Of a stretch of DNA of 64,000 nt, positions 1-64,000 are shown in pieces. Position numbers and translations under genes: made by a program. Positions within the stretch are counted from its first letter, which is position 1; each line of letters begins with the position of its first letter. The notes under the pieces were generated by a model. The model did not search any database. It worked only from the letters and a program-made list of their open reading frames with translations, and was not told the origin of the DNA. The stretch comes from Physcomitrium patens (Eukaryota > Streptophyta > Bryopsida > Funariales > Funariaceae): the NCBI RefSeq assembly GCF_000002425.4, contig NC_037272.1, positions 13,404,174 to 13,468,173 on the forward strand, in the 5' to 3' direction.

Positions 1-455
1 TACAAAGATAAAATAAGCTAAACTAGGTAATTTATCCAAATATGTTACAAGGGATGACAATTAAAAAAATATATTAAAAGTGTGCTCCCACAACCCAAAC
101 ACTATAAAAAGATCTAACGGAAACATGTCCAAATTCACTGCAGTCAAATCGATATAATACTATCATCAGATATCACCAGATCAATTATCGTCCAATTCAT
201 AAAACATATGACAGTTCCTATGTTCTAAATTTGGAGATATTGAAGCAGGTAAATAAAGGGGAAGAGGAGATCTGGAGGTGGAAGTTTCAGAATCCAGAAG
301 ATGGCGCAACGTGATAGACCCATCTGAACAACATAACATTCAACCTGCAGGAATGAACTTGGAACTTGCCCTCCTTGTGAAACCCAAAGACAGCAGTAAT
401 ATCCATTTCTATTCAAATCTCAGATTTGATAGATCACACATTTCGAACATCACAC

Positions 456-3400
456 CTGAGGTTCGAATCCATAATAAAATCCCGCATCACGACTTCATAC
501 AAGTCCACTAACGCCCCAATTGCACTTTCATGCAACTTAGACTCTTCTTCGTGTCTCCCGTCCTCATCGTCTTTCTTAGGCTCAGTCACCTGAATCATAA
601 CAAAATGAACCTTCTTCAAAGAGGGAATTATAAACACATCTGAATGTAGACCAATAACTTTCCAAAAAAATTAGTGACGATTCTTCAGTCGGTCCGAAAG
701 AATTGACATGATCTTCTTTTATTAAAATATGAATAGAGTAATGTGGACACATGAAGTCCTCGATATAGAAGGTTATAAAAAGGAGACCAGCACTACAGGA
801 CACAAGAACATCTCTAGAAAATAGTAAGGTGCATAAACAATAATGGCCCTGAATGGATTTGGGGAAATCTCTATTTCTAAGGGGGAAAAAACATACCAGG
901 ATTTCTGTCAGATTTAAGATTTTTTCCATGACGTCGCCAAAATCCTCGAAATTAAACTTTTTCAATAGAAGAGAACTTTCAATAGCATCATCAATGTCTT
1001 GATAGATACGTCTTATCCTGTTCAAGCCAGAAGTATCGCTTATTCATAAGTAATGCCTTCATATGGCTGTAGCCTTTACAACCTGGAGAATTAAAGTAAA
1101 GCTCCAGTCTCTAAAGCCCTGAAGGAGATCGTAAAATTTGTAATACTATCAGAGGTCAAACATGTTTTCTTCAATATACGCTTCAAGGAAAACTCCCACA
1201 AGAAGCAAGTAACTATCCCATCAAAGTCCACAAGTAGCTGAAATTCGATACAGCGATCCACTTATCATCACGATACAGCGATCCTAATCTGAGCTTTCTT
1301 TGCACTTGAAATAATTGTTAATTGCTGGCAGGTTAGGTTGAGAAACGGCATCACACCCCAACTTTATACAGAGGACTCGCAACAAAACTAAGGAAACAGG
1401 TATAAACGCTAGCAACCACCTACCACGCACGGCCATCTTCGTTCAATATGTCCCACAAGACACTTTGTGAAGATGCATATGCTTCCCGCACAGCGTAATC
1501 CAAATATGTATCGTGCTTGATTCTGTCCCATAGCTCAGCTTGATTACCATGCCTGTTTTCATGTACGATTTCTAATCCAATATATACCTGTTAATCCAGT
1601 AGCGAGTTGAGGTTCAAGCATAACCACGCAAATGACTCGATTCAACTTCATGAATGAAGATTCCGAATGTTTCAAGTTGTTACTCTTCTATCAGCCGATT
1701 ATGCCTCGTAAAAAGACTGAGATCCTATACAGAATCACAGAATCACAGAATCACAGCCATGTGAAATGCTCTAACATGTAAAACTGAAACCAAGATGAAA
1801 TGATACATGAACACTAACCTTATTTGCAAGTAGGAATAAAGGCCACTGAACCAATGTGTGTTGCCCCAACGCAGTAAGAGTGATCATGTTGTCAGGCATA
1901 AGCAACCAGTCTCTCTCTCTGACAAAACATCACGATGATACATGAGAAATTATCCCTTGTAACAGTGAAAAACGTGAAGCAAATGTAATCGTTGACATGT
2001 TCCATTGCACAGAATATAGGCTTATGTCATAAAATAGCTATTCGGGTAGTGATCAGAAAATTACAGTACACCTCGGATCGATAATCGAAACAATTCCCGG
2101 GATTTCAAATAATTCAGTAATTTCTCAAATTGCGCAACTTAGGATGGAACTTTTCACATCCGTTCACAACGTAGCAATGATACAGAGGTGGTAAATAAGG
2201 TGAAAATCTTCGGTGATCGTACAACTGACAGAAGAGCTCAGGCCCTTACCGGTTGTTGATGAGATCTTCTTCACGCAGGGAGAGAACGACCTCATTCCAC
2301 AGTGGAGCAAATCGAATGGCATCAACTTTTGGATTCCCAGGCTGCAAGGCCAGCTCACAGGTAGCGAATTCAGTCATAGTACACAATGTTACAGGTAGAT
2401 GTGCAAGAAAACCTGCTATGAACTAATGCAAAATATAGCCTCACCAGTAAAACAAAAGTAAAGCTGATGGGATGAATGACCAAGAGAAATATTTCATAAG
2501 ATCGTATCATAGAAAAACATGCAAGATATTATGCTAGGTAGTAGGCAAGTTTGGCACTGCACCTTGACTGCACTAAGAGGAACATTTACATCCCTGCGAA
2601 GAGTTAAAAGGGAATCAGAGAGAAGAGAATACTATTCATAAAGAATTCAAATCGTTTCTAGCTGAATATATCCACAAGTCAAAGAGGTACTGACTAGAAG
2701 AAGAGAAGTAGGCATGAAACAATCAGCATGAAAAATAAATGGTTCAGTAACTTCAATCTGGTCTGCTCTATGCTTGCAATTAAATATCATGCCATACTTG
2801 TGAAAGTGAAAAGTAGTAACGAATATGTTTACATTTGAGAGTGGCAACCACCTCTGGAGGGAACTAGGTTCTTGACGAATGCGCCCGGCAAAGAAGAAAA
2901 CCGCGACCTCAACATGTCAAGAGATCGGATCTGCCATGAATAAAAATAATTTCTTGAACAACAATAGAAATTTCAAGCTGAGACAGATGGGTAGATGCTT
3001 TATGCTAAGAAGAAATGTAAAAAATCTAGTCAGCTTCTTACTGATTCAGATCTGCAGCGTAATCTGCATACACAAACATCTGTAGCAAGGTGCACATTGG
3101 TGAGAGTTCAAGTTGAAAGATACCTCCCCAAGATGCATCCTGGCACCAACCAACCCTCCGACAAGAGCAGCAATTATCGTATACCACACTTGTGTATCCA
3201 GGAAGTAAACCTGTGAGCAAATATTTCAATCAATAACTTGCTTCATACGAACTTGCAAGTTGGCAATCACGATTTTCCAGTAATATAGCTTGACTTTATT
3301 AATAATGCAGAGGGATTTCCTTGAGTGACATCAAAGCCCGTCAATTAAAATTCGACCAGCTAATTGTCAAAGAAAAAGCAAGGCCGAAATAGAAAAACAA

Positions 3401-6400
3401 GACATAACAGGTGAGGATGATTACCATAACAATAGGAGCCCACAAAGACACCAGTGTAAGGGCATTATAATTATCTGTCAAGATATAGCACGTACAACAT
3501 CAATATTATTTTTACTGCTCGCAATCACAATTTCCTCCCGATTCATCACATAACATACAGAAACTCTACGATGGTGGAATGAACAAAATATCTAAGATTC
3601 AAACATGTATTCCAGAGAGAGCTTAAGAAAAGATTGTATCAAATAACATGAGGGCGCATTAACAGCTGGAAGAAAAGTACTCTGAGAAACGAGATCTTTC
3701 CATCGGTAATTGATATTTCGGATACCGATGATAGTTCTTGTCGGTTCCACCATAGGATGGATCTGTGCTCTTCAAACCACATACATAAGGAAAGCACCAA
3801 CATAGCTCCTTAAAATCCAAGTTTTCCGGGAAAACATGAACTAATAGCTATGCAAGTTACTGAATATTCTTCCTAGGAGAAAATCAGAGCACGATAAACC
3901 AAATGATCATACCTGCAAAAAATAGCTGAAGGCAAACTTGCAAGTTCCAACAACAAACCAGAATAAAGTGTACCTGTAGAAATCGATGACAGAACGGGGA
4001 TTTCAACATTTAGAAAGTTGTGAAATACATTGAGAGCTTTCTATTTCACAATGTATCATATTTCACTTCTAACTATATCATATACCTGGCTGTGCATAGT
4101 ATCATAGAATCGATTTGAATTGAAAATTTCTGTGCACAGGACTTTCAAAATAGTGGATTTGCAATCAAATGGCAACAAATTGATTTTACGATTATGTCAT
4201 GAAAGAATTTCTTACGTGAAATAGTCACGAGTTCTCTCGTACATTTTACTTCCCACGTAGTATCTCTCCTGATTATAACATGTCCGCCCAAAAAGGTGTC
4301 AAAATTTTTACAAGTAAATGCGTGGGGCATCCACCAATAAGCTATCAGTTAGCGCTGTTGCACTAAACCTGGTGGATATTAAATAAAGAGAAATTCTTGC
4401 ATAATCAGAAGCAGTAGCCGGGTTGAAGACAGAAGTACCTGATGTACCCATTTAACGAACTGTACCACATAAAAATTTGAACATTTATCTGCTTGCATCC
4501 GAAACCAGGGAACACGTAGTATCAAAGCGAAAAAGAGTTGCAGGCCACCACAAATGCCCATCACTAAGTAAAAGGCCCTAAACCAAGTATTAGTTCCTGA
4601 TCCACCGTTTTCCTCTTCGATTGTCTTCCTGCAACCAGGAAAATCACCTAGAGTTACAACCACATTTACCATGGTTGCTATCTACAAGGGGCATGAGCCA
4701 CACTTAAATAATAGCACAATGGTCAATAGGCTGTAAAATAGTCTACAATCTTACGACCTCGCAATGAAAGGCATGCTATATCCAAGAATATTTAAGAGTG
4801 AAATACATATTCTACTTGCATAGAATATTCGGTAGACTCACACATATAGCACGACTACGACTGCTGAGAGGATGGTGAACCAAGTGAAACGCATCAACAT
4901 CCTCGAGATGTTCCGTGCTCGAGTGCTTCTATAAGCCCCAATCGTCAAGGTGACATCCATCACAGCTGCACACATAACCACAAACAGTTCACTTGACAAT
5001 AGTTTGAGAACCAACCAATAGGTTCACAGCAGCCAAGCGTGGTGTACTTTTGACCTAAAAGTGGTAACTCAACTTAAAAGTCTCCAATCATCCTAACTTT
5101 AGCCCAATAACTTAATCGGTATGATATATATGCCCTGAGTGAGTGAACTAAAGTTTGAGGTTCGTCTATGTTTCGTAAAATAGAACACTAGAACATATGA
5201 AAGATACAAGCATTAGACAGAGCTAAAAAGACGACTCACATTGGAGGAGCTTCATGAGAACAAAAGTAGGCCCAACACTCATTACAAACTTAACAGTTCG
5301 AACAGTGAATCTGCGGTCACAAAAGGCAAATATGCCCAGCCCCTACGGTACAGGCACACAGCATGTCAATGAAACTAGCTCCCACCAATGATGAGATCAA
5401 TGATTCGTTCAACGCTAATTATCAAAGTCAGCTTGTAATGTATATTGCTATGTGATGAAGTCAGCAAGCATGATGCAGTTCAAATATAACTCAAAAAAAA
5501 AGCATGATCTAGTAATGTACTATGAGCACGGCTATAGATCAGAGTTCAAAGGAGGGAATATTAGAAGTGAGATTGAATTCAGATATGACTATAAGTACGC
5601 AAAAAACAAAAAAAAAAAAATCAAAAAAAAAATCAAAAAAAAAATAAAAAAAAACATTAAAAAATATAGAAAAAATAACAAAAATAACAACAATAACAAA
5701 AGTAACGAAAAAAACTAATCAAACAAACAATTAAACAAACAGAAACAAAAATAAAAACAAACAAAACAAACAGAAACGAAAAAAAAAAAATCAAATTTGT
5801 TTACAAACGGCTTGTTTACCTGAAGCATGCACACAAGTAAAATCCAAAGACGATGAAAGCTATGATAAATATGGAAGCCAGTCCGGTGCTCAACGAAATG
5901 GGTTTTTCCTACTTTTTTCTCCCGTTTTTCACCCAAATTTTGTGGCTCCTCCGGTTCTTCTGGTATTTGCTCCTACAAATGAACTCGGTTCATGAGCTTC
6001 ATCATTTTACACTCACAGAAGATGAGAAAAGTAAAAAAGAAATGAGACCAATAGATAAGAAGTTGAAATAAGTTCAGGTCTAAGCAATCAATAAGTTTGG
6101 AATATTTCACCGATTATACCTTTCTACGTTAGATATAACATAGAAAAATGCACTTAAAAAGAAAAAAAGAATTAAACCAACATCACAGAAAAAAAATTAA
6201 AAAAAATTAAAATAAAATAAAAAAATGATACTACATGAGTGCCTATGGTGAATAAACTTACACATCTGTCAGCTTCTGAGTAAATCACTTTCTCGGGCTT
6301 TTTGAAGAATCCTGCATCAAGCCTCCAAGGCCATGATAGCTCAAAGCAAGTCGGCGCCCTGCTCATAATGAAGCAAGAGAACAAGATTTATTAAAAATAA

Positions 6401-9400
6401 AAACCTACTATAAATGAATTAAAAGGTTCTTAGAATAGCTAAATACAAATAACCATAAAGAGATCTTATAACTAGTTGATATTTCGGCATGAGCAGACGT
6501 AGCTCAAAGGGAAATGAGAGTAGATTTGATGTTGTATTCCAGACAAGCGGCGTGAACACAGTACATGAAGGGCCACCAAAATTATTATGAAAGGGAAGAT
6601 ACCAACCAGAAGAACTCATTAACGTCATCATAGTTTCTCCAGGCAGAATGCGGATTTCTGCCATCGGCAGATACTTTAGCCTCCTGAATCCAGAAAAAAG
6701 TCCGCTAATTCACCAATCACGACTTCTGAAATCTTTATGGAAGCACTCAAAATCCAGAATAAAGCTACAACTTCGAGAAGTTGCTGCATACGACAGAAAT
6801 CTCAAACCACACAACGGAGCAATGCATGACCACTAGAAATAAAACTATGTATTAACAGGCAATGTAAGTACTGAAGGGTAGCTCAAAACCACACTTTTTT
6901 CATCACTCAATGTAACACAACTACACATGAACAAACGCGATTTCTCTCTTGATGACACATATGTAATTTTATAAAACTCCGCAGGCCAAAAATAACTGAG
7001 AACAGCAGATGCAGACCTGCAGCAAATTGAAGCTCCACAGGAATGCATAATAGAATATAGACCATGAATCAAAACCTTACCGCAGCTAGAATATCATAAA
7101 CAGGCTTTATGATATTGTCCAAGAAAGAGTGGGGCGAATCAGAGAGGAACGTCCGTGACCTCTTCACTTCATCCTCATCAAGCAGATCATACATTTCATC
7201 AGCCATCTGTAACCACATCAGAGATTTCAAAATTTAGGTCCGACCTAGTCCTTCTGTTCAATCATGCATATTAACTGAAACTGGGTTCATAGATCTGCAA
7301 AATATCGCGTTGAGAACGCGAATGAATAGCACACCCACCATTTTGAATTAATCTTAGTCGACATGAACGCCCTTTCAAGGCTGACGATATACAAATACGG
7401 CAGCTATTGAAGAGTTGTAATGTATCTTATATGCCAATAATTTAAAAATATTTACTACTGAAAGTCGAACCATTTATGTCACGTTGATTGTCTAAGCAAT
7501 TTTTCTTTAGTTAATGAATGAAAATTAGATCAGAAATGAAGATGTGACGACCAGAATGCAACAAGCTGGTTCTTTGTTAATGGAGATGGTGAAAGTGAGA
7601 TTAAAAACATGCTAGAACAAAAATTACAAAAAACATACATACGCAGATAATAGGCTCCTTACATGATGGAAGATGTAACATAGGCACTCTGGTAAGAAGC
7701 GTAAGTTTGCTGCCTCTCCCCAAATTAACAGATAAAGAGCGGTAAGGAATAGCCTTAATTGCGTCGAATAGGCTCTGCATGGAAAATGTCGAAACCATTA
7801 CTAATCAAATCTATCATCGCCCACCATACCTAATTTACACGTTCATTGATTCCGCAAAACAAAACAACCAAGATATATCATTGAGGATAATTGTTTTATT
7901 AATAATCGCAAACCACTCGACATCCGTAATTAAACAAGCTGTAGGACCATCAAACTTGAATACAGTAAGTTGTTAAAGCGCAACATTAAGCACAACAATA
8001 AAACACATCTACATTAGAGGCTCATGTACTAAAGTCAGCATGTGAAAGCACGTAGAAATGTGGCTTATGTTGCATTGTACTAAGCCTAAGTCACCCAGAG
8101 AATATGCATCATTCAAGGACCAGTGCACTTGATATTGACTGCAGAGACTATACCGTTTTGCCATGGAGTCCTTATTTAAGAACCGGCACCACCACTCGTA
8201 GTTCTTCATCATGCTGATGTGTACGCCATTTGTGGCCCCATCATCCAGCTGCCACAAAAATGCAATATATTAAAATCTCACTGTTGATTATCATACAAGG
8301 CTTCAATAAATAAGCTCTAATAAGGTGCTAAACACCATAAGTGCTACAAGGTAATCTATATGGTAACAACTTGATAAGAGCCACCTCGCAAACTAACATG
8401 CAAAATCGTGAAGTACAGTATAGTGCCAAGACAAGCTAACATGAAGAGTTTCTGTTTCACTTTGAAGATCAACAAAGTCCTCTTTTACTGCAACCCTTAC
8501 AAGTCTCAAGGATAAGAGAATAACATCTGAACGGAGTTGAAAATAGAGGTATTATCAACATTAAGATAAATATTGTTCGCAACCTATACTGCATATATAT
8601 ATATTTTCAGATCATAATTAAGAAGTAGGACTTTAGTGAATCACTTTAAGCCTGTTAAAGATCATGAACTGAACCCTACTTTAAAGTTGTTCGCATTTTT
8701 CCCGCCTCGGAGTATCTTAGATATCTAAAATCAACTTTTATGTGTGTTTCCTGGAATAGACAGGTATGGTTGACAAGCAATTTAAAGCACCTTATTTTCC
8801 GTATCCACTAGCACGCCCAATCGCGATTGCGAGTTGGATAGTAACAATATCAAATGCTCTCTCTGATTTGCCGCATTGTCTACCTGCAAATCACCATCAA
8901 TCCAGCTATTCTTAGCATTCAATAATGAATTCAGATTCCGAGTGACTGACGATGAAGGGCCGTAAAAATGCACGTTGTTGCAAACATGGATGCTTACGCA
9001 TCCGAACAAACATAAGAAATTTTTTAATTTAGTGAATCATTAAATTTTTCACCCTGCCTGCAATGGCTAGTGCACCAGTGCAACGCTATTAAAGATGTTA
9101 ACCTACTTCCATTCAAATTGTAAATAAAATAGCAGGAAACTAAACAGATAAATAAGATTCTCAGCATTCAAAGCTACAGACCTGAAAACCAAACACATAC
9201 TGTAAGAAATCAAAGATGTCCAGCGGCCTATCCGATGGCCTCTCGAAATTTTCCTCCGGGAACGCAGGGAGCGTTGCTGACGAACTATTGTACTCAAGTG
9301 CTCTCTTCGCTCCAACCACCTATGCTCAAAAAACTCAGTCAAATATGGAGCGGACGCTACCACAGTAACCAATATCAAATCTTTGAGATAATACGGAAAC

Positions 9401-11290
9401 ACGTATTGTAGTTACATTCAAGCAAACCTTCAGTACACAACCAATGTAAGCAGAACGCCATCAAAAACAGTTTCATGCTGTAGTGATAGAAGAAAAGGTA
9501 TACTTCCTAGAGAGGTAAATAATATATCATTTCCTATCATAATATTTACCTCTGGAAAATTATGGAAGACATTTGCCACGCCAGGGGTCTCGAGTGGTAA
9601 GATGTTGTAAGCTTTGAAACCTTTCTCCTTCTGTGCATCTTCTTCCATAATCCTTTTCAACTGATGAAGGTCACAGGTGTCAGGTACTTGCAGAGACAGC
9701 ATCATGGTGGTTCATTTGTGAACCTCAGCATCAAAAACATGACTTGGAATGTTTACACCCATCGAAAATAAGAATTGATACCCATGTCAGGAATGCACTC
9801 CACAGGTGCACACAGCAACCGCTCGAGGAGAAGACCCGCAAGGAAATCCATCGAAAATGCTTCATGATAGCATGATGTCAAATATATACAGGTATATAAC
9901 TTCAGAATTCATCATCATTCATTCATTCCCCACGCTGGCTACTAGAGTTCAAATCATTCCAAGCGAACCCCACGTTAAATTTCCTGTGACCAGAGTATCA
10001 TTCGAATGTTTGCTTTCCAGACAGAATATATATTGTGGCATGTGCATCCGGTTTTCCTTCAAAACGAAGGGCTTTCCGCAGATTTACCTCTGGATCAAAA
10101 TCTTCGTATTTCTCATTCTGCTTCAGAAGGGCATCAATTACTTGATTCAGAATTCTTGCTGTAGTGTATATTTTCCTTATCAACTTGCCCCGTTGTTCAG
10201 TTCTGCACAAACAAGTGCGAACGTCAACGATTGAGAACATCTCAATTCAAGAAATACCGGTACATATTAACTAAAAGTTAATGTGGCGTTCCACAGAGAG
10301 CACGCACGTTGTTGAATCTTCGTCATAGGAATAACTTTGCTTGAACCTCCTGTCTTCATCCTCCAGTTGGTCAAGGTGATTCCTTTCTCTGTATGTTCTG
10401 TAGAAATCTTGTAATATGTTGATATCCTGACTTCGATTAATCTTCTCTGCCCCTTTTTTGGAGCGCCTTTGCTGCAGAGAACACATACTTCATAAGCATA
10501 ACGAGTGTACTCAACAGCGCCTGTGCAGCAAAATAAATGGATAAGGAGATGTAACTGGACAAAAGAGTGTGTACTCATAAGTTGATAGGGCTTTGAATCT
10601 TGGGTCAAGGCATGCATACCTTGATGACGGACAACAAACCCGTCTTGAACTGCAACACACCCCTGCCTTCACTGTTGGGATCCAGATCTTGCACTAGAGT
10701 ATACGCATACTCGGACACTGCACAGGTTTCGAATTCGAAAAGCGTAGAAACCATTAGCTCCCGAATTACGCAGAGAATACGATCATCCACTCGGTCGCAG
10801 GCAGAATGCGCTGAAGCTTTGACGGAGGAAAAAGCGTATTGTTATGCTTAAAAGATAAATCTAAGATACGCTATGTTCAGCAATCTCCCTCCAAATTAAT
10901 ATGCCTCGATTCAATTCATTTAGTTCGGGCTTCTGAAATGGAATTATTAAAACAAACTAGACATCAAGTCTTATGTTCCATATACCACAGGTATAAAATG
11001 AACCCATGCGGCTACTTCAAATTAACACAAGGTAACAGGATAAATTTGCACATACAGATTCGTCCTACATCTGGATTCTCCAGTGCAAGTTCATCAGCAG
11101 CCTGCAAAATGGAATCAACGTTCGCTTGCTGAAGCAAGCTTTGAGGTACAGTGGTATTAGAAGATGATCCTGCGTGCGACATCGTCAAATCTTTCCGCTC
11201 CGCCGCCATCTTCGCTCTGTAAACTAGTGTCTCCCATCTGTGGAGTATTCGTTTAGAGATCCGGTTCGGCTCTCGCGATCGCGTCGACAT
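456..11290 (-). CDS. Callose synthase (1,3-beta-glucan synthase), GSL8/GSL10-type, N-terminal half
   Basis: Callose synthases are large plasma-membrane enzymes that make beta-1,3-glucan from UDP-glucose at cell plates, plasmodesmata and spore or pollen walls. Translating and splicing the minus strand gives about 1,034 residues in one open frame, roughly the first half of a family protein of about 1,900. Recognisable family blocks in order: ILQAADELALENPDVGRI (Vta1-like N terminus), LDPNSEGRGVLQFKTGL, NQREHLILLLSNSQSRL, LYLLIWGEAANLRFLPEC (FKS1 domain 1), CFELSWPW, HFVEHRTGFHIYHSFHRLW, VSLWAPIVMVYFLDTQVWYT, LSLREED and LVQWPLFLLANK. Several membrane segments fall between about residues 500 and 750. 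I chose the ATG at 11,288-11,290 because homology starts just after it. The C-terminal catalytic half lies beyond the left edge. GSL8 versus GSL10 cannot be decided; the VDAIRFAPLWNE stretch leans to GSL10. Intact within the window. Confidence 0.9.
456..11290 (-). other. Exon map of the callose synthase gene (28 exons)
   Basis: Exons in transcript order, each placed by homology plus GT/AG borders and matching phase: 11290-11056, 10717-10620, 10471-10308, 10202-10088, 9660-9550, 9319-9182, 8883-8791, 8248-8154, 7774-7663, 7206-7081, 6683-6607, 6358-6262, 5972-5820, 5342-5240, 4965-4842, 4628-4439, 4268-4216, 3973-3913, 3762-3681, 3474-3425, 3210-3124, 2930-2833, 2593-2563, 2341-2250, 1918-1819, 1587-1424, 1017-897, 589-456. 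The 31-nt exon at 2593-2563 joins in frame only if the preceding exon runs to 2833. The last exon ends in phase 2. The next exon was not identified in 1-455; one possible reading near 205-260 is too weak to call. Confidence 0.82.
5598..5803. repeat. A-rich low-complexity tract inside an intron
   Basis: About 200 bases of short A runs broken by C, T or G, read as a T-rich tract on the gene strand. It lies in the intron between the exons ending at 5820 and starting at 5342. The lysine/asparagine-rich reading frame through it on the plus strand is a composition artefact. Confidence 0.8.
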
Positions 11291-12930
11291 AGCATAAGCT
11301 GTTTATGTCAAGTACTCCCTTGCATGTGCCGGAATCCAGCTAACGCCTACACGGGCACCATGAACTTGAGAAAAGATCTGACTATGGCATATAGCTGCTC
11401 ACATTGACGACCTAAATTAATGTTGCAAGGGGGTAAAATGATGTATATATTCTGGTTAATACTTTAGCTTCACATTGGACAGGAAAAGAAACCTTCTTCA
11501 AGTGCGATGCACCGACTTGGGACTGTATGGGACCCTTTATGGTCGTAAATGTATGGATTTATACTGAAGGTCAAAAACTAATGTCCACGTTAAACCGGAG
11601 CACTTACAGAATCACATAGAGCTGATCAGGTGCATCTCGATGCTTATAATCAATCGCGTCTCTTTGGAGTCGAGCATCAAAATCATTTTCTTCGACTGAT
11701 ATTGCACGTGACATTCATGCAAATGCTTAGAACTTGTGAAAAGAAACCGTATATTGTCCCGGAACTATCATACACCTGCAAACGAAGTTATGATGCGATC
11801 CTGGACAGTAATCACAGATGCACAACCTTCGAGGAGCCTCGTTCAGGTAAATTGGCACCACTTTTGTACTAACCGGACCATTCCTACAGACATACTACTT
11901 CCTCAAGTAGCTGGTGTAAATTCGTTTCACTTGAAAACAGAACGCCTAGCTCAAAAAATCCCAGATGACTTATCCAGTACTCAAACGATAGAGTATACTG
12001 GTTCCATCAACGTTGAAAAGAAAACAGGTTCTGGACTCATGTGAAATTAATTACTCTACGTGGAAGAAGGCAAAGGCAATTTTTTTCGACCGAAAATTTC
12101 AGGCATTCAAGAATCGCATGAAACAGCAACTGATCGATGCAGCACAAAACGCGAACAATTACCTCGCACCTAATCTGGATTGTTCCAAATCAAAATCGAA
12201 GATCAAATTTCAAAAGAATATCGAAAACTGGTCTTAGCGCGTACCGAAATTCTTCCATGTCTGCAAGCCTCTTCTCGCCACCGCAACTCAGAAACTTGTC
12301 TTTCATCGCTCAAATCTCATCAACAACCACTCATCCTCGGCAAAAAGATTGACAATTAAATCCTGAGCCAATCTTCTACCAAAGAGCACCTGAAATCACC
12401 GCCACGGACGATCAAATACCTCCCGCTCTCGCACAGACACCTCCAATTGCGAAACGGAAACCAGAGACTCATCCCGAAAGGAATAAAATCATCACCACAT
12501 ACACCGCTCCGAGACAAACTGAACCGAAGCAAGACTCAGTCAATACTGAACGGAACTACGCAATTGTTGATACAAGAGATAATTGAGAGGAGCGAGAGGC
12601 AGCAACACCTGGAAGGCCTGAAAATTCAGCAAGCTCATGGATCGAGACGGCAATGACGATGCCGGAGGAGCTGCATTTCGCAAACACCGAGAGGAGGAGG
12701 AAGAAGACGGGGGACGGGCAGCCTCATCGATGCTGCCCAGCCCAGCCCCCTCTCTCCCTCCCACTACCCCGAGCATTCCCAGAGTTCCCAGGGTTCCCGA
12801 TTTCCCACGGGCACTCCCTATGGGGAACATCTCCATTTCAAATGCCGTTCCCTGTCTCCGTGGCCTTTCCCGGTCATTGCTCACCGATATCCAATACTTT
12901 CTCCTATTACCGTTGCTCCTATTATGTTTG
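11291..12930 (-). promoter_or_regulatory. Upstream flank and probable 5' leader/promoter of the callose synthase gene
   Basis: No coding region is recognised here. The 12,640-12,890 part is GC- and pyrimidine-rich on the gene strand, as many plant 5' leaders are, and several short frames run through it only because of its composition. A 5' UTR intron is possible but not shown. The transcription start cannot be fixed from sequence alone. Confidence 0.4.
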
Positions 12931-14209
12931 GGCTGTGTTGTATTTTAGTCTATTAAAATTGTCTATTTTTGTTATATATTATTTAGAACTCATGAGATAA
13001 ATTATTTTATACTTTGATGTAAATAAGATGTAAAATAAATTAAATTATTATCATTAGGTGTTTTCTTTTAAGAGGTGTTGAGACATCAGACAGATAAGAC
13101 AGAGTTTAAGGTGATACCTTCAGATAGTCAAATTCTGGTGGTAACGAGTGTGAAGTAGGATAGCTTGCACTTTCTAATTTTAGAGTAATAAATAACATTT
13201 TATTGCAACATAGAAGCAAGAAAATATGACCCACCAAAAGAAACAATAAATAAATAAAATATAAATCACAATTATTCTAGAGTGTCAAATCAGTTATAGA
13301 ATATAATATTTTAGTAGCATATAGGAATGAGACAAATGATAAGGCTTTTACCATCTAAACATGTACAAGACCATTTGATTCTTTATTTGTCTCAATCAAG
13401 CTTGTACTGAGAGATATATATAAGATTATCTACAATGACTTTAAACTATTACACGATGGCAAGTCAGTATTATACCACTGACAATTCAAATCCCATTTGT
13501 AAAATCTCTAACCTTGTTTGATAGATACTAGCGCTTAAAAACAATATTTTATTATTATAACAATAATAAAAATAATAATTTCTACATTCTATTTTAGTAT
13601 GGATTAATTTTTTAAATCTAATTGATAAAAGACAAAAAAAAAGTTTAAAAGCATATTGTTATATCAATAATAAAACTAATGTTAAAAATATTATTATTTT
13701 TAAGTTGCAAATATATTTAAAATATTATAATATATTTTTATAATTTAAATTAATATATAAATATACATGTATTTAATTTTAGTCAAAAAAACATTTTTAA
13801 TTAATAGAACAAGGGTTTTATATATTTATTTATTCTTTACAAAATCATATTATCCTACTAATTTTTGAAATATAATATTTTATGTAATGTACAAAAAAAT
13901 ATTATAAAAAATAGGTTAAAATTGTAGCTTTAATTAGAATTTAAATAAATAATATAATAATATAATAATATAATAATATTTAATAAAAATATTAATAAAA
14001 TATTGAAATTATAAAAAAAAAAATTATAAAATCTCTAAATGCTTAAATCTACTATTAGATAATTAAGCTTTTATGATATAAATAACTTATAATTTCAAAA
14101 TATATTAATTTATTAATTTGAATAATAAATATACAAATATCTTCTAAAGTTTATCAATTTTAAATTTCTACATTAACAATATTCTAAAAAAATTAAAAGC
14201 ATCTATATA

Positions 14210-14248
<39 letters not shown>

Positions 14249-15099
14249 TACAAAAAAATAAATATTATAAATGTCATATTAAGTATAATTTTTTAATTAT
14301 TTTTTTTTTTCTAAAATCTAAATTAAAGTGCTTATTTTTCACAATTATAATATATTTTTTGCTTTGATAAACTTTTTATATTATTATTATTTTTAAAAAA
14401 TATTCCATATTAATTTAAGTGAATGTAAATATAAATTAAAATATTTTCTTATGTAAGCAATATAGGTTAGTCTAATGAATGTATGTTAAGTGAAATGGCA
14501 TCCAAGTATGCAATTATTAGAAATTTTTTTGAAAAATGATAAAAGTCAAGTTATTCATGCTCATTGGGCCCATGGCATTGTCATGTGATATGGCATCAGG
14601 TGCCAAATCTCGTTGAATGTATGTAGTTTAATGTGGTTAATAATTTTTCATCCATTGATAGTTTTTTTATTGTTATGATGTGATATAGTTAATAAATGAA
14701 AGATAAAAAAAAATATTATATTATAAATGATCTTATTTTAAAATATTATAGCAAATTATCTTAAAAATATAGATAATAGTCAAAAGATAGTAAAACAAAA
14801 AAGTGCTAATACTACCTTTTTGTAAAATAGCCTTCTACTTACTTTGTAGGACTATAAATAAGGCAAAATAAAGTAGATTGAAAATTAAATGATATAAGCA
14901 TGTATAGGAGGGAGTTAAGAAGAGATTTTAGCAAAATTTACCTCAAGAAGCTAAGAATTGATACCTAGAGAAGTCCAGTTGTCAACCTGGGTTAAAATCA
15001 GATACTAAGACATAAAGCTATGCACCTACAATGACTCTAAGGTTTTTTTGATAGTTTAGAGAATAGAATTTGAGAGTTGACTTGAAAAAAAAAAAATAA
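12931..15099. other. AT-rich intergenic DNA with an old element F end fragment
   Basis: Composition drops abruptly to very AT-rich just after 12,930. No gene is seen. A stretch at 14,578-14,616 matches 53,530-53,568 with only transitions and one single-base gap, suggesting that both are ends of element F. Confidence 0.5.
14217..14246. repeat. (TA)n microsatellite
   Basis: An uninterrupted TA dinucleotide run of about 30 bases in AT-rich DNA. Confidence 0.9.
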
Positions 15100-16157
15100 A
15101 ATAAAATAAAATAGGTATTATTTTTATGTCATTTGAATTAATATTGAGATTTTGAAAAATTTTCAAAGTTAGTTATGTTTTTGATAGAATTAAGATTTAA
15201 AAAATAAAAATATTTTTACAAATTTGAGGGTTTCTTAAGTTTTGTAGTATATGTATAAGTGAAATTTAGATAGTGTATTGGTGTGATAGTTGTAAATGTG
15301 TATACAAATTTTGACGCCAATCAAACAATTAGATTGAAGTGAATGAAGGTTTTTGTGGATTGAGGTCTTAGAAATTGGAGTTTGAAGGTTAGTGAGTGTT
15401 CTTAAGATCTTCAGCAATTTATCAATTAGATTGAAGTGAAATTATTTTATATAGAAAATAGATTTGATTTTTAATATTTAGATGAAATTTGAAAATAATT
15501 CACTAGTTCAAGAAGGAGATATTTGCACTAGAAGTTGAGTATTCAGGTTAGAGTAGGAGGCTGCCCAATATCTAATTGAATTATTTAGCATTTCTCTCAA
15601 TTGGTAAGTGCAATTGATTTTATCTTTCTTGTGGTTGTTTCTTACAAAGACATTAAGAAGTGTGCAAAATTTTGAATTGATATCAATGGTTTGATCATTA
15701 GTTGTTGAAGTTCCATTTTGCTATAGGATTTATTAAGAGTATATTTAAAATCTAGGATTTGATTAGAATTTGGTTTAGGATTTGGTCTAAGATTTGATTA
15801 GAATTAGAATTTTTTTAAGATTTGGTTTGGAACTTATGTAGAATTTATTTAGGATTTAGGATTTGATTAAGATTTCAATAGGATTTGATTTAGAATTTGA
15901 TTAAAATTTAGTTAGGATTTTAATTAAGGTTACATTAATTTTTTTATTTTTATTATTTTTTTAGGATTCTTTTTATTTCTTTTATGACTTTTTTTTATAT
16001 TTATTTTGATAATTTAAAGTTTGATTGGATTATTAGGGATTACTTGAAGTTTATTTAAGATTCTATTAGACTTAATTGAATTGTTGCTGCATTGTTATTT
16101 ATCTTCCATAGTTAGATGCTTCATACATTTTAAAATAAGAATATACGTAATACAACA
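15100..16157 (+). repeat. 5' LTR of element H
   Basis: It matches the 30.1-30.9 kb repeat in direct orientation and the 32.65-33.48 kb repeat in inverse orientation over several hundred bases. The 3' end (TACGTAATACAACA) corresponds to the LTR ends of B and G. The left border is uncertain by about 100 bases. Confidence 0.65.
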
Positions 16158-16259
16158 TAATTGATAAATTTGACATAAAAATCTTAAGATAGAAGGTGTT
16201 TGGAATTGTTTTTAATTTATTTGAATTATAAAAAAAATAAAAAAGCAAAAAAATGGAAG

Positions 16260-16785
16260 TAAGGCTTTTGATAGTACTTCAAATCAAGTTAGAAGTGGAG
16301 TTACAAATAAAGGACAAGATATGTATTTTGATCCCAACTTTGCAAGCACGTTTGAGGCTTTTGCTTTATTTATGTAACAACAATATATTAAAAATTATAA
16401 AGAGGGTATAGCAAACAAAGCATTATAAGGAGTTGTGGATAAGATTGATCAATTCAAAAGGAAGGATATTACAAAATATTAAAGATTTTATAGAAAAGAA
16501 ATAGAATTAAAGCATATTTCAAAAAAAAGAGATGGTTTAATTATTTGAATAAGCTACTATATCATAGATAAAAAATCAAGTAAAGTCTATTATAAGATAT
16601 TTTGGAGGTTCAAGAGAGAAATTTTCACAGGTATTAAAGGATGAATTTTTCTTAAAAGATAGTCATTAGATTACAAAGAAGTCATGTTTTGAATGGATTG
16701 AAAGACATAAAAAGGATCTTCTAACAAAAAAATTATTAAGAAAGTTTGAAAAGAAATATTCTTATTTATTAAAGAAAAAAAAAGC
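16260..16785 (+). pseudogene. Element H gag, first part
   Basis: Decayed gag with many stops. It aligns by eye with B gag through the glutamine-rich stretch and the VDKIDQF-like segment that corresponds to VNKIDQFDG in B. It is cut at 16,785 by the insertion of D and resumes after 23,707. Confidence 0.7.
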
Positions 16786-17298
16786 TATAACAAGGTATAG
16801 ATAAGATATTTGTATTATTGATACATAGGGATAGATAGTTAAAACTATCGAAGTTTCTTGGAGTTAGATTAGTAGATCAAGTAGGTACCATTGTGGAACA
16901 TTTTAGAAAGAGTTTAGGATGGTTATTTAGGTAGAGTCTACCATAGAATCTTCTAAAAGGAGTTTAAGGTAGTTCTTTAAGTGGAATTCATCATCTAAGA
17001 ATATTCTAGAAAGTCTAGGATAGTAGAATAAAGTATAAATAGGACTATCCACGGCTTTTTAGGGCATCTTGTCGGATATGGTTTTTGACCCTTTTTTTTA
17101 ATATAATTGGACTTTGTATCTTTCTATTTTATTTTGTTCAATTCTAATTCTAATTGCTTAGTTTTGTCTTCTACATTCCATTCTATTTAGTTTTGTCTAA
17201 TTTTATTCTAGCCTAATTTTTCTTACCTTGTGATAAAGTTTTATGTTGCTATAGATTAAAAGAGTCTTGCACACTAGAAATTGATTGGTCCTATTTCA
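16786..17298 (+). repeat. 5' LTR of D
   Basis: Begins TATAACAAGG (the right copy begins TGTAACAAGG) and ends CTATTTCA. A TATAAATAGG box lies near 17,033-17,045. The long stretch shared with the right LTR differs mainly by transitions and small gaps. Confidence 0.82.
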
Positions 17299-17318
17299 TT
17301 GGTATCGAAGCGGATATT
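17299..17318 (+). other. D primer-binding site (initiator-Met tRNA type)
   Basis: TTGGTATCGAAGCGG abuts the LTR end. The usual plant site complementary to initiator-Met tRNA is TGGTATCAGAGC; the match is imperfect. Confidence 0.65.
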
Positions 17319-17479
17319 AGGCTATTTTTTTTGGTAGTGTATTGTAGTCATCATCTAGTCCAAGGTTAATTGTTATGGTCATACTAGATATTGTGTTGAG
17401 GCTACTACAAGCTAGTCTTAAAAAGTCAATTAGGAAGTAAGAAGGCATTGCAATAGTAGAGTCTAGCAAAAAAATTATA

Positions 17480-18400
17480 ATATGGAAGATATGATAGAGT
17501 AATCTGAGATGGAAGCTCAAATACAACATCTCTTACGCTAGATAGCTATTTTGTAAGGACAAATAGAAGCCTTGAGGATAAGAGAATTGACATCTATTAG
17601 GCCAAAATTGAGTAAGCCTAGTATATACTATGGGACTTTAAGATAAGAAGATATATGTCAATGGCTCTTCAACATGCAACAATACCTCTAACTATCTGAA
17701 ATAAATACCACTGCAGAAATTATATATGCAGCCAACTATTTGAGAGATGTAGCGATCATTTGGTGGTGACATCAATTTTAAGATTATGGAGTTCAAGGTG
17801 CATTTTATGATTGGAAGGAGTTTGAAACCAAGATTAATAATCAATTTTCGCCCATCAATGTTAAGAAGATAGCATGCGATGAGTTGAAAAATCATACACA
17901 ATCTAGATTGGTGTAAGTTTATGTTTCCTAATTCAAGTCCATATGTCTCCAAATTGACAATGTTTCAGAGGCGAAGATGATGGATTAATTCTTATGAGAT
18001 TTGAAACTTGTGGTCCAACGAGAGGTGGAAGTAAAGAATCTACAAACATTCAAAGAGGCAATTAGGATTGCAAAGAAGGTTGATACTACAGATTTCAAAT
18101 ATTAAGGAACACGACCTATATTCCAAAGTCCTATGTTGCTATCTAATATTATGGCATAACAACGAATGTCAATGGAATTTGATGCCCTACAAGGATCATT
18201 GACACTACAAAGATGACAAATATTTGTGCAAAAGGGATTATATTTTTATTATCAAATCTTAGGCCATCAAATTGAAGATTATCAAAAATGTCAAAATTCA
18301 AGCACCAACAAAACAAGGCAAGTTCATAGTCTCAAAATCCATCAAGTCAATAATGAGATAGAGCAAAAAAATAAAAATCCCTAGTAAAGGCACCAAAAGC
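17480..18400 (+). pseudogene. D gag
   Basis: A typical chromovirus capsid pattern is readable across stops: a coiled N-terminal stretch (MEAQIQHLLR), then SKPSIYYGTLR, AANYLRDVAIIWW and a YFYYQILGHQIEDYQKCQ segment that matches a zinc knuckle with two Cys changed to Tyr. Gag packages the element RNA. Confidence 0.7.
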
Positions 18401-18479
18401 TAATACTAGAGATAGCTACTATCTCTCAAAGACAAATGGCATGGCCTCAAACAGCTATAAAAAGACTCAATTGGTGCAT

Positions 18480-21400
18480 TTAATAAGACTGTTAAGAAGA
18501 TAATCATGTCAAATGTTTGTAGATTGTGGCTCTATAAAAAATAACTTCTCAATTAAAATTATCGATTGACTTAGAATTAAAACTTAGGCAATCAAGGAAA
18601 GAATTATATATATTGCACATGATTGAGAGAACGTATTGAGTGAGATATGTGAAAAAGAAACCTTGAACTTGATTGACACCTACGTCTTAAGAAAGAAGTT
18701 CAAGGTGACAAAGCTAAGATATGATATTATCTTTGGTATGCTATAGCTAGAGATAGAAAATAAGCAAGTTGATTGGATAATAAAGATAATCTTATTTAAA
18801 GATGGTGGACACAAGATGACTCTTTGTACCTCCACATCAAGTGAAGAGAAAAGAAAATCTACAACTAAAGACTTACTCATAGGAATGACCTTTATAAAGA
18901 AGCAAATGCAATTGGTATATATGGTAGTTTCAAATCTTCCATCAGTGGTAGGAAAGACAAGTAAATGAATAGAACATATAAATCAGCTCATACGGGAATA
19001 TCAGGATGTTTTTTCAACCGACCTACCTAGTGATGTGCCTCCTAATTGAGGTGCTTCTTTTCAATTTAGCCAAGTTGACCAATTTATTGCCTAGCACCAA
19101 AAGAACTTAAAGAGTTGTAAAAGACATTAGATGAACTATTAAAAAAAAGACTCATTCAAAAAAATACATCACCATAGAAAGCATCTATATTCTTTGAACT
19201 TAAGAAGAATAGTGGATTTTGTCTTTGCATCAATTATTGAGATCTCAATAAATAAATTATTAAAAATATGTATCTACTTCCACGCATAGATAATCTTCTT
19301 GACCAATTTCAAGGTGCGATCATCTTTAGTAAAATGGATCTTAAAAGCGGCTATTAGTAAATATCTATTACAAAAGAGGATGTAAAAAAGACAACATTTT
19401 GTACACACTATGGACATTTTGAATAGTTGATTTTACCTTTTAGTCTTACCAATGCTCTAGTCTCTTTTATGGGTCATAAGAACAGATTGTTTTAGGACCT
19501 TTTCGACAAGTATGTAGTTATTTTCATTGATAATATCCTCATATATAATAAAATCCTTGAAGAGTATGAAGAATACCTATAAAAAGTACTACATTGATTA
19601 TAAGATAGTTGCTTCTATTATAAGAAATTAAAGTATAAACTTTAGAAGTCATAAGTCACCTTTTTGGAACATGTCCTTCAAAGATGTGCATATGGAGCAA
19701 GATAAGATGAAAGTAATGGAAGATTGGCCACCTCTCAAGGATGCTTCTAAAGTCTGCTCATTTTTAAGCCTTGTTGGATATTATCGCCATTTTATTTGAT
19801 AATTTGTATACAATGCTATTTCATTGATAAACCTATTAAAGAAGGGTGCTCTATTTGAATGAAAATTGGAGCAAAAAAATATCTTTGATAGGTTGAAAGA
19901 TGCATTTATTACTACTTTAATATTAGAACTATATAATTCCAACCTTCCTAGTATGCTTAATATTGATGCTTTTAACTTTGCTATTAGAGTGGTCTTTCAA
20001 CAAAACTTTGGTAGGAGCCTTCAACTTATAGCATACAAATTATGCAAGCTCAGAAGGACAAAGCACAATTACTTTGTACATAATTGAGAAAAATTAACTA
20101 TTGTACACTCTGCAAAGATGTGGTGACACTACATGTTCGAGAAGCTAGTGGTTTTTTGGATTGACCATTGACCCTTGCTACATAATTTATATTTGAAAAA
20201 TATGAAATAATGACATCATTCTTAAAAAGAATAATTATAGCTTTTTTATATCAAACTTGAATACAAGCAAGGACAACAACATATTGTGCTAGGCAACTTA
20301 TTGTGAAGACCAAACTTAAAGGATGAATTGAAAAACAAGATAGAAGTTGCTACTATTAGTAGTATCATTTCAAATCTAATCAAAGAAGTAGAATGGAAGA
20401 AAGATACTCATTAAGATATTTATTTCAAGATAGTTAGCAATCGGCTGAAAGTAGGCAATATACAGTATCAAGATTATAATCTTAGTGATGGCTTATTCTA
20501 TTTTAAGAAGTAGATTTATGTACCTAACAATGTTATACTTTAAATGTGCATACTTTAAGAAAGAGATGCCATCCTAATATTTGAACATTTGGGATGAGAG
20601 AAGACTTTAAAATAAATCTCAAAGAAAATATTTTAGACAAGTTTGGATTGTGATGTTTGAGCTTTTGTACACTCTTGTAAGTCATGTCAATATAATAAAG
20701 CATGCAACGCAATGTCTCTTTGAATATTGCAACCAATTTTACTATCTACGACATATTAGAAGTAGGTGACTATAGATCTCATTACATGTTTGCCAAAGAC
20801 ATGGCATAATCATATCGCGATTGCTATCTTTGTAGATCAATTCTTGAAGTAATTTTATTTAGCCATAGTGTACTTAGATATTGATGCCCAACACTTGTAG
20901 TAGTCTTTGTTAATAATTTCTTTCGTTTCCATATATTACCTCATGTCATTGTTTTAGATTAAGATCCATGCTTCAAAGGAATTTTTTAGAAAGCCTTTTT
21001 CAAGCTATTAAGCACACGACTTGCCATATCTACAACCTTCTATCCTGAAACAGATGGACAAACAAAACATGTAAATTGGACCTTAAAAGTTATGCTGCAC
21101 ATATTTGTGGTGGTTCATCATAATGATTGGAATGAATACTTGATACCTTTAGAATTTATTGACAATGAAAGTATTCAAGCAAGTACCGGTCATTCATAAT
21201 TTTTTCTTAACATTGATCAGGAATTCATTATGCCAACAACTCTTCATCATCTCTTTGACACCAACAACTTGATAATAGAAGAATTTATATAATAACTTAT
21301 AATAGCCTTACAAGAGACACAACACCGCTTGCTTATTGTATAAAATTGATAAAATCAGTATTCAGATAATCACCAATAACACAAGATCTTATAGGAGGGT

Positions 21401-21834
21401 GATCACGTGTTACTGTCTAATGCCAATTTGCCACTTACTATATCAATCCAAATCCATAAACTAACACCTCGATAGCTTGGACCTTTGTGCATTTTTGTAA
21501 TAATTTCTAATGTTGCATATTGCCTTAAACTTCTGCTACATATTCAAATCCATCCAATCTTCTATATTTCACAACTAAAAGAATTTCATATTGAGCCAAA
21601 GTACTTTTTGGATCGACACCAACCACCACCACCACCACCAGATGTAGTTGATGATCAACAAGAATATAAAGTAGATAATATTTTGGACCATCACTACTTT
21701 TACCATTATTGTATTACGTGTCGTTTTGTTTGGGAATGCACTAGGTATTTGACTATAAAAGGTAGGATTGTGTTTTATAAATATTCAAAAAAAATTAATA
21801 TGTTTCACTCTTATTAAAAGAATGTAATTTAATT
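18480..21834 (+). pseudogene. D pol: protease, RT, RNase H, integrase, chromodomain remnant
   Basis: Order by translated motifs: protease start with MFVDCGSIKN; RT with [10 protein letters not shown] and YVVIFIDNILIY near 19,510-19,550 (the usual second Asp is Asn); RNase H near 19,900-20,100; integrase with TFYPETDGQTKHVN near 21,050; C-terminal segment with HPIFYISQLKEF, a proline run and EYKVDNILD near 21,660, the start of a chromodomain. Many in-frame stops. Dead copy. Confidence 0.75.
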
Positions 21835-23187
21835 TTTAATTAAAAAGTGCTTAAATCCAATACAAAGTGCTCAAAAATACTCTACTTAGAAATCTCAACT
21901 GTATATAAATTCCAATTGCTTTATTACTTCAATAATTAGGTAATTTTGAACTTTCTTTGTAAACCTTAATTTTAATCAGTAAGCTTTAGCAAACTATAGC
22001 TTGTGATCTAAATATTCTTTTAGAGCAAAATTTTGCATACAAATGCCACTACAAGTCTTCTATGTGCTTTACAAGAATTCTTTCCAATTCAACTTTCAAA
22101 TTATGAAAAAATACCCAAAAACCATACTAATGTTACTTGGCTGCCAACTCGAAAGTTGATGCAAATTTCCTAGCAATGATTTCTCCTTCTTTAAATATTA
22201 AATTCAATTCAAAATTGGTGTGTAGCTTGATCTTTAAGTCTTCCAATACTATGCCAAATTTCACCTTGATCCAACTAGTTGATCTTCAGATATCATAAAA
22301 ATCCTTCCCAACCTCAAACTGCCAACTTTTGGTACATTCTTGTATCAAAACCTAGATATCTCTCAATTACACAATTAGATTATCACAAAATTTTATACAT
22401 GCTTAGCACACCTAATTAACCAAGCACTATCAAAATTTGAATTATAGATGTGACACCAATTTTACGAACTAGCCAAGAATGCTAGATCTAATTGCATTGC
22501 ATAAATTCCAAATTTCCAATACAAACCCTGATTTTGAACAACAATTGCAAAGTCCAAACAAATCCTATCAAAACCATCCTTATGTATTTGAAACAAGCTC
22601 TAACCTAGGTCTCAAATTCTAATCTTCTATCTTTGAATGAAACACTATTTTATCCTCCGCAATCATTTTAGTAGCCAGAGGTCTGATTTTGACCTTGTCT
22701 CACAAACAATTGATCCCTAAGTAACAATCTAACCTATTCTAAAGATTTTTTTAGTCCAATTTTATCTTCAAATTAATCCTAGTATCAACCATACTAATTA
22801 TTTATTTCTCCTAATTTGATTATATTAATTTATGGTCTAGAAGGTAAAAGTACTAAGCTTCAACCTACTAACTATTAAGATAAGAAAATAAACTAAGATG
22901 CTTTTATAAAAGCCATGTTTAGATACCTAAAATTATTATTGAACCAAGATAATTAGATATTAATTAGAAATTAAATTTTGATTATAGTTTTACTATATAG
23001 TTGTATTATATCACAACACTATGGCAATGGACATCTACAACTTCAGTATAAAATTCTTTGGAAAGGTTATCCCATCTATGATGCAACATAGAAACCTACA
23101 CAAAATCTTGCCCATTGCCAAAAGACAATTTAGAGATACCATTGGAAGCAAAATGAAGACATTTTGCATTAGTAGAGGAGAATTAAT
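21835..23187 (+). other. D 3' internal non-coding segment
   Basis: About 1.35 kb between the chromodomain remnant and the right LTR. No recognisable domain; many stops in all frames. It ends in a purine-rich stretch (TAGAGGAGAA) that can serve as polypurine tract. Confidence 0.5.
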
Positions 23188-23702
23188 TGTAACAAGGTAC
23201 AAATAAGATATTTGTATTATTGACACATATGGATAGATAATTAAAACTATAGAAGTTTTTAGAATTGAGACTAAGTTAGTAGACTAGGTAGGAACTATCG
23301 TGGAACTATCTAGAAAGAATTTATGATAGTTATCTAGGTGGGATCTACCATAAAATATTTTAGGAATTTAAGGTGGTTATCTAAGTAGGATCCATCATCT
23401 AGAAACATTCTAAAAAGTATAGGATGGTGGAAAAAAGTATAAATAGGACTAGCCAGGGTCTTTAAGGGCATTTGTTCAAGTATGATTTTGGACCTTTTTT
23501 CTTAATACAATTGGATTTTGTATCTTCATATTTTATTCTGTTTTGTTTTAATTTTGGTTGCTCAGTTTTGTTTTTTGTATTCCATTTTATTTAATTATAT
23601 CCAATTTTATTTTGGTCTAATTTGTCCTACCTTATTATGAAGGCTTATGTTGCTATGGATTAGAATGGTCTTTGACATTTGAGATAGAATAGTCCTATTT
23701 TA
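23188..23702 (+). repeat. 3' LTR of D
   Basis: Matches 16,786-17,298. Begins TGTAACAAGG and ends CTATTTTA, followed by the AAGGC copy of the target duplication. Confidence 0.82.
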
Positions 23703-23707
23703 AAGGC

Positions 23708-24760
23708 AATTATTGGATAGAAGTAAAGTAGAGTTTTTTTTTTTCAAACAATTAATAGAGAGTTCCAAGAGAAGTTAAAAATATTACTTAAAGATAAAAA
23801 AAACATAAAGAATTAACAACAAATCAAAAAAAATGGGAGTAGTAGGATTGCTTACAAAAAGAAAAAGAAAAAAAGATAAGGTAGGTATTTAAAGACCATT
23901 GAAAGCGTTTAAGGTAAAATACCTATCACTTATTGTACATCTATAATTCAACCTTCAATGGTTATAGCAAAGAAAGAAGAAATAGACATTGATGAAATCA
24001 TACAAGAGATGAGAGATTTATAAATAAAATTTATAAAACTTGAAGAGAAAAGTCAATCATCAAGAATATCAAGCAGATAAAAATTGGAATCTATGAAAGA
24101 TGTATTAAATAGGTACATGTGGTGTGATAGTATAGATTATTTAAGAAAGGAATGTAAAGATTTTACAAAGACATTATACAAAGTAGTTATTTTTTTTTAA
24201 AGGTAGTATTATATATTTAAAAGAGAATAGAAAAAAATTGAAAACAAACTTTGATAAAGAGGGGAGGATGAGGGTGCTTATAAAAAAAGCCTTTAAAATC
24301 TCAAGAAATGAAGTATCAACATATTGGATAGAAGAAAATCTAGGCAAATATTTAAGCATAAATCTAATATTTCTAAAAAAACTCTAGTTTTTTATGGCCA
24401 AATGCAATGAATTGTGCTGAAAAGAAAAAAATTATTAGAAATAATTTAAAATATATTGGCAATAATATCTAATAAATTATTAGGTGGAATGATCTAGTAG
24501 ATAGATTATTGGTACATACTGATAGTATAAAGAGTCAATATGAAGCATTAATAAAAAAAAATAAAAGAGATAAAAATAATAAACAGCCATTAAAAAGAAT
24601 TATAAGGAGAAAAAAAGCATGACAACCAAAGAATGCTAGTCATGAAGAAAGAACAAAGAATATTACTACAAAAGAAAGAAAAATTGTAAAAAAGAAAAAA
24701 GAAAAAAAACAAACAAACAAACAAACAAAAAAAAAAAAACAAAGGCTCTTCCTTATAAAT
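23708..24760 (+). pseudogene. Element H gag, second part
   Basis: Resumes at the B gag segment that precedes the acidic run, passes a decayed zinc knuckle near 24,120-24,160 (MWCDSIDYLRKECKDF, corresponding to CIWCDDASHTRKDSNEF in B) and ends in a lysine-rich linker near 24,700. Confidence 0.65.
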
Positions 24761-25913
24761 TATAATTAGATATTAAATTTGCTACAAATTTGAAGAAAGT
24801 ATTAGAGGAGTGGATTTTAAGTAAAAAAATTGAATTTATAATTGATGAAATTCAAAAAATTATAAAATATAAATTTCATGAAATTATTATTGATATGATA
24901 AAGAAAAAACAACAATCTATGGAAGATATTATGACATCATATGTACAAGGAATAAGAGCAACGAAAAACAATGAAGATGAAGAAGATGAAATACAAATCT
25001 TTGGAAATGTTTCATTAGTAAGATTTACAAATAAAAAGATGTGATTCAAACTTTTAGTCATTATTTTCAAAGTCATTGAACTATGGCTTTTACAAAAACT
25101 TTAGTGAAATTAGGAGATTTAGAAGAATCAATTATGGCATCAATTGATCATGGTTTTAAAATTAATTTGATATCAAAAGAAATATATGAAAGAGGAAAAT
25201 GGCCTATTGATATTGAACATGGATGGATGATAAGGATAGAAAATAATTCAAAAGAAGATTTATATGAAGCTTGTCTAAATATCAAAAAGAAAATAAAAGA
25301 TCTTAATCATGAATAATTTTTTTGTGTGCAAGATATGTGTATATATTCTATTATATTAGAACAATCATATATTATTGCTATACAAATAAAAATAGATTAT
25401 AGATGATGGTTTGATCTATGCAAAGATAAGAAGTTAAGATAGAAAGTATGTAATGCAATTTTTAATGGTTTGTGCAAATCAAGAAAGAAATTGGAATAAT
25501 TTGAAGAAGAATCTTTTGCCAAGGATATACAAAGAATTTAAAGATCTTGACAATTCAAAGGATTTTTATTAGAGACTATTATAAAAAAAAGTTGTAATAG
25601 TAGAAGGAATAATGGCTTCTTGCTTGGTAGAAGAAATGAAGCCATTATAGGATTATCAGGGCATAAATATGTTTTATTAAAAAATACATATAATTTTAAA
25701 AAAATAGAAAGAAAAAATATCAAAAATAGAAAATATGAATTGAAGAAATATAGAATAATTGATGAAGATGAATATATATTAAAGATATTTAAAGAATCTT
25801 ATTTTAGTGATACTATGGATAATTTACAAATATTATTGGATTTAGATTTTGAAGGTGTTAATAAGGTAATAAACATGTATTCTAAATAAATTTATGATGT
25901 AGTAAAATAATTT
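24761..25913 (+). pseudogene. Element H protease and pol N-terminus
   Basis: The frames near 24,790-25,044 and 25,083-25,316 align with the B protease: LGDLEESIMASIDHGFKINL keeps the unusual Asp-His-Gly active-site pattern, followed by KWPIDIEHGW. The part at 25,620-25,889 aligns with the B segment that opens pol (KKVDDFKRKERKRLYDIEG in B). Cut by R2 near 25,914. Confidence 0.7.
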
Positions 25914-26618
25914 CGTAATACACTTAATTTCAATGCATCAAAGATATTTAAAAGATAATTACTTTTACTTATAGAAGGAGAGAGAAGGAATATAATATAT
26001 TTATAATTTGAATAGGATTTAGAATGTGAAATTGATGTCTTAAATGGATTATTTGAACTTAAGGATATTATCTTTTAGAATATATACTCAGATCTAAAAT
26101 AGTTTTAGAGGGATATTGAGAGAAGATTATGAATAGGAATTTATGGCATCAAAGTTTTTTTTATTTTGAAAAAAGAGGGGAGACTAGGATCAAAAAGAAG
26201 AGAAAGGAGGATCATTGGAGTTTGCAAGGAGAGAGTAAGATTCAAGTTGGATTTGGGATTTTAAAGGCTACTTACAAAAATTTTATTTTTTGTTTTAAAA
26301 TTTACAAAAAAAAGTTAGATCATGTTGTCAGCTTTCCAACAAGCTATAGCACACAAAAAATGGAGCTATCAAGAGGGAGAACCATGCGAATTTGTAAAAA
26401 AGAGATTGTAAAGTTTTTGGATAGTAAGATTCAAAACTAGTTAGAAATTTCTATGATATTTCTTGTATTTTCTTTTTCTTATTTAAAAATTTTAAGATAA
26501 GTTAGAGTATAATTTTAGCTTTTCAATAAGCTATTTTATAAAAAAAAAAGATTTATGATGAGAGAGATTCACATGAATTTATTGGAGGGGATTTGCTAGA
26601 GTTTTCAGATAGCATAAT

Positions 26619-27179
26619 TGTCACGGCCATAATCATGTAAGCTAATAATTACATATAGAAATAGGTAGAAGTAAGTAAAAGTAGATAAAAGTAAGTTAAT
26701 TCTATAATATTTAATATGGAAGCTTCTTAGAAACTTCTTAGACGCTGCTTTGACTTCATAGGTGTCTTTAATTGACTTTTTGGATTAGAAATGTGGTCAA
26801 CAAGTTGGCCATGTGCTACACATGTTGTTAGCTTGGAGATCAAGCTAACTATGTGGCCCACATGTAGAAAAACTTGCCTTGTAAGTCAAGGCATGTGTCC
26901 TACAAAGTCAACACATATTAGAGGTCCTATAGAACGTCGCCACGTAGCCCCTAGTTAGATAGTATATATAGAGATAAGAGTGAAGGCCTCTTCACTCTTG
27001 TCAATTCCTTTCTTGCTTCTAATCTAGTTTCAAAGGTCTCTAGTTTTCTTGTCTTTTGGCAATAGCCATTCCAGTTTCTCTTTCAATATACATACTTGTT
27101 TATATATATTTTGTTTCCTCTCTTTGAGTGAAGGCTCACTTGTCTGAATTGTTTTTTCATCGAGTTCTTGTCCTTGACA
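26619..27179 (+). mobile_element. S: solo LTR of the A/E family with perfect 5-bp duplication
   Basis: Starts TGTCACGG, ends TTGACA, flanked on both sides by ATAAT. Related to the E LTR at 53.57-54.18 kb through TATATATA, the following hairpin and the CAATAGCCATTC segment. It lies inside R2 and is the product of recombination between two LTRs of a once complete element. Confidence 0.9.
26963..26999 (+). promoter_or_regulatory. TATA box and start-site hairpin in S
   Basis: TATATATA at 26,963-26,970, then AAGAGTGAAG (26,976-26,985) and its exact complement CTTCACTCTT (26,990-26,999) around a GCCT loop. Two GAAnnTTC heat-shock-like units lie upstream at 26,719-26,726 and 26,730-26,737. Confidence 0.7.
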
Positions 27180-27709
27180 ATAATTCAAGTCTACTTTGTA
27201 TCTTTCATTTATTGGATTTTTTTCTTTTTATTTTGAGAATTTAGAAGAAGCTAGAGCTCATTGTTAGCTTTTCAAAAAGCTTTAGCATATAAGAAAAAGA
27301 ATTATGATGAGAGAAATCCAAGTTGATTTGTAGATAGAGGTTTTGAGGCAGCGATTGTAGCAAGTTGCCAATTTGTTTTTTCTTTGATTTGGCTCTCATT
27401 CCGATAAGATTTTATTTATAGACTTAAAAATTTGAAATTTATAACCTAAATTAAGCTCAAAAAGCTAAAATTTTCCTAAATTAGATTAGTAATAAGTAAA
27501 TTATAGATATTTTAATAAAATAAAGTATAGATTTAAGATTTGAGTTAGGAGTTGGATACATCTTGATACAAGAAAGAAATTAGTCTAAATTTTGTACTTA
27601 GCCTTTGGCTATCTTTATATGTGACTTTATTTGGATAACATTGTTCTTCTTGCAACTTACTTGTAATGAAGGACCTTGTATTCTCTTTAGGAGGCTCTCC
27701 TTCTTGACA

Positions 27710-30064
27710 ACGATATGTGAATAAATATGAAGTAAAGGTGAATACAAAATATAAGATCATTGCTAAGAAGCTTAAACTAGTGATATTGCCACTATCATTG
27801 GATTTTGAAGAAAGGATTGAGAAAGCTTTCACACAACCTAATTTAAAAGATCCAAGAAAAATAGGTCATGAATTTAAGAATGAATTAACATTAGATGGTT
27901 TAAAAGTTAGATGTGAGAAATTTTTAATAAGGAATGAAGAGAGATTTTAAAGAAATTCTTTCATAACATAGTAAGGCATTTGTATTTGAATCTCATGAAA
28001 TAAGGTGCATTGATCTAAGTATTATAGTACCTATGGTTATTTTTATAATTCCACATAAACTATGGAATTTGAAGCTAATTCCAATTCTAAAGGTCTATTT
28101 GCCAAAGCTAGTCAAATTACTCAATGAATATATTATGAATTTTTTTTAAAAATATCTATTATACTATATTTCAATCGATGGTTCATAGTATCTAAGATAA
28201 ATGAGACATTAAGGCTTATTTAAGATATACAACCAATAAATAAGATAACTATTAAAAATATGGATTCAAGTCCAATTGTGGATGAGTTTGAAGAAACATT
28301 TATTGAGAGAACAATTTATTCTATAGAAGATCTTTATTTTAGATATGATAAATTTCAATTGAGAATAAAAAGTAGAGATCGACAACTATAAAGACATCAT
28401 TAGTATCAGTCAAAATAAGTACTTTAATACAAGGGGCTATAAATTTTCTGACTCATATAATAAATGGAATGCATAAAATATTAAAGGGTTTTATTTCAAG
28501 AATAATAATACCTTTTCTACATAATGTACTAATTAAGGAATGTAAAGAAGAAAAAAAGGTGAGATATTGGATTTAAAAGGATGTAAAAAGTTTGTAGCCA
28601 ATTAAATTGATGATTGTAAGAAGATTTTGACAAGTTTAGAAGAACTTCATTGAACCTTATCAAGAGAAAAATCAATGTTTGGAATAAAAAAAGTTTTGGT
28701 GGTAGGACACATGTGTGGATTATATAGATGCAAGTTAAATATGAAAAAATTTGATATTATTAAAAAAATAAAAGAATATATAAACATGATAGAAATTAGA
28801 AGATTTTTAGGAGCATGTATTTTTAATCATGTATAGATACTTCATTTTGTAAATGTAATAGATCTATTATATGATTTGTTAAGAAAAAAAATTAATAGAA
28901 AGGAGAAAAAAAAAAAACTATGGAAAAATTAAAAGAACTTCTTTTTTTACTTTTAACTTTGAAGAAAGTAATTTATGAATATAGAAGGTTGGTGATATGA
29001 ATAATTGATGTAAGTCCAATTAGAATAAGTTAAATAATTGGATAAGATGATGAATAGGGGAATAGATATATAATAAGGTTTAAAAAAGAGATTTTGAATG
29101 TTAGGCAAACGACAAATGTATAAATCAAAATAAAATTATAAAGTATAGTAATAGCTATGAAAATTAAAAAAGAATATTTAATTAATATATTGGTAGTTAC
29201 AAAAATAGGTTGTCTATCTTTATTGGACATGATTATAAGTTTTTCAATTTCTAATATTGCTATCTTAAGATAGATAACATATATCAAATTTATAAATCCA
29301 AAATTTAAACACATTGGAGGAAAAAAAAATTAATTGCAGATATATTATCAAGAATAAGATATTATGATGAAAAAGATATGATTTATTTGGAAGTTGATGT
29401 GGATAAAAAATTTTATACTAATGCATTATTAAAGAAAGAAGGTAAATATTTGAATATATCATTGGAAATATTTGTAATAGATTTATATAAAAAAAAATAG
29501 AAAGATATTAGAGAGTATTTAAGCACATTAAAGCAACAAGAAGATTAGAAAGATTAAGAATTTAAGAAATCCTTAAAAAAGCCTAAGGATATTTTTTAGA
29601 TAATGGATATTTATGAAAGCATCCAAAAAAAAGAAGAGAAGTACCACAACAGATTATATGTTGTTTAGAAGCTCAACAAAAGATTATTAAAGAATTTCAT
29701 GAAAGTCTATGGGCTAGACATTAGATTATTTGGACAACATTTACTAAGTTAAAAGAGAAATATTGGTGGAAGGGCATGCACAAAGATGTAGCAAATTTTA
29801 TAGGATCTTGTGAAACTTACCAAAAGTATTCAAACATTTGGTATTGAGATGGATTACATGCAATATATCCTTTAGCTTTATATTATAAGTAGATGATGGA
29901 TTTAGTAGCAATGCCTATGGAACTCAAATAAATGAAGTATTTGATACATGTATGAGAAGATTTATCTAATATAATTGAAGGACAAGTATTAAGAATAAAA
30001 GATGTTAAAAGAATATGCCAATTTTTATTAAAAGATATTATTTTTTACTATGGTTTCATTAAAA
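27710..30064 (+). pseudogene. Element H pol: RT, RNase H, integrase start
   Basis: Colinear with B pol. KVNTKYKIIAKKLK matches the B segment VETRYKTADKKVK; RT core near 28,000-28,560 with DLYFRYDKFQL; RNase H near 28,700-29,450; integrase zinc-finger segment near 29,700-29,830 (KEKYWWKGMHKDV); integrase core broken off near 30,064. Many stops; dead. Confidence 0.7.
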
Positions 30065-30089
30065 AAATTTAAAACTTTATAATTGTATT

Positions 30090-30943
30090 AAAAAAAATAA
30101 AAATATGTTTACAAATTTGAGGATTTTTTGAATTTTGTAGTGTGTATATAAGTAAAATTTGAATAGTGTATTGGTGTGCTACTTGTAAATATGTATGCAA
30201 ATTTTGAGGTCAATCAAACAATTAAATTGAAGTATATGAAGGTTTTTGTGTATTGAGGTCTTAGATATTGGAGTTTGAAGGTCAATGAGTGTTTCTAAAA
30301 TCTTTTGCAATTTGTCAATTGGATTGAAGTGAAATTCTTTTGTATAGATATTATATTTTATTTTCAATATTTAGGTGAAATTTGAGAGAAATTAACTAGT
30401 TCAAAAAGGAGATATTTGCACTAAAAGTTGAATATTCAGATTGGAATAGGAGGCCATGTAACATCCAATTGGATTATCTTGCATTTCTCTCAATTGGTAA
30501 GTTCAATTGTTTTCATCTTTTTTGTGATTGTTTCTTATTAAGACATTAAAAAGTATGCAAATTTTGAGTTGTTAACAATGGTTTGATCATTAATTGTTGA
30601 GGTTCTATTTTGCCATAGGATTAGTTAAGAATTTATTTAAGACCTAAGATTTAATTAGAATTTTATTAGAATTTGACATAAGATTTAATTAAGATTCAAT
30701 TAGGATATCAATTAAGATTATATTAAAGAATTTATTTTTAGTATTTTTAAAAAATTCTTTATATTTTTTGAGATTTTTAAAAAATTTATTTTGATAAGAT
30801 AAAATTTGATTGGGTTATTAGGGATTACTTGAATTTTATTTAAGGTTTTATTAAACTTAGTAGAATTATTATTGAATAATTATTTATCTTCTACTACTAG
30901 GTTCCCAGTGCATTCTTAAGCAAGAATATACATAATGTAATAT
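30090..30943 (+). repeat. 3' LTR of element H, 5'-truncated
   Basis: Direct-repeat partner of 15.1-16.16 kb. It joins integrase sequence without the expected polypurine tract, so the start of this LTR is lost. Confidence 0.65.
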
Positions 30944-32239
30944 TAGATTTCATATGGCTTCTAGAAATAGAACAAGTTTTGTTTTTCCAAAAAATTATAT
31001 GTTTAGTATATGAAGACATATGGTGGTTGAAACTGCCATATATGTCCAAACAACAACTAAGAATATGGCACCTACAAAAAATAAGGCACTAAAATCTTTG
31101 TGTGGTCATTCAAGCAATTATAGAGATCCTTTAATGTACAATTTCATTTATCATTTGGCCTTGCAGATGTTAATTTTCCAAAAAATCCTTTTATTTCAAC
31201 TTCAATGTAAGATGAAGATATTAGTCTTAAAAATATAATACATACTTTGACTTACATAGCATTGAATATGCCTATATTTTCTAGTATTGACTTATTAGCT
31301 TAAGAATTCAAAGGAATAAGTATCTTTTAATTGGTTAATAAATTGTTGGAAGGCAAAGGATCTATGCCATTATCAGAAGAAACTCAAGTAATAACAAAAC
31401 CTTCAGCTCAAGAAGATTTAGCTAAGTTACAAGCAAAACTTACAATCAAAGCTATTACTATATTTAATGAAAGTCATTTAAAGGCTACAAACATAAATCC
31501 TATAAGTGAAGTACCATTGGATACTGAGGTAGCATTTTAATCTGATGTTGTAGTTAGATTTGTTCAAAAATATCAAAATTTATATCTAAGAAGTATACAA
31601 TTAGTTAATAATAATAACATACTAATTATTAGTTATATTAGTGGCAATACTAGTCATGCTATATTTTTTCATATTATGCTAAATTTTAAAATTCAGCTAG
31701 TTATGATTAGTAAGCAACTTACTCAAAAATTAAGTCTTATTTGTATAGAATTCGGACCTTGTCTTTTCACCATTGTTACTTTAATAAGGAGTATGAAGAA
31801 AATTATTAACTATACCAAGAAACCTTTGTAATTAATATTTTATATCATATTTGGTCTACTTTATTCACATTTGTCTCTAAAGTATGTAGTAACTAGTACC
31901 ACCAACTGTGATATTTTAGTGGGTCAAAAGGCCCTTTATCCATTTGGTTTTGGCCTAAATAATTGGATTGAAGAAGCATGGATTCAACTAGGATGGTCTA
32001 TTAGTGATAGAAGAAAAGAATTCATTCTAGTCACATTTGCTGCAATTGCTATACTTATATCAACAAAAATCTTTTTTCATTGTAGTACATTTTTATCTAA
32101 TTTATTTTATGGAGTGGTTTTATTAGAAGAAATATTAATATTTATATTCCATTCTATAGGACCAACTAATCTACTTACTTTAGAAATTTATACAAAATAT
32201 AAAAAGGATCCATTTCTTCTCAAAAAAACATGTGCATAA
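30944..32239 (+). pseudogene. F gag end and protease region
   Basis: Short open pieces at 31,020-31,238, 31,331-31,540 and 31,871-32,239. The 31,331 piece has LSEETQVITKPSAQEDLAKL; a protease-like stretch reads IQLVMISKQLTQKLSLI near 31,690-31,740; the 31,871 piece has CDILVGQKALYPFGFGLNNW, a segment I recall from gypsy elements of this kind between protease and the next domain. Confidence 0.55.
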
Positions 32240-32264
32240 TTTTTTTGCCAAGGTGAAGAGATTG

Positions 32265-32651
32265 TATCCGCATTAGATATATTAAAGTTATCAACTTCTT
32301 CTTTTTTTACCTACCTTTGTCTAACTTATTTAATAGCATCTACCAAATGAGGATATTACTCTTGTAGAGCTCTTTGCAAATATTGGTACAAGTTTGGCAA
32401 TAGTATTAAAGATTAGGCTTATTATTTGACAGTACATTCACATGGATATTGGAACTACACCTAATCAAATAGCTTAATATCATTTCCAAAGATTATTAAT
32501 TATGTATCCTAAACAATTACAATCTTCTACCATCCTTAGCTTTTTTAGTCAACTCTTTTATGATGTCACTTTTATTAGTCATGAAGATTTAAAAAAATTA
32601 GGCTACATAAACTTATTAATTATTAAATGGCCTTGTCAAGGTCATTTACAT
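32265..32651 (+). pseudogene. C5 cytosine DNA methyltransferase domain, N-terminal part, inside element F
   Basis: One frame from about 32,340 to 32,645, with only two stops (TGA 32,427 and TAA 32,475), carries methyltransferase motif I, LVELFANIGTS at 32,361-32,393 (consensus ELFAGxG; the Gly to Asn change needs only two G-to-A steps), and motif IV WPCQGH at 32,628-32,645, whose Cys codon TGT at 32,634-32,636 is the catalytic position in this family. Between them lies LGYINLLIIKWPCQG, matching the usual hydrophobic approach to motif IV. The enzyme class transfers methyl groups from S-adenosylmethionine to cytosine C5 in DNA. The rest of the domain (motifs VI-X) is missing: a solo LTR begins at 32,652. 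Dead copy. Confidence 0.72.
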
Positions 32652-33410
32652 TGTCATATTATGTATGTTCTTACTTGAAAATATACAAAGCACCTAGTTG
32701 TGGAAGATAAATAAAAAGACAACAATAATTCTATCAAGCCTGATAGAGCCTTAAATAAACTTCAAATAATCCTAAATAAATCCAATCAAACTTTAACCTA
32801 TCAAAATAAATTTTAAAAAAATCTCAAAAGAAATACAAAAAATGATTTTTAGCTCAAAGAAAAATAACAAGAAAAATTTTAAAACATATAAAGATAAATT
32901 ACACTTATCAATTGAGACAAATACAATATAATCTAATTGGATGTTAGGGGGCCTTCTATTCCAACCTAAATTCTGAACTTCTAGTGCCAATATCTCCTTC
33001 TTAAACCATTGAATTGCTTTCAAATTTTACCTATACATTGAAAATCAAGTTTAATATCCAGAAAAAAGAATTTCACTTCAATCCAATTGACAAATTGCTG
33101 AAGATCTTAGAAACACTCACTAACCTACAAACTCCAATTTTTAAGACCTCAATCTACAAAAACCTTTATGTACTTCAATCTGGTTGTTTGATTGACCTCA
33201 AAATTTGCATACACATTTACAACTAGCACACCAATATATTACCTAGATTTCACCTATATATTTATATATATATATAGTAAAAAATTCAAGAAATCCTTAA
33301 ATTTATATATATATTTTAATTTTTCAAATCCTAATTCTACCAAGAACATTATTAATTTTGAAAATCTCTCAAAATCTCAATATTAATTCAAACAACATGA
33401 AACCAATGTC

Positions 33411-33443
<33 letters not shown>

Positions 33444-33480
33444 GGATGTCAATTCACAAACCTATGAAGAACCTAATGCC
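32652..33480 (-). mobile_element. Solo LTR of the H family, inverted
   Basis: The reverse complement matches the two H LTRs over several hundred bases and its end (here the left side, TGTCATATTATG) matches the family LTR end. It interrupts the methyltransferase frame. The right border is uncertain (33,397 to about 33,480); a run of about 30 T at 33,413-33,442 lies in that zone. Confidence 0.65.
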
Positions 33481-34869
33481 AATAAAAAAAAAGTGTGCTA
33501 TGGGCTTTTTAATTGACACTACAATTGCTTATGATCTTACTGAAAAATGTTATTTTTTTTTAGGCTAGGCTATGGATCTCAAGACTTTTATATGGATTTT
33601 TGGCATATGTTTTATTATTTAAAAGCATTTTTAAGACCATAATAGTATTCTGGGATAAAAAAATAATAGTCAAAGAATAGTAGATGTGTGAGTGTAAAAT
33701 TCACTCCTTAATCCAATTACAAGATGGCTTCAATTAAGAGCTGTTTGTAATAGGTGGTGTGAAGTAAAAGTAGCAAAAAAAAATAATAAAAGATGAAAAA
33801 TACAAAATAAGTAAAATAAGTGCAATCAAACAATTATACACAATAAAACTAGTCACAGTCTATTTATTGAGTTTTTATTTAGTAAAAAGTAAAAAATAAA
33901 AGTAAAAAATATATTTTTAAAAAGATTTTTTTTTTTTATCTTTTCAATAGTATAAGAAAAATGTAAATCCGAATTATTATGAGGAAATTATGAAGGTTTG
34001 AAAAATAACAAATAAATAAATAAATAATTAAGTAAATAATTTTACCTCAAGGGTAACTTCCTTAAGATATTAAGAGTTTAAGCCTCTTCAAGGCTCACAA
34101 GTAGTATATATGGATTCCAAAGAGAGGCCATGAGACCTTAGTCTTATCTTCCTAACTACCTTCAAGGTGCTACAACCCATATGGAACTTGTGCACCTCCC
34201 TTCTTTCAAGGACTATACTAGCTGCTAGTCCTCCTATTTTTTACTTGGTAAAATCTATAATTTTATATTTTTAACTTCACTATGGTATTTAAAAAAATTC
34301 AATTAGCCTAGGAATCTAATGAGGCCTTCAAATCTTACTCCATTTCTTCATAATGGATTCCGAAGTTATAAAACCTATTTTTACCAAAGTCTTAGAAATT
34401 GCTCTATTTTTTTTTTAATTCTAAATAAATTCTAAATAAATTCTAAAAATTCTTATTATGGTTTTATAATACTAATATCAATTTAAGGCTATAATTTTAT
34501 ACTTTGATAATTTTTATAGTGATAAAATTAATTTAAATCTACTATAAATTTTACTTTCAATATAACTAATTAAAAAGACATGATGTGCTTTCTTACACTT
34601 CTTTCAACTAGTAACTAACATTTATATTTTTTTTTATAAGTATTATATATAGATAGAAATCCAATAGAAATATTGATCTTTGTAAATATTCTTCAATATT
34701 CAATAATAAATAAAAAATACTAAATCAACTAAGATAATTACCTCCAAGACTTATTAAGACTCTATTTCTTCTCCACTAATATTTTTCTACTTCATTTAAC
34801 ATCCTTTAAGTACATCTTTACCTAAAAATTGTAGTTTTGGTATTCTATTGTCTTAAAAAAACTAGTGAG
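33481..34869. other. AT-rich DNA without recognised genes
   Basis: Stops in all frames and no motif I can name. It sits where the C-terminal methyltransferase half and the N-terminal part of F pol would be expected, so it may hold unrecognisable remains of them. Confidence 0.4.
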
Positions 34870-36043
34870 TCAATTTGATGATTTAAAAGATGCTAAATTT
34901 ATTAAGGTTGAAGAATCCAAGTCATTTCTTTGCTTATAGAGGCATGCAATTGATGAACTACAAGTTCAATGTATTTTTGTAATTTTAGCTAAAAACTTAG
35001 AGAAAACAAATATTCAAGAGATTCTTTCACAAGATTTATTTTTGAAAGACATTCCATATTCTACCAACATTTCTAATTTATACAAATATTATGGTGATGA
35101 AGTCCCTCATTTAATTAGAAGTGAGAATGTTGAGGATATAGGAGTTGTTTCTTTAATAGATTAACAGTTAAAGGCCATGCTGGCATATAGTGGTATTTGA
35201 TTGGTGAAAAAAGAAACCATAAATTTTGATGATTAACAATTGAAATTAGGACCACAACTTACTAATGCCAAAGCACGAAAGGTACGAGCTTTTATCTGCA
35301 TATATTACAATTATTTTGCATTTAGTTCTAAAATCTTAAAGGTTATAAAGGCAAACCTATTCACATCCAATTGAAAGTTGATCAACTAATCTTTTGATAA
35401 CCTTACAAGCTTAGTACCTCAAAAAAATTGGTGTCCATGCTTGTTGCAAAGAATTATTATCTACAAGCTTGATTGAGCTTATTAATAGTAAATATGCTTA
35501 TATTATAGCTATGCATTCAAAGAAAGATATTTTTAGTAATTAGATAGAGAAATAGATGTATAGAGATTATTATCCATTTAATCATAAGATTAAGTGTGAT
35601 TAATATCCAATGCTAATAATAATAGAATTATTTGATGTAGTAGGATTCTTTTAAGTATTTAAGATTTTGGATTTAAGATATGATTATTACCAATTAAAAT
35701 TACTTGTTGAAGATTTGGTGAAGAAAATATTTTGGAGAGTTGATCAAGATAATAAATATAAATTATATTACTAAAAGTTTCTTCTATTTAATCTTAAGAA
35801 TGCACCAATTGAGTTTCAATGAATTATAGAACAAGTTTTATCTACCTTGTCAATTATTAGATGTTACATTGATGATATTAATATTTTTAGTAGTATCCTA
35901 CAAGATCATATAATATATGTACAAGTAATATCTAAGCGATTATAATAATGGAGATGATACTTGTATCATAAAAAATATAAATTCGGCCATGAATAGTTAT
36001 CATATTTAGATCACATGATTATTTTATAAAGTCTTGGTATTTT
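34870..36043 (+). pseudogene. F reverse transcriptase and RNase H start
   Basis: Motifs in order: SSKILKGYKGKPIHIQLKVD near 35,320-35,380 (the segment before RT), MHSKKDIFSN, DLRYDYYQL near 35,670-35,700 and CYIDDINIFS near 35,860-35,890, which is the RT catalytic YxDD box. KYKFGHE and YLDHMIIL follow. Several stops. Cut by R2 copy 2. Confidence 0.68.
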
Positions 36044-37226
36044 TGTGATGCACTTAATTTAAGTACATCAAATTTATTTGAAGGATAATTAATTTTACTT
36101 ATAGAAAGAGAAGGATATAATGATAATATATATTTATAAATTTGAATGGAATTTGAAATAAAAAGTTGTTAGTTTGAATGGATTATTTAAGCTTGAAGAT
36201 ATTATCTTTTAGAATAGATATCTAACTATATAGTGATTCAAGGTAAGTATTAGAAAAAGATTAGGGCAACAATTTTAGAAAAGTAGTTTTTTTATTTTTT
36301 ATTTTTTATTTTTTTATTTTTATTTTTCTATTATTTTTGAGAGAAAAGATTCAATATTAGTTTAGAATTTTTTACTCCAATTTTTGTTTTATCTTTTTAT
36401 ATTGATATTTGAAGAAAAACTAGATCTAATTGTAAGCCTTTCAATAAGCTATAGCACACAAGAAATAAAGCTGTGAGGAGGAAGAGTGAAGCAAATTTGT
36501 GAAAATGAGATTGCTAGAGTTTTTTGGAGAGAAGATTTAATATTGATTTAGGATTTTCTATGCTACTTCTTACATTTTTTTTTTTTTTGTATTGATATTT
36601 GAAGTGAAGTTAAATCTTATTGTGAGCTTTTGAGCAAGCTATGGCACATAAGAAATGAAGCTCTTACGACGGAAATCCAAGAAAATTTGTAAAAAAGAGG
36701 TTGCTGGAGTTTTTAGGAGGGGAGATTCAACACTTCTTTGGGATTTTGTACACCACTTCTTGTATTTTTGTCTTTTTATGTTGATATTTTTAAAAAAACT
36801 AGATCTAATTATGAAATTTTCAATAAGCCTTAGTACATAAGAAATAGAGCTTTGATGAATGATATTCAAACAAATTTGTGGAAAGAAATTAGTGGATTTT
36901 TTAGGCAAAAAATTTCAAGATTGATTTGAGATTTTTATACCATTTATTAGATTTTCTTTTCTTTTTATTCTTAATGAGCTAATTTTTTTTTAGATTTAAT
37001 TAATAATAAATAAATTATAGATATTTTAGTAAAAAAGAGTTTAGATTTGAGATTAGAGTTAGATATTGGATGCATTTTAGTATAAGAAAGAAATTAATCT
37101 ATAAATTATACTTTTTCTTTGGTTATTTTTTATATTTGATTTTATTTGAAATAACATTGTTCTTTTTTATAACCAACTTGTGATCAAGGATTCTATGTTT
37201 TTTTGAGGAGGCTCGTCCTCTTGACA
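36044..37226. repeat. R2 copy 2, probable solo LTR with internal tandem units
   Basis: Matches 25,914-27,709. Begins TGTGATGCAC, ends CTTGACA. Between about 36,240 and 36,960 at least three loosely matching units of about 180 bp repeat the ATAAGCTATAGCACA-AAGAAAT and AATTTGTG motifs. Confidence 0.7.
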
Positions 37227-37323
37227 ATATACAATAACTAAAGATAGATGCCTTACACAAAATTCTAATACAAAGTAATGTTTATGTTAGGGACATAGTC
37301 CTTAGACCTTTCTAGAGGCAAGT

Positions 37324-37370
37324 TTCTAGAACCTTCTAGAAAGAAGTCTCTAGAAACTTCCAGAAGATTC
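37324..37370 (+). promoter_or_regulatory. Heat-shock-element array in the A LTR
   Basis: TTC-TA-GAA-CC-TTC-TA-GAA at 37,324-37,341 is a perfect run of four alternating units. At 37,348-37,370, CTC-TA-GAA-AC-TTC-CA-GAA-GA-TTC is a five-unit run with one mismatch. More GAAnnTTC units follow to about 37,490. Heat-shock factor trimers bind three or more such units. The array lies about 220-265 bp before the TATA box. Confidence 0.7.
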
Positions 37371-37587
37371 CTTGAATATTCTCTTAGAATATTCTTTAAA
37401 GATTCCCTAAAGATTCTTTGAAGATTCCCTAAAGATTCTCTTAGAAGGCTCTAGAAGATTCTTAGAATATTCTAATAGATTCTAGGAAGTTACTTGAAAA
37501 GCTTCCTAGCTCTTGGATAGTCGCTCGAGAAGCTTCATAGTTCTTGGGAAGCTTCTTGATGCGCTCCCTTAGAACCATAGGCCAGTA

Positions 37588-37629
37588 GTATATATAGGAG
37601 TCGAGGCTGAAGAGTTCTTCAGTCTCGAC
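37588..37629 (+). promoter_or_regulatory. TATA box and start-site hairpin in the A LTR
   Basis: TATATATAGG ends at 37,598. GTCGAGGCTGAAG (37,600-37,612) pairs with CTTCAGTCTCGAC (37,617-37,629) around an AGTT loop, with one G-U pair. The hairpin would sit at or near the RNA 5' end. Confidence 0.72.
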
Positions 37630-37782
37630 AACACATCTCTTGAAGCTCTAGCTCAATTCTCTTGGCGTTGCTCTTGTACTCATCTGATAATCTAGTTCTT
37701 GTCATTTCTTCTTGAACTTCTTGTTTAGATTTCTTGTTTATATTTTTGGTCTGTGACAGTTTGTCGAGACTACCTTTATCTT

Positions 37783-38156
37783 AATATCAGAGCTGAATCC
37801 TTCTTGTTTGAGAGCGGATTACCCCTCTTCTTGAAGGTATTCTAGCGCTTCAGGGGTTGCGGATTACCTTCCTCTAAACTGATATTTTTTCAATCACAAT
37901 ATCAGAGCTTAGTTCTTTGAGGCAGAGAGTGGACTACCCCTTTCCTTGGAAATACTTGAGCGTTCTAAGGATTGCGGATTACCCTCTCTTGGACTGATAT
38001 TAATTCCTTCTTTTTGTTTAGCATAGCTAGTAAAAAAGACTGTTAACATCGATTTCAGAGCTTTGCCTTCTTGATAGAGTGCGGATTACCTCTCTTCTCG
38101 AAAGCATTGAGGCATTTTTAGAGGTTGCGATTTACCATCCTCTAAAACTGAAATCG
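37783..38156 (+). other. Three tandem foldable leader repeats with primer-binding-like starts
   Basis: Units at 37,783-37,886, 37,898-38,001 and 38,050-38,156. Each opens with a TATCAGAGC-like stretch, as in the initiator-Met tRNA primer-binding site, and closes with its complement: AATATCAG/CTGATATT in units 1 and 2, CGATTTCAG/CTGAAATCG in unit 3. An inner stem is ACCCCT/AGGGGT in unit 1 (37,821 and 37,852) and ACCTCT/AGAGGT in unit 3 (38,088 and 38,120). The motif GCGGATTACC recurs about twice per unit. The closing arm resembles the tRNA 3' end (CTGATACCA). Confidence 0.7.
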
Positions 38157-38275
38157 TTTAGTGTTTTTTTTCTTTTCTCCGAGTAGGTTTTAGTGACAGG
38201 TAGTGCTACAATTTTCTCCAAGAGACTTAGCAATTTCTTCTTCTCTCAAAATTTTAATCCATCTATTCTCTAAAT

Positions 38276-39325
38276 ATGGAAGTAGACCAGGTCATAGACA
38301 GTGCATCTCCACAAGTAGACAATAGAGTGGCAACTCCTGCAGATCTTCAAGCTCTTATGAATAGTGTACGAAAGGAGATTGCATTTCTTCACAATCCAAG
38401 TAAAGAACCTCAAATTGATCTAGTGACCGAAGAAGCTAGACGCAAAATTCATAGCCTACAACAAGAGATTATTCGACTGTGAGAAGCAAGACATGTGTCA
38501 CATACGACTCCTATGGATACTTCAAGGATTAATACGAAAGAACCAAAAGCGAGTATGCCAGACAAGTTTGATGGAACAAGAGCCAACTTCCGAGGTTTTG
38601 TGCAACAAGTACGGCTTTACCTACGCCTATACCCTTCTCGTTATCCGAATGGATTTACCCAAGTTGCTTTCATAGGTACTCTTCTATCAAGAAATGCTCG
38701 CTCTTGGTTTGCTCCACTATTGGAGAAGGATTCTCCAATATTGTACGACCTAGAGGCTTTCATAGAGAGACTTACTGCTGCGTTTGGAGATAGCGATCGA
38801 GAAAGAGTGGCTGAAAGAAAGATACAAAATCTGCGACAAGGATCACGTTCTGCTGCAATCTATGCTGCAGAATTTCAACAGCTTACATGTGATCTTGATT
38901 GGAATGATAAGGCGTTCATGACACGATTTCGATATGGACTGAGAGATGATGTCAAGAACTTATTGATCACCATGCCTAAGGCGGATACTTTAGAAGAACT
39001 TATATCTCAGGCAATTATTTGTGACAACCGCCTCTTTGAATTACGACAAGAAAGACGATCAAGCTGGAGAAATGATGGAGCATTTGCTACATTTTCAAAA
39101 GGTCCAGAGAATCACTCCACAGATCTTGAATCCATGCAAATTGATGCGGTACGTTTCAAACCCCTCACAGCTGAGGAAAGGAAGCGACGGTTTGAACAAA
39201 ACTTGTGTTTATATTGCGGAGAAGCGGGCCATAAAGCTGTAGATTGTCGGAAGAAACAAAAGCCTCAAACAACAAGATTCAGGAGTACAAGCATGCAAGA
39301 AAACAAGGACGCCCAGCCACAATAG
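38276..39325 (+). pseudogene. Element A gag (capsid and zinc knuckle)
   Basis: About 349 codons from ATG 38,276 to TAG 39,323-39,325, interrupted by one TGA at 38,480-38,482 where CGA is likely. A heptad-like N terminus, the capsid core (MPDKFDGTRANFRGFVQQVR, TLLSRNARSWFAPLLE, ATYAAEFQQL-like segment) and one zinc knuckle, CLYCGEAGHKAVDC, of the C-x2-C-x4-H-x4-C type. Gag forms the particle and binds genomic RNA. Pol lies in the -1 frame and overlaps the gag end by about 80 bases. Confidence 0.85.
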
Positions 39326-39340
39326 GGACCGTGCGGCTGG
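39313..39340 (+). other. Hairpin around the gag stop codon of element A
   Basis: CCAGCC (39,313-39,318) is the exact complement of GGCTGG (39,335-39,340); the gag stop TAG lies in the 16-nt loop. The same place in E keeps GGCTGG, with CTAGCT as partner, which still pairs through two G-U pairs. Candidate signal for moving ribosomes from gag to the -1 pol frame. Confidence 0.55.
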
Positions 39341-41112
39341 ACATCTCAACATCCAAAATTAATCAAGGTCCCTTTCTCTCAGCTCAACCTTCAGATTGTT
39401 TTATGGTACCTTTACATCTGGGTATTCAAGAACTACAAGTCGATGCTTTATTAGACTCGGGTGCATTTGCTTGCTTTATAGATGGAGAGTTTGCCAAGCT
39501 TCACAATATTTCTCTTGTAAAGAAACTTAAGACTGTCCATGTAGAAGTCATAGACGGACGACCATTGTCTTCGGGCAATGTTATCCATGAAACTAAACCA
39601 TTGAAGGTACGTCTTGAAAATCATGAGAGCAATATTGTGTTTAATGTTATCAAGACCCCTTCATGTCCTATCATTTTGGGACTATCTTGGCTTCATAGAT
39701 ATAATCCATTGATAGATTGAAAGTTGCGGAAAGTGACATTTCCAACAAACTCCTTGAAGGTGGAATCTGCCAAGACAATGTCTAGAAACAAATCCTTGTT
39801 TATAGGTGCAAGGGCTTTCATGAAGGAAGCCAAGCAAAATACACCTCTTGTCATCTTTGCAACTCCGACTCGAGAAGATGCAACTCCGACTTTGGTTATT
39901 CCAAAGAAGTATGAAGAATTCAAAGATGTCTTTGAAAAGAAGAATGCTGATATGCTGCCAGAGCATCGACCCTATGACTGTGCCATTGAATTGCAAGAAG
40001 GAGCACAACCACCTTTTGGACCAATCTACAATTTGTCGCAGACGGAGTTGACTGAGTTGCGGAAGTACATTGACAAGAATCTAGCCAAGAACTTCATCCG
40101 TCATTCGAAGTCGCCAGCTGGGGCACCAATCTTATTTGTGAAGAAGAAGGATGGCTCACTATGGATGTGCGTGGACTATCGAGGTCTCAACAAGGTGACA
40201 AAAAAGAATCGCTACCCACTGCCTTTGATCTCTGGTCTTCTAGAACAACTTGGGCGTGCAAGGATCTTTACAAAGATTGACCTAAGGGGAGCTTACAACC
40301 TTGTGCGAATTAAGGAAGGAGATGAATGGAAGACAGCGTTCCGAACAAGGCATGGCCATTTTGAATACAATGTCATGCCATTTGGTCTTAGTAATGCTCC
40401 AGCGGTCTTTCAACACATGATGAATGACATCTTTTGAGAGCATCTAGACGATTTTGTTGTCATCTATCTAGATGATATTTTGATATTTTTTAAGAACGAG
40501 GAAGAACATGAGAAGCACGTTCGTCTAGTACTTAAAAAACTACGGGAGCGAGGACTCTATGCCAAATTGGAGAAGTGCTTATTTCACCAAACTGAGATGG
40601 AGTTTTTGGGATTCATTGCGACTACGGAAGGCTTGAAGATGGATCCAAAGAAGGTGGAAGCAATCATGTCTTGGGAAGTTCCGAAGATGGTTAGGGACGT
40701 ACAATGTTTTCTTGGATTTGCTAACTACTATCGGATCTTCATCAAGAATTATTCTCAAGTTGCTGCCCCCCTCACTCAGTTAACGTGTAAGGACAAGCTC
40801 GAATGGGGACCTATCGCAGAAAAAGTATTTCAAGATTTGAAAATGATATTTACTACAGCTCCAATCTTGGTACATCCGGACTTTACAAAGGCCTTTTATT
40901 TGGAGACAGATGCGTCGGATTTTGCTTTGGGAGCTGTACTTTCACAGATGGGCATAGATGAGAAGCTCCATCCAGTTGCGTTCTATTCTCGAAAATTCTC
41001 TGCTGCTGAGATCAACTATGAGATCCACGATAAGGAACTCCTTGCTATAGTAGATTCTTTCCAAGAGTGGCACCACTTTCTCGAAGGAACTGCACATCTA
41101 ATAACCGTATAT

Positions 41113-41116
41113 ACGG
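41113..41116 (+). other. Target duplication ACGG, left copy
   Basis: ACGG directly precedes the TG of the B left LTR and recurs directly after the CA of the right LTR (49,780-49,783). Removing one copy with B gives [11 protein letters not shown], the normal RNase H continuation. Confidence 0.92.
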
Positions 41117-42457
41117 TGTTGTGTTGTAACACGAGTATACAGTGAAAATAAAAAAAAAAAAGGGAATTTTATTAATATTGAGTTACCTTGAATATTGGGA
41201 GCATCGACCAACTCTAGTACAAATACTGAGTGGTCAGGTTCAGTCACTCCGTTACAGTCAGCCGGGGCATACTGAAATGCTCTGTTCGATTCCAATAACG
41301 GGAGTCAGCAGGAAGAAAAGGACCAATTCACACGACAGGTTCGAGGAGCCAATTGGATCCAATTTCGATAATCCAATCCGGGTCCTCTTATCCAATATGA
41401 GACCTGAATTGGCCGGTCAACCCAATGCAGTCTAATTACGGGAAATCCAGGTCTTACTACGGGTCTTAGCCAATCTGACGCGAGGACCAATTTGACCCAA
41501 TTACGGGAACATCCAGGTTACTACGGGCATCTTTCCCAATATAGGACCTGAATTGGTCGGGCGACTCAATGTGGTCCCGATTATGGGGTTTCGATTCTGT
41601 TTCGGGCTGTCCTGTTCTCTGTGCCGTTTCAAGGAACGTTGTTTACGGTAAATGGATCTCTTAAAGGTAAAAACGGAGGAGAAGGCCTTGATGACGTGAG
41701 CCAATTTCGGATCTAAGCTCTGACGACGGGAGCCAATTCCGGATCTAAGATGGAAGATTGAAGAAATTCAGAGGATAAGGTTAGGGGAGAATATAGTTTT
41801 GAGGGGGGAGGTTTTTTTTTCGGGGAATCGGGGGGGGAGCTAGTTTTCAAGCTTTTGCAAGGTTACCAGTTCGGTTTTCATTGGAGGTTTTTGAAGATCA
41901 AGGAAATTAGAGAGAGGAGCTTCATGCTTCGGGTCGGGGAAGGAAAGACATAGAATTTGGATTTCTCTTCTTCGTAGAGTTTTGGGAAGACTGAGGCAAT
42001 CGCTGCTGAAGTCAGTGTTGTAATGGTGAATCGAGATTTTTAAATGAAGTGGATTTGAATACTCTTGACTGTTTTGTAAAATCGAGTTACGTCTGTGATT
42101 GAAGGATTAAAGGGGTGTCTATAGGATTGAGTATGCGGAGTAAATGAAATTTATTGGGTTAATCTAACAGGACAGTCAGTGGATACAAGATTGTAAGTAC
42201 AAAGGGGTACTGAAGATTAACAGTTTGGGTTGTTCGGGGTTCTCTGTAACGTCTAGAGACCTATCGGTTGTGGCAAAAAAAAAGACTTCGATAAGCAGTC
42301 GAAGAGCATCCGTATAGATTTACGGTACATTGTTGCAGTGGTTTATATTCCAGCAGTCAAAAACTGATAGACTGCTTGACTATCGGCGAATCTCCATACT
42401 ACCTTCTACAGCCAGACGCTCGACGCGTTTTCGAGCAGGAAAGCATGTAATACGACA
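41117..42457 (+). repeat. 5' LTR of B
   Basis: Starts TGTTGTGTTGTAAC, ends AATACGACA. Between about 41,325 and 41,715 it holds at least ten CCAAT boxes and two diverged units of about 120 bp built on CCAATAT-GACCTGAATTGG and TTACGGGAA-CATCCAGG motifs. No clear TATA box near a fixed start was found. Confidence 0.92.
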
Positions 42458-42461
42458 TAAG

Positions 42462-42478
42462 TGGTGAACCCGACGTGA
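42462..42478 (+). other. B primer-binding site
   Basis: TGGTGAACCCGACGTGA begins four bases after the LTR end and starts with the TGG expected from a tRNA CCA end. The same place in G keeps TGGTGAACTTGACGTGA. The tRNA was not identified. Confidence 0.6.
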
Positions 42479-42528
42479 AAGCTTGAGGTGGAAGGTATTA
42501 GATTTCGGTTGATTTTATCTTTATTTTT

Positions 42529-44901
42529 ATGGAAAACAAAAATAAAAATTTTGAAGGATTTTTGGGAGAAGTTTCTGGTGGGGAGTCTTCTAAAGGACAA
42601 GGTATGCACATGGATCCGTCTATTGCTAGTTTGTTTGAAGCCTTCTCATTGTCAATGCAGCAACAGCAAAGCAATGATCGAAAGGAAGCTTTGGCAACCA
42701 AAGCATTGCAAGCAGTGGTCAATAAAATTGATCAATTTGATGGGAGGAATATTTCAAGGTATTTAAGATGTTATGTTCGTGAAATGGAATTAAATCGGGT
42801 TTCTGAGAAGAAAATGGTTGCACTATTTGGACTTGCCAGGATACCGGAGATAAGGGACCACATTACATCGATTACAGATCGTTGTGGGAATTCATGGGAG
42901 GATTTTTCACATACATTGAAAGACGAATATTTCTTGGAAGATGCTGATCGCGTTACTAAGAAGCTGTTTCTGGGATGGATTGAATGGCCCAATAAGAATT
43001 TGCAAGCAACAGAGCTACTAAGGGAATTTGAGAGGCAGTACTCTCAATTATCGAAGGTAGAAAAATTGACATTGGAGCCGAACAAAGTTGATCTATTTCT
43101 TCAAGCTGCTGATGGAGAATTGCAAGAGAAATTAGAACCCCTTCTTGAAGACAAAGAAGAAGATGAAGGATTGACGACGAAGTGGAAGAACGTTGAAGAT
43201 GCGGTGGGGTTGCTTACAAAAAAAGAAAGGAGGAAGGATAGGAGCAATATTCCGAAAACAGTACAAGCACCCAAAGCTCCAGTACGTACAACACCACCGA
43301 CAATGCCTACAGTTCAACCTTCGACATTCTTGTCAAAGAAAGCAGATATGGGTATGGAAGAAATTATACGAGGAATGCGAGATCTTCAAATCAAATTGGC
43401 AAGACTTGAAGAGATTACTTCTATAAACAATTCGAAGAATGTTTCAAAACAAGGATATGTACAAAGATGCATTTGGTGTGATGATGCTTCACACACTAGA
43501 AAAGATAGCAATGAATTTAATAATATGATACGGCAGGAAATTATTTGCTGGAAAGATGGGAAGATAGCATTGAAAGATAGGGAGGATCTTCTTCAAACCA
43601 ATTTTGGCAAGGGAGGAATGAGAGCATTGGTTCAAGATTACTTAAAAGAGCATGAAACAGTAGAACGAGAAAGTGCAAGTTATGGTGCTAGAGTAGATGA
43701 TGAAATTGGTGGAAGTACGGAAACTAGTGAGTTTTGGGCTTCTATCGTTTCTACAATGCAAGAAGGGAAATTACCTCGAGAAGCGTTATTGAGAACTGCA
43801 GCTACAATACGAGGAAGAACAGGTTGGGAGGATCCCGTTGAGTCTCTTTCAGTTCATGCATATATTTCTAGGAGCCAACATGAAGCTTTGATGGAAGAAA
43901 AAAGATGAGGAAATTTTGATGATACTAGAGAAGGAAATTCTTTTAAGAGGGAAACTCGAGGAGACAAGGCTCGGGAGGCAGCTTCACAAGAATTGCCCGT
44001 AAAGGATACCTCAGCATCATTGGGAGAAAAAACAACGGAGACAAAAGATAAGGGCAAATCAATTGCTTATAAGCTACTTTCTGACATTGAAGCGGCAGCA
44101 AATTTGAAAGGGGTGTTAGAAGAACGTATATTAAACGCTAAGGTAGAATTCACATTGAAAGAAGTCTTGGGAATTGCAAAGAAGGAGTTTCATGATGTTA
44201 TCATTGACAGCATTAAGCAAAAGAGGCAATTAATGAGCGAAACTGGAATGAGTCATGCTATTGATGCAAGAATATGTAGAGATGAAGAAGAGGTTGATAT
44301 TGGTTACAAGCAACCAACAAATGAAAAGAATGGGTATAATCAGCGAGTACGTTTTGAAGATTCTAGTGACAAGGAAATGGAAACTTTGAGCCATTATATT
44401 CGAAAGCATTGGGCAAGGGCAACTACTGAGGTATTGGTGAAGGTAGGAGATATAGAAGAACCAATAGTTGCCTTGGTGGACCATGGTTCTGAAATAAATC
44501 TCATGTCTAAAGATCTTTATAAGAAGCAAAAATGGCCAATTGATATGGAACATGGATGGGCAATACGAGCAGCTAATAACACACGAGGCGAATGATATGG
44601 AGCTTGTCCAGATGTCAAAATTCGGATTGGGGATGTTGCGACGGAGCAACATTTCTTCGTTCAAGATACAACGTCTTATCCGTTGATTTTAGGACAACCT
44701 TATATCACGGCAACACGGATGGAAACAAAGGCACTTGACGATGGTTTTGCTTATGCAAGGGTACGGAGCGAAGATGGGAGGAAAGCTGTACAATTTCTAA
44801 CAGTACCTCCTAACCATGAACGGAATCGAGATAGGTTGAGGGAGAAACCATTGCCAAAGATTGTTGAAGGATTTAAGGATTTTGGGGAGGTACCACTGTA
44901 A
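42529..44901 (+). pseudogene. B gag-protease frame
   Basis: About 790 codons in one frame with TGA at 43,906 and 44,593, ending at TAA 44,899. Gag: Gln-rich N terminus, LRCYVREMELNRV, acidic stretch DKEEDEG, zinc knuckle CIWCDDASHTRKDS near 43,470-43,510 (last Cys is Ser here but Cys in G), then ALLRTAATIRGRTGWEDP. Protease near 44,430-44,800: VALVDHGSEINLMSKDLY, KWPIDMEHGW, YPLILGQPYITATRMETK. The active site is Asp-His-Gly in B, G and H rather than Asp-Ser/Thr-Gly, so it is a family trait, not a mutation. Confidence 0.85.
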
Positions 44902-47900
44902 AGCGAGATTATGGAGGTACAAAAGAGGAGGTACTCTCACGAGATGAAGGTGCCTTTGATGCGAGTTTTATTGGTATATTGGAGAATGGAAATATTATGT
45001 ATAAGAAAGTTGATGATTTTAAAAGAAAAGAAAGAAAAAGATTATATGATATTGAAGGACAGTTACGCAAGATAGGTACATTGCAAGATGATGAGAGGAT
45101 TTTGGGTGTTTATGAAGAAAATGGGCTGGAAGATTCATTGGAATTGATTACATCTATTGGGTTAGGGGATAATGATAAGATTGTTGAGATTCATTCGAGA
45201 GAGGTTTATACCATGCTTGAATCTTTTCAAGTACCAGAAGTCACAGTAGAGACGAGATATAAAACGGCAGATAAGAAGGTAAAGCCTGTTGCCGGACCAT
45301 TACCAGAGGATTCTAAAGAACAAATGGGAGAAGCATCAAAAGAAGCAAGTTTAAGAGATCCAATGAGTATTGGACATCAGTTTACTGAAGAGACTTTTGA
45401 AGAATTGAAGATTGGTTCTGATGGTTCTTTATTGCCGGAGGAAATTACTTGCTTCAAAAAGATGTTGGCTAAACAAGGTAGATCGTTTGCCTTCGAATCT
45501 CATGAAATTGGGTGTGTAGATCCAAATATTATAACACCTATGGTTATCTTCACTGTACCACATGTACCTTGGAATCTAAGACCGATTCCAGTACCGAGGG
45601 CACATTTACCTAAATTGGTAGAACTATTGAAAGAAAAGATAAAGATGAAAATATTGGAACCTTCATTTGCGTCGTATTCTAGTCGATGGTTTACGGTACC
45701 TAAGAAGAATGGGTCACTACGGTTTATTCAAGATATGCAGCCGGTGAATGCTGTAACTGTCAGGAATGCAGGAATTGGACCTATTGTGGATGAATTTGCT
45801 GAGGCGTTTGCTGGAAGGGCGATCTATTCAATGGGTGATTTGTATTCAGGTTATGATCAATTTCAACTTACCGAAGGAAGTAGAGATATGACAACGATGA
45901 GAACACCGCTTGAATTGATTAGAATGTGCACTCTTCCTCAAGGCGCGACCAACTCAGTTGCGCATATGATGAATGGGATGAATAAGGTATTGAGAGATTT
46001 TATTTCGGAAAAGACTATGCCTTTTCTGGATGATGTTCCTATAAAAGGGTGCAGAGAAGGAGACAAGGATGAAACTTTAGATACGAGGGGGTGTCGCAGA
46101 TATGTTGTTGATCATATATAAGATTGTGAAAAGATTTTAACTCGGCTTGGAGAAGTTCATCTTACATTATCGGGTATGAAGTCCATATTTGGAGTACGAG
46201 AGGTTGTAATTGTTGGACATTTATGCGGATCTTACGGAAGAAAACCAGATCCGACTAAATTTGATGCAATTGGAAGGATGAAAGAGGATTGTGGTTCTTT
46301 AACAGAGGTTCGCAGGTTTTTGGGTGCATGTGTATTTTATCGAATCTGGATCCCTCATTTTGCTCACATAGCGGATCCATTATATGAACTGTTACGCAAG
46401 GGTTACCGATTTGAATGGAAAGAAAGGCATATTCAGGCAATGCAAAGATTGAAGAAATTATTGATGTCACCTCCAATATTGAGGAAGGTTGATTATAAGT
46501 GCAATAGACGAGTGATTTTTACTGTAGATGCTAGTCTAATTGCCGTTGGATGGGCGGTGGGTCAAGATGATTTGAATGGGAGTAGATTTGCAGTTCGATT
46601 TGGGGCTAAAGTTTTAAGTATTCGTTAGTGTGCATATTCGCAAGTCAAAAGAGAACTTTGGGGAGTTGTTTCGGCTATGAAAGCTGAAAAGGACTATTTG
46701 ATTGGGGCAACAGTAGTAATTGAAACAGATTGCTTGCCATTGCTTGGAATGATTATTAACTGTTCAACGCCAGATATTGCAATGTTGAGATGGATTGCTT
46801 ATATTAAGTCGCTAAATCCAGAATTTAAGCATATCACTGGAAAGGACAATTTAGTAGTAGACATGCTATCTCGAGCAAGATACGAGAGGGAGGACGAAAT
46901 GGTTGAAGACATTGATGATGTCGGATTGAAATTCTATTCAATATCAAATCTCAACAGAGAAGACAAGCTATTTCTTGAAGAATCTTATGAAGGAGAATTA
47001 TTGGATATTGGTCATTATTTGAATACCTTGTCTAAGTAGGGGAATTGATCTACAGAAAAATTCAAACAAATAAGAAAAAAAACATATGGATATTTACTTC
47101 GAGATGGATTCTTATAGAAGAGACCGAAGAAAGGAATTGGGATGCCACAACGAGTGATAGGCAAAAGGGAAGAAAAACTAAAATTATTAAAGGAGTTTTA
47201 TGATAGTTTATGGGCAGGGCATAGAGGAATCTGGGCTACTTTTGCTAAACTCAAGGAACGATATTGGTGGAAAAATATGTATCGAGATGTGCTCTCATTT
47301 GTAGAGTCATGTGAAATCTGTCAATTGTATTGTAATATCCGACATTGAGATGGTCTTCATCCTACGTATCCTCTGGCTATTCATTTTAAATGGGTTGTTG
47401 ATTTGGTTATTATGCCGGTTGGGTTATGGCAGATGAGATATTTGGTTTTAGCTCGTGAAGATTTATCAAATCAAGTAGAAGGAAGAGCATTGAGGACAAA
47501 ATCTACAGAGGGGATTTGTAGGTTTTTTCTTGAAGATGTCATTTGCCGTTACGGGTGCGTAGGGAAAATCACTGCAGATCGTGGAGAATTAAATGCACAA
47601 GAAGCTCGTAAGTTCTTTGAAAAATGTGGAGTTAAACTATCACTGACTACTGCTTATAATCCGGAAGGGAATGCGAAAAGCGAACGCGGTCACCTGCCGA
47701 TTGTGAAAGCATTGGTTAAAGCTTGTAATGGGAAGGTTAAAGAGTGGCCACGGCTTTTGTCATTTGCATTATGGGCTGATCGAACAACACATAGTTCGGT
47801 GACAGGATATATGCCAGTAGAACTTATGACAGGTCAAAAACCAATTATGCCGATTGAAGAAAAGGTACTTACTTGGAGTATGCTACCATGGGAAGATGGA

Positions 47901-48377
47901 TTGACAAGAGAAGAACTTCTGGCTGTTAGGATTCGACAATTGGAGCAAAGAACGGAAGATGTCCAGATAGCATTGGAAAGGTTAAAAAGAGCTAGGTTAC
48001 AAAACAAGGCGCGATTCGATAAGCAACATCGATTGAGACCAAAAGCAATCGAGGAAGGTGACTGGGTACTTGTTTATGACAATAGTCTGGATAATCAACA
48101 TAGTACTTTGCGGAAATTTTCAAAACGTTGGTTTGGACCATATGTTGTAACAACTGTTCATGATAATGCGACTTACTCATTACGGGAGTTAGATGGTACA
48201 AAATTGAAAATACCAATTGCAGGGAAGCGAGTAAAAATATTTAAACGAAGACACGCAGAGATGAATATGGAAGACCTTAATGAAGGTACAGAGATTCCGC
48301 AGCAAGAAGATGAAAGTGATTTGGATAATGAAGGTGACGAAGACGAACTGGACAGAGACGTAGGGGATATATTCTGA
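44880..48377 (+). pseudogene. B pol: RT, RNase H, integrase
   Basis: The frame opens around the gag-protease stop (VKRDYGGTKEEVL, then ILENGNIMYKKVDDFKRK) and ends at TGA 48,375. RT: LRPIPVPRAHLPKLVELL, SRWFTVPKKNGSLRFIQDMQ, YSMGDLYSGYDQFQL, PFLDDVPIKG near 46,018-46,047. RNase H: TVDASLIAVGWAVGQ near 46,520. Integrase: zinc finger HRGIWATFAKLKERYWWKN to CEICQ, core VVD, TADRGE and KSERGH (D, D, E), C-terminal SKRWFGPYVVTTVHDNATY and an acidic tail. Stops at 46,119 (TAA), 46,626 (TAG), 47,037 (TAG), 47,046 (TGA), 47,117 (TAG) and 47,346 (TGA), mostly at Gln, Trp or Arg positions. No chromodomain. Confidence 0.87.
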
Positions 48378-48425
48378 ATCAAATAGCAATTGGATAAATT
48401 GGTGCATACCGGAGGATGCACAGGT

Positions 48426-48439
48426 TTAGAGGGGGTGGA
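48426..48439 (+). other. B polypurine tract
   Basis: AGAGGGGGTGGA abuts the right LTR; G has AGAGGAGG at the same place. It primes plus-strand synthesis. Confidence 0.75.
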
Positions 48440-49779
48440 TGTCGTGTTGTAACATGAGTATACAGTGAAAATAAAAAAGAAAGGAGAATTTTATTAATAT
48501 TCAGTTACCTTGAATATTGGGAGCATCGACCAACTCCAGTACAAATACTGAGTGGTCAGGTTCAGTCACTCCATTACAGTCAGCCGGGGCATACTGAAAT
48601 GCTCCATTCGATTCCAATAACGGGAGTCAGCAGGAAGAAAAGGACCAATTCACACGACGGGTTCGAGGAGCCAATTGGATCCAATTTCGATAATCCAATC
48701 CGGGTCCTCTTATCCAATATGAGACCTGAATTGGCCGGTCAACCCAATGCAGTCTAATTACGGGAAATCCAGGTCTTACTACGGGTCTTAGCCAATCTGA
48801 CGTGAGGACCAATTTGACCCAATTACAGGAACATCCAGATTACTACGGGCATCTTTCCCAATATATGACCTAAATTGGTCGGGCGACTCAATGTGGTCCT
48901 GATTACGGGGTTTCGATTCTGTTTCGGGCTGTTCTATTCTTTGTGCCGTTTCAGGGAACGTTGTTTACGGTAAATGGATCTCTTAAAGGTAAAAATGGAG
49001 GAGAAGGCCTTGATGACGTGAGCCAATTTCGGATCTAAGCTCTGACGGCGGGAGCCAATTCCGGATCTAAGATGGAAGATTGAAGAAATTCAGAGGATAA
49101 GGTTAGGGGAGAATATAGTTTTGAGGGGGGAGGTTTTTTTTTCGGGGAATCGGGGGGGGAGCTAGTTTTCAAGCTTTTGCAAGGTTACCAGTTCGGTTTT
49201 CATTGGAGGTTTTTGAAGATCAAGGAAATTAGAGAGAGGAGCTTCATGCTTCGGGTCGGGGAAGGAAAGACATAGAATTTGGATTTTTCTTCTTCGTAGA
49301 GTTTTGGGAAGACTGAGGCAATCGCTGTTGAAGTCAGTGTTGTAATGGTGAATCGGGATTTTTAAATGAAGTGGGTTTGAATACTCTTGACTGTTTTGTA
49401 AAATCGAGTTACGTCTGTGATTGAAGGATTAAAGGGGTGTCTATAGGATTGAGTATGCGGAGTAAATGAAATTTATTGGGTTAATCTAACAGGACAGTCA
49501 GTGGATACAAGTTTGTAAGTACAAAGGGGTATTGAAGATTAACAGTTTGGGTTGTTCGGGGTTCTCTGTAACGTCTAGAGACCTATCGGCTGGGGCAAAA
49601 AAAAAGACTTCGACAAGCAGTCGAAGAGCATCCGTATAGATTTATGGTACATTGTTGCAGTGGTTTATATTCCAGCAGTCAAAAACTGATAGACTGCTTG
49701 ACTATCGGCGAATCTCCATACTACCTTCTACAGCCAGACGCCCGGTGCGTTCTCGAGCAGGAAAGCACGTAATACGACA
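48440..49779 (+). repeat. 3' LTR of B
   Basis: Matches 41,117-42,457. Starts TGTCGTGTTG, ends AATACGACA, followed by the ACGG duplication. Confidence 0.92.
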
Positions 49780-51471
49780 ACGGATCACAAGAATTTGGAG
49801 TATTTTATGTTGGCTCTGGTTTTGAATCGGTGTCAAGCGCGGTGGAGTATGTCGCTATCCAGGTTCGACTTTGTTATTACTTATCGGCCTGGGAAGCAAC
49901 AAGGGTTGTCCGATGCATTATCAAGGAGATCATATCTCGCGCCAAAGGGTGGAGATGCAGCATTTGATCAACAGTGCACGACATTGTTGAAGCCAGAGAA
50001 ATTTCGGCTCAACGCAGCTATTGTAACGATTGATGCTGACTTCCTCGACTAGGTACGGGCCGCAACCATTGAAGATTCTCTAGCCCTTGATATCAAGCAA
50101 CATGCTAGTGATGATAAATTCAAGATGGAAGGAGATCTAGTATATTTTGAAGAGCGGTTGTATATCCCAAAAGGGCCAGCATGACTCCGAGTTCTTCAAT
50201 CTCGTCATGACTTTCCAGCTGCGGGACATTTTGGATTCAATAAGACCTTGGAACTTATTTCTCGTGATTTCTGGTGGCCTCAAATGTGGAAGGATGTGAA
50301 AGATTTTGTTGTATCTTGTGACATTTGTTCAAGATCCAAAAACCCTCGACATCGGCCTTATGGACTTCTACAGCCATTGCCTATTCCGCGCCGACCATGG
50401 TCTTCAGTTTCCATGGACTTTATTACGGATCTACCACCATCGAGTTCATTTGACAGCATTTTTATTGTCGTAGACCGGCTTACAAAGATGGCGCATTTTG
50501 TCCCTTGCAAGAAGACATCGTCAAGCGAAGACACAGCAAGACTCTTTCTTGATAATGTGTATTGTTATCATGGTCTACCAGATGATATCGTATCAGATCG
50601 AGGAACCCAGTTTGTGTCAAAGTTTTGGAAATCTCTTTTTGAAATATTGAAGGTGGATATCAAGCTTTCTTTGGCATTTCATCCTCAAACGGACGGCCAA
50701 ACAAAATGGATGAATCAAGTTCTAGAGTAATATTTACGTTGCACCATCAATTATCAACAAGATGATTGGGTCGCATATCTACCGCTAGTCGAGTTTGTAT
50801 ATAACAACATCCTTCATGCGTCAACTCAACAAACGCCATTCTTTTCCAATTATGGATACCATCCGAAGCTTGATTTATGGAGTTCATCAACGATTAACAA
50901 TCCGGCAGCTGAAGGATTGGTAAAGGAGCTTTCGCAGCTTCAAACTACATTGAAGCTTCAATTGCAAACTACCCAAGAATCTTACAAGGCGTCCACGAAC
51001 AAATTTCGAAATCAGGCACCTAAATTCACGATTGGAGACAAAGTTTGGCTGCTTCGATGAAATATTAAGACCAAGCGGCCATGTGACAAATTGGACTATC
51101 GGAGATTGGGACCATTTGTTATCCAGAAGCAGATCAATCCTGTAGCGTATCGTCTGGAGTTACCAGCTACTATGAAGGTACATCCTGTCTTTCATGTTTC
51201 TTTGTTGGAGCCTTATCGAGAATCGTCTTTTCCTGGAAGAGTACAATGTCCACCACCTAGCATAGAAATAGAGAACCACGAAGAATACGAGGTGGAAAAG
51301 GTCCTGGATTCACGGCAAAGACGGGGTAAATTAGAATACTTTGTGCATTGGAGCGGTTACGATATTAATGAACGAACATGGGAGCCGGCCGAAAATCTCG
51401 CGAATGCGTCGCAAAAGGTACAGGAGTTTCATCGACGATATCCTGAGAAACCCAAGCCGGTTCGACGATAG
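49780..51471 (+). pseudogene. Element A pol, second part: RNase H end, integrase, chromodomain
   Basis: Continues the interrupted RNase H ([29 protein letters not shown]), then the integrase zinc finger, ISRDFWWPQMWKDV to CDICSRSKNPRH, core SMDFITDLP, VSDRGTQFVSKFW and HPQTDGQTKWMNQVLE (D, D, E), [13 protein letters not shown] and a C-terminal chromodomain [38 protein letters not shown]. Stops at 50,050 (TAG), 50,182 (TGA), 50,728 (TAA) and 51,058 (TGA) fit Gln, Arg, Gln, Arg. Integrase inserts the DNA copy; chromodomains steer insertion to marked chromatin. Confidence 0.9.
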
Positions 51472-51616
51472 CTTCTTACTGAAGCTTGCTCATCCAGAAA
51501 ACAGAAAAGAGGAGAGAGCACCACCAAAATCTATAGTTGATGTAGTCATTCTCTCCAAGATAGCGTAGAACTTTGTTAGTAGCCCAAGTTTGTTCTTATT
51601 GTTTTAGCCTTTGAAT

Positions 51617-51880
51617 ATGGATAGCCAAGATACTACACTTGTCATGTCATCTCAAGCAATTAGCTCACGAAGACGACCGCGAGATGAAGAACCGCTTGCA
51701 CCACGACGACGTCGAAGGATTCCGAGCAACAGATCGCTGGTGATTGTATTTGACGTCGAGCCTGCCTATAATGGTCAGCTAGAAGGAGTGTTTGCAGGAC
51801 AATTTCACAATGAAGACACGGAGGTTCATGCTTGGTCAGACTTCGAGACTTGGAGTCATGAGCAATTTGTCATTGAATAA
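51617..51880 (+). CDS. Small frame downstream of A pol, 87 codons, function unknown
   Basis: Intact frame from ATG 51,617 to TAA 51,878. Arg-rich middle (SRRRPRDEEPL, PRRRRRIPSNR), which could act as a nuclear-localisation or nucleic-acid-binding stretch, then an acidic aromatic C terminus (EVHAWSDFETWSHEQFVIE). No family recognised. Base use is like element A and unlike the AT-rich DNA just after it. It may be an accessory frame of A or a chance survivor. Confidence 0.4.
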   Translation: MDSQDTTLVMSSQAISSRRRPRDEEPLAPRRRRRIPSNRSLVIVFDVEPAYNGQLEGVFAGQFHNEDTEVHAWSDFETWSHEQFVIE

Positions 51881-51890
51881 TAAGATTTTA

Positions 51891-53230
51891 TTAGAAGAAT
51901 AATTTAATATTTTGTATGTGGCCTAATAAAGCTAGAGGTATAGTTTTTAGACAAGATTAATGAACCTCTTTAATATGTCAAGTACATAAAGAACTTGAAT
52001 ATTTTAGAGTTTATAAGACATATTTTATATTGTATATTTAATATTGGTATAGTGATATTTATCAATAAGTGGTCACATATATTTTTTAGTATGAAGTGTG
52101 TGATTGTATTAGATTAAGATTTAATACCTTATCACCTCAATTGAAGTGATTATCTATCATAAGTTTGTATTGTTGTTGGTCTTTGAATTTTGCAAGGCTA
52201 CTTGTTGTTACCTCATGTGGAGCTAAATATGTATTAGTAATATTAGAATATTTTAATAAGTAAATTAAATTTCTGGCTTTATTATAAAATTCTTCAAAAT
52301 TAGCAACTATGGCTTTTCTTGATCAAATATTGGTATATTTTGGGGCACTTGTTGAAGTCTTAATGGATCAAAGAAGAGAATTTTTTAGAAGTTTTGAAGT
52401 TTTATGTACTAAAACTTTGATAGATTATCATACTACATCTAAAAATCAACTTGAGGTAGATGACCTAACTCAATGGATTGTTCAAATTATCAAACATGGA
52501 TTATGAAAGTATAGGTTATTTCATGTCAATCATTATAATTGGAACTTGATATTGCCATAGATTGCAATAGATTATTACTTTAATTTACAAGTATTTTTAA
52601 TATCTTATAATTTTTATTAATTGTTATATAAATAGGAGCCAATTCTATCTAATTTTATACATAAAAAGCTAGCTTTAATTATAGACTTAGATGATCTTAA
52701 TGTTTGAAGTTGATATCTACATGATTAAATAAAATTATTTAAATAAGTAATATTTATAGCTATAAAAAACTTATTTACTACTCAACATTAAAATACTTTA
52801 CAATATGCTTGCATTTATTGTAGAACTTATTGATTATAATTGTAAAGATTCTTTAAATGAGATTATGTGTATTTGCAACATGAGGTATATAAAAAACTTA
52901 ATGTTAAAGTAGGGCATATAATTTTATGTATAAAGAATGTATTACCTAGTAGTATTTTATTATTAAAAGATAAAGATGGACAAGAATATTGAAAGCATTC
53001 AAAGAATTGTGTTCTTTATCATCTTCATATTGATGATTTTATACATCTTCAGTTAGTAGTTGTACGAATTGGTCTTCCTTATTTTATATGTGATAAGAAG
53101 AAAGGAGTTGCTGCCATGTTTTTGTATAATCAATGCCAATATGGATGGCATATGGCATATTTGACACCAACTCTTTTGACTCTTAAATTAAAAGATTAGA
53201 TTTTTTGTGATTTTAAGAAATCTTCTAGCT
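51891..53230 (+). pseudogene. F integrase and C-terminal PHD-like finger
   Basis: Integrase core near 52,309-52,506: FLDQILVYFGALVEVLMDQR then LIDYHTTSKNQLEVDDLTQW. The second Asp is kept, the catalytic Glu is not visible. Near 53,071-53,212 the frame reads GLPYFICDKK, MFLYNQCQYGWHMAYLTPTL and ends IFCDF, the layout of a PHD finger with GWHMxCL. Three expected Cys are Tyr and the expected Trp is a TAG stop, each one G-to-A step away. PHD fingers bind histone H3 tails. Confidence 0.6.
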
Positions 53231-53570
53231 ATGTCTAATCTCTTAATAAAGATTGAAGATTTTTTCTATTGTATGTATCACATAATTTAATGGTGTAACT
53301 GCTGTAATATTAGTTAGGAAGAATACAGTTTGGCATTGATATTATTATGATATTCAACTTTAATGATGCATGTTTTGTAGTCCTAGTTTACTGAAAGAAC
53401 TCTTAATCAATTAAGAAGGCATTTAAAAGTATATTAGATGTGCATTTGTATTTGATTTGCATTACATATTTTATGATTTGTTTCTAGTACTTGATATATT
53501 GTATATAACAATCATTGTTTATATGACAATTGTCACATGATATGGCATCAAGTACTAAATTTCTTGAAAT

Positions 53571-54175
53571 TATCACAAATATATACATTTATTCTAATAG
53601 CTACTTATATGATTAGGTAAAAGTATGTAAATGTAGATTAATTTCATAACATATTTTAAAAAAGCTTTTTAAAAGCATCATATATGTGGTTTTGATTTTA
53701 TAAGCATGTATAGTTGATTGATAGATTGAAAACTTAGTCAACAAGTTAACCACATACCATAAGTGTTGACAGCTTATAGAACAAGCTAATACCACAGACA
53801 TATACATTTACCTCAATAGTTACTTATATGATTAAGTAGAAGTAGGTAAATATAAAATAATTTCATAAAGTCTTCTAGAAAAGCTTCTTAGAAGCTTCAT
53901 AGACTTGGTTTTGACTTTAGATGTATTTGTAGGTTAGAAACTTGGCCAAAAAGCTAACCATGTATTGGTAGCTTGTGGAACAAATTATCTCCTTGTAGTA
54001 GCTTATGCAACAAGCCAACTACGTGGCGCATACATAGATAACTTGCCTAGCTCTTAGTTAGATAGTATATATGGAGGCAAGAGTGAAGCCTTCTTCACTC
54101 TTGTCAACGCCTTTCTAGTCTTAATCTTGTTTCAAAACTTTCTAGTCTTCTTGTTTTTGGCAATAGCCATTCTAA
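53571..54175 (+). repeat. 5' LTR of E, with internal duplication
   Basis: Starts TATCACAAAT where S has TGTCACGGCC. A segment of about 215 bp (from near 53,585) is repeated in tandem (from near 53,803): both copies carry an ACTTATATGATTA-GTA-AAGTA-GTAAAT stretch and an AACTTGGCCAA/AACTTAGTCAA stretch. Heat-shock-like units TTCTAGAA (53,873-53,880) and GAAGCTTC (53,891-53,898) are present. The 3' border is approximate. Confidence 0.65.
54065..54102 (+). promoter_or_regulatory. TATA-like box and start-site hairpin in E
   Basis: GTATATATGG is followed by AAGAGTGAAG (54,079-54,088) and CTTCACTCTT (54,093-54,102), a perfect 10-bp stem around a CCTT loop, at the same place as in A and S. Confidence 0.7.
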
Positions 54176-54234
54176 TTAATATTATATCACCTTTTGTATG
54201 ACTTTCTAGTTTTCTTCAATGATAGAAGAGTATA

Positions 54235-55078
54235 TTGAGGATTTTCTTTCTTCAAGATTCATTTCATTGGCAGCAAGAAGTTGTGCATTCGAAAGAAGTA
54301 AATAGATCAACGTCACAACCAAATCCAGGGAGTTTTACTTCTACAAGTATGACAGAAACAAGGATTAGTATGCTTGATAAGTTTGATGGAACAAGATCAA
54401 AATTTCAAAGTTTTTTGCAACAAATCAAGCTCTATCTAAGGTTGCATCATTTCCAATATCCTGATGGATTTATCCAAGTCGGATTTATAGGTGTACTACT
54501 ATCAAGAAGTGCTCTCTCTTAGTTTGCACCTTTAATGGAAAAAGATTCACGACTTTGTTATGATTTGAATTTATTTCTAGAAGTATTTATGGCCACATTT
54601 GAAAAAAGTGATCAAGAATGAGTAGCAAAGATCAAACTTTTATTCTTATGGCAAGGATCACGATCAGCCACTATATATGCTACCAAATTCTAAAATCTTG
54701 CTTGCGACGTGGACTAGAATGACAAAGTACTTATCAACCAATTTTGACATGGATTGAAGGATTGCATCAAAGATTTATTATTAACAATACCAAAAGTAGA
54801 ATCTTTGGAAGAATTTATTACTCAAACCATTACATTCAATAATCATTTATTTGAAAGGCATCAAGAACAAAGATTTGATTAGAGAGGAATAAGTCAAGTA
54901 ATGGTGGCAGCTCTTAAGTTTTCTGAAATGTATTTGTCAAAGCCGAAATCAATACAAATTGATATGATATGTTTTAAACCTCTCACAAAGCAAGAAAAGA
55001 CTCAACGTCGCCAAGAGGGGTTGTGTTTATATTATGGAATAGCTAAGCACACTGCTCAATATTATCCAACAAAATAAT
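54235..55078 (+). pseudogene. E gag
   Basis: Colinear with A gag: MLDKFDGTRSKFQSFLQQIK, LYLRLHHFQYPDGFIQVGFI, LLSRSALS, and a zinc knuckle near 55,025-55,070 (GLCLYYGIAKHTAQYYPTK) with two Cys changed to Tyr. Several stops. Confidence 0.78.
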
Positions 55079-55139
55079 ACAATTACAAAATGAGGAGTAC
55101 AATTACCAAAAAAGATAATGTGTCGGAAAACAAGTTTCT

Positions 55140-55167
55140 CTAGCTACAATAGGAACCGTGCGGCTGG
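55140..55167 (+). other. Conserved gag-pol junction hairpin in E
   Basis: CTAGCT (55,140-55,145) can pair with GGCTGG (55,162-55,167) using two G-U pairs. The stretch ATAGG-ACCGTGCGGCTGGA is almost identical to A although its surroundings are much decayed. Confidence 0.5.
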
Positions 55168-56238
55168 AATCATATGCAACACCTAGTAAAGGTCCTATCT
55201 TCTCCTCAGACCTCTCATCTTGTTTTATAATAGAAGTATATTTAGGACCTAATAATCACAAAGTCTTTGCCTTGTTAGATTCAGGAGCCTCAACATGTTT
55301 TATAGACGAAGATTTTGTCAAAAATCAAAAAATACCTTTAGTGAAGAAAGTTAAATCCGTACATGTAGAAGTCATAGATGGTTGTTCGTTGTCTTCTAGA
55401 AATATTATCCATAAAACTATTTCTTTAGATGTAGCAATTAAAGGTCATAACAATGTAGTAGTATTTAATGTAATAAAATCTCCCTCTAATATAGTTATTT
55501 TAGGATTATCATGGCTAGAAAAATATATCCCTCAAATAGATTGGATTTCTCGTAACCTTAATTTTTTTGATAGTATAATCTAAGATTGCATTAGCAAAGT
55601 AGAAGTATATAAGTCCAGTATGTCCAAACCTTTACTAGTAGGTGAAAAAACTTTTATGCATGCTGCAAAAGAAGGATCATCTTTTGCTATATATGTTATA
55701 CCCATTTCTAATGGTGAAACAACGTCGAGTAGTATTCCTAAGTAATATCAAGAATTCTAAGATGTTTTGGAAAAAAATAATGCAGATATTCTTCCCGAGC
55801 ATCGACCTTATGATTATTCAATTGATCTATAAGAAGGAGCTCAACCACCAATCGGACCAATCTATAGCTTATCGTAAAATGAGTTAGCTGCACTAAAAGA
55901 GTATATTGATGAAAATTTAGCAAAGAACTTCATACGTCATTCTAAATCTCGAGTCGGGGCTCCTATCTTATTTATGAAGAAGAAAGATAGATCTCTGCAA
56001 ATCAGTGTGGATTATCTAGGACTCAACAAGATCACCATCAAAAATAGGTATCCTTTGCCTTTGATTTCAGGACTTCTTGACCAACTCAATCAAGCAAAGA
56101 TCTATACTAAAATAGATATATGACGAGCATGTAACTTAGTTTGTATCAAAGAACGAGATGAATGGAAGACTGCTTGTCAAACTAGATATGGACATTTTGA
56201 ATATAATGTCATGCCTTTTGGACTCACGAATGCACTGG
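55158..56238 (+). pseudogene. E pol: protease and RT, truncated
   Basis: Protease VFALLDSGASTCFIDEDF near 55,262-55,315 and IVILGLSWLEKYIPQIDW near 55,495; RT with [22 protein letters not shown] segment near 56,045-56,085 and [16 protein letters not shown] at the cut. Stops at several Arg/Gln/Trp positions. Confidence 0.78.
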
Positions 56239-57777
56239 TGTAGTGTTGAAACATGACTATATGGTGAAAATATAAATGAAAAAGATTTATTAATATTTAG
56301 TCATCTTAGATGTTAGAAACAGTGGCCAATTCTAGTGCCAATATTCAGGGGCCAATTAATGTCACCCCATTGCAAGCTATGCCACCGAACGTGATAACAG
56401 CGTATACTCCACCGACGTCATCAAACCAAGAATCCTATGTACCATCATTTTTTAATCCTACATAGAACAAGCCTAGTAGGTATATACCAATGGAGACACC
56501 TAATATGCTTGATGGGGGTGCAAGAAGACCACTTCATTATTTTCGTTGCAGACAGATTGGTCATTATGCTAGTGAATGTTTCAATCCCAGAGCCAGTGAC
56601 AGTTACACAAGAGTGTGTGGGAATAGCAAGCAGTCGGGGCATACTTATTAATAATGTAATGCTCCATTTAATTTCAATAATTTAGATCAATAAATCCAAA
56701 TTCAGGAAAAAATTGAGACGATAAATCGAGGTCCTCAAGATTCTCTAGTAAATTGGGTGGAAGAAGTCCGAGCTGTTCTTACCAAGAGTCGGCAAAAGAG
56801 AAAATGACCAATTCAATATTCGGGTGAGTCTAATGTGAAGGGCCAATTTGATCCAATTATGGGGACATCCAATCTAGGTCCTGGTATGGGCGTCTTACCC
56901 AATATGAGACCTGACTTGGTTGGGCAACCCAATGAGGTCTCGATATAGAGGCTTTGGTTCCATTTTCAAGCTGCTCTGTTCTCTATGCCGTTTTGAGGAA
57001 ACGTTCTTTCTATGGAAAGATCCTCCTAGAGGCGGGAATTCCATGGAGGTAGGTTTGCTATTCGAATTTGGAGTCCAAGGCGGAAGAATAGGAGACCTCA
57101 CGGAGTTAAAGGAGAGGAGAAAAAAAGAAAAGGAGCATTTGGAGATCAAGATTTTGGGATCAGAGAGCTCGCTTCAAGCTGCTTCGAAAGGCATAGAATT
57201 GGATTTCATAGGATTTGGGAGGACTTTGCAATCGTTGCTCAAAGTTAGTGTTTGTATTGGTGAATTGGATTTTGGCAATAAAGTAAAAGCTAGTACTCTT
57301 GACTATTTTACAAAATTGGAGAGACATCTATGGTTGAAATTTTAGAGGTGTCTAGATGGTTGAGTGTACTAAGTGCATACAAAAATTTGTATTAATCTTA
57401 TGGTACAGATAGAGGATATTTGATCATTAGTATAAAAAGGTATCAGAAGTTGGCATATTAGAGTTGTTTAGGATTTTGTAATATCTGAGATTTACCGAAT
57501 AGAATAAGGTGAATTTTGACACAGTAAGTCGAGGATTTAAAGATGGAGCTATACACAAAGTTTGAATGAGAATTAATGGTCAGAGAAGAAAAAATTGTAA
57601 GTTAAAGTTCATCATCAACCTTCTAGGCAGAGGTCAAGGGACTTCAACATGGATTTACAGTATTTTCTTATAATCTTTGAAACCCACTAGACTACTTGGA
57701 TACTTGCAAAACATCATTTTATCTTCCATATCTAGATGTTCGGTGTGTTCTCAAGCTAGATAGCACGTAATACGACA
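56239..57777 (+). repeat. 5' LTR of G, with a zinc-knuckle-coding insert
   Basis: Starts TGTAGTGTTG, ends AATACGACA. About 200 bp longer than the B LTRs because of extra sequence at about 56,370-56,630, which encodes YIPMETPNMLDGGARR then LHYFRCRQIGHYASECFNPR, a gag zinc knuckle of another type (first Cys is Tyr). The start of this insert also occurs in the G 3' LTR at about 63,628-63,647. Confidence 0.78.
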
Positions 57778-57781
57778 TAAG

Positions 57782-57798
57782 TGGTGAACTTGACGTGA
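57782..57798 (+). other. G primer-binding site
   Basis: TGGTGAACTTGACGTGA, differing from the B site by two C-to-T changes. Confidence 0.6.
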
Positions 57799-57850
57799 AT
57801 TGCTTGAAGTAAGAGGTATTGGAATTCATATATTTTTGTTTTTATTTTAT

Positions 57851-60178
57851 GGAGAATGAGAATAAAAATTTTGAAGGAGCTTCAAGTGGAGCTTCTTCTA
57901 AAGGACAAGGTATATACATGGATCCGTCCGTTGCTTATATATTTCAAGCCTTATTATTAATTATATAGCAACAGCAAAGTAATGATCGCAAAGAAGCTTT
58001 AGGAATGAAAGCATTGCAAGCAGTGGTTAATAAAATTGATCAATTTGATGGAAGGGATATTTCAAGGTATTTAAGATGTTATGTTCAAGAAATAGAATTA
58101 AATCAAGTTTTTGAGAAGATGGTTGAATTATTTAGACTTGCCATGATACCAGAAATAAAAGAGCATATTACATGAATTATGGAGCATTATAGAAATTCAT
58201 GGGAGGTTTTTTCACATGCATTGACAGACGAATATTTCTTAGAAGATGTTGATCATGTTACTAGGAAGCTATTTTTGGAATAGATTGAGCGGCCTAATAA
58301 GAATTTGCAAGCAACAAAGCTACTAAGGAAATTTGAGAGGTAATATTCTCAATTATCAAAGGTAAAAAAATTGACATTAGAGCCAAATAAGGTTGAATTA
58401 TTTCTTCAAGCTGCTGATAGAAAGTTACAAGGAAAATTGGAGTTGCTTTTTGAAGACAAAGAAGAAGATGAAGGATTGACAAAAAAATAGAAAAATATTA
58501 AAAATACAGTGGATTTGCTTGCAAAAAGAAAAAAGTAGGATAGGAGTAATATTCCAAAAGTAGTACAAGTACCTAAAATTTCAATACATACAACACGACC
58601 AATAATGTCTACTGTTCAACCTTCAATATCTTTATTAAAGAAAGGAGAGATGGAGATTGAAGAAATTATATGTGGAATGCGAGATCTTCAAATAAAATTG
58701 GTAAGACTTGATGAAAATACTTCTACAAATAATTTGAAGAATGTTTCAAAATAAGAGTATGTACAAAGATGTATCTGGTGTGATGACGATTCACATACTA
58801 GGAAGGATTGCAATGAATTTAATAATATGGTGCAGCAAGGAGTTATTTATTGGAAAGATGGAAAGGATCTCTTTCAAATCAATTTTGGCAAAGAAGGTAT
58901 GAGCGCATTGATTCAAGATTATTTAATAAAACATGGAATAGCAACACGAGAGAGTGCAAGTTATGGCACTAGAATAGATGATGACTTTGGTGGAAGTATA
59001 GAAACTAGTGAATTTTGGGCTTCTGCCATTTCTACAATACAAAAAAGAAAAATGCCTCGAAAAGCGTTATTGAGGACTGTAGCTATAATACGAGGTGCAA
59101 TAGGTTGGAAAGATCTTGTTGAGTCTCTTTCAATTCATGCATATTTTGCTAAGAGTCAACATGAAGCTTTAATAGAAGAAAAGAAACGAGAAAATTTTGA
59201 TGATAGAAGAGAAGGAAATTCTTCTAAGAGGTAAACTCAAGGAAACGAGGCTTGTGAGGTGGTTTCACAAGAATTACCTATAAAGGATACTTCAGCATTA
59301 TTGGAAGAAAAAACAAAGGAGACAAAAGAAAAAGATAAATCAATTGCTTATAAGCTACTTTTTGATATTGAAGCGGCAACAAATTTAAAAGGAGTGTTTG
59401 AAGAACGTATATTAAATACTAAGGTGGAATTCACATTGAAAGAGATTTTAGAAATTGCAAAGGAGTTTCATGATGTTATCATTGACAATATTAAACAAAA
59501 GAGGTAATTAATGAGTGAAGTCGGAATGAGTCATGCTATTGATGCAAGATTATATAAAGATGAAGAAGAGGTTGATAATGGTTACAAGCACTCAAAAAAT
59601 GAAAAGAATGGATATATTCAACAAGTATATTTCGAAGATTATAGTGATAAGGAAATAGAAGCTTCAAGCTATTATACTTGAAAACATTGGCCAAGGGCAA
59701 CTACTAAAGTATTGGTGAAAGTAAGAGATATAAAAAAACCAATTGTTGCTTTAGTTGACCATGGTTCTGAAATAAATCTTATGTCTAAGGATCTTTATAA
59801 GAAGCGGAAATGGCCAAATGATATGGAACATGGATGGGCAATACGAGCCACTAATAACACATGAAGCAAATTATATGGAGCTTGTCTAGATGTCAAAATT
59901 CGGATTGGAGATGTTGTGACAGAATAACATTTTTTTGTTCAAGATACAACATCTTATCCATTGATTTTAGGACAATCTTATATTATGGCAACACGGATAG
60001 AAACAAAAGTACTTGACAATGATTCTGCTTATGCAAGGGTACGTAGTGAAGATGGAAGGAAAGTTGTACAATTTCTAACAATACCTACTAATCATGAACG
60101 GAATTGACATAGGTTGAGGAAAAAACCATTGCCAAGGGTTGTTGAAGGATTTAAGGATTTTGGGGAAGTGCCACTATA
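57851..60178 (+). pseudogene. G gag-protease frame
   Basis: Colinear with B. Zinc knuckle CIWCDDDSHTRKDCNEF near 58,770-58,820 has the complete C-x2-C-x4-H-x4-C set. The 58,827-59,234 and 59,259-59,507 parts are open. Protease near 59,700-60,000 keeps VDHGSEINLMSKDLYKKRKW. The frame ends at TAA in CCACTATAAAGC near 60,170-60,180, the same place as the B frame end. Confidence 0.8.
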
Positions 60179-63100
60179 AAGCAAAATTATGGAGGTACAA
60201 AAGAGGAGGTACTCTCATGAGATGAAGGTACCTTTGATGCGAGTTTTATTGATATTTTTGAGAATGGAAATATTATGTATAAGAAAGTTGATGATTTTAA
60301 AAGAAAAAAAAGAAAAAGATTATATAGTATTGAAAGGGAATTACACAAATTAGGGACATTAGAAGATGATGAGAAGATTTTAGGTGTTTATGAAGAAAAT
60401 GGATTGGAAGATTCTTTAGAATTAATTACATTTATTAGATTAGGAGATAATGATAAGATCGTGGAAATTCATTGGAGGGAGGTTTATTCTATACTTGAAT
60501 CTTTTCAAGTACCAAAAATTATTGTAGAGACAAAATATAAAACAGTAGATAAAAAGGTAAAACCTGTTGTTGGATCTTTATGAAAAGTTTCTAATGAACA
60601 AATAGAAGAAGCATCAAAAGAAGAGAAGTTAAGAGATCTAAAGAAGATTGGACATCAGTTTACTAAAGAGACTTTTGAAGAATTGAAGATTAGATGTGAT
60701 GGTTCTTTATTTCTTATAGAAATTGAATATTTTAAAAAAATGCTTGCTAAATAAGGTAAATCATTTGCCTTTGGATTTCATGAAATAGGATGTGTAGATC
60801 CTAATGTTTTTGCTCCTATGATTATCTTTACAGTACGTCATGTGCCTTGGAACTGAAGGCCAATTCTCGTGCCGAGGGCATATTTATCTAAATTGGTGGA
60901 ATTATTAAAAGAAAAGATGCGAATGAAAATTTTGGAGCCTTCTTTTGCTCCATATTTTAGTCATTTGTTTACGGTACTTAAAAAAAGTGGATTGTTACAT
61001 TTTATTCAAGATATACAGCCAATAAATGCAGTAACTATAAGAAATATAGGTATAGGACTTTTAATAGACGAGTTTACAAAAACATTTGCGGGAAGGGTAA
61101 TTTATTCAATGGGGATTTATATTTGGATTATGATCAATTTCAACTTGCGCATGGGAGTAGAGATCTAACAACAATGAGAACGCTACTTAGATTGCTTAAA
61201 ATATGTACTTTTCGATAATTTACATTTAAGAGCAAAATTTACATTTGGAGTGAAGGAAGTTCTTATTGTTAGATATTTGTGTGGATTTTATGAGAGAAAG
61301 TCAAATCCAAGCAAAGTTGATGCAATTGGAGGGATGAAGGATTCATGTGACTTTTTAACAGAAGTATGTAGGTTTTTAAGAGCTTGTGTATTTTATCGTA
61401 TATGGATTCCTCATTATGCTCATGTAGTGGATTCATTGTATGAATTATTATGTAAGGGTTATTAATTTAAATGAAAAAGAAAGTATACTAAAGCAATGCA
61501 GAAGCTAAAGATATTATTGGTGACACCTCCAATTTTAAGAAGAATTGATTATAACAGTAATAGACAAGTAATTCTTACTGTGGATACTAGTCCTATTGCT
61601 ATCAGATGGATTGTGGGTCAAGATGATTTAAGTCGAAATAGATTTGCACTTTGATTTGGAGCTAAAGTTTTAAGTACTCATCAACATGCATATTCATAAG
61701 TCAAAAGAGAACTTTGGGGAGTTGTTTCGGCTATGAAAGCTGAAAGAGATTATTTGATTGATGCAACAGTAGTAATTGAAATGGATTACTTGCCATTACT
61801 TGGAATGATTACTAATTTTTCAATGCCGGATATTTCAATCTTAAGATGGATTATTTATATTAAGTCATTAAATCTAGAATTTAAGCATGTTGCTGGAAAA
61901 AATAATTTAGTAGTAGATATACTATCTAGAGCAAGATATGAAAGAGAAGACAAAATGGTTGAAGATATTGATGATGTTGGATCAAAATTCTATTCAGTAT
62001 CAAATCTTAACAATGAAGACAAGCTATTTCTTGAAGAATTTTATGAAGGAAAATTATTGGATATTAGTCATTACTTAAATACCTTGACTAAGCAAGAAAA
62101 TTAGTCTACAGAAAAATTTAAACAAATAAAAAAAAAGGCATATGGATTTTAGCTTCAAGAAGGATTCTTATGGAAGAGACCAAAGAAAGGAATTAGAATG
62201 CCACAAAGAGTGATAGGCAATAAAGAAGAAAAACAAAAATTATTAAAGGGATTTCATGATAGTTTATAGGCAGGATATAGAGGAATTTTGGCTACTTTTG
62301 GTAAGCTTAAGGAACGATATTGGTGGAAAAATATATATCGAGATGTGCTCTTATTTGTAGAGTCATGTAAAGTTTATCAAACGTATTCTAATATACAACA
62401 TTGAGATGTTCTTTATCCTACATATCTTCTAGCTATTCATTTTAAATGGGTGGTTGATTTGATTATTATGCCAATCGGATTATGGTAAATGAGATATTTG
62501 GTCTTAGCTCGTGAAGATTTATCAAATCAAGTAGAAGGAAGAGCATTGAAAACAAAATCTATGGAAGGAATTTGTAGATTTTTGCTTGAAGATGTTATTT
62601 GCTGCTACTGATGTGTAGGAAAAATCACTGCAGATTGTGGAGAATTAAATGCACAAAGAGCTCGTGAATTCTTTGAAAGATATGGAATTAAACTATCACT
62701 GACTACTGCTTATAATCTTGAAGGAAATATAAAAAGTGAGCATGGTCACCCATCGATTGTGAAAGCATTAATTAATGCTTGTAATGGGAAGGTTAGAGAA
62801 TAGCCATGACTTTTGTCATTTGCATTATGGGCTGATTGAACAACTCATAGCTCAATAACATGATATATGCCTATTGAGCTTATGACAGGTCAAAAACCAA
62901 TTATGCCAATTAAAAAAAAAGTACCTACTTGGAGTGTGCTACCATGGGAAGATGGATTGACAAAAGAAGAACTTTTAGCTATTAGAATTCAACAATTAGA
63001 GAAAATATCAAAAGATGTATAAATAGCATTAGAAAGGTTAAAAAGATTAAGATTACAAAACAAGGCTCGATTTGATAAGCAGCATCGATTGAGGCCTAAA

Positions 63101-63432
63101 GCAATTGAAGAAGGTGATTGGATTTTGGTCTATGATAGTAGCTTGGACAATCAACATATACTTAAAGGAAGCTTTCTAAGCGATGGTTTGGACCGTATGT
63201 GGTAACAATTGTTCATAATAATGTAACTTACTCATTGCGGGAGTTAAATGGAATAAGGTTAAAAATACCAATTGCAAGGAAGCGAGTAAAAATATTTAAA
63301 CAAAGATATACAAAAATAAATATAGAAGACCTTGGTGAAGACATAGATATTCCTCAACAGAAAGATGAATTTGACTTGGATAGCAAAAGTGATGAAGAAG
63401 ATTTAGACGAAGACTTGGAGAACATATTATAA
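60179..63432 (+). pseudogene. G pol: RT, RNase H, integrase
   Basis: Open pieces at 60,275-60,583 (KKVDDFKRKKRKRLYSIERE), 60,869-61,168 (LSKLVELLKEKMRMKILEPS), 61,250-61,465, 61,733-62,104 (RNase H) and 63,199-63,432 (integrase C terminus with acidic tail). The RT block that would contain the catalytic PFLDDVP box is deleted near 61,165-61,250. The integrase core can be followed near 62,450-62,900. Dead copy. Confidence 0.8.
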
Positions 63433-63494
63433 ATCAAACAACAACTAGGTTATTTGGTGCATACCAAAAGATGCACAGGTTCAGAGGAGGTGTA

Positions 63495-63648
63495 TGTTGT
63501 GTTGTAACACGACTATATGATAAAAATATAAATAAAAAATATTTATTAATATTTAGTCATCTTAGATGTTAAAAACAATGGCCAATTCTAGTGCCAATAT
63601 TCAAGGGCGAGTAAATGTCATTCCATTGCAAGCTATACCATCAAACGT
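63495..63648 (+). repeat. G 3' LTR, first part
   Basis: TGTTGTGTTGTAACACGAC follows a purine stretch (AGAGGAGG). Matches the start of 56,239 and is cut after ATCAAACGT by the next LTR. Confidence 0.82.
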
Positions 63649-64000
63649 TGTCGTGTTGTAACACATCTATACGATGAAAATATAAATGAAGAAGATTTAT
63701 TAATATTTAGTCACGTTGGATGTTAGAAGCGGTGGCCAATTCCAGTGCAAATATTAAGAGTCCAGGTTCAGTCACCCCATTACAGCCAGTCGGGGCATAT
63801 TCACCAATAACAAAATGCTCCATTTGATTCCAGTAACGGAAGTCAAAAGGAAGAGAAAGGACCAATTCAATGTCAAGTGAGCCTGGTTCGAAGAGCCAAT
63901 TGGATCCAATTTCAGAAAACATCTAATCTAGGTCCTATTACGGGCCTCTTCCCTAATATGAGACCTGAATTGGTCGAGCAATCCAATGTGGTCCAATTAT
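63649..64000 (+). mobile_element. Element I: 5' part of another B-family LTR, leaves the window
   Basis: TGTCGTGTTGTAACAC starts a new LTR that matches B through the CCAATTGGATCCAATTTC and GACCTGAATTGG motifs. It lacks the zinc-knuckle insert seen in G (ATTACAGCCAGTCGGGGCAT is continuous). Whether a full element or a solo LTR follows cannot be seen. Confidence 0.82.

Follow-up and report, generated by a model that had tools for sequence, protein, structure and literature searches.

At about 31.2-53.2 kb, the window, meaning the whole 64,000-nucleotide stretch analyzed here (C20:13404174-13468173 of a 470-Mb assembly of 101 contigs), carries what is, by sequence comparison, a dead Ty3/gypsy-like retrotransposon, interrupted more than once and belonging to a plant/algal family, with the remains of a cytosine-C5 DNA methyltransferase (DNMT) in it. 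With a probability of roughly 70%, we read it as an element whose DNMT would have been made at the Gag level by means of a leaky stop and used for self-methylation, whose PHD finger would have served in tethering, and which would later have been destroyed by host-driven decay.

The methyltransferase fragment and its element

An earlier note on this DNA had proposed a methyltransferase domain at 32265-32651 on the strength of two motifs, LVELFANIGTS and WPCQGH. Both lie where it placed them, starting at 32361 and 32628, 267 bases apart in a single frame, with two stops between them in that frame. The C5 methyltransferase profile search that the note suggested gave no Pfam match even at an E value of 10, so this check fails for this copy alone, and a PDB sequence search with the bare fragment returned chance-level matches only; by itself, the fragment is too decayed for either search. 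Against 5.8 billion proteins it had one match (1 of 25 candidates), the 271-aa protein P0001 (E 2.1e-21; 45 of 97 residues identical), which Pfam assigns to the C5-methylases (PF00145, E 5.7e-11) and which, used as a query, matched 92 proteins, itself included, of 1548 candidates. The best match to the window was P0011, an environmental DNMT, at 32316-32645 (59% over 110 positions; 123 bits), and the maximum chance score in 200 first-order resamples of the surrounding 5-kb stretch was 21.9 bits. With P0008 and P0011 as queries, three DNMT blocks were found in order in the window, and the segment at 32316-32645 is confirmed as motifs I-IV, the front half of a decayed cytosine-C5 methyltransferase. 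The element is made up as follows.

31241..32293, + strand: aspartyl protease and linker, decayed; 39% to L001 ORF1 residues 372-722, joined E 2.8e-91; also similar to P0012
32316..32645, + strand: N-terminal part of the DNMT, motifs I-IV, with five in-frame stops; 59% to P0011 residues 15-124
32652..33440, - strand: piece of an LTR from a different element, interrupting the DNMT
33442..33685, + strand: DNMT motifs IX-X, in two frames; P0011 residues 288-308 and 302-369
33690..34885: further insertion in the C-terminal part of the DNMT; gap between P0011 matches
34889..35161, + strand: C-terminal tail after the DNMT; 40% to P0011 residues 369-458, E 3e-13
35162..35164, + strand: TAA at the conserved stop position between DNMT and RT, with CAG TTA next to it; in frame with the start of the reverse transcriptase (RT)
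35204..36041, + strand: RT, decayed, in three frames; 53-61% to L001 ORF2 residues 14-293, E 2e-68
36042..51840: later insertions (other LTR elements) between RT and integrase, about 16 kb
51841..53235, + strand: integrase and remnant of a C-terminal PHD finger; 48.6% to L001 ORF2 residues 577-1041, E 4.5e-117

The protease, RT, and integrase stand in gypsy order, and the methyltransferase lies between protease and RT as the earlier note had it, the P0011 match being flanked by these two regions. Neither the gag of this copy, looked for within the window, nor its RNase H, sought there by comparison with L001, was found, its own LTRs were not located, and an Rfam scan of the window gave no match. 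In the PHD stretch, 28 of 54 residues are identical to those of L001, and several zinc ligands are lost.

The further claim that the second half of the domain is missing applies to motifs V-VIII (about residues 125-287 of P0011), which are absent; motifs IX-X and the C-terminal tail survive, so that the copy retains motifs I, IV, IX, and X and lacks VI and VIII. The loss had been blamed on a solo LTR. An LTR fragment does lie directly after motif IV, with further copies near 15.1-16.2 and 30.1-30.9 kb of the window, but a deletion beside it would also be needed. The right-hand end of the fragment is a T-run without a recognizable LTR terminus, after which the DNMT resumes; in the simplest order of events, insertion after motif IV would have been followed by a deletion that removed the LTR end together with motifs V-VIII.

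Elsewhere in the nest, the gag of a nested element is preceded at 37782-38060 by a motif that ends in TCAGAGC and is present in three spaced copies, which resemble decayed tRNA-iMet primer sites. A primer site, TGGTATCAGAGC, was considered as proof of a land-plant origin and dropped, having 6 matches at up to two mismatches, compared with 3.3 expected.

The open relative L001 and copies in the same genome

The organization of the family can be read from L001 (CADCWO010000201.1), a 9285-bp contig with two long open frames and 127-nucleotide identical ends, as expected from circular assembly. Its layout is gag-protease-linker-DNMT, one in-frame stop, and then RT-RNaseH-integrase-PHD finger. The first frame, whose front part lies at the opposite contig end, contains a gag in which CCHC knuckles are visible by eye, an aspartyl protease below its cut-off (E 7.8e-4), and the DNMT (E 6.8e-12); in the second, Pfam recognizes RT, RNaseH, H2C2, rve, and PHD (E 4.3e-10).

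The contig is titled "uncultured Synechococcales cyanobacterium isolate AVDCRST_MAG81," and P0008 is named "DNA cytosine methyltransferase [Candidatus Obscuribacterales bacterium]"; such labels would fit a DNMT recently captured from bacteria. However, both L001 and P0008 carry sequence of the retroelement family. A GTDB scan gave five loci, four from Streptomyces and L001 itself, and the true bacterial matches were 35-46% alike over short stretches; the nearest solved structures are those of eukaryotic DNMT3 enzymes. Of three IMG/VR scans, one was without a confirmed match, one had six loci at 33-61% over short stretches, and one was empty. Almost certainly, the L001 contig is eukaryotic DNA that was wrongly binned into a bacterial MAG; mis-binning is also the probable reason for the filing of P0008 as bacterial, and a recent bacterial capture is very improbable.

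In the genome of the window, the L001 DNMT domain had at least 116 matches, on contigs C1 to C27 (114 of 433 candidates scored; the window's own copy is absent from the list), of which at least three pairs less than 1 kb apart probably represent one copy each. Every match listed has in-frame stops, including the 13 that span at least 331 of the 356 positions. Because of these stops, the case for DNMT function rests on relatives elsewhere. Among 30 loci fetched, 25 had protease/linker sequence upstream, 24 had RT downstream, and 22 had both (within 1.5 kb). Copies with motifs VI-X in this place, which the earlier note had proposed to look for, were found: one (L024) has, with stops, all of the sequence that the window copy lacks, and three others (L020, L021, and L022) carry parts of the missing V-VIII stretch, also with stops. 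PF00145 itself had 12 matches in this genome, five of them of the retroelement family (L018/L020, L019/L021, L022, L023, and L024). Six other loci (L012-L017) showed weak or no similarity to the element DNMT, the non-family loci fetched being about 25% alike or unmatched; a match at C11:13640318 was left out of the comparison. One family locus, L023 (G000:C4:8561500-8571000), represents another DNMT-retroelement subfamily of this genome, nearer to a Marchantia protein: it scored better with P0114 (E 3e-41) than with P0011 (E 9e-18).

From the window alone, the link between DNMT and RT is indirect because the copy is split by later insertions, and the DNMT fragment could on that view be a piece of a host gene or a separate insertion lying outside the element. 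This explanation has next to no probability: the DNMT is joined with retroelement domains in L001 and in the proteins P0118, P0128, and P0132, the arrangement recurs in 22 of the 30 copies, and the non-family PF00145 loci are too dissimilar. A host DNMT gene piece was accordingly rejected as the source, being contradicted by the L001- and P0118-type joins and by the recurrent arrangement.

A conserved stop between DNMT and RT

In L001, both frames are in register and are split by a single TAG, followed by CAA TCA. UAG-CAR-YYA is a readthrough signal of the tobacco-mosaic type. Thirteen homologues of 1330-1451 aa (P0094-P0099, P0101, P0102, P0104-P0107, and P0110) end shortly after the DNMT. 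A readable RT start was present in 21 of the 30 loci from the window's genome, 18 of them in register, and 17 of these 18 have a stop triplet at the DNMT/RT place (TAG in 14, TAA in 3), the exception being L038 with TAT; three copies one base out of register (L026, L028, and L051) were set aside post hoc, and if they are counted as misses, the figure becomes 17 of 21. The background stop rate in the same segments is 1252 of 29040 codons (4.3%). The third triplet is YYA in 16 of the 18 in-register copies. The exact TAG CAR YYA occurs in L001 and in 4 of these 18 copies (L032, L035, L036, and L052), as well as in L024, where it is one base out of register with RT. Non-exact forms include TAA CAG TTA in the window and TAA TAG TTA in L021; L022 has TAC TAG TTA, with no stop at the DNMT/RT place itself, and in L023 the stop place was sought and not found. 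Since the stop is conserved and often lies in a readthrough-like context, the DNMT was probably made at the Gag level.

Kind of enzyme and past constraint

The closest solved structures are DNMT3A/3B, both with P0001 (E 2.7e-7) and with a five-sequence profile (E 1.5e-9), and the motifs follow the canonical order, I-IV and then VI-X. DRM enzymes have a different motif order. The element DNMT thus looks Dnmt3-like in sequence. Further profile evidence consists of PF00145 matches in P0001, L001, P0114, P0118, and others; NCBIfam gave the dcm superfamily alone, below the cut-off, for P0011 and P0114. Among relatives covering each site, the catalytic Cys of motif IV is kept in 100 of 104, the ENV Glu of motif VI in 85 of 93, the motif VIII Arg in 75 of 87, and the motif X Gly in 52 of 54.

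Across 101 codons in DNMT motifs I-IV, the window copy and L001 differ by 11 transversions at codon position 1, 5 at position 2, and 26 at position 3 (position 3, 26/101, versus positions 1 and 2, 16/202; p 7e-5). The corresponding counts were 21, 14, and 29 in 207 codons of the RT (p 0.04) and 26, 24, and 100 in 465 codons of the integrase-PHD region (p 1e-18). The excess at position 3 indicates that the DNMT was under constraint before the window copy died.

For the PHD finger, the best solved relatives include CHD4, Cph2, PHF12, UHRF1, MLL3/KMT2D, KDM5A/B, and PHF21A, several of which have PHD fingers that read unmodified H3 tails; by similarity, the finger of the element may be of this unmodified-H3 type, though the matches to MLL3/KMT2D fingers count against it. 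Plant chromoviruses are Ty3/gypsy elements that likewise carry a chromatin reader after the integrase, but theirs is a chromodomain and they have no DNMT, whereas the window family has a PHD finger and a DNMT.

In another reading, the element is the same and its DNMT had a different target (for example, host DNA, competing elements, or RNA) or bound nucleic acid in the particle without catalysis. PMC6338049 argues that retrotransposon methylases have an antiviral role, and the position of the DNMT differs among relatives (P0128 and P0137). The retention of the catalytic Cys and Glu in nearly all relatives covering them speaks against a purely structural role, and the closest structures belong to DNMT3 enzymes, which methylate DNA. 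We regard this reading as rather unlikely and prefer self-methylation by a Gag-level DNMT.

Relatives, spread, and tree

With L001 ORF1 as a protein query, at least 49 matches were found at an E value of 1e-5 (the 8000 candidates sharing most words were scored). Nineteen of the matches listed come from a named organism: Marchantia polymorpha (12), Closterium (5), Calypogeia fissa (1), and Sphagnum fallax (1); no Klebsormidium name occurs among these at least 49 matches. The earlier note's suggestion of an extension to land plants is borne out, as the family has relatives in Marchantia (at least 12 proteins), Calypogeia (at least 1), and Sphagnum (at least 1). Marchantia has long predicted gag-protease-DNMT proteins, and those such as Mp_4g09160 and MARPO_0091s0058 are polyproteins belonging to this superfamily, with 41-49% identity across the DNMT, that fall in a different tree clade.

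Among 14 relatives examined with Pfam, P0118, P0128, and P0132 join a DNMT with RT and RNaseH, P0126 joins it with RNaseH, and P0116 and P0136 join it with a CCHC knuckle. P0128 has its DNMT between RNaseH and integrase and a terminal PHD finger, whereas in P0137 the DNMT end runs directly into integrase and PHD. From these two layouts, it follows that the position of the DNMT takes at least two forms across the wider group, and that production at the Gag level fails for that wider group. Gene models that read from the DNMT into RT, namely, P0118 (Pfam) and P0122, P0125, and the Sphagnum protein P0139 (by eye), perhaps reflect predicted splicing. Two more distant proteins were also seen: P0073, of green-algal look by eye, and P0141, with RT, RNaseH, integrase, a zinc-finger-like C terminus, and a highly divergent match to the DNMT.

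In a tree of 62 rows, the window fragment grouped with P0011 (100/95) inside a 17-row clade that holds L001, and the liverwort and Sphagnum rows formed a separate clade; the window row is 28% filled, with a long branch and odd make-up, and its exact place is unsure. Tree and spread together suggest that the DNMT was not a recent capture by this genome.

Decay, probable methylation marks, and host genes

The ratio of observed to expected CpG is 0.11 in the protease/linker, 0.32 in the RT, and 0.10 in the integrase-PHD region, versus 0.76 in a younger element that the window also contains; host methylation would account for this loss just as well. C-to-T changes were read from two pairs of sequences.

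42561-48500 and 57600-63600: old element pair recording C-to-T decay
LTRs from 41146 and from 48468: young LTR pair recording C-to-T decay

In the old pair, C-to-T rates were 0.40 at CG, 0.35 at CAG, and 0.39 at CTG, versus 0.20-0.24 at CCG and CHH sites; in the young pair, CHG had 13/241 versus 8/680 for CHH (p 5e-4). Plant CHG methylation would leave such a pattern, which we read as its fossil. Fungal RIP was rejected as the cause of decay, since the changes peak at CG, CAG, and CTG and show no CA specificity.

A host gene similar to callose/1,3-beta-glucan synthases adjoins the nest, with exons at 4382-11302 (- strand). One exon matched FKS1_dom1 (E 2e-15), a domain common to fungal synthases, and further exons were recognized by eye; among nine stretches of this region scanned, seven gave weak or no matches and one a chance-level match. 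Elsewhere in the genome, the host locus L012 is DRM2-like (E 6e-41), and DRM is described as restricted to streptophytes in PMC12344493. Together with the C-to-T pattern, these genes indicate a streptophyte host that is probably a moss, a charophyte alga being the less likely source of the window.

Discussion

DNMT-bearing retrotransposons are a known kind of element. The earlier note had mentioned cases from dinoflagellates and charophyte algae; elements of Klebsormidium and Symbiodinium are described in PMC5890265. For KnitGypsy-Dnmt3 of Klebsormidium nitens, conserved key residues and purifying selection were reported in that text (de Mendoza et al. 2018, PMC5890265). By its description there, it resembles the window family in being an LTR element of Gypsy type with a nonrearranged, Dnmt3-related DNMT in its coding region; it differs in having the DNMT in the Pol polyprotein ORF and DIRS-like repeats, whereas in the window family the DNMT ends the gag-protease ORF before the stop. 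The Pol of the window family also ends in a PHD finger, and the term "PHD" is absent from the KnitGypsy text of PMC5890265. SymbioLINE-Dnmt and SymbioDIRS-Dnmt3 of Symbiodinium (PMC5890265) are likewise retrotransposons with a C5 DNMT, but of LINE and DIRS rather than Ty3/gypsy type; CG depletion was reported there for SymbioLINE-Dnmt.

According to a passage in a 2019 review, land plants are without DNMT-bearing retrotransposons, a statement that the bryophyte proteins contradict for land plants as a whole. Among the titles and abstract starts listed in searches of open-access PMC, neither bryophyte retrotransposon DNMTs nor a DNMT-plus-PHD element nor a leaky stop of this kind was found. The bryophyte spread, the combination of DNMT and PHD finger, and the leaky-stop layout are apparently new.

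In the mechanism that we favor, gag-protease-DNMT would be the main product and Pol would arise by leaky readthrough of the conserved TAG, so that particles would hold as much DNMT as Gag. Its substrate would be cDNA of the element or a newly integrated copy, as de Mendoza et al. (PMC5890265) suggested for their own elements, while integrase would be tethered by the PHD finger to chromatin whose H3 is unmodified. Fresh insertions would thus begin quiet and do little harm. Host CG and CHG methylation, followed by deamination, would then have destroyed the copies in this genome. A broader version, in which an early-land-plant retrotransposon lineage paired a PHD finger of unmodified-H3 type with a Gag-level de novo DNMT for self-silencing, reached more than 100 places of a single moss-like genome, and was later wiped out by the deamination to which such methylation leads, is put forward tentatively and is doubtful as a whole.

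Retrotransposons are normally targets of DNA methylation, and those that encode the enzyme have been reported from algae and dinoflagellates; to these, the present family adds bryophytes. The pairing of DNMT and PHD finger and the conserved stop lead to testable predictions on dosage and targeting, and Marchantia offers a tractable liverwort system for asking whether the element methylates itself.
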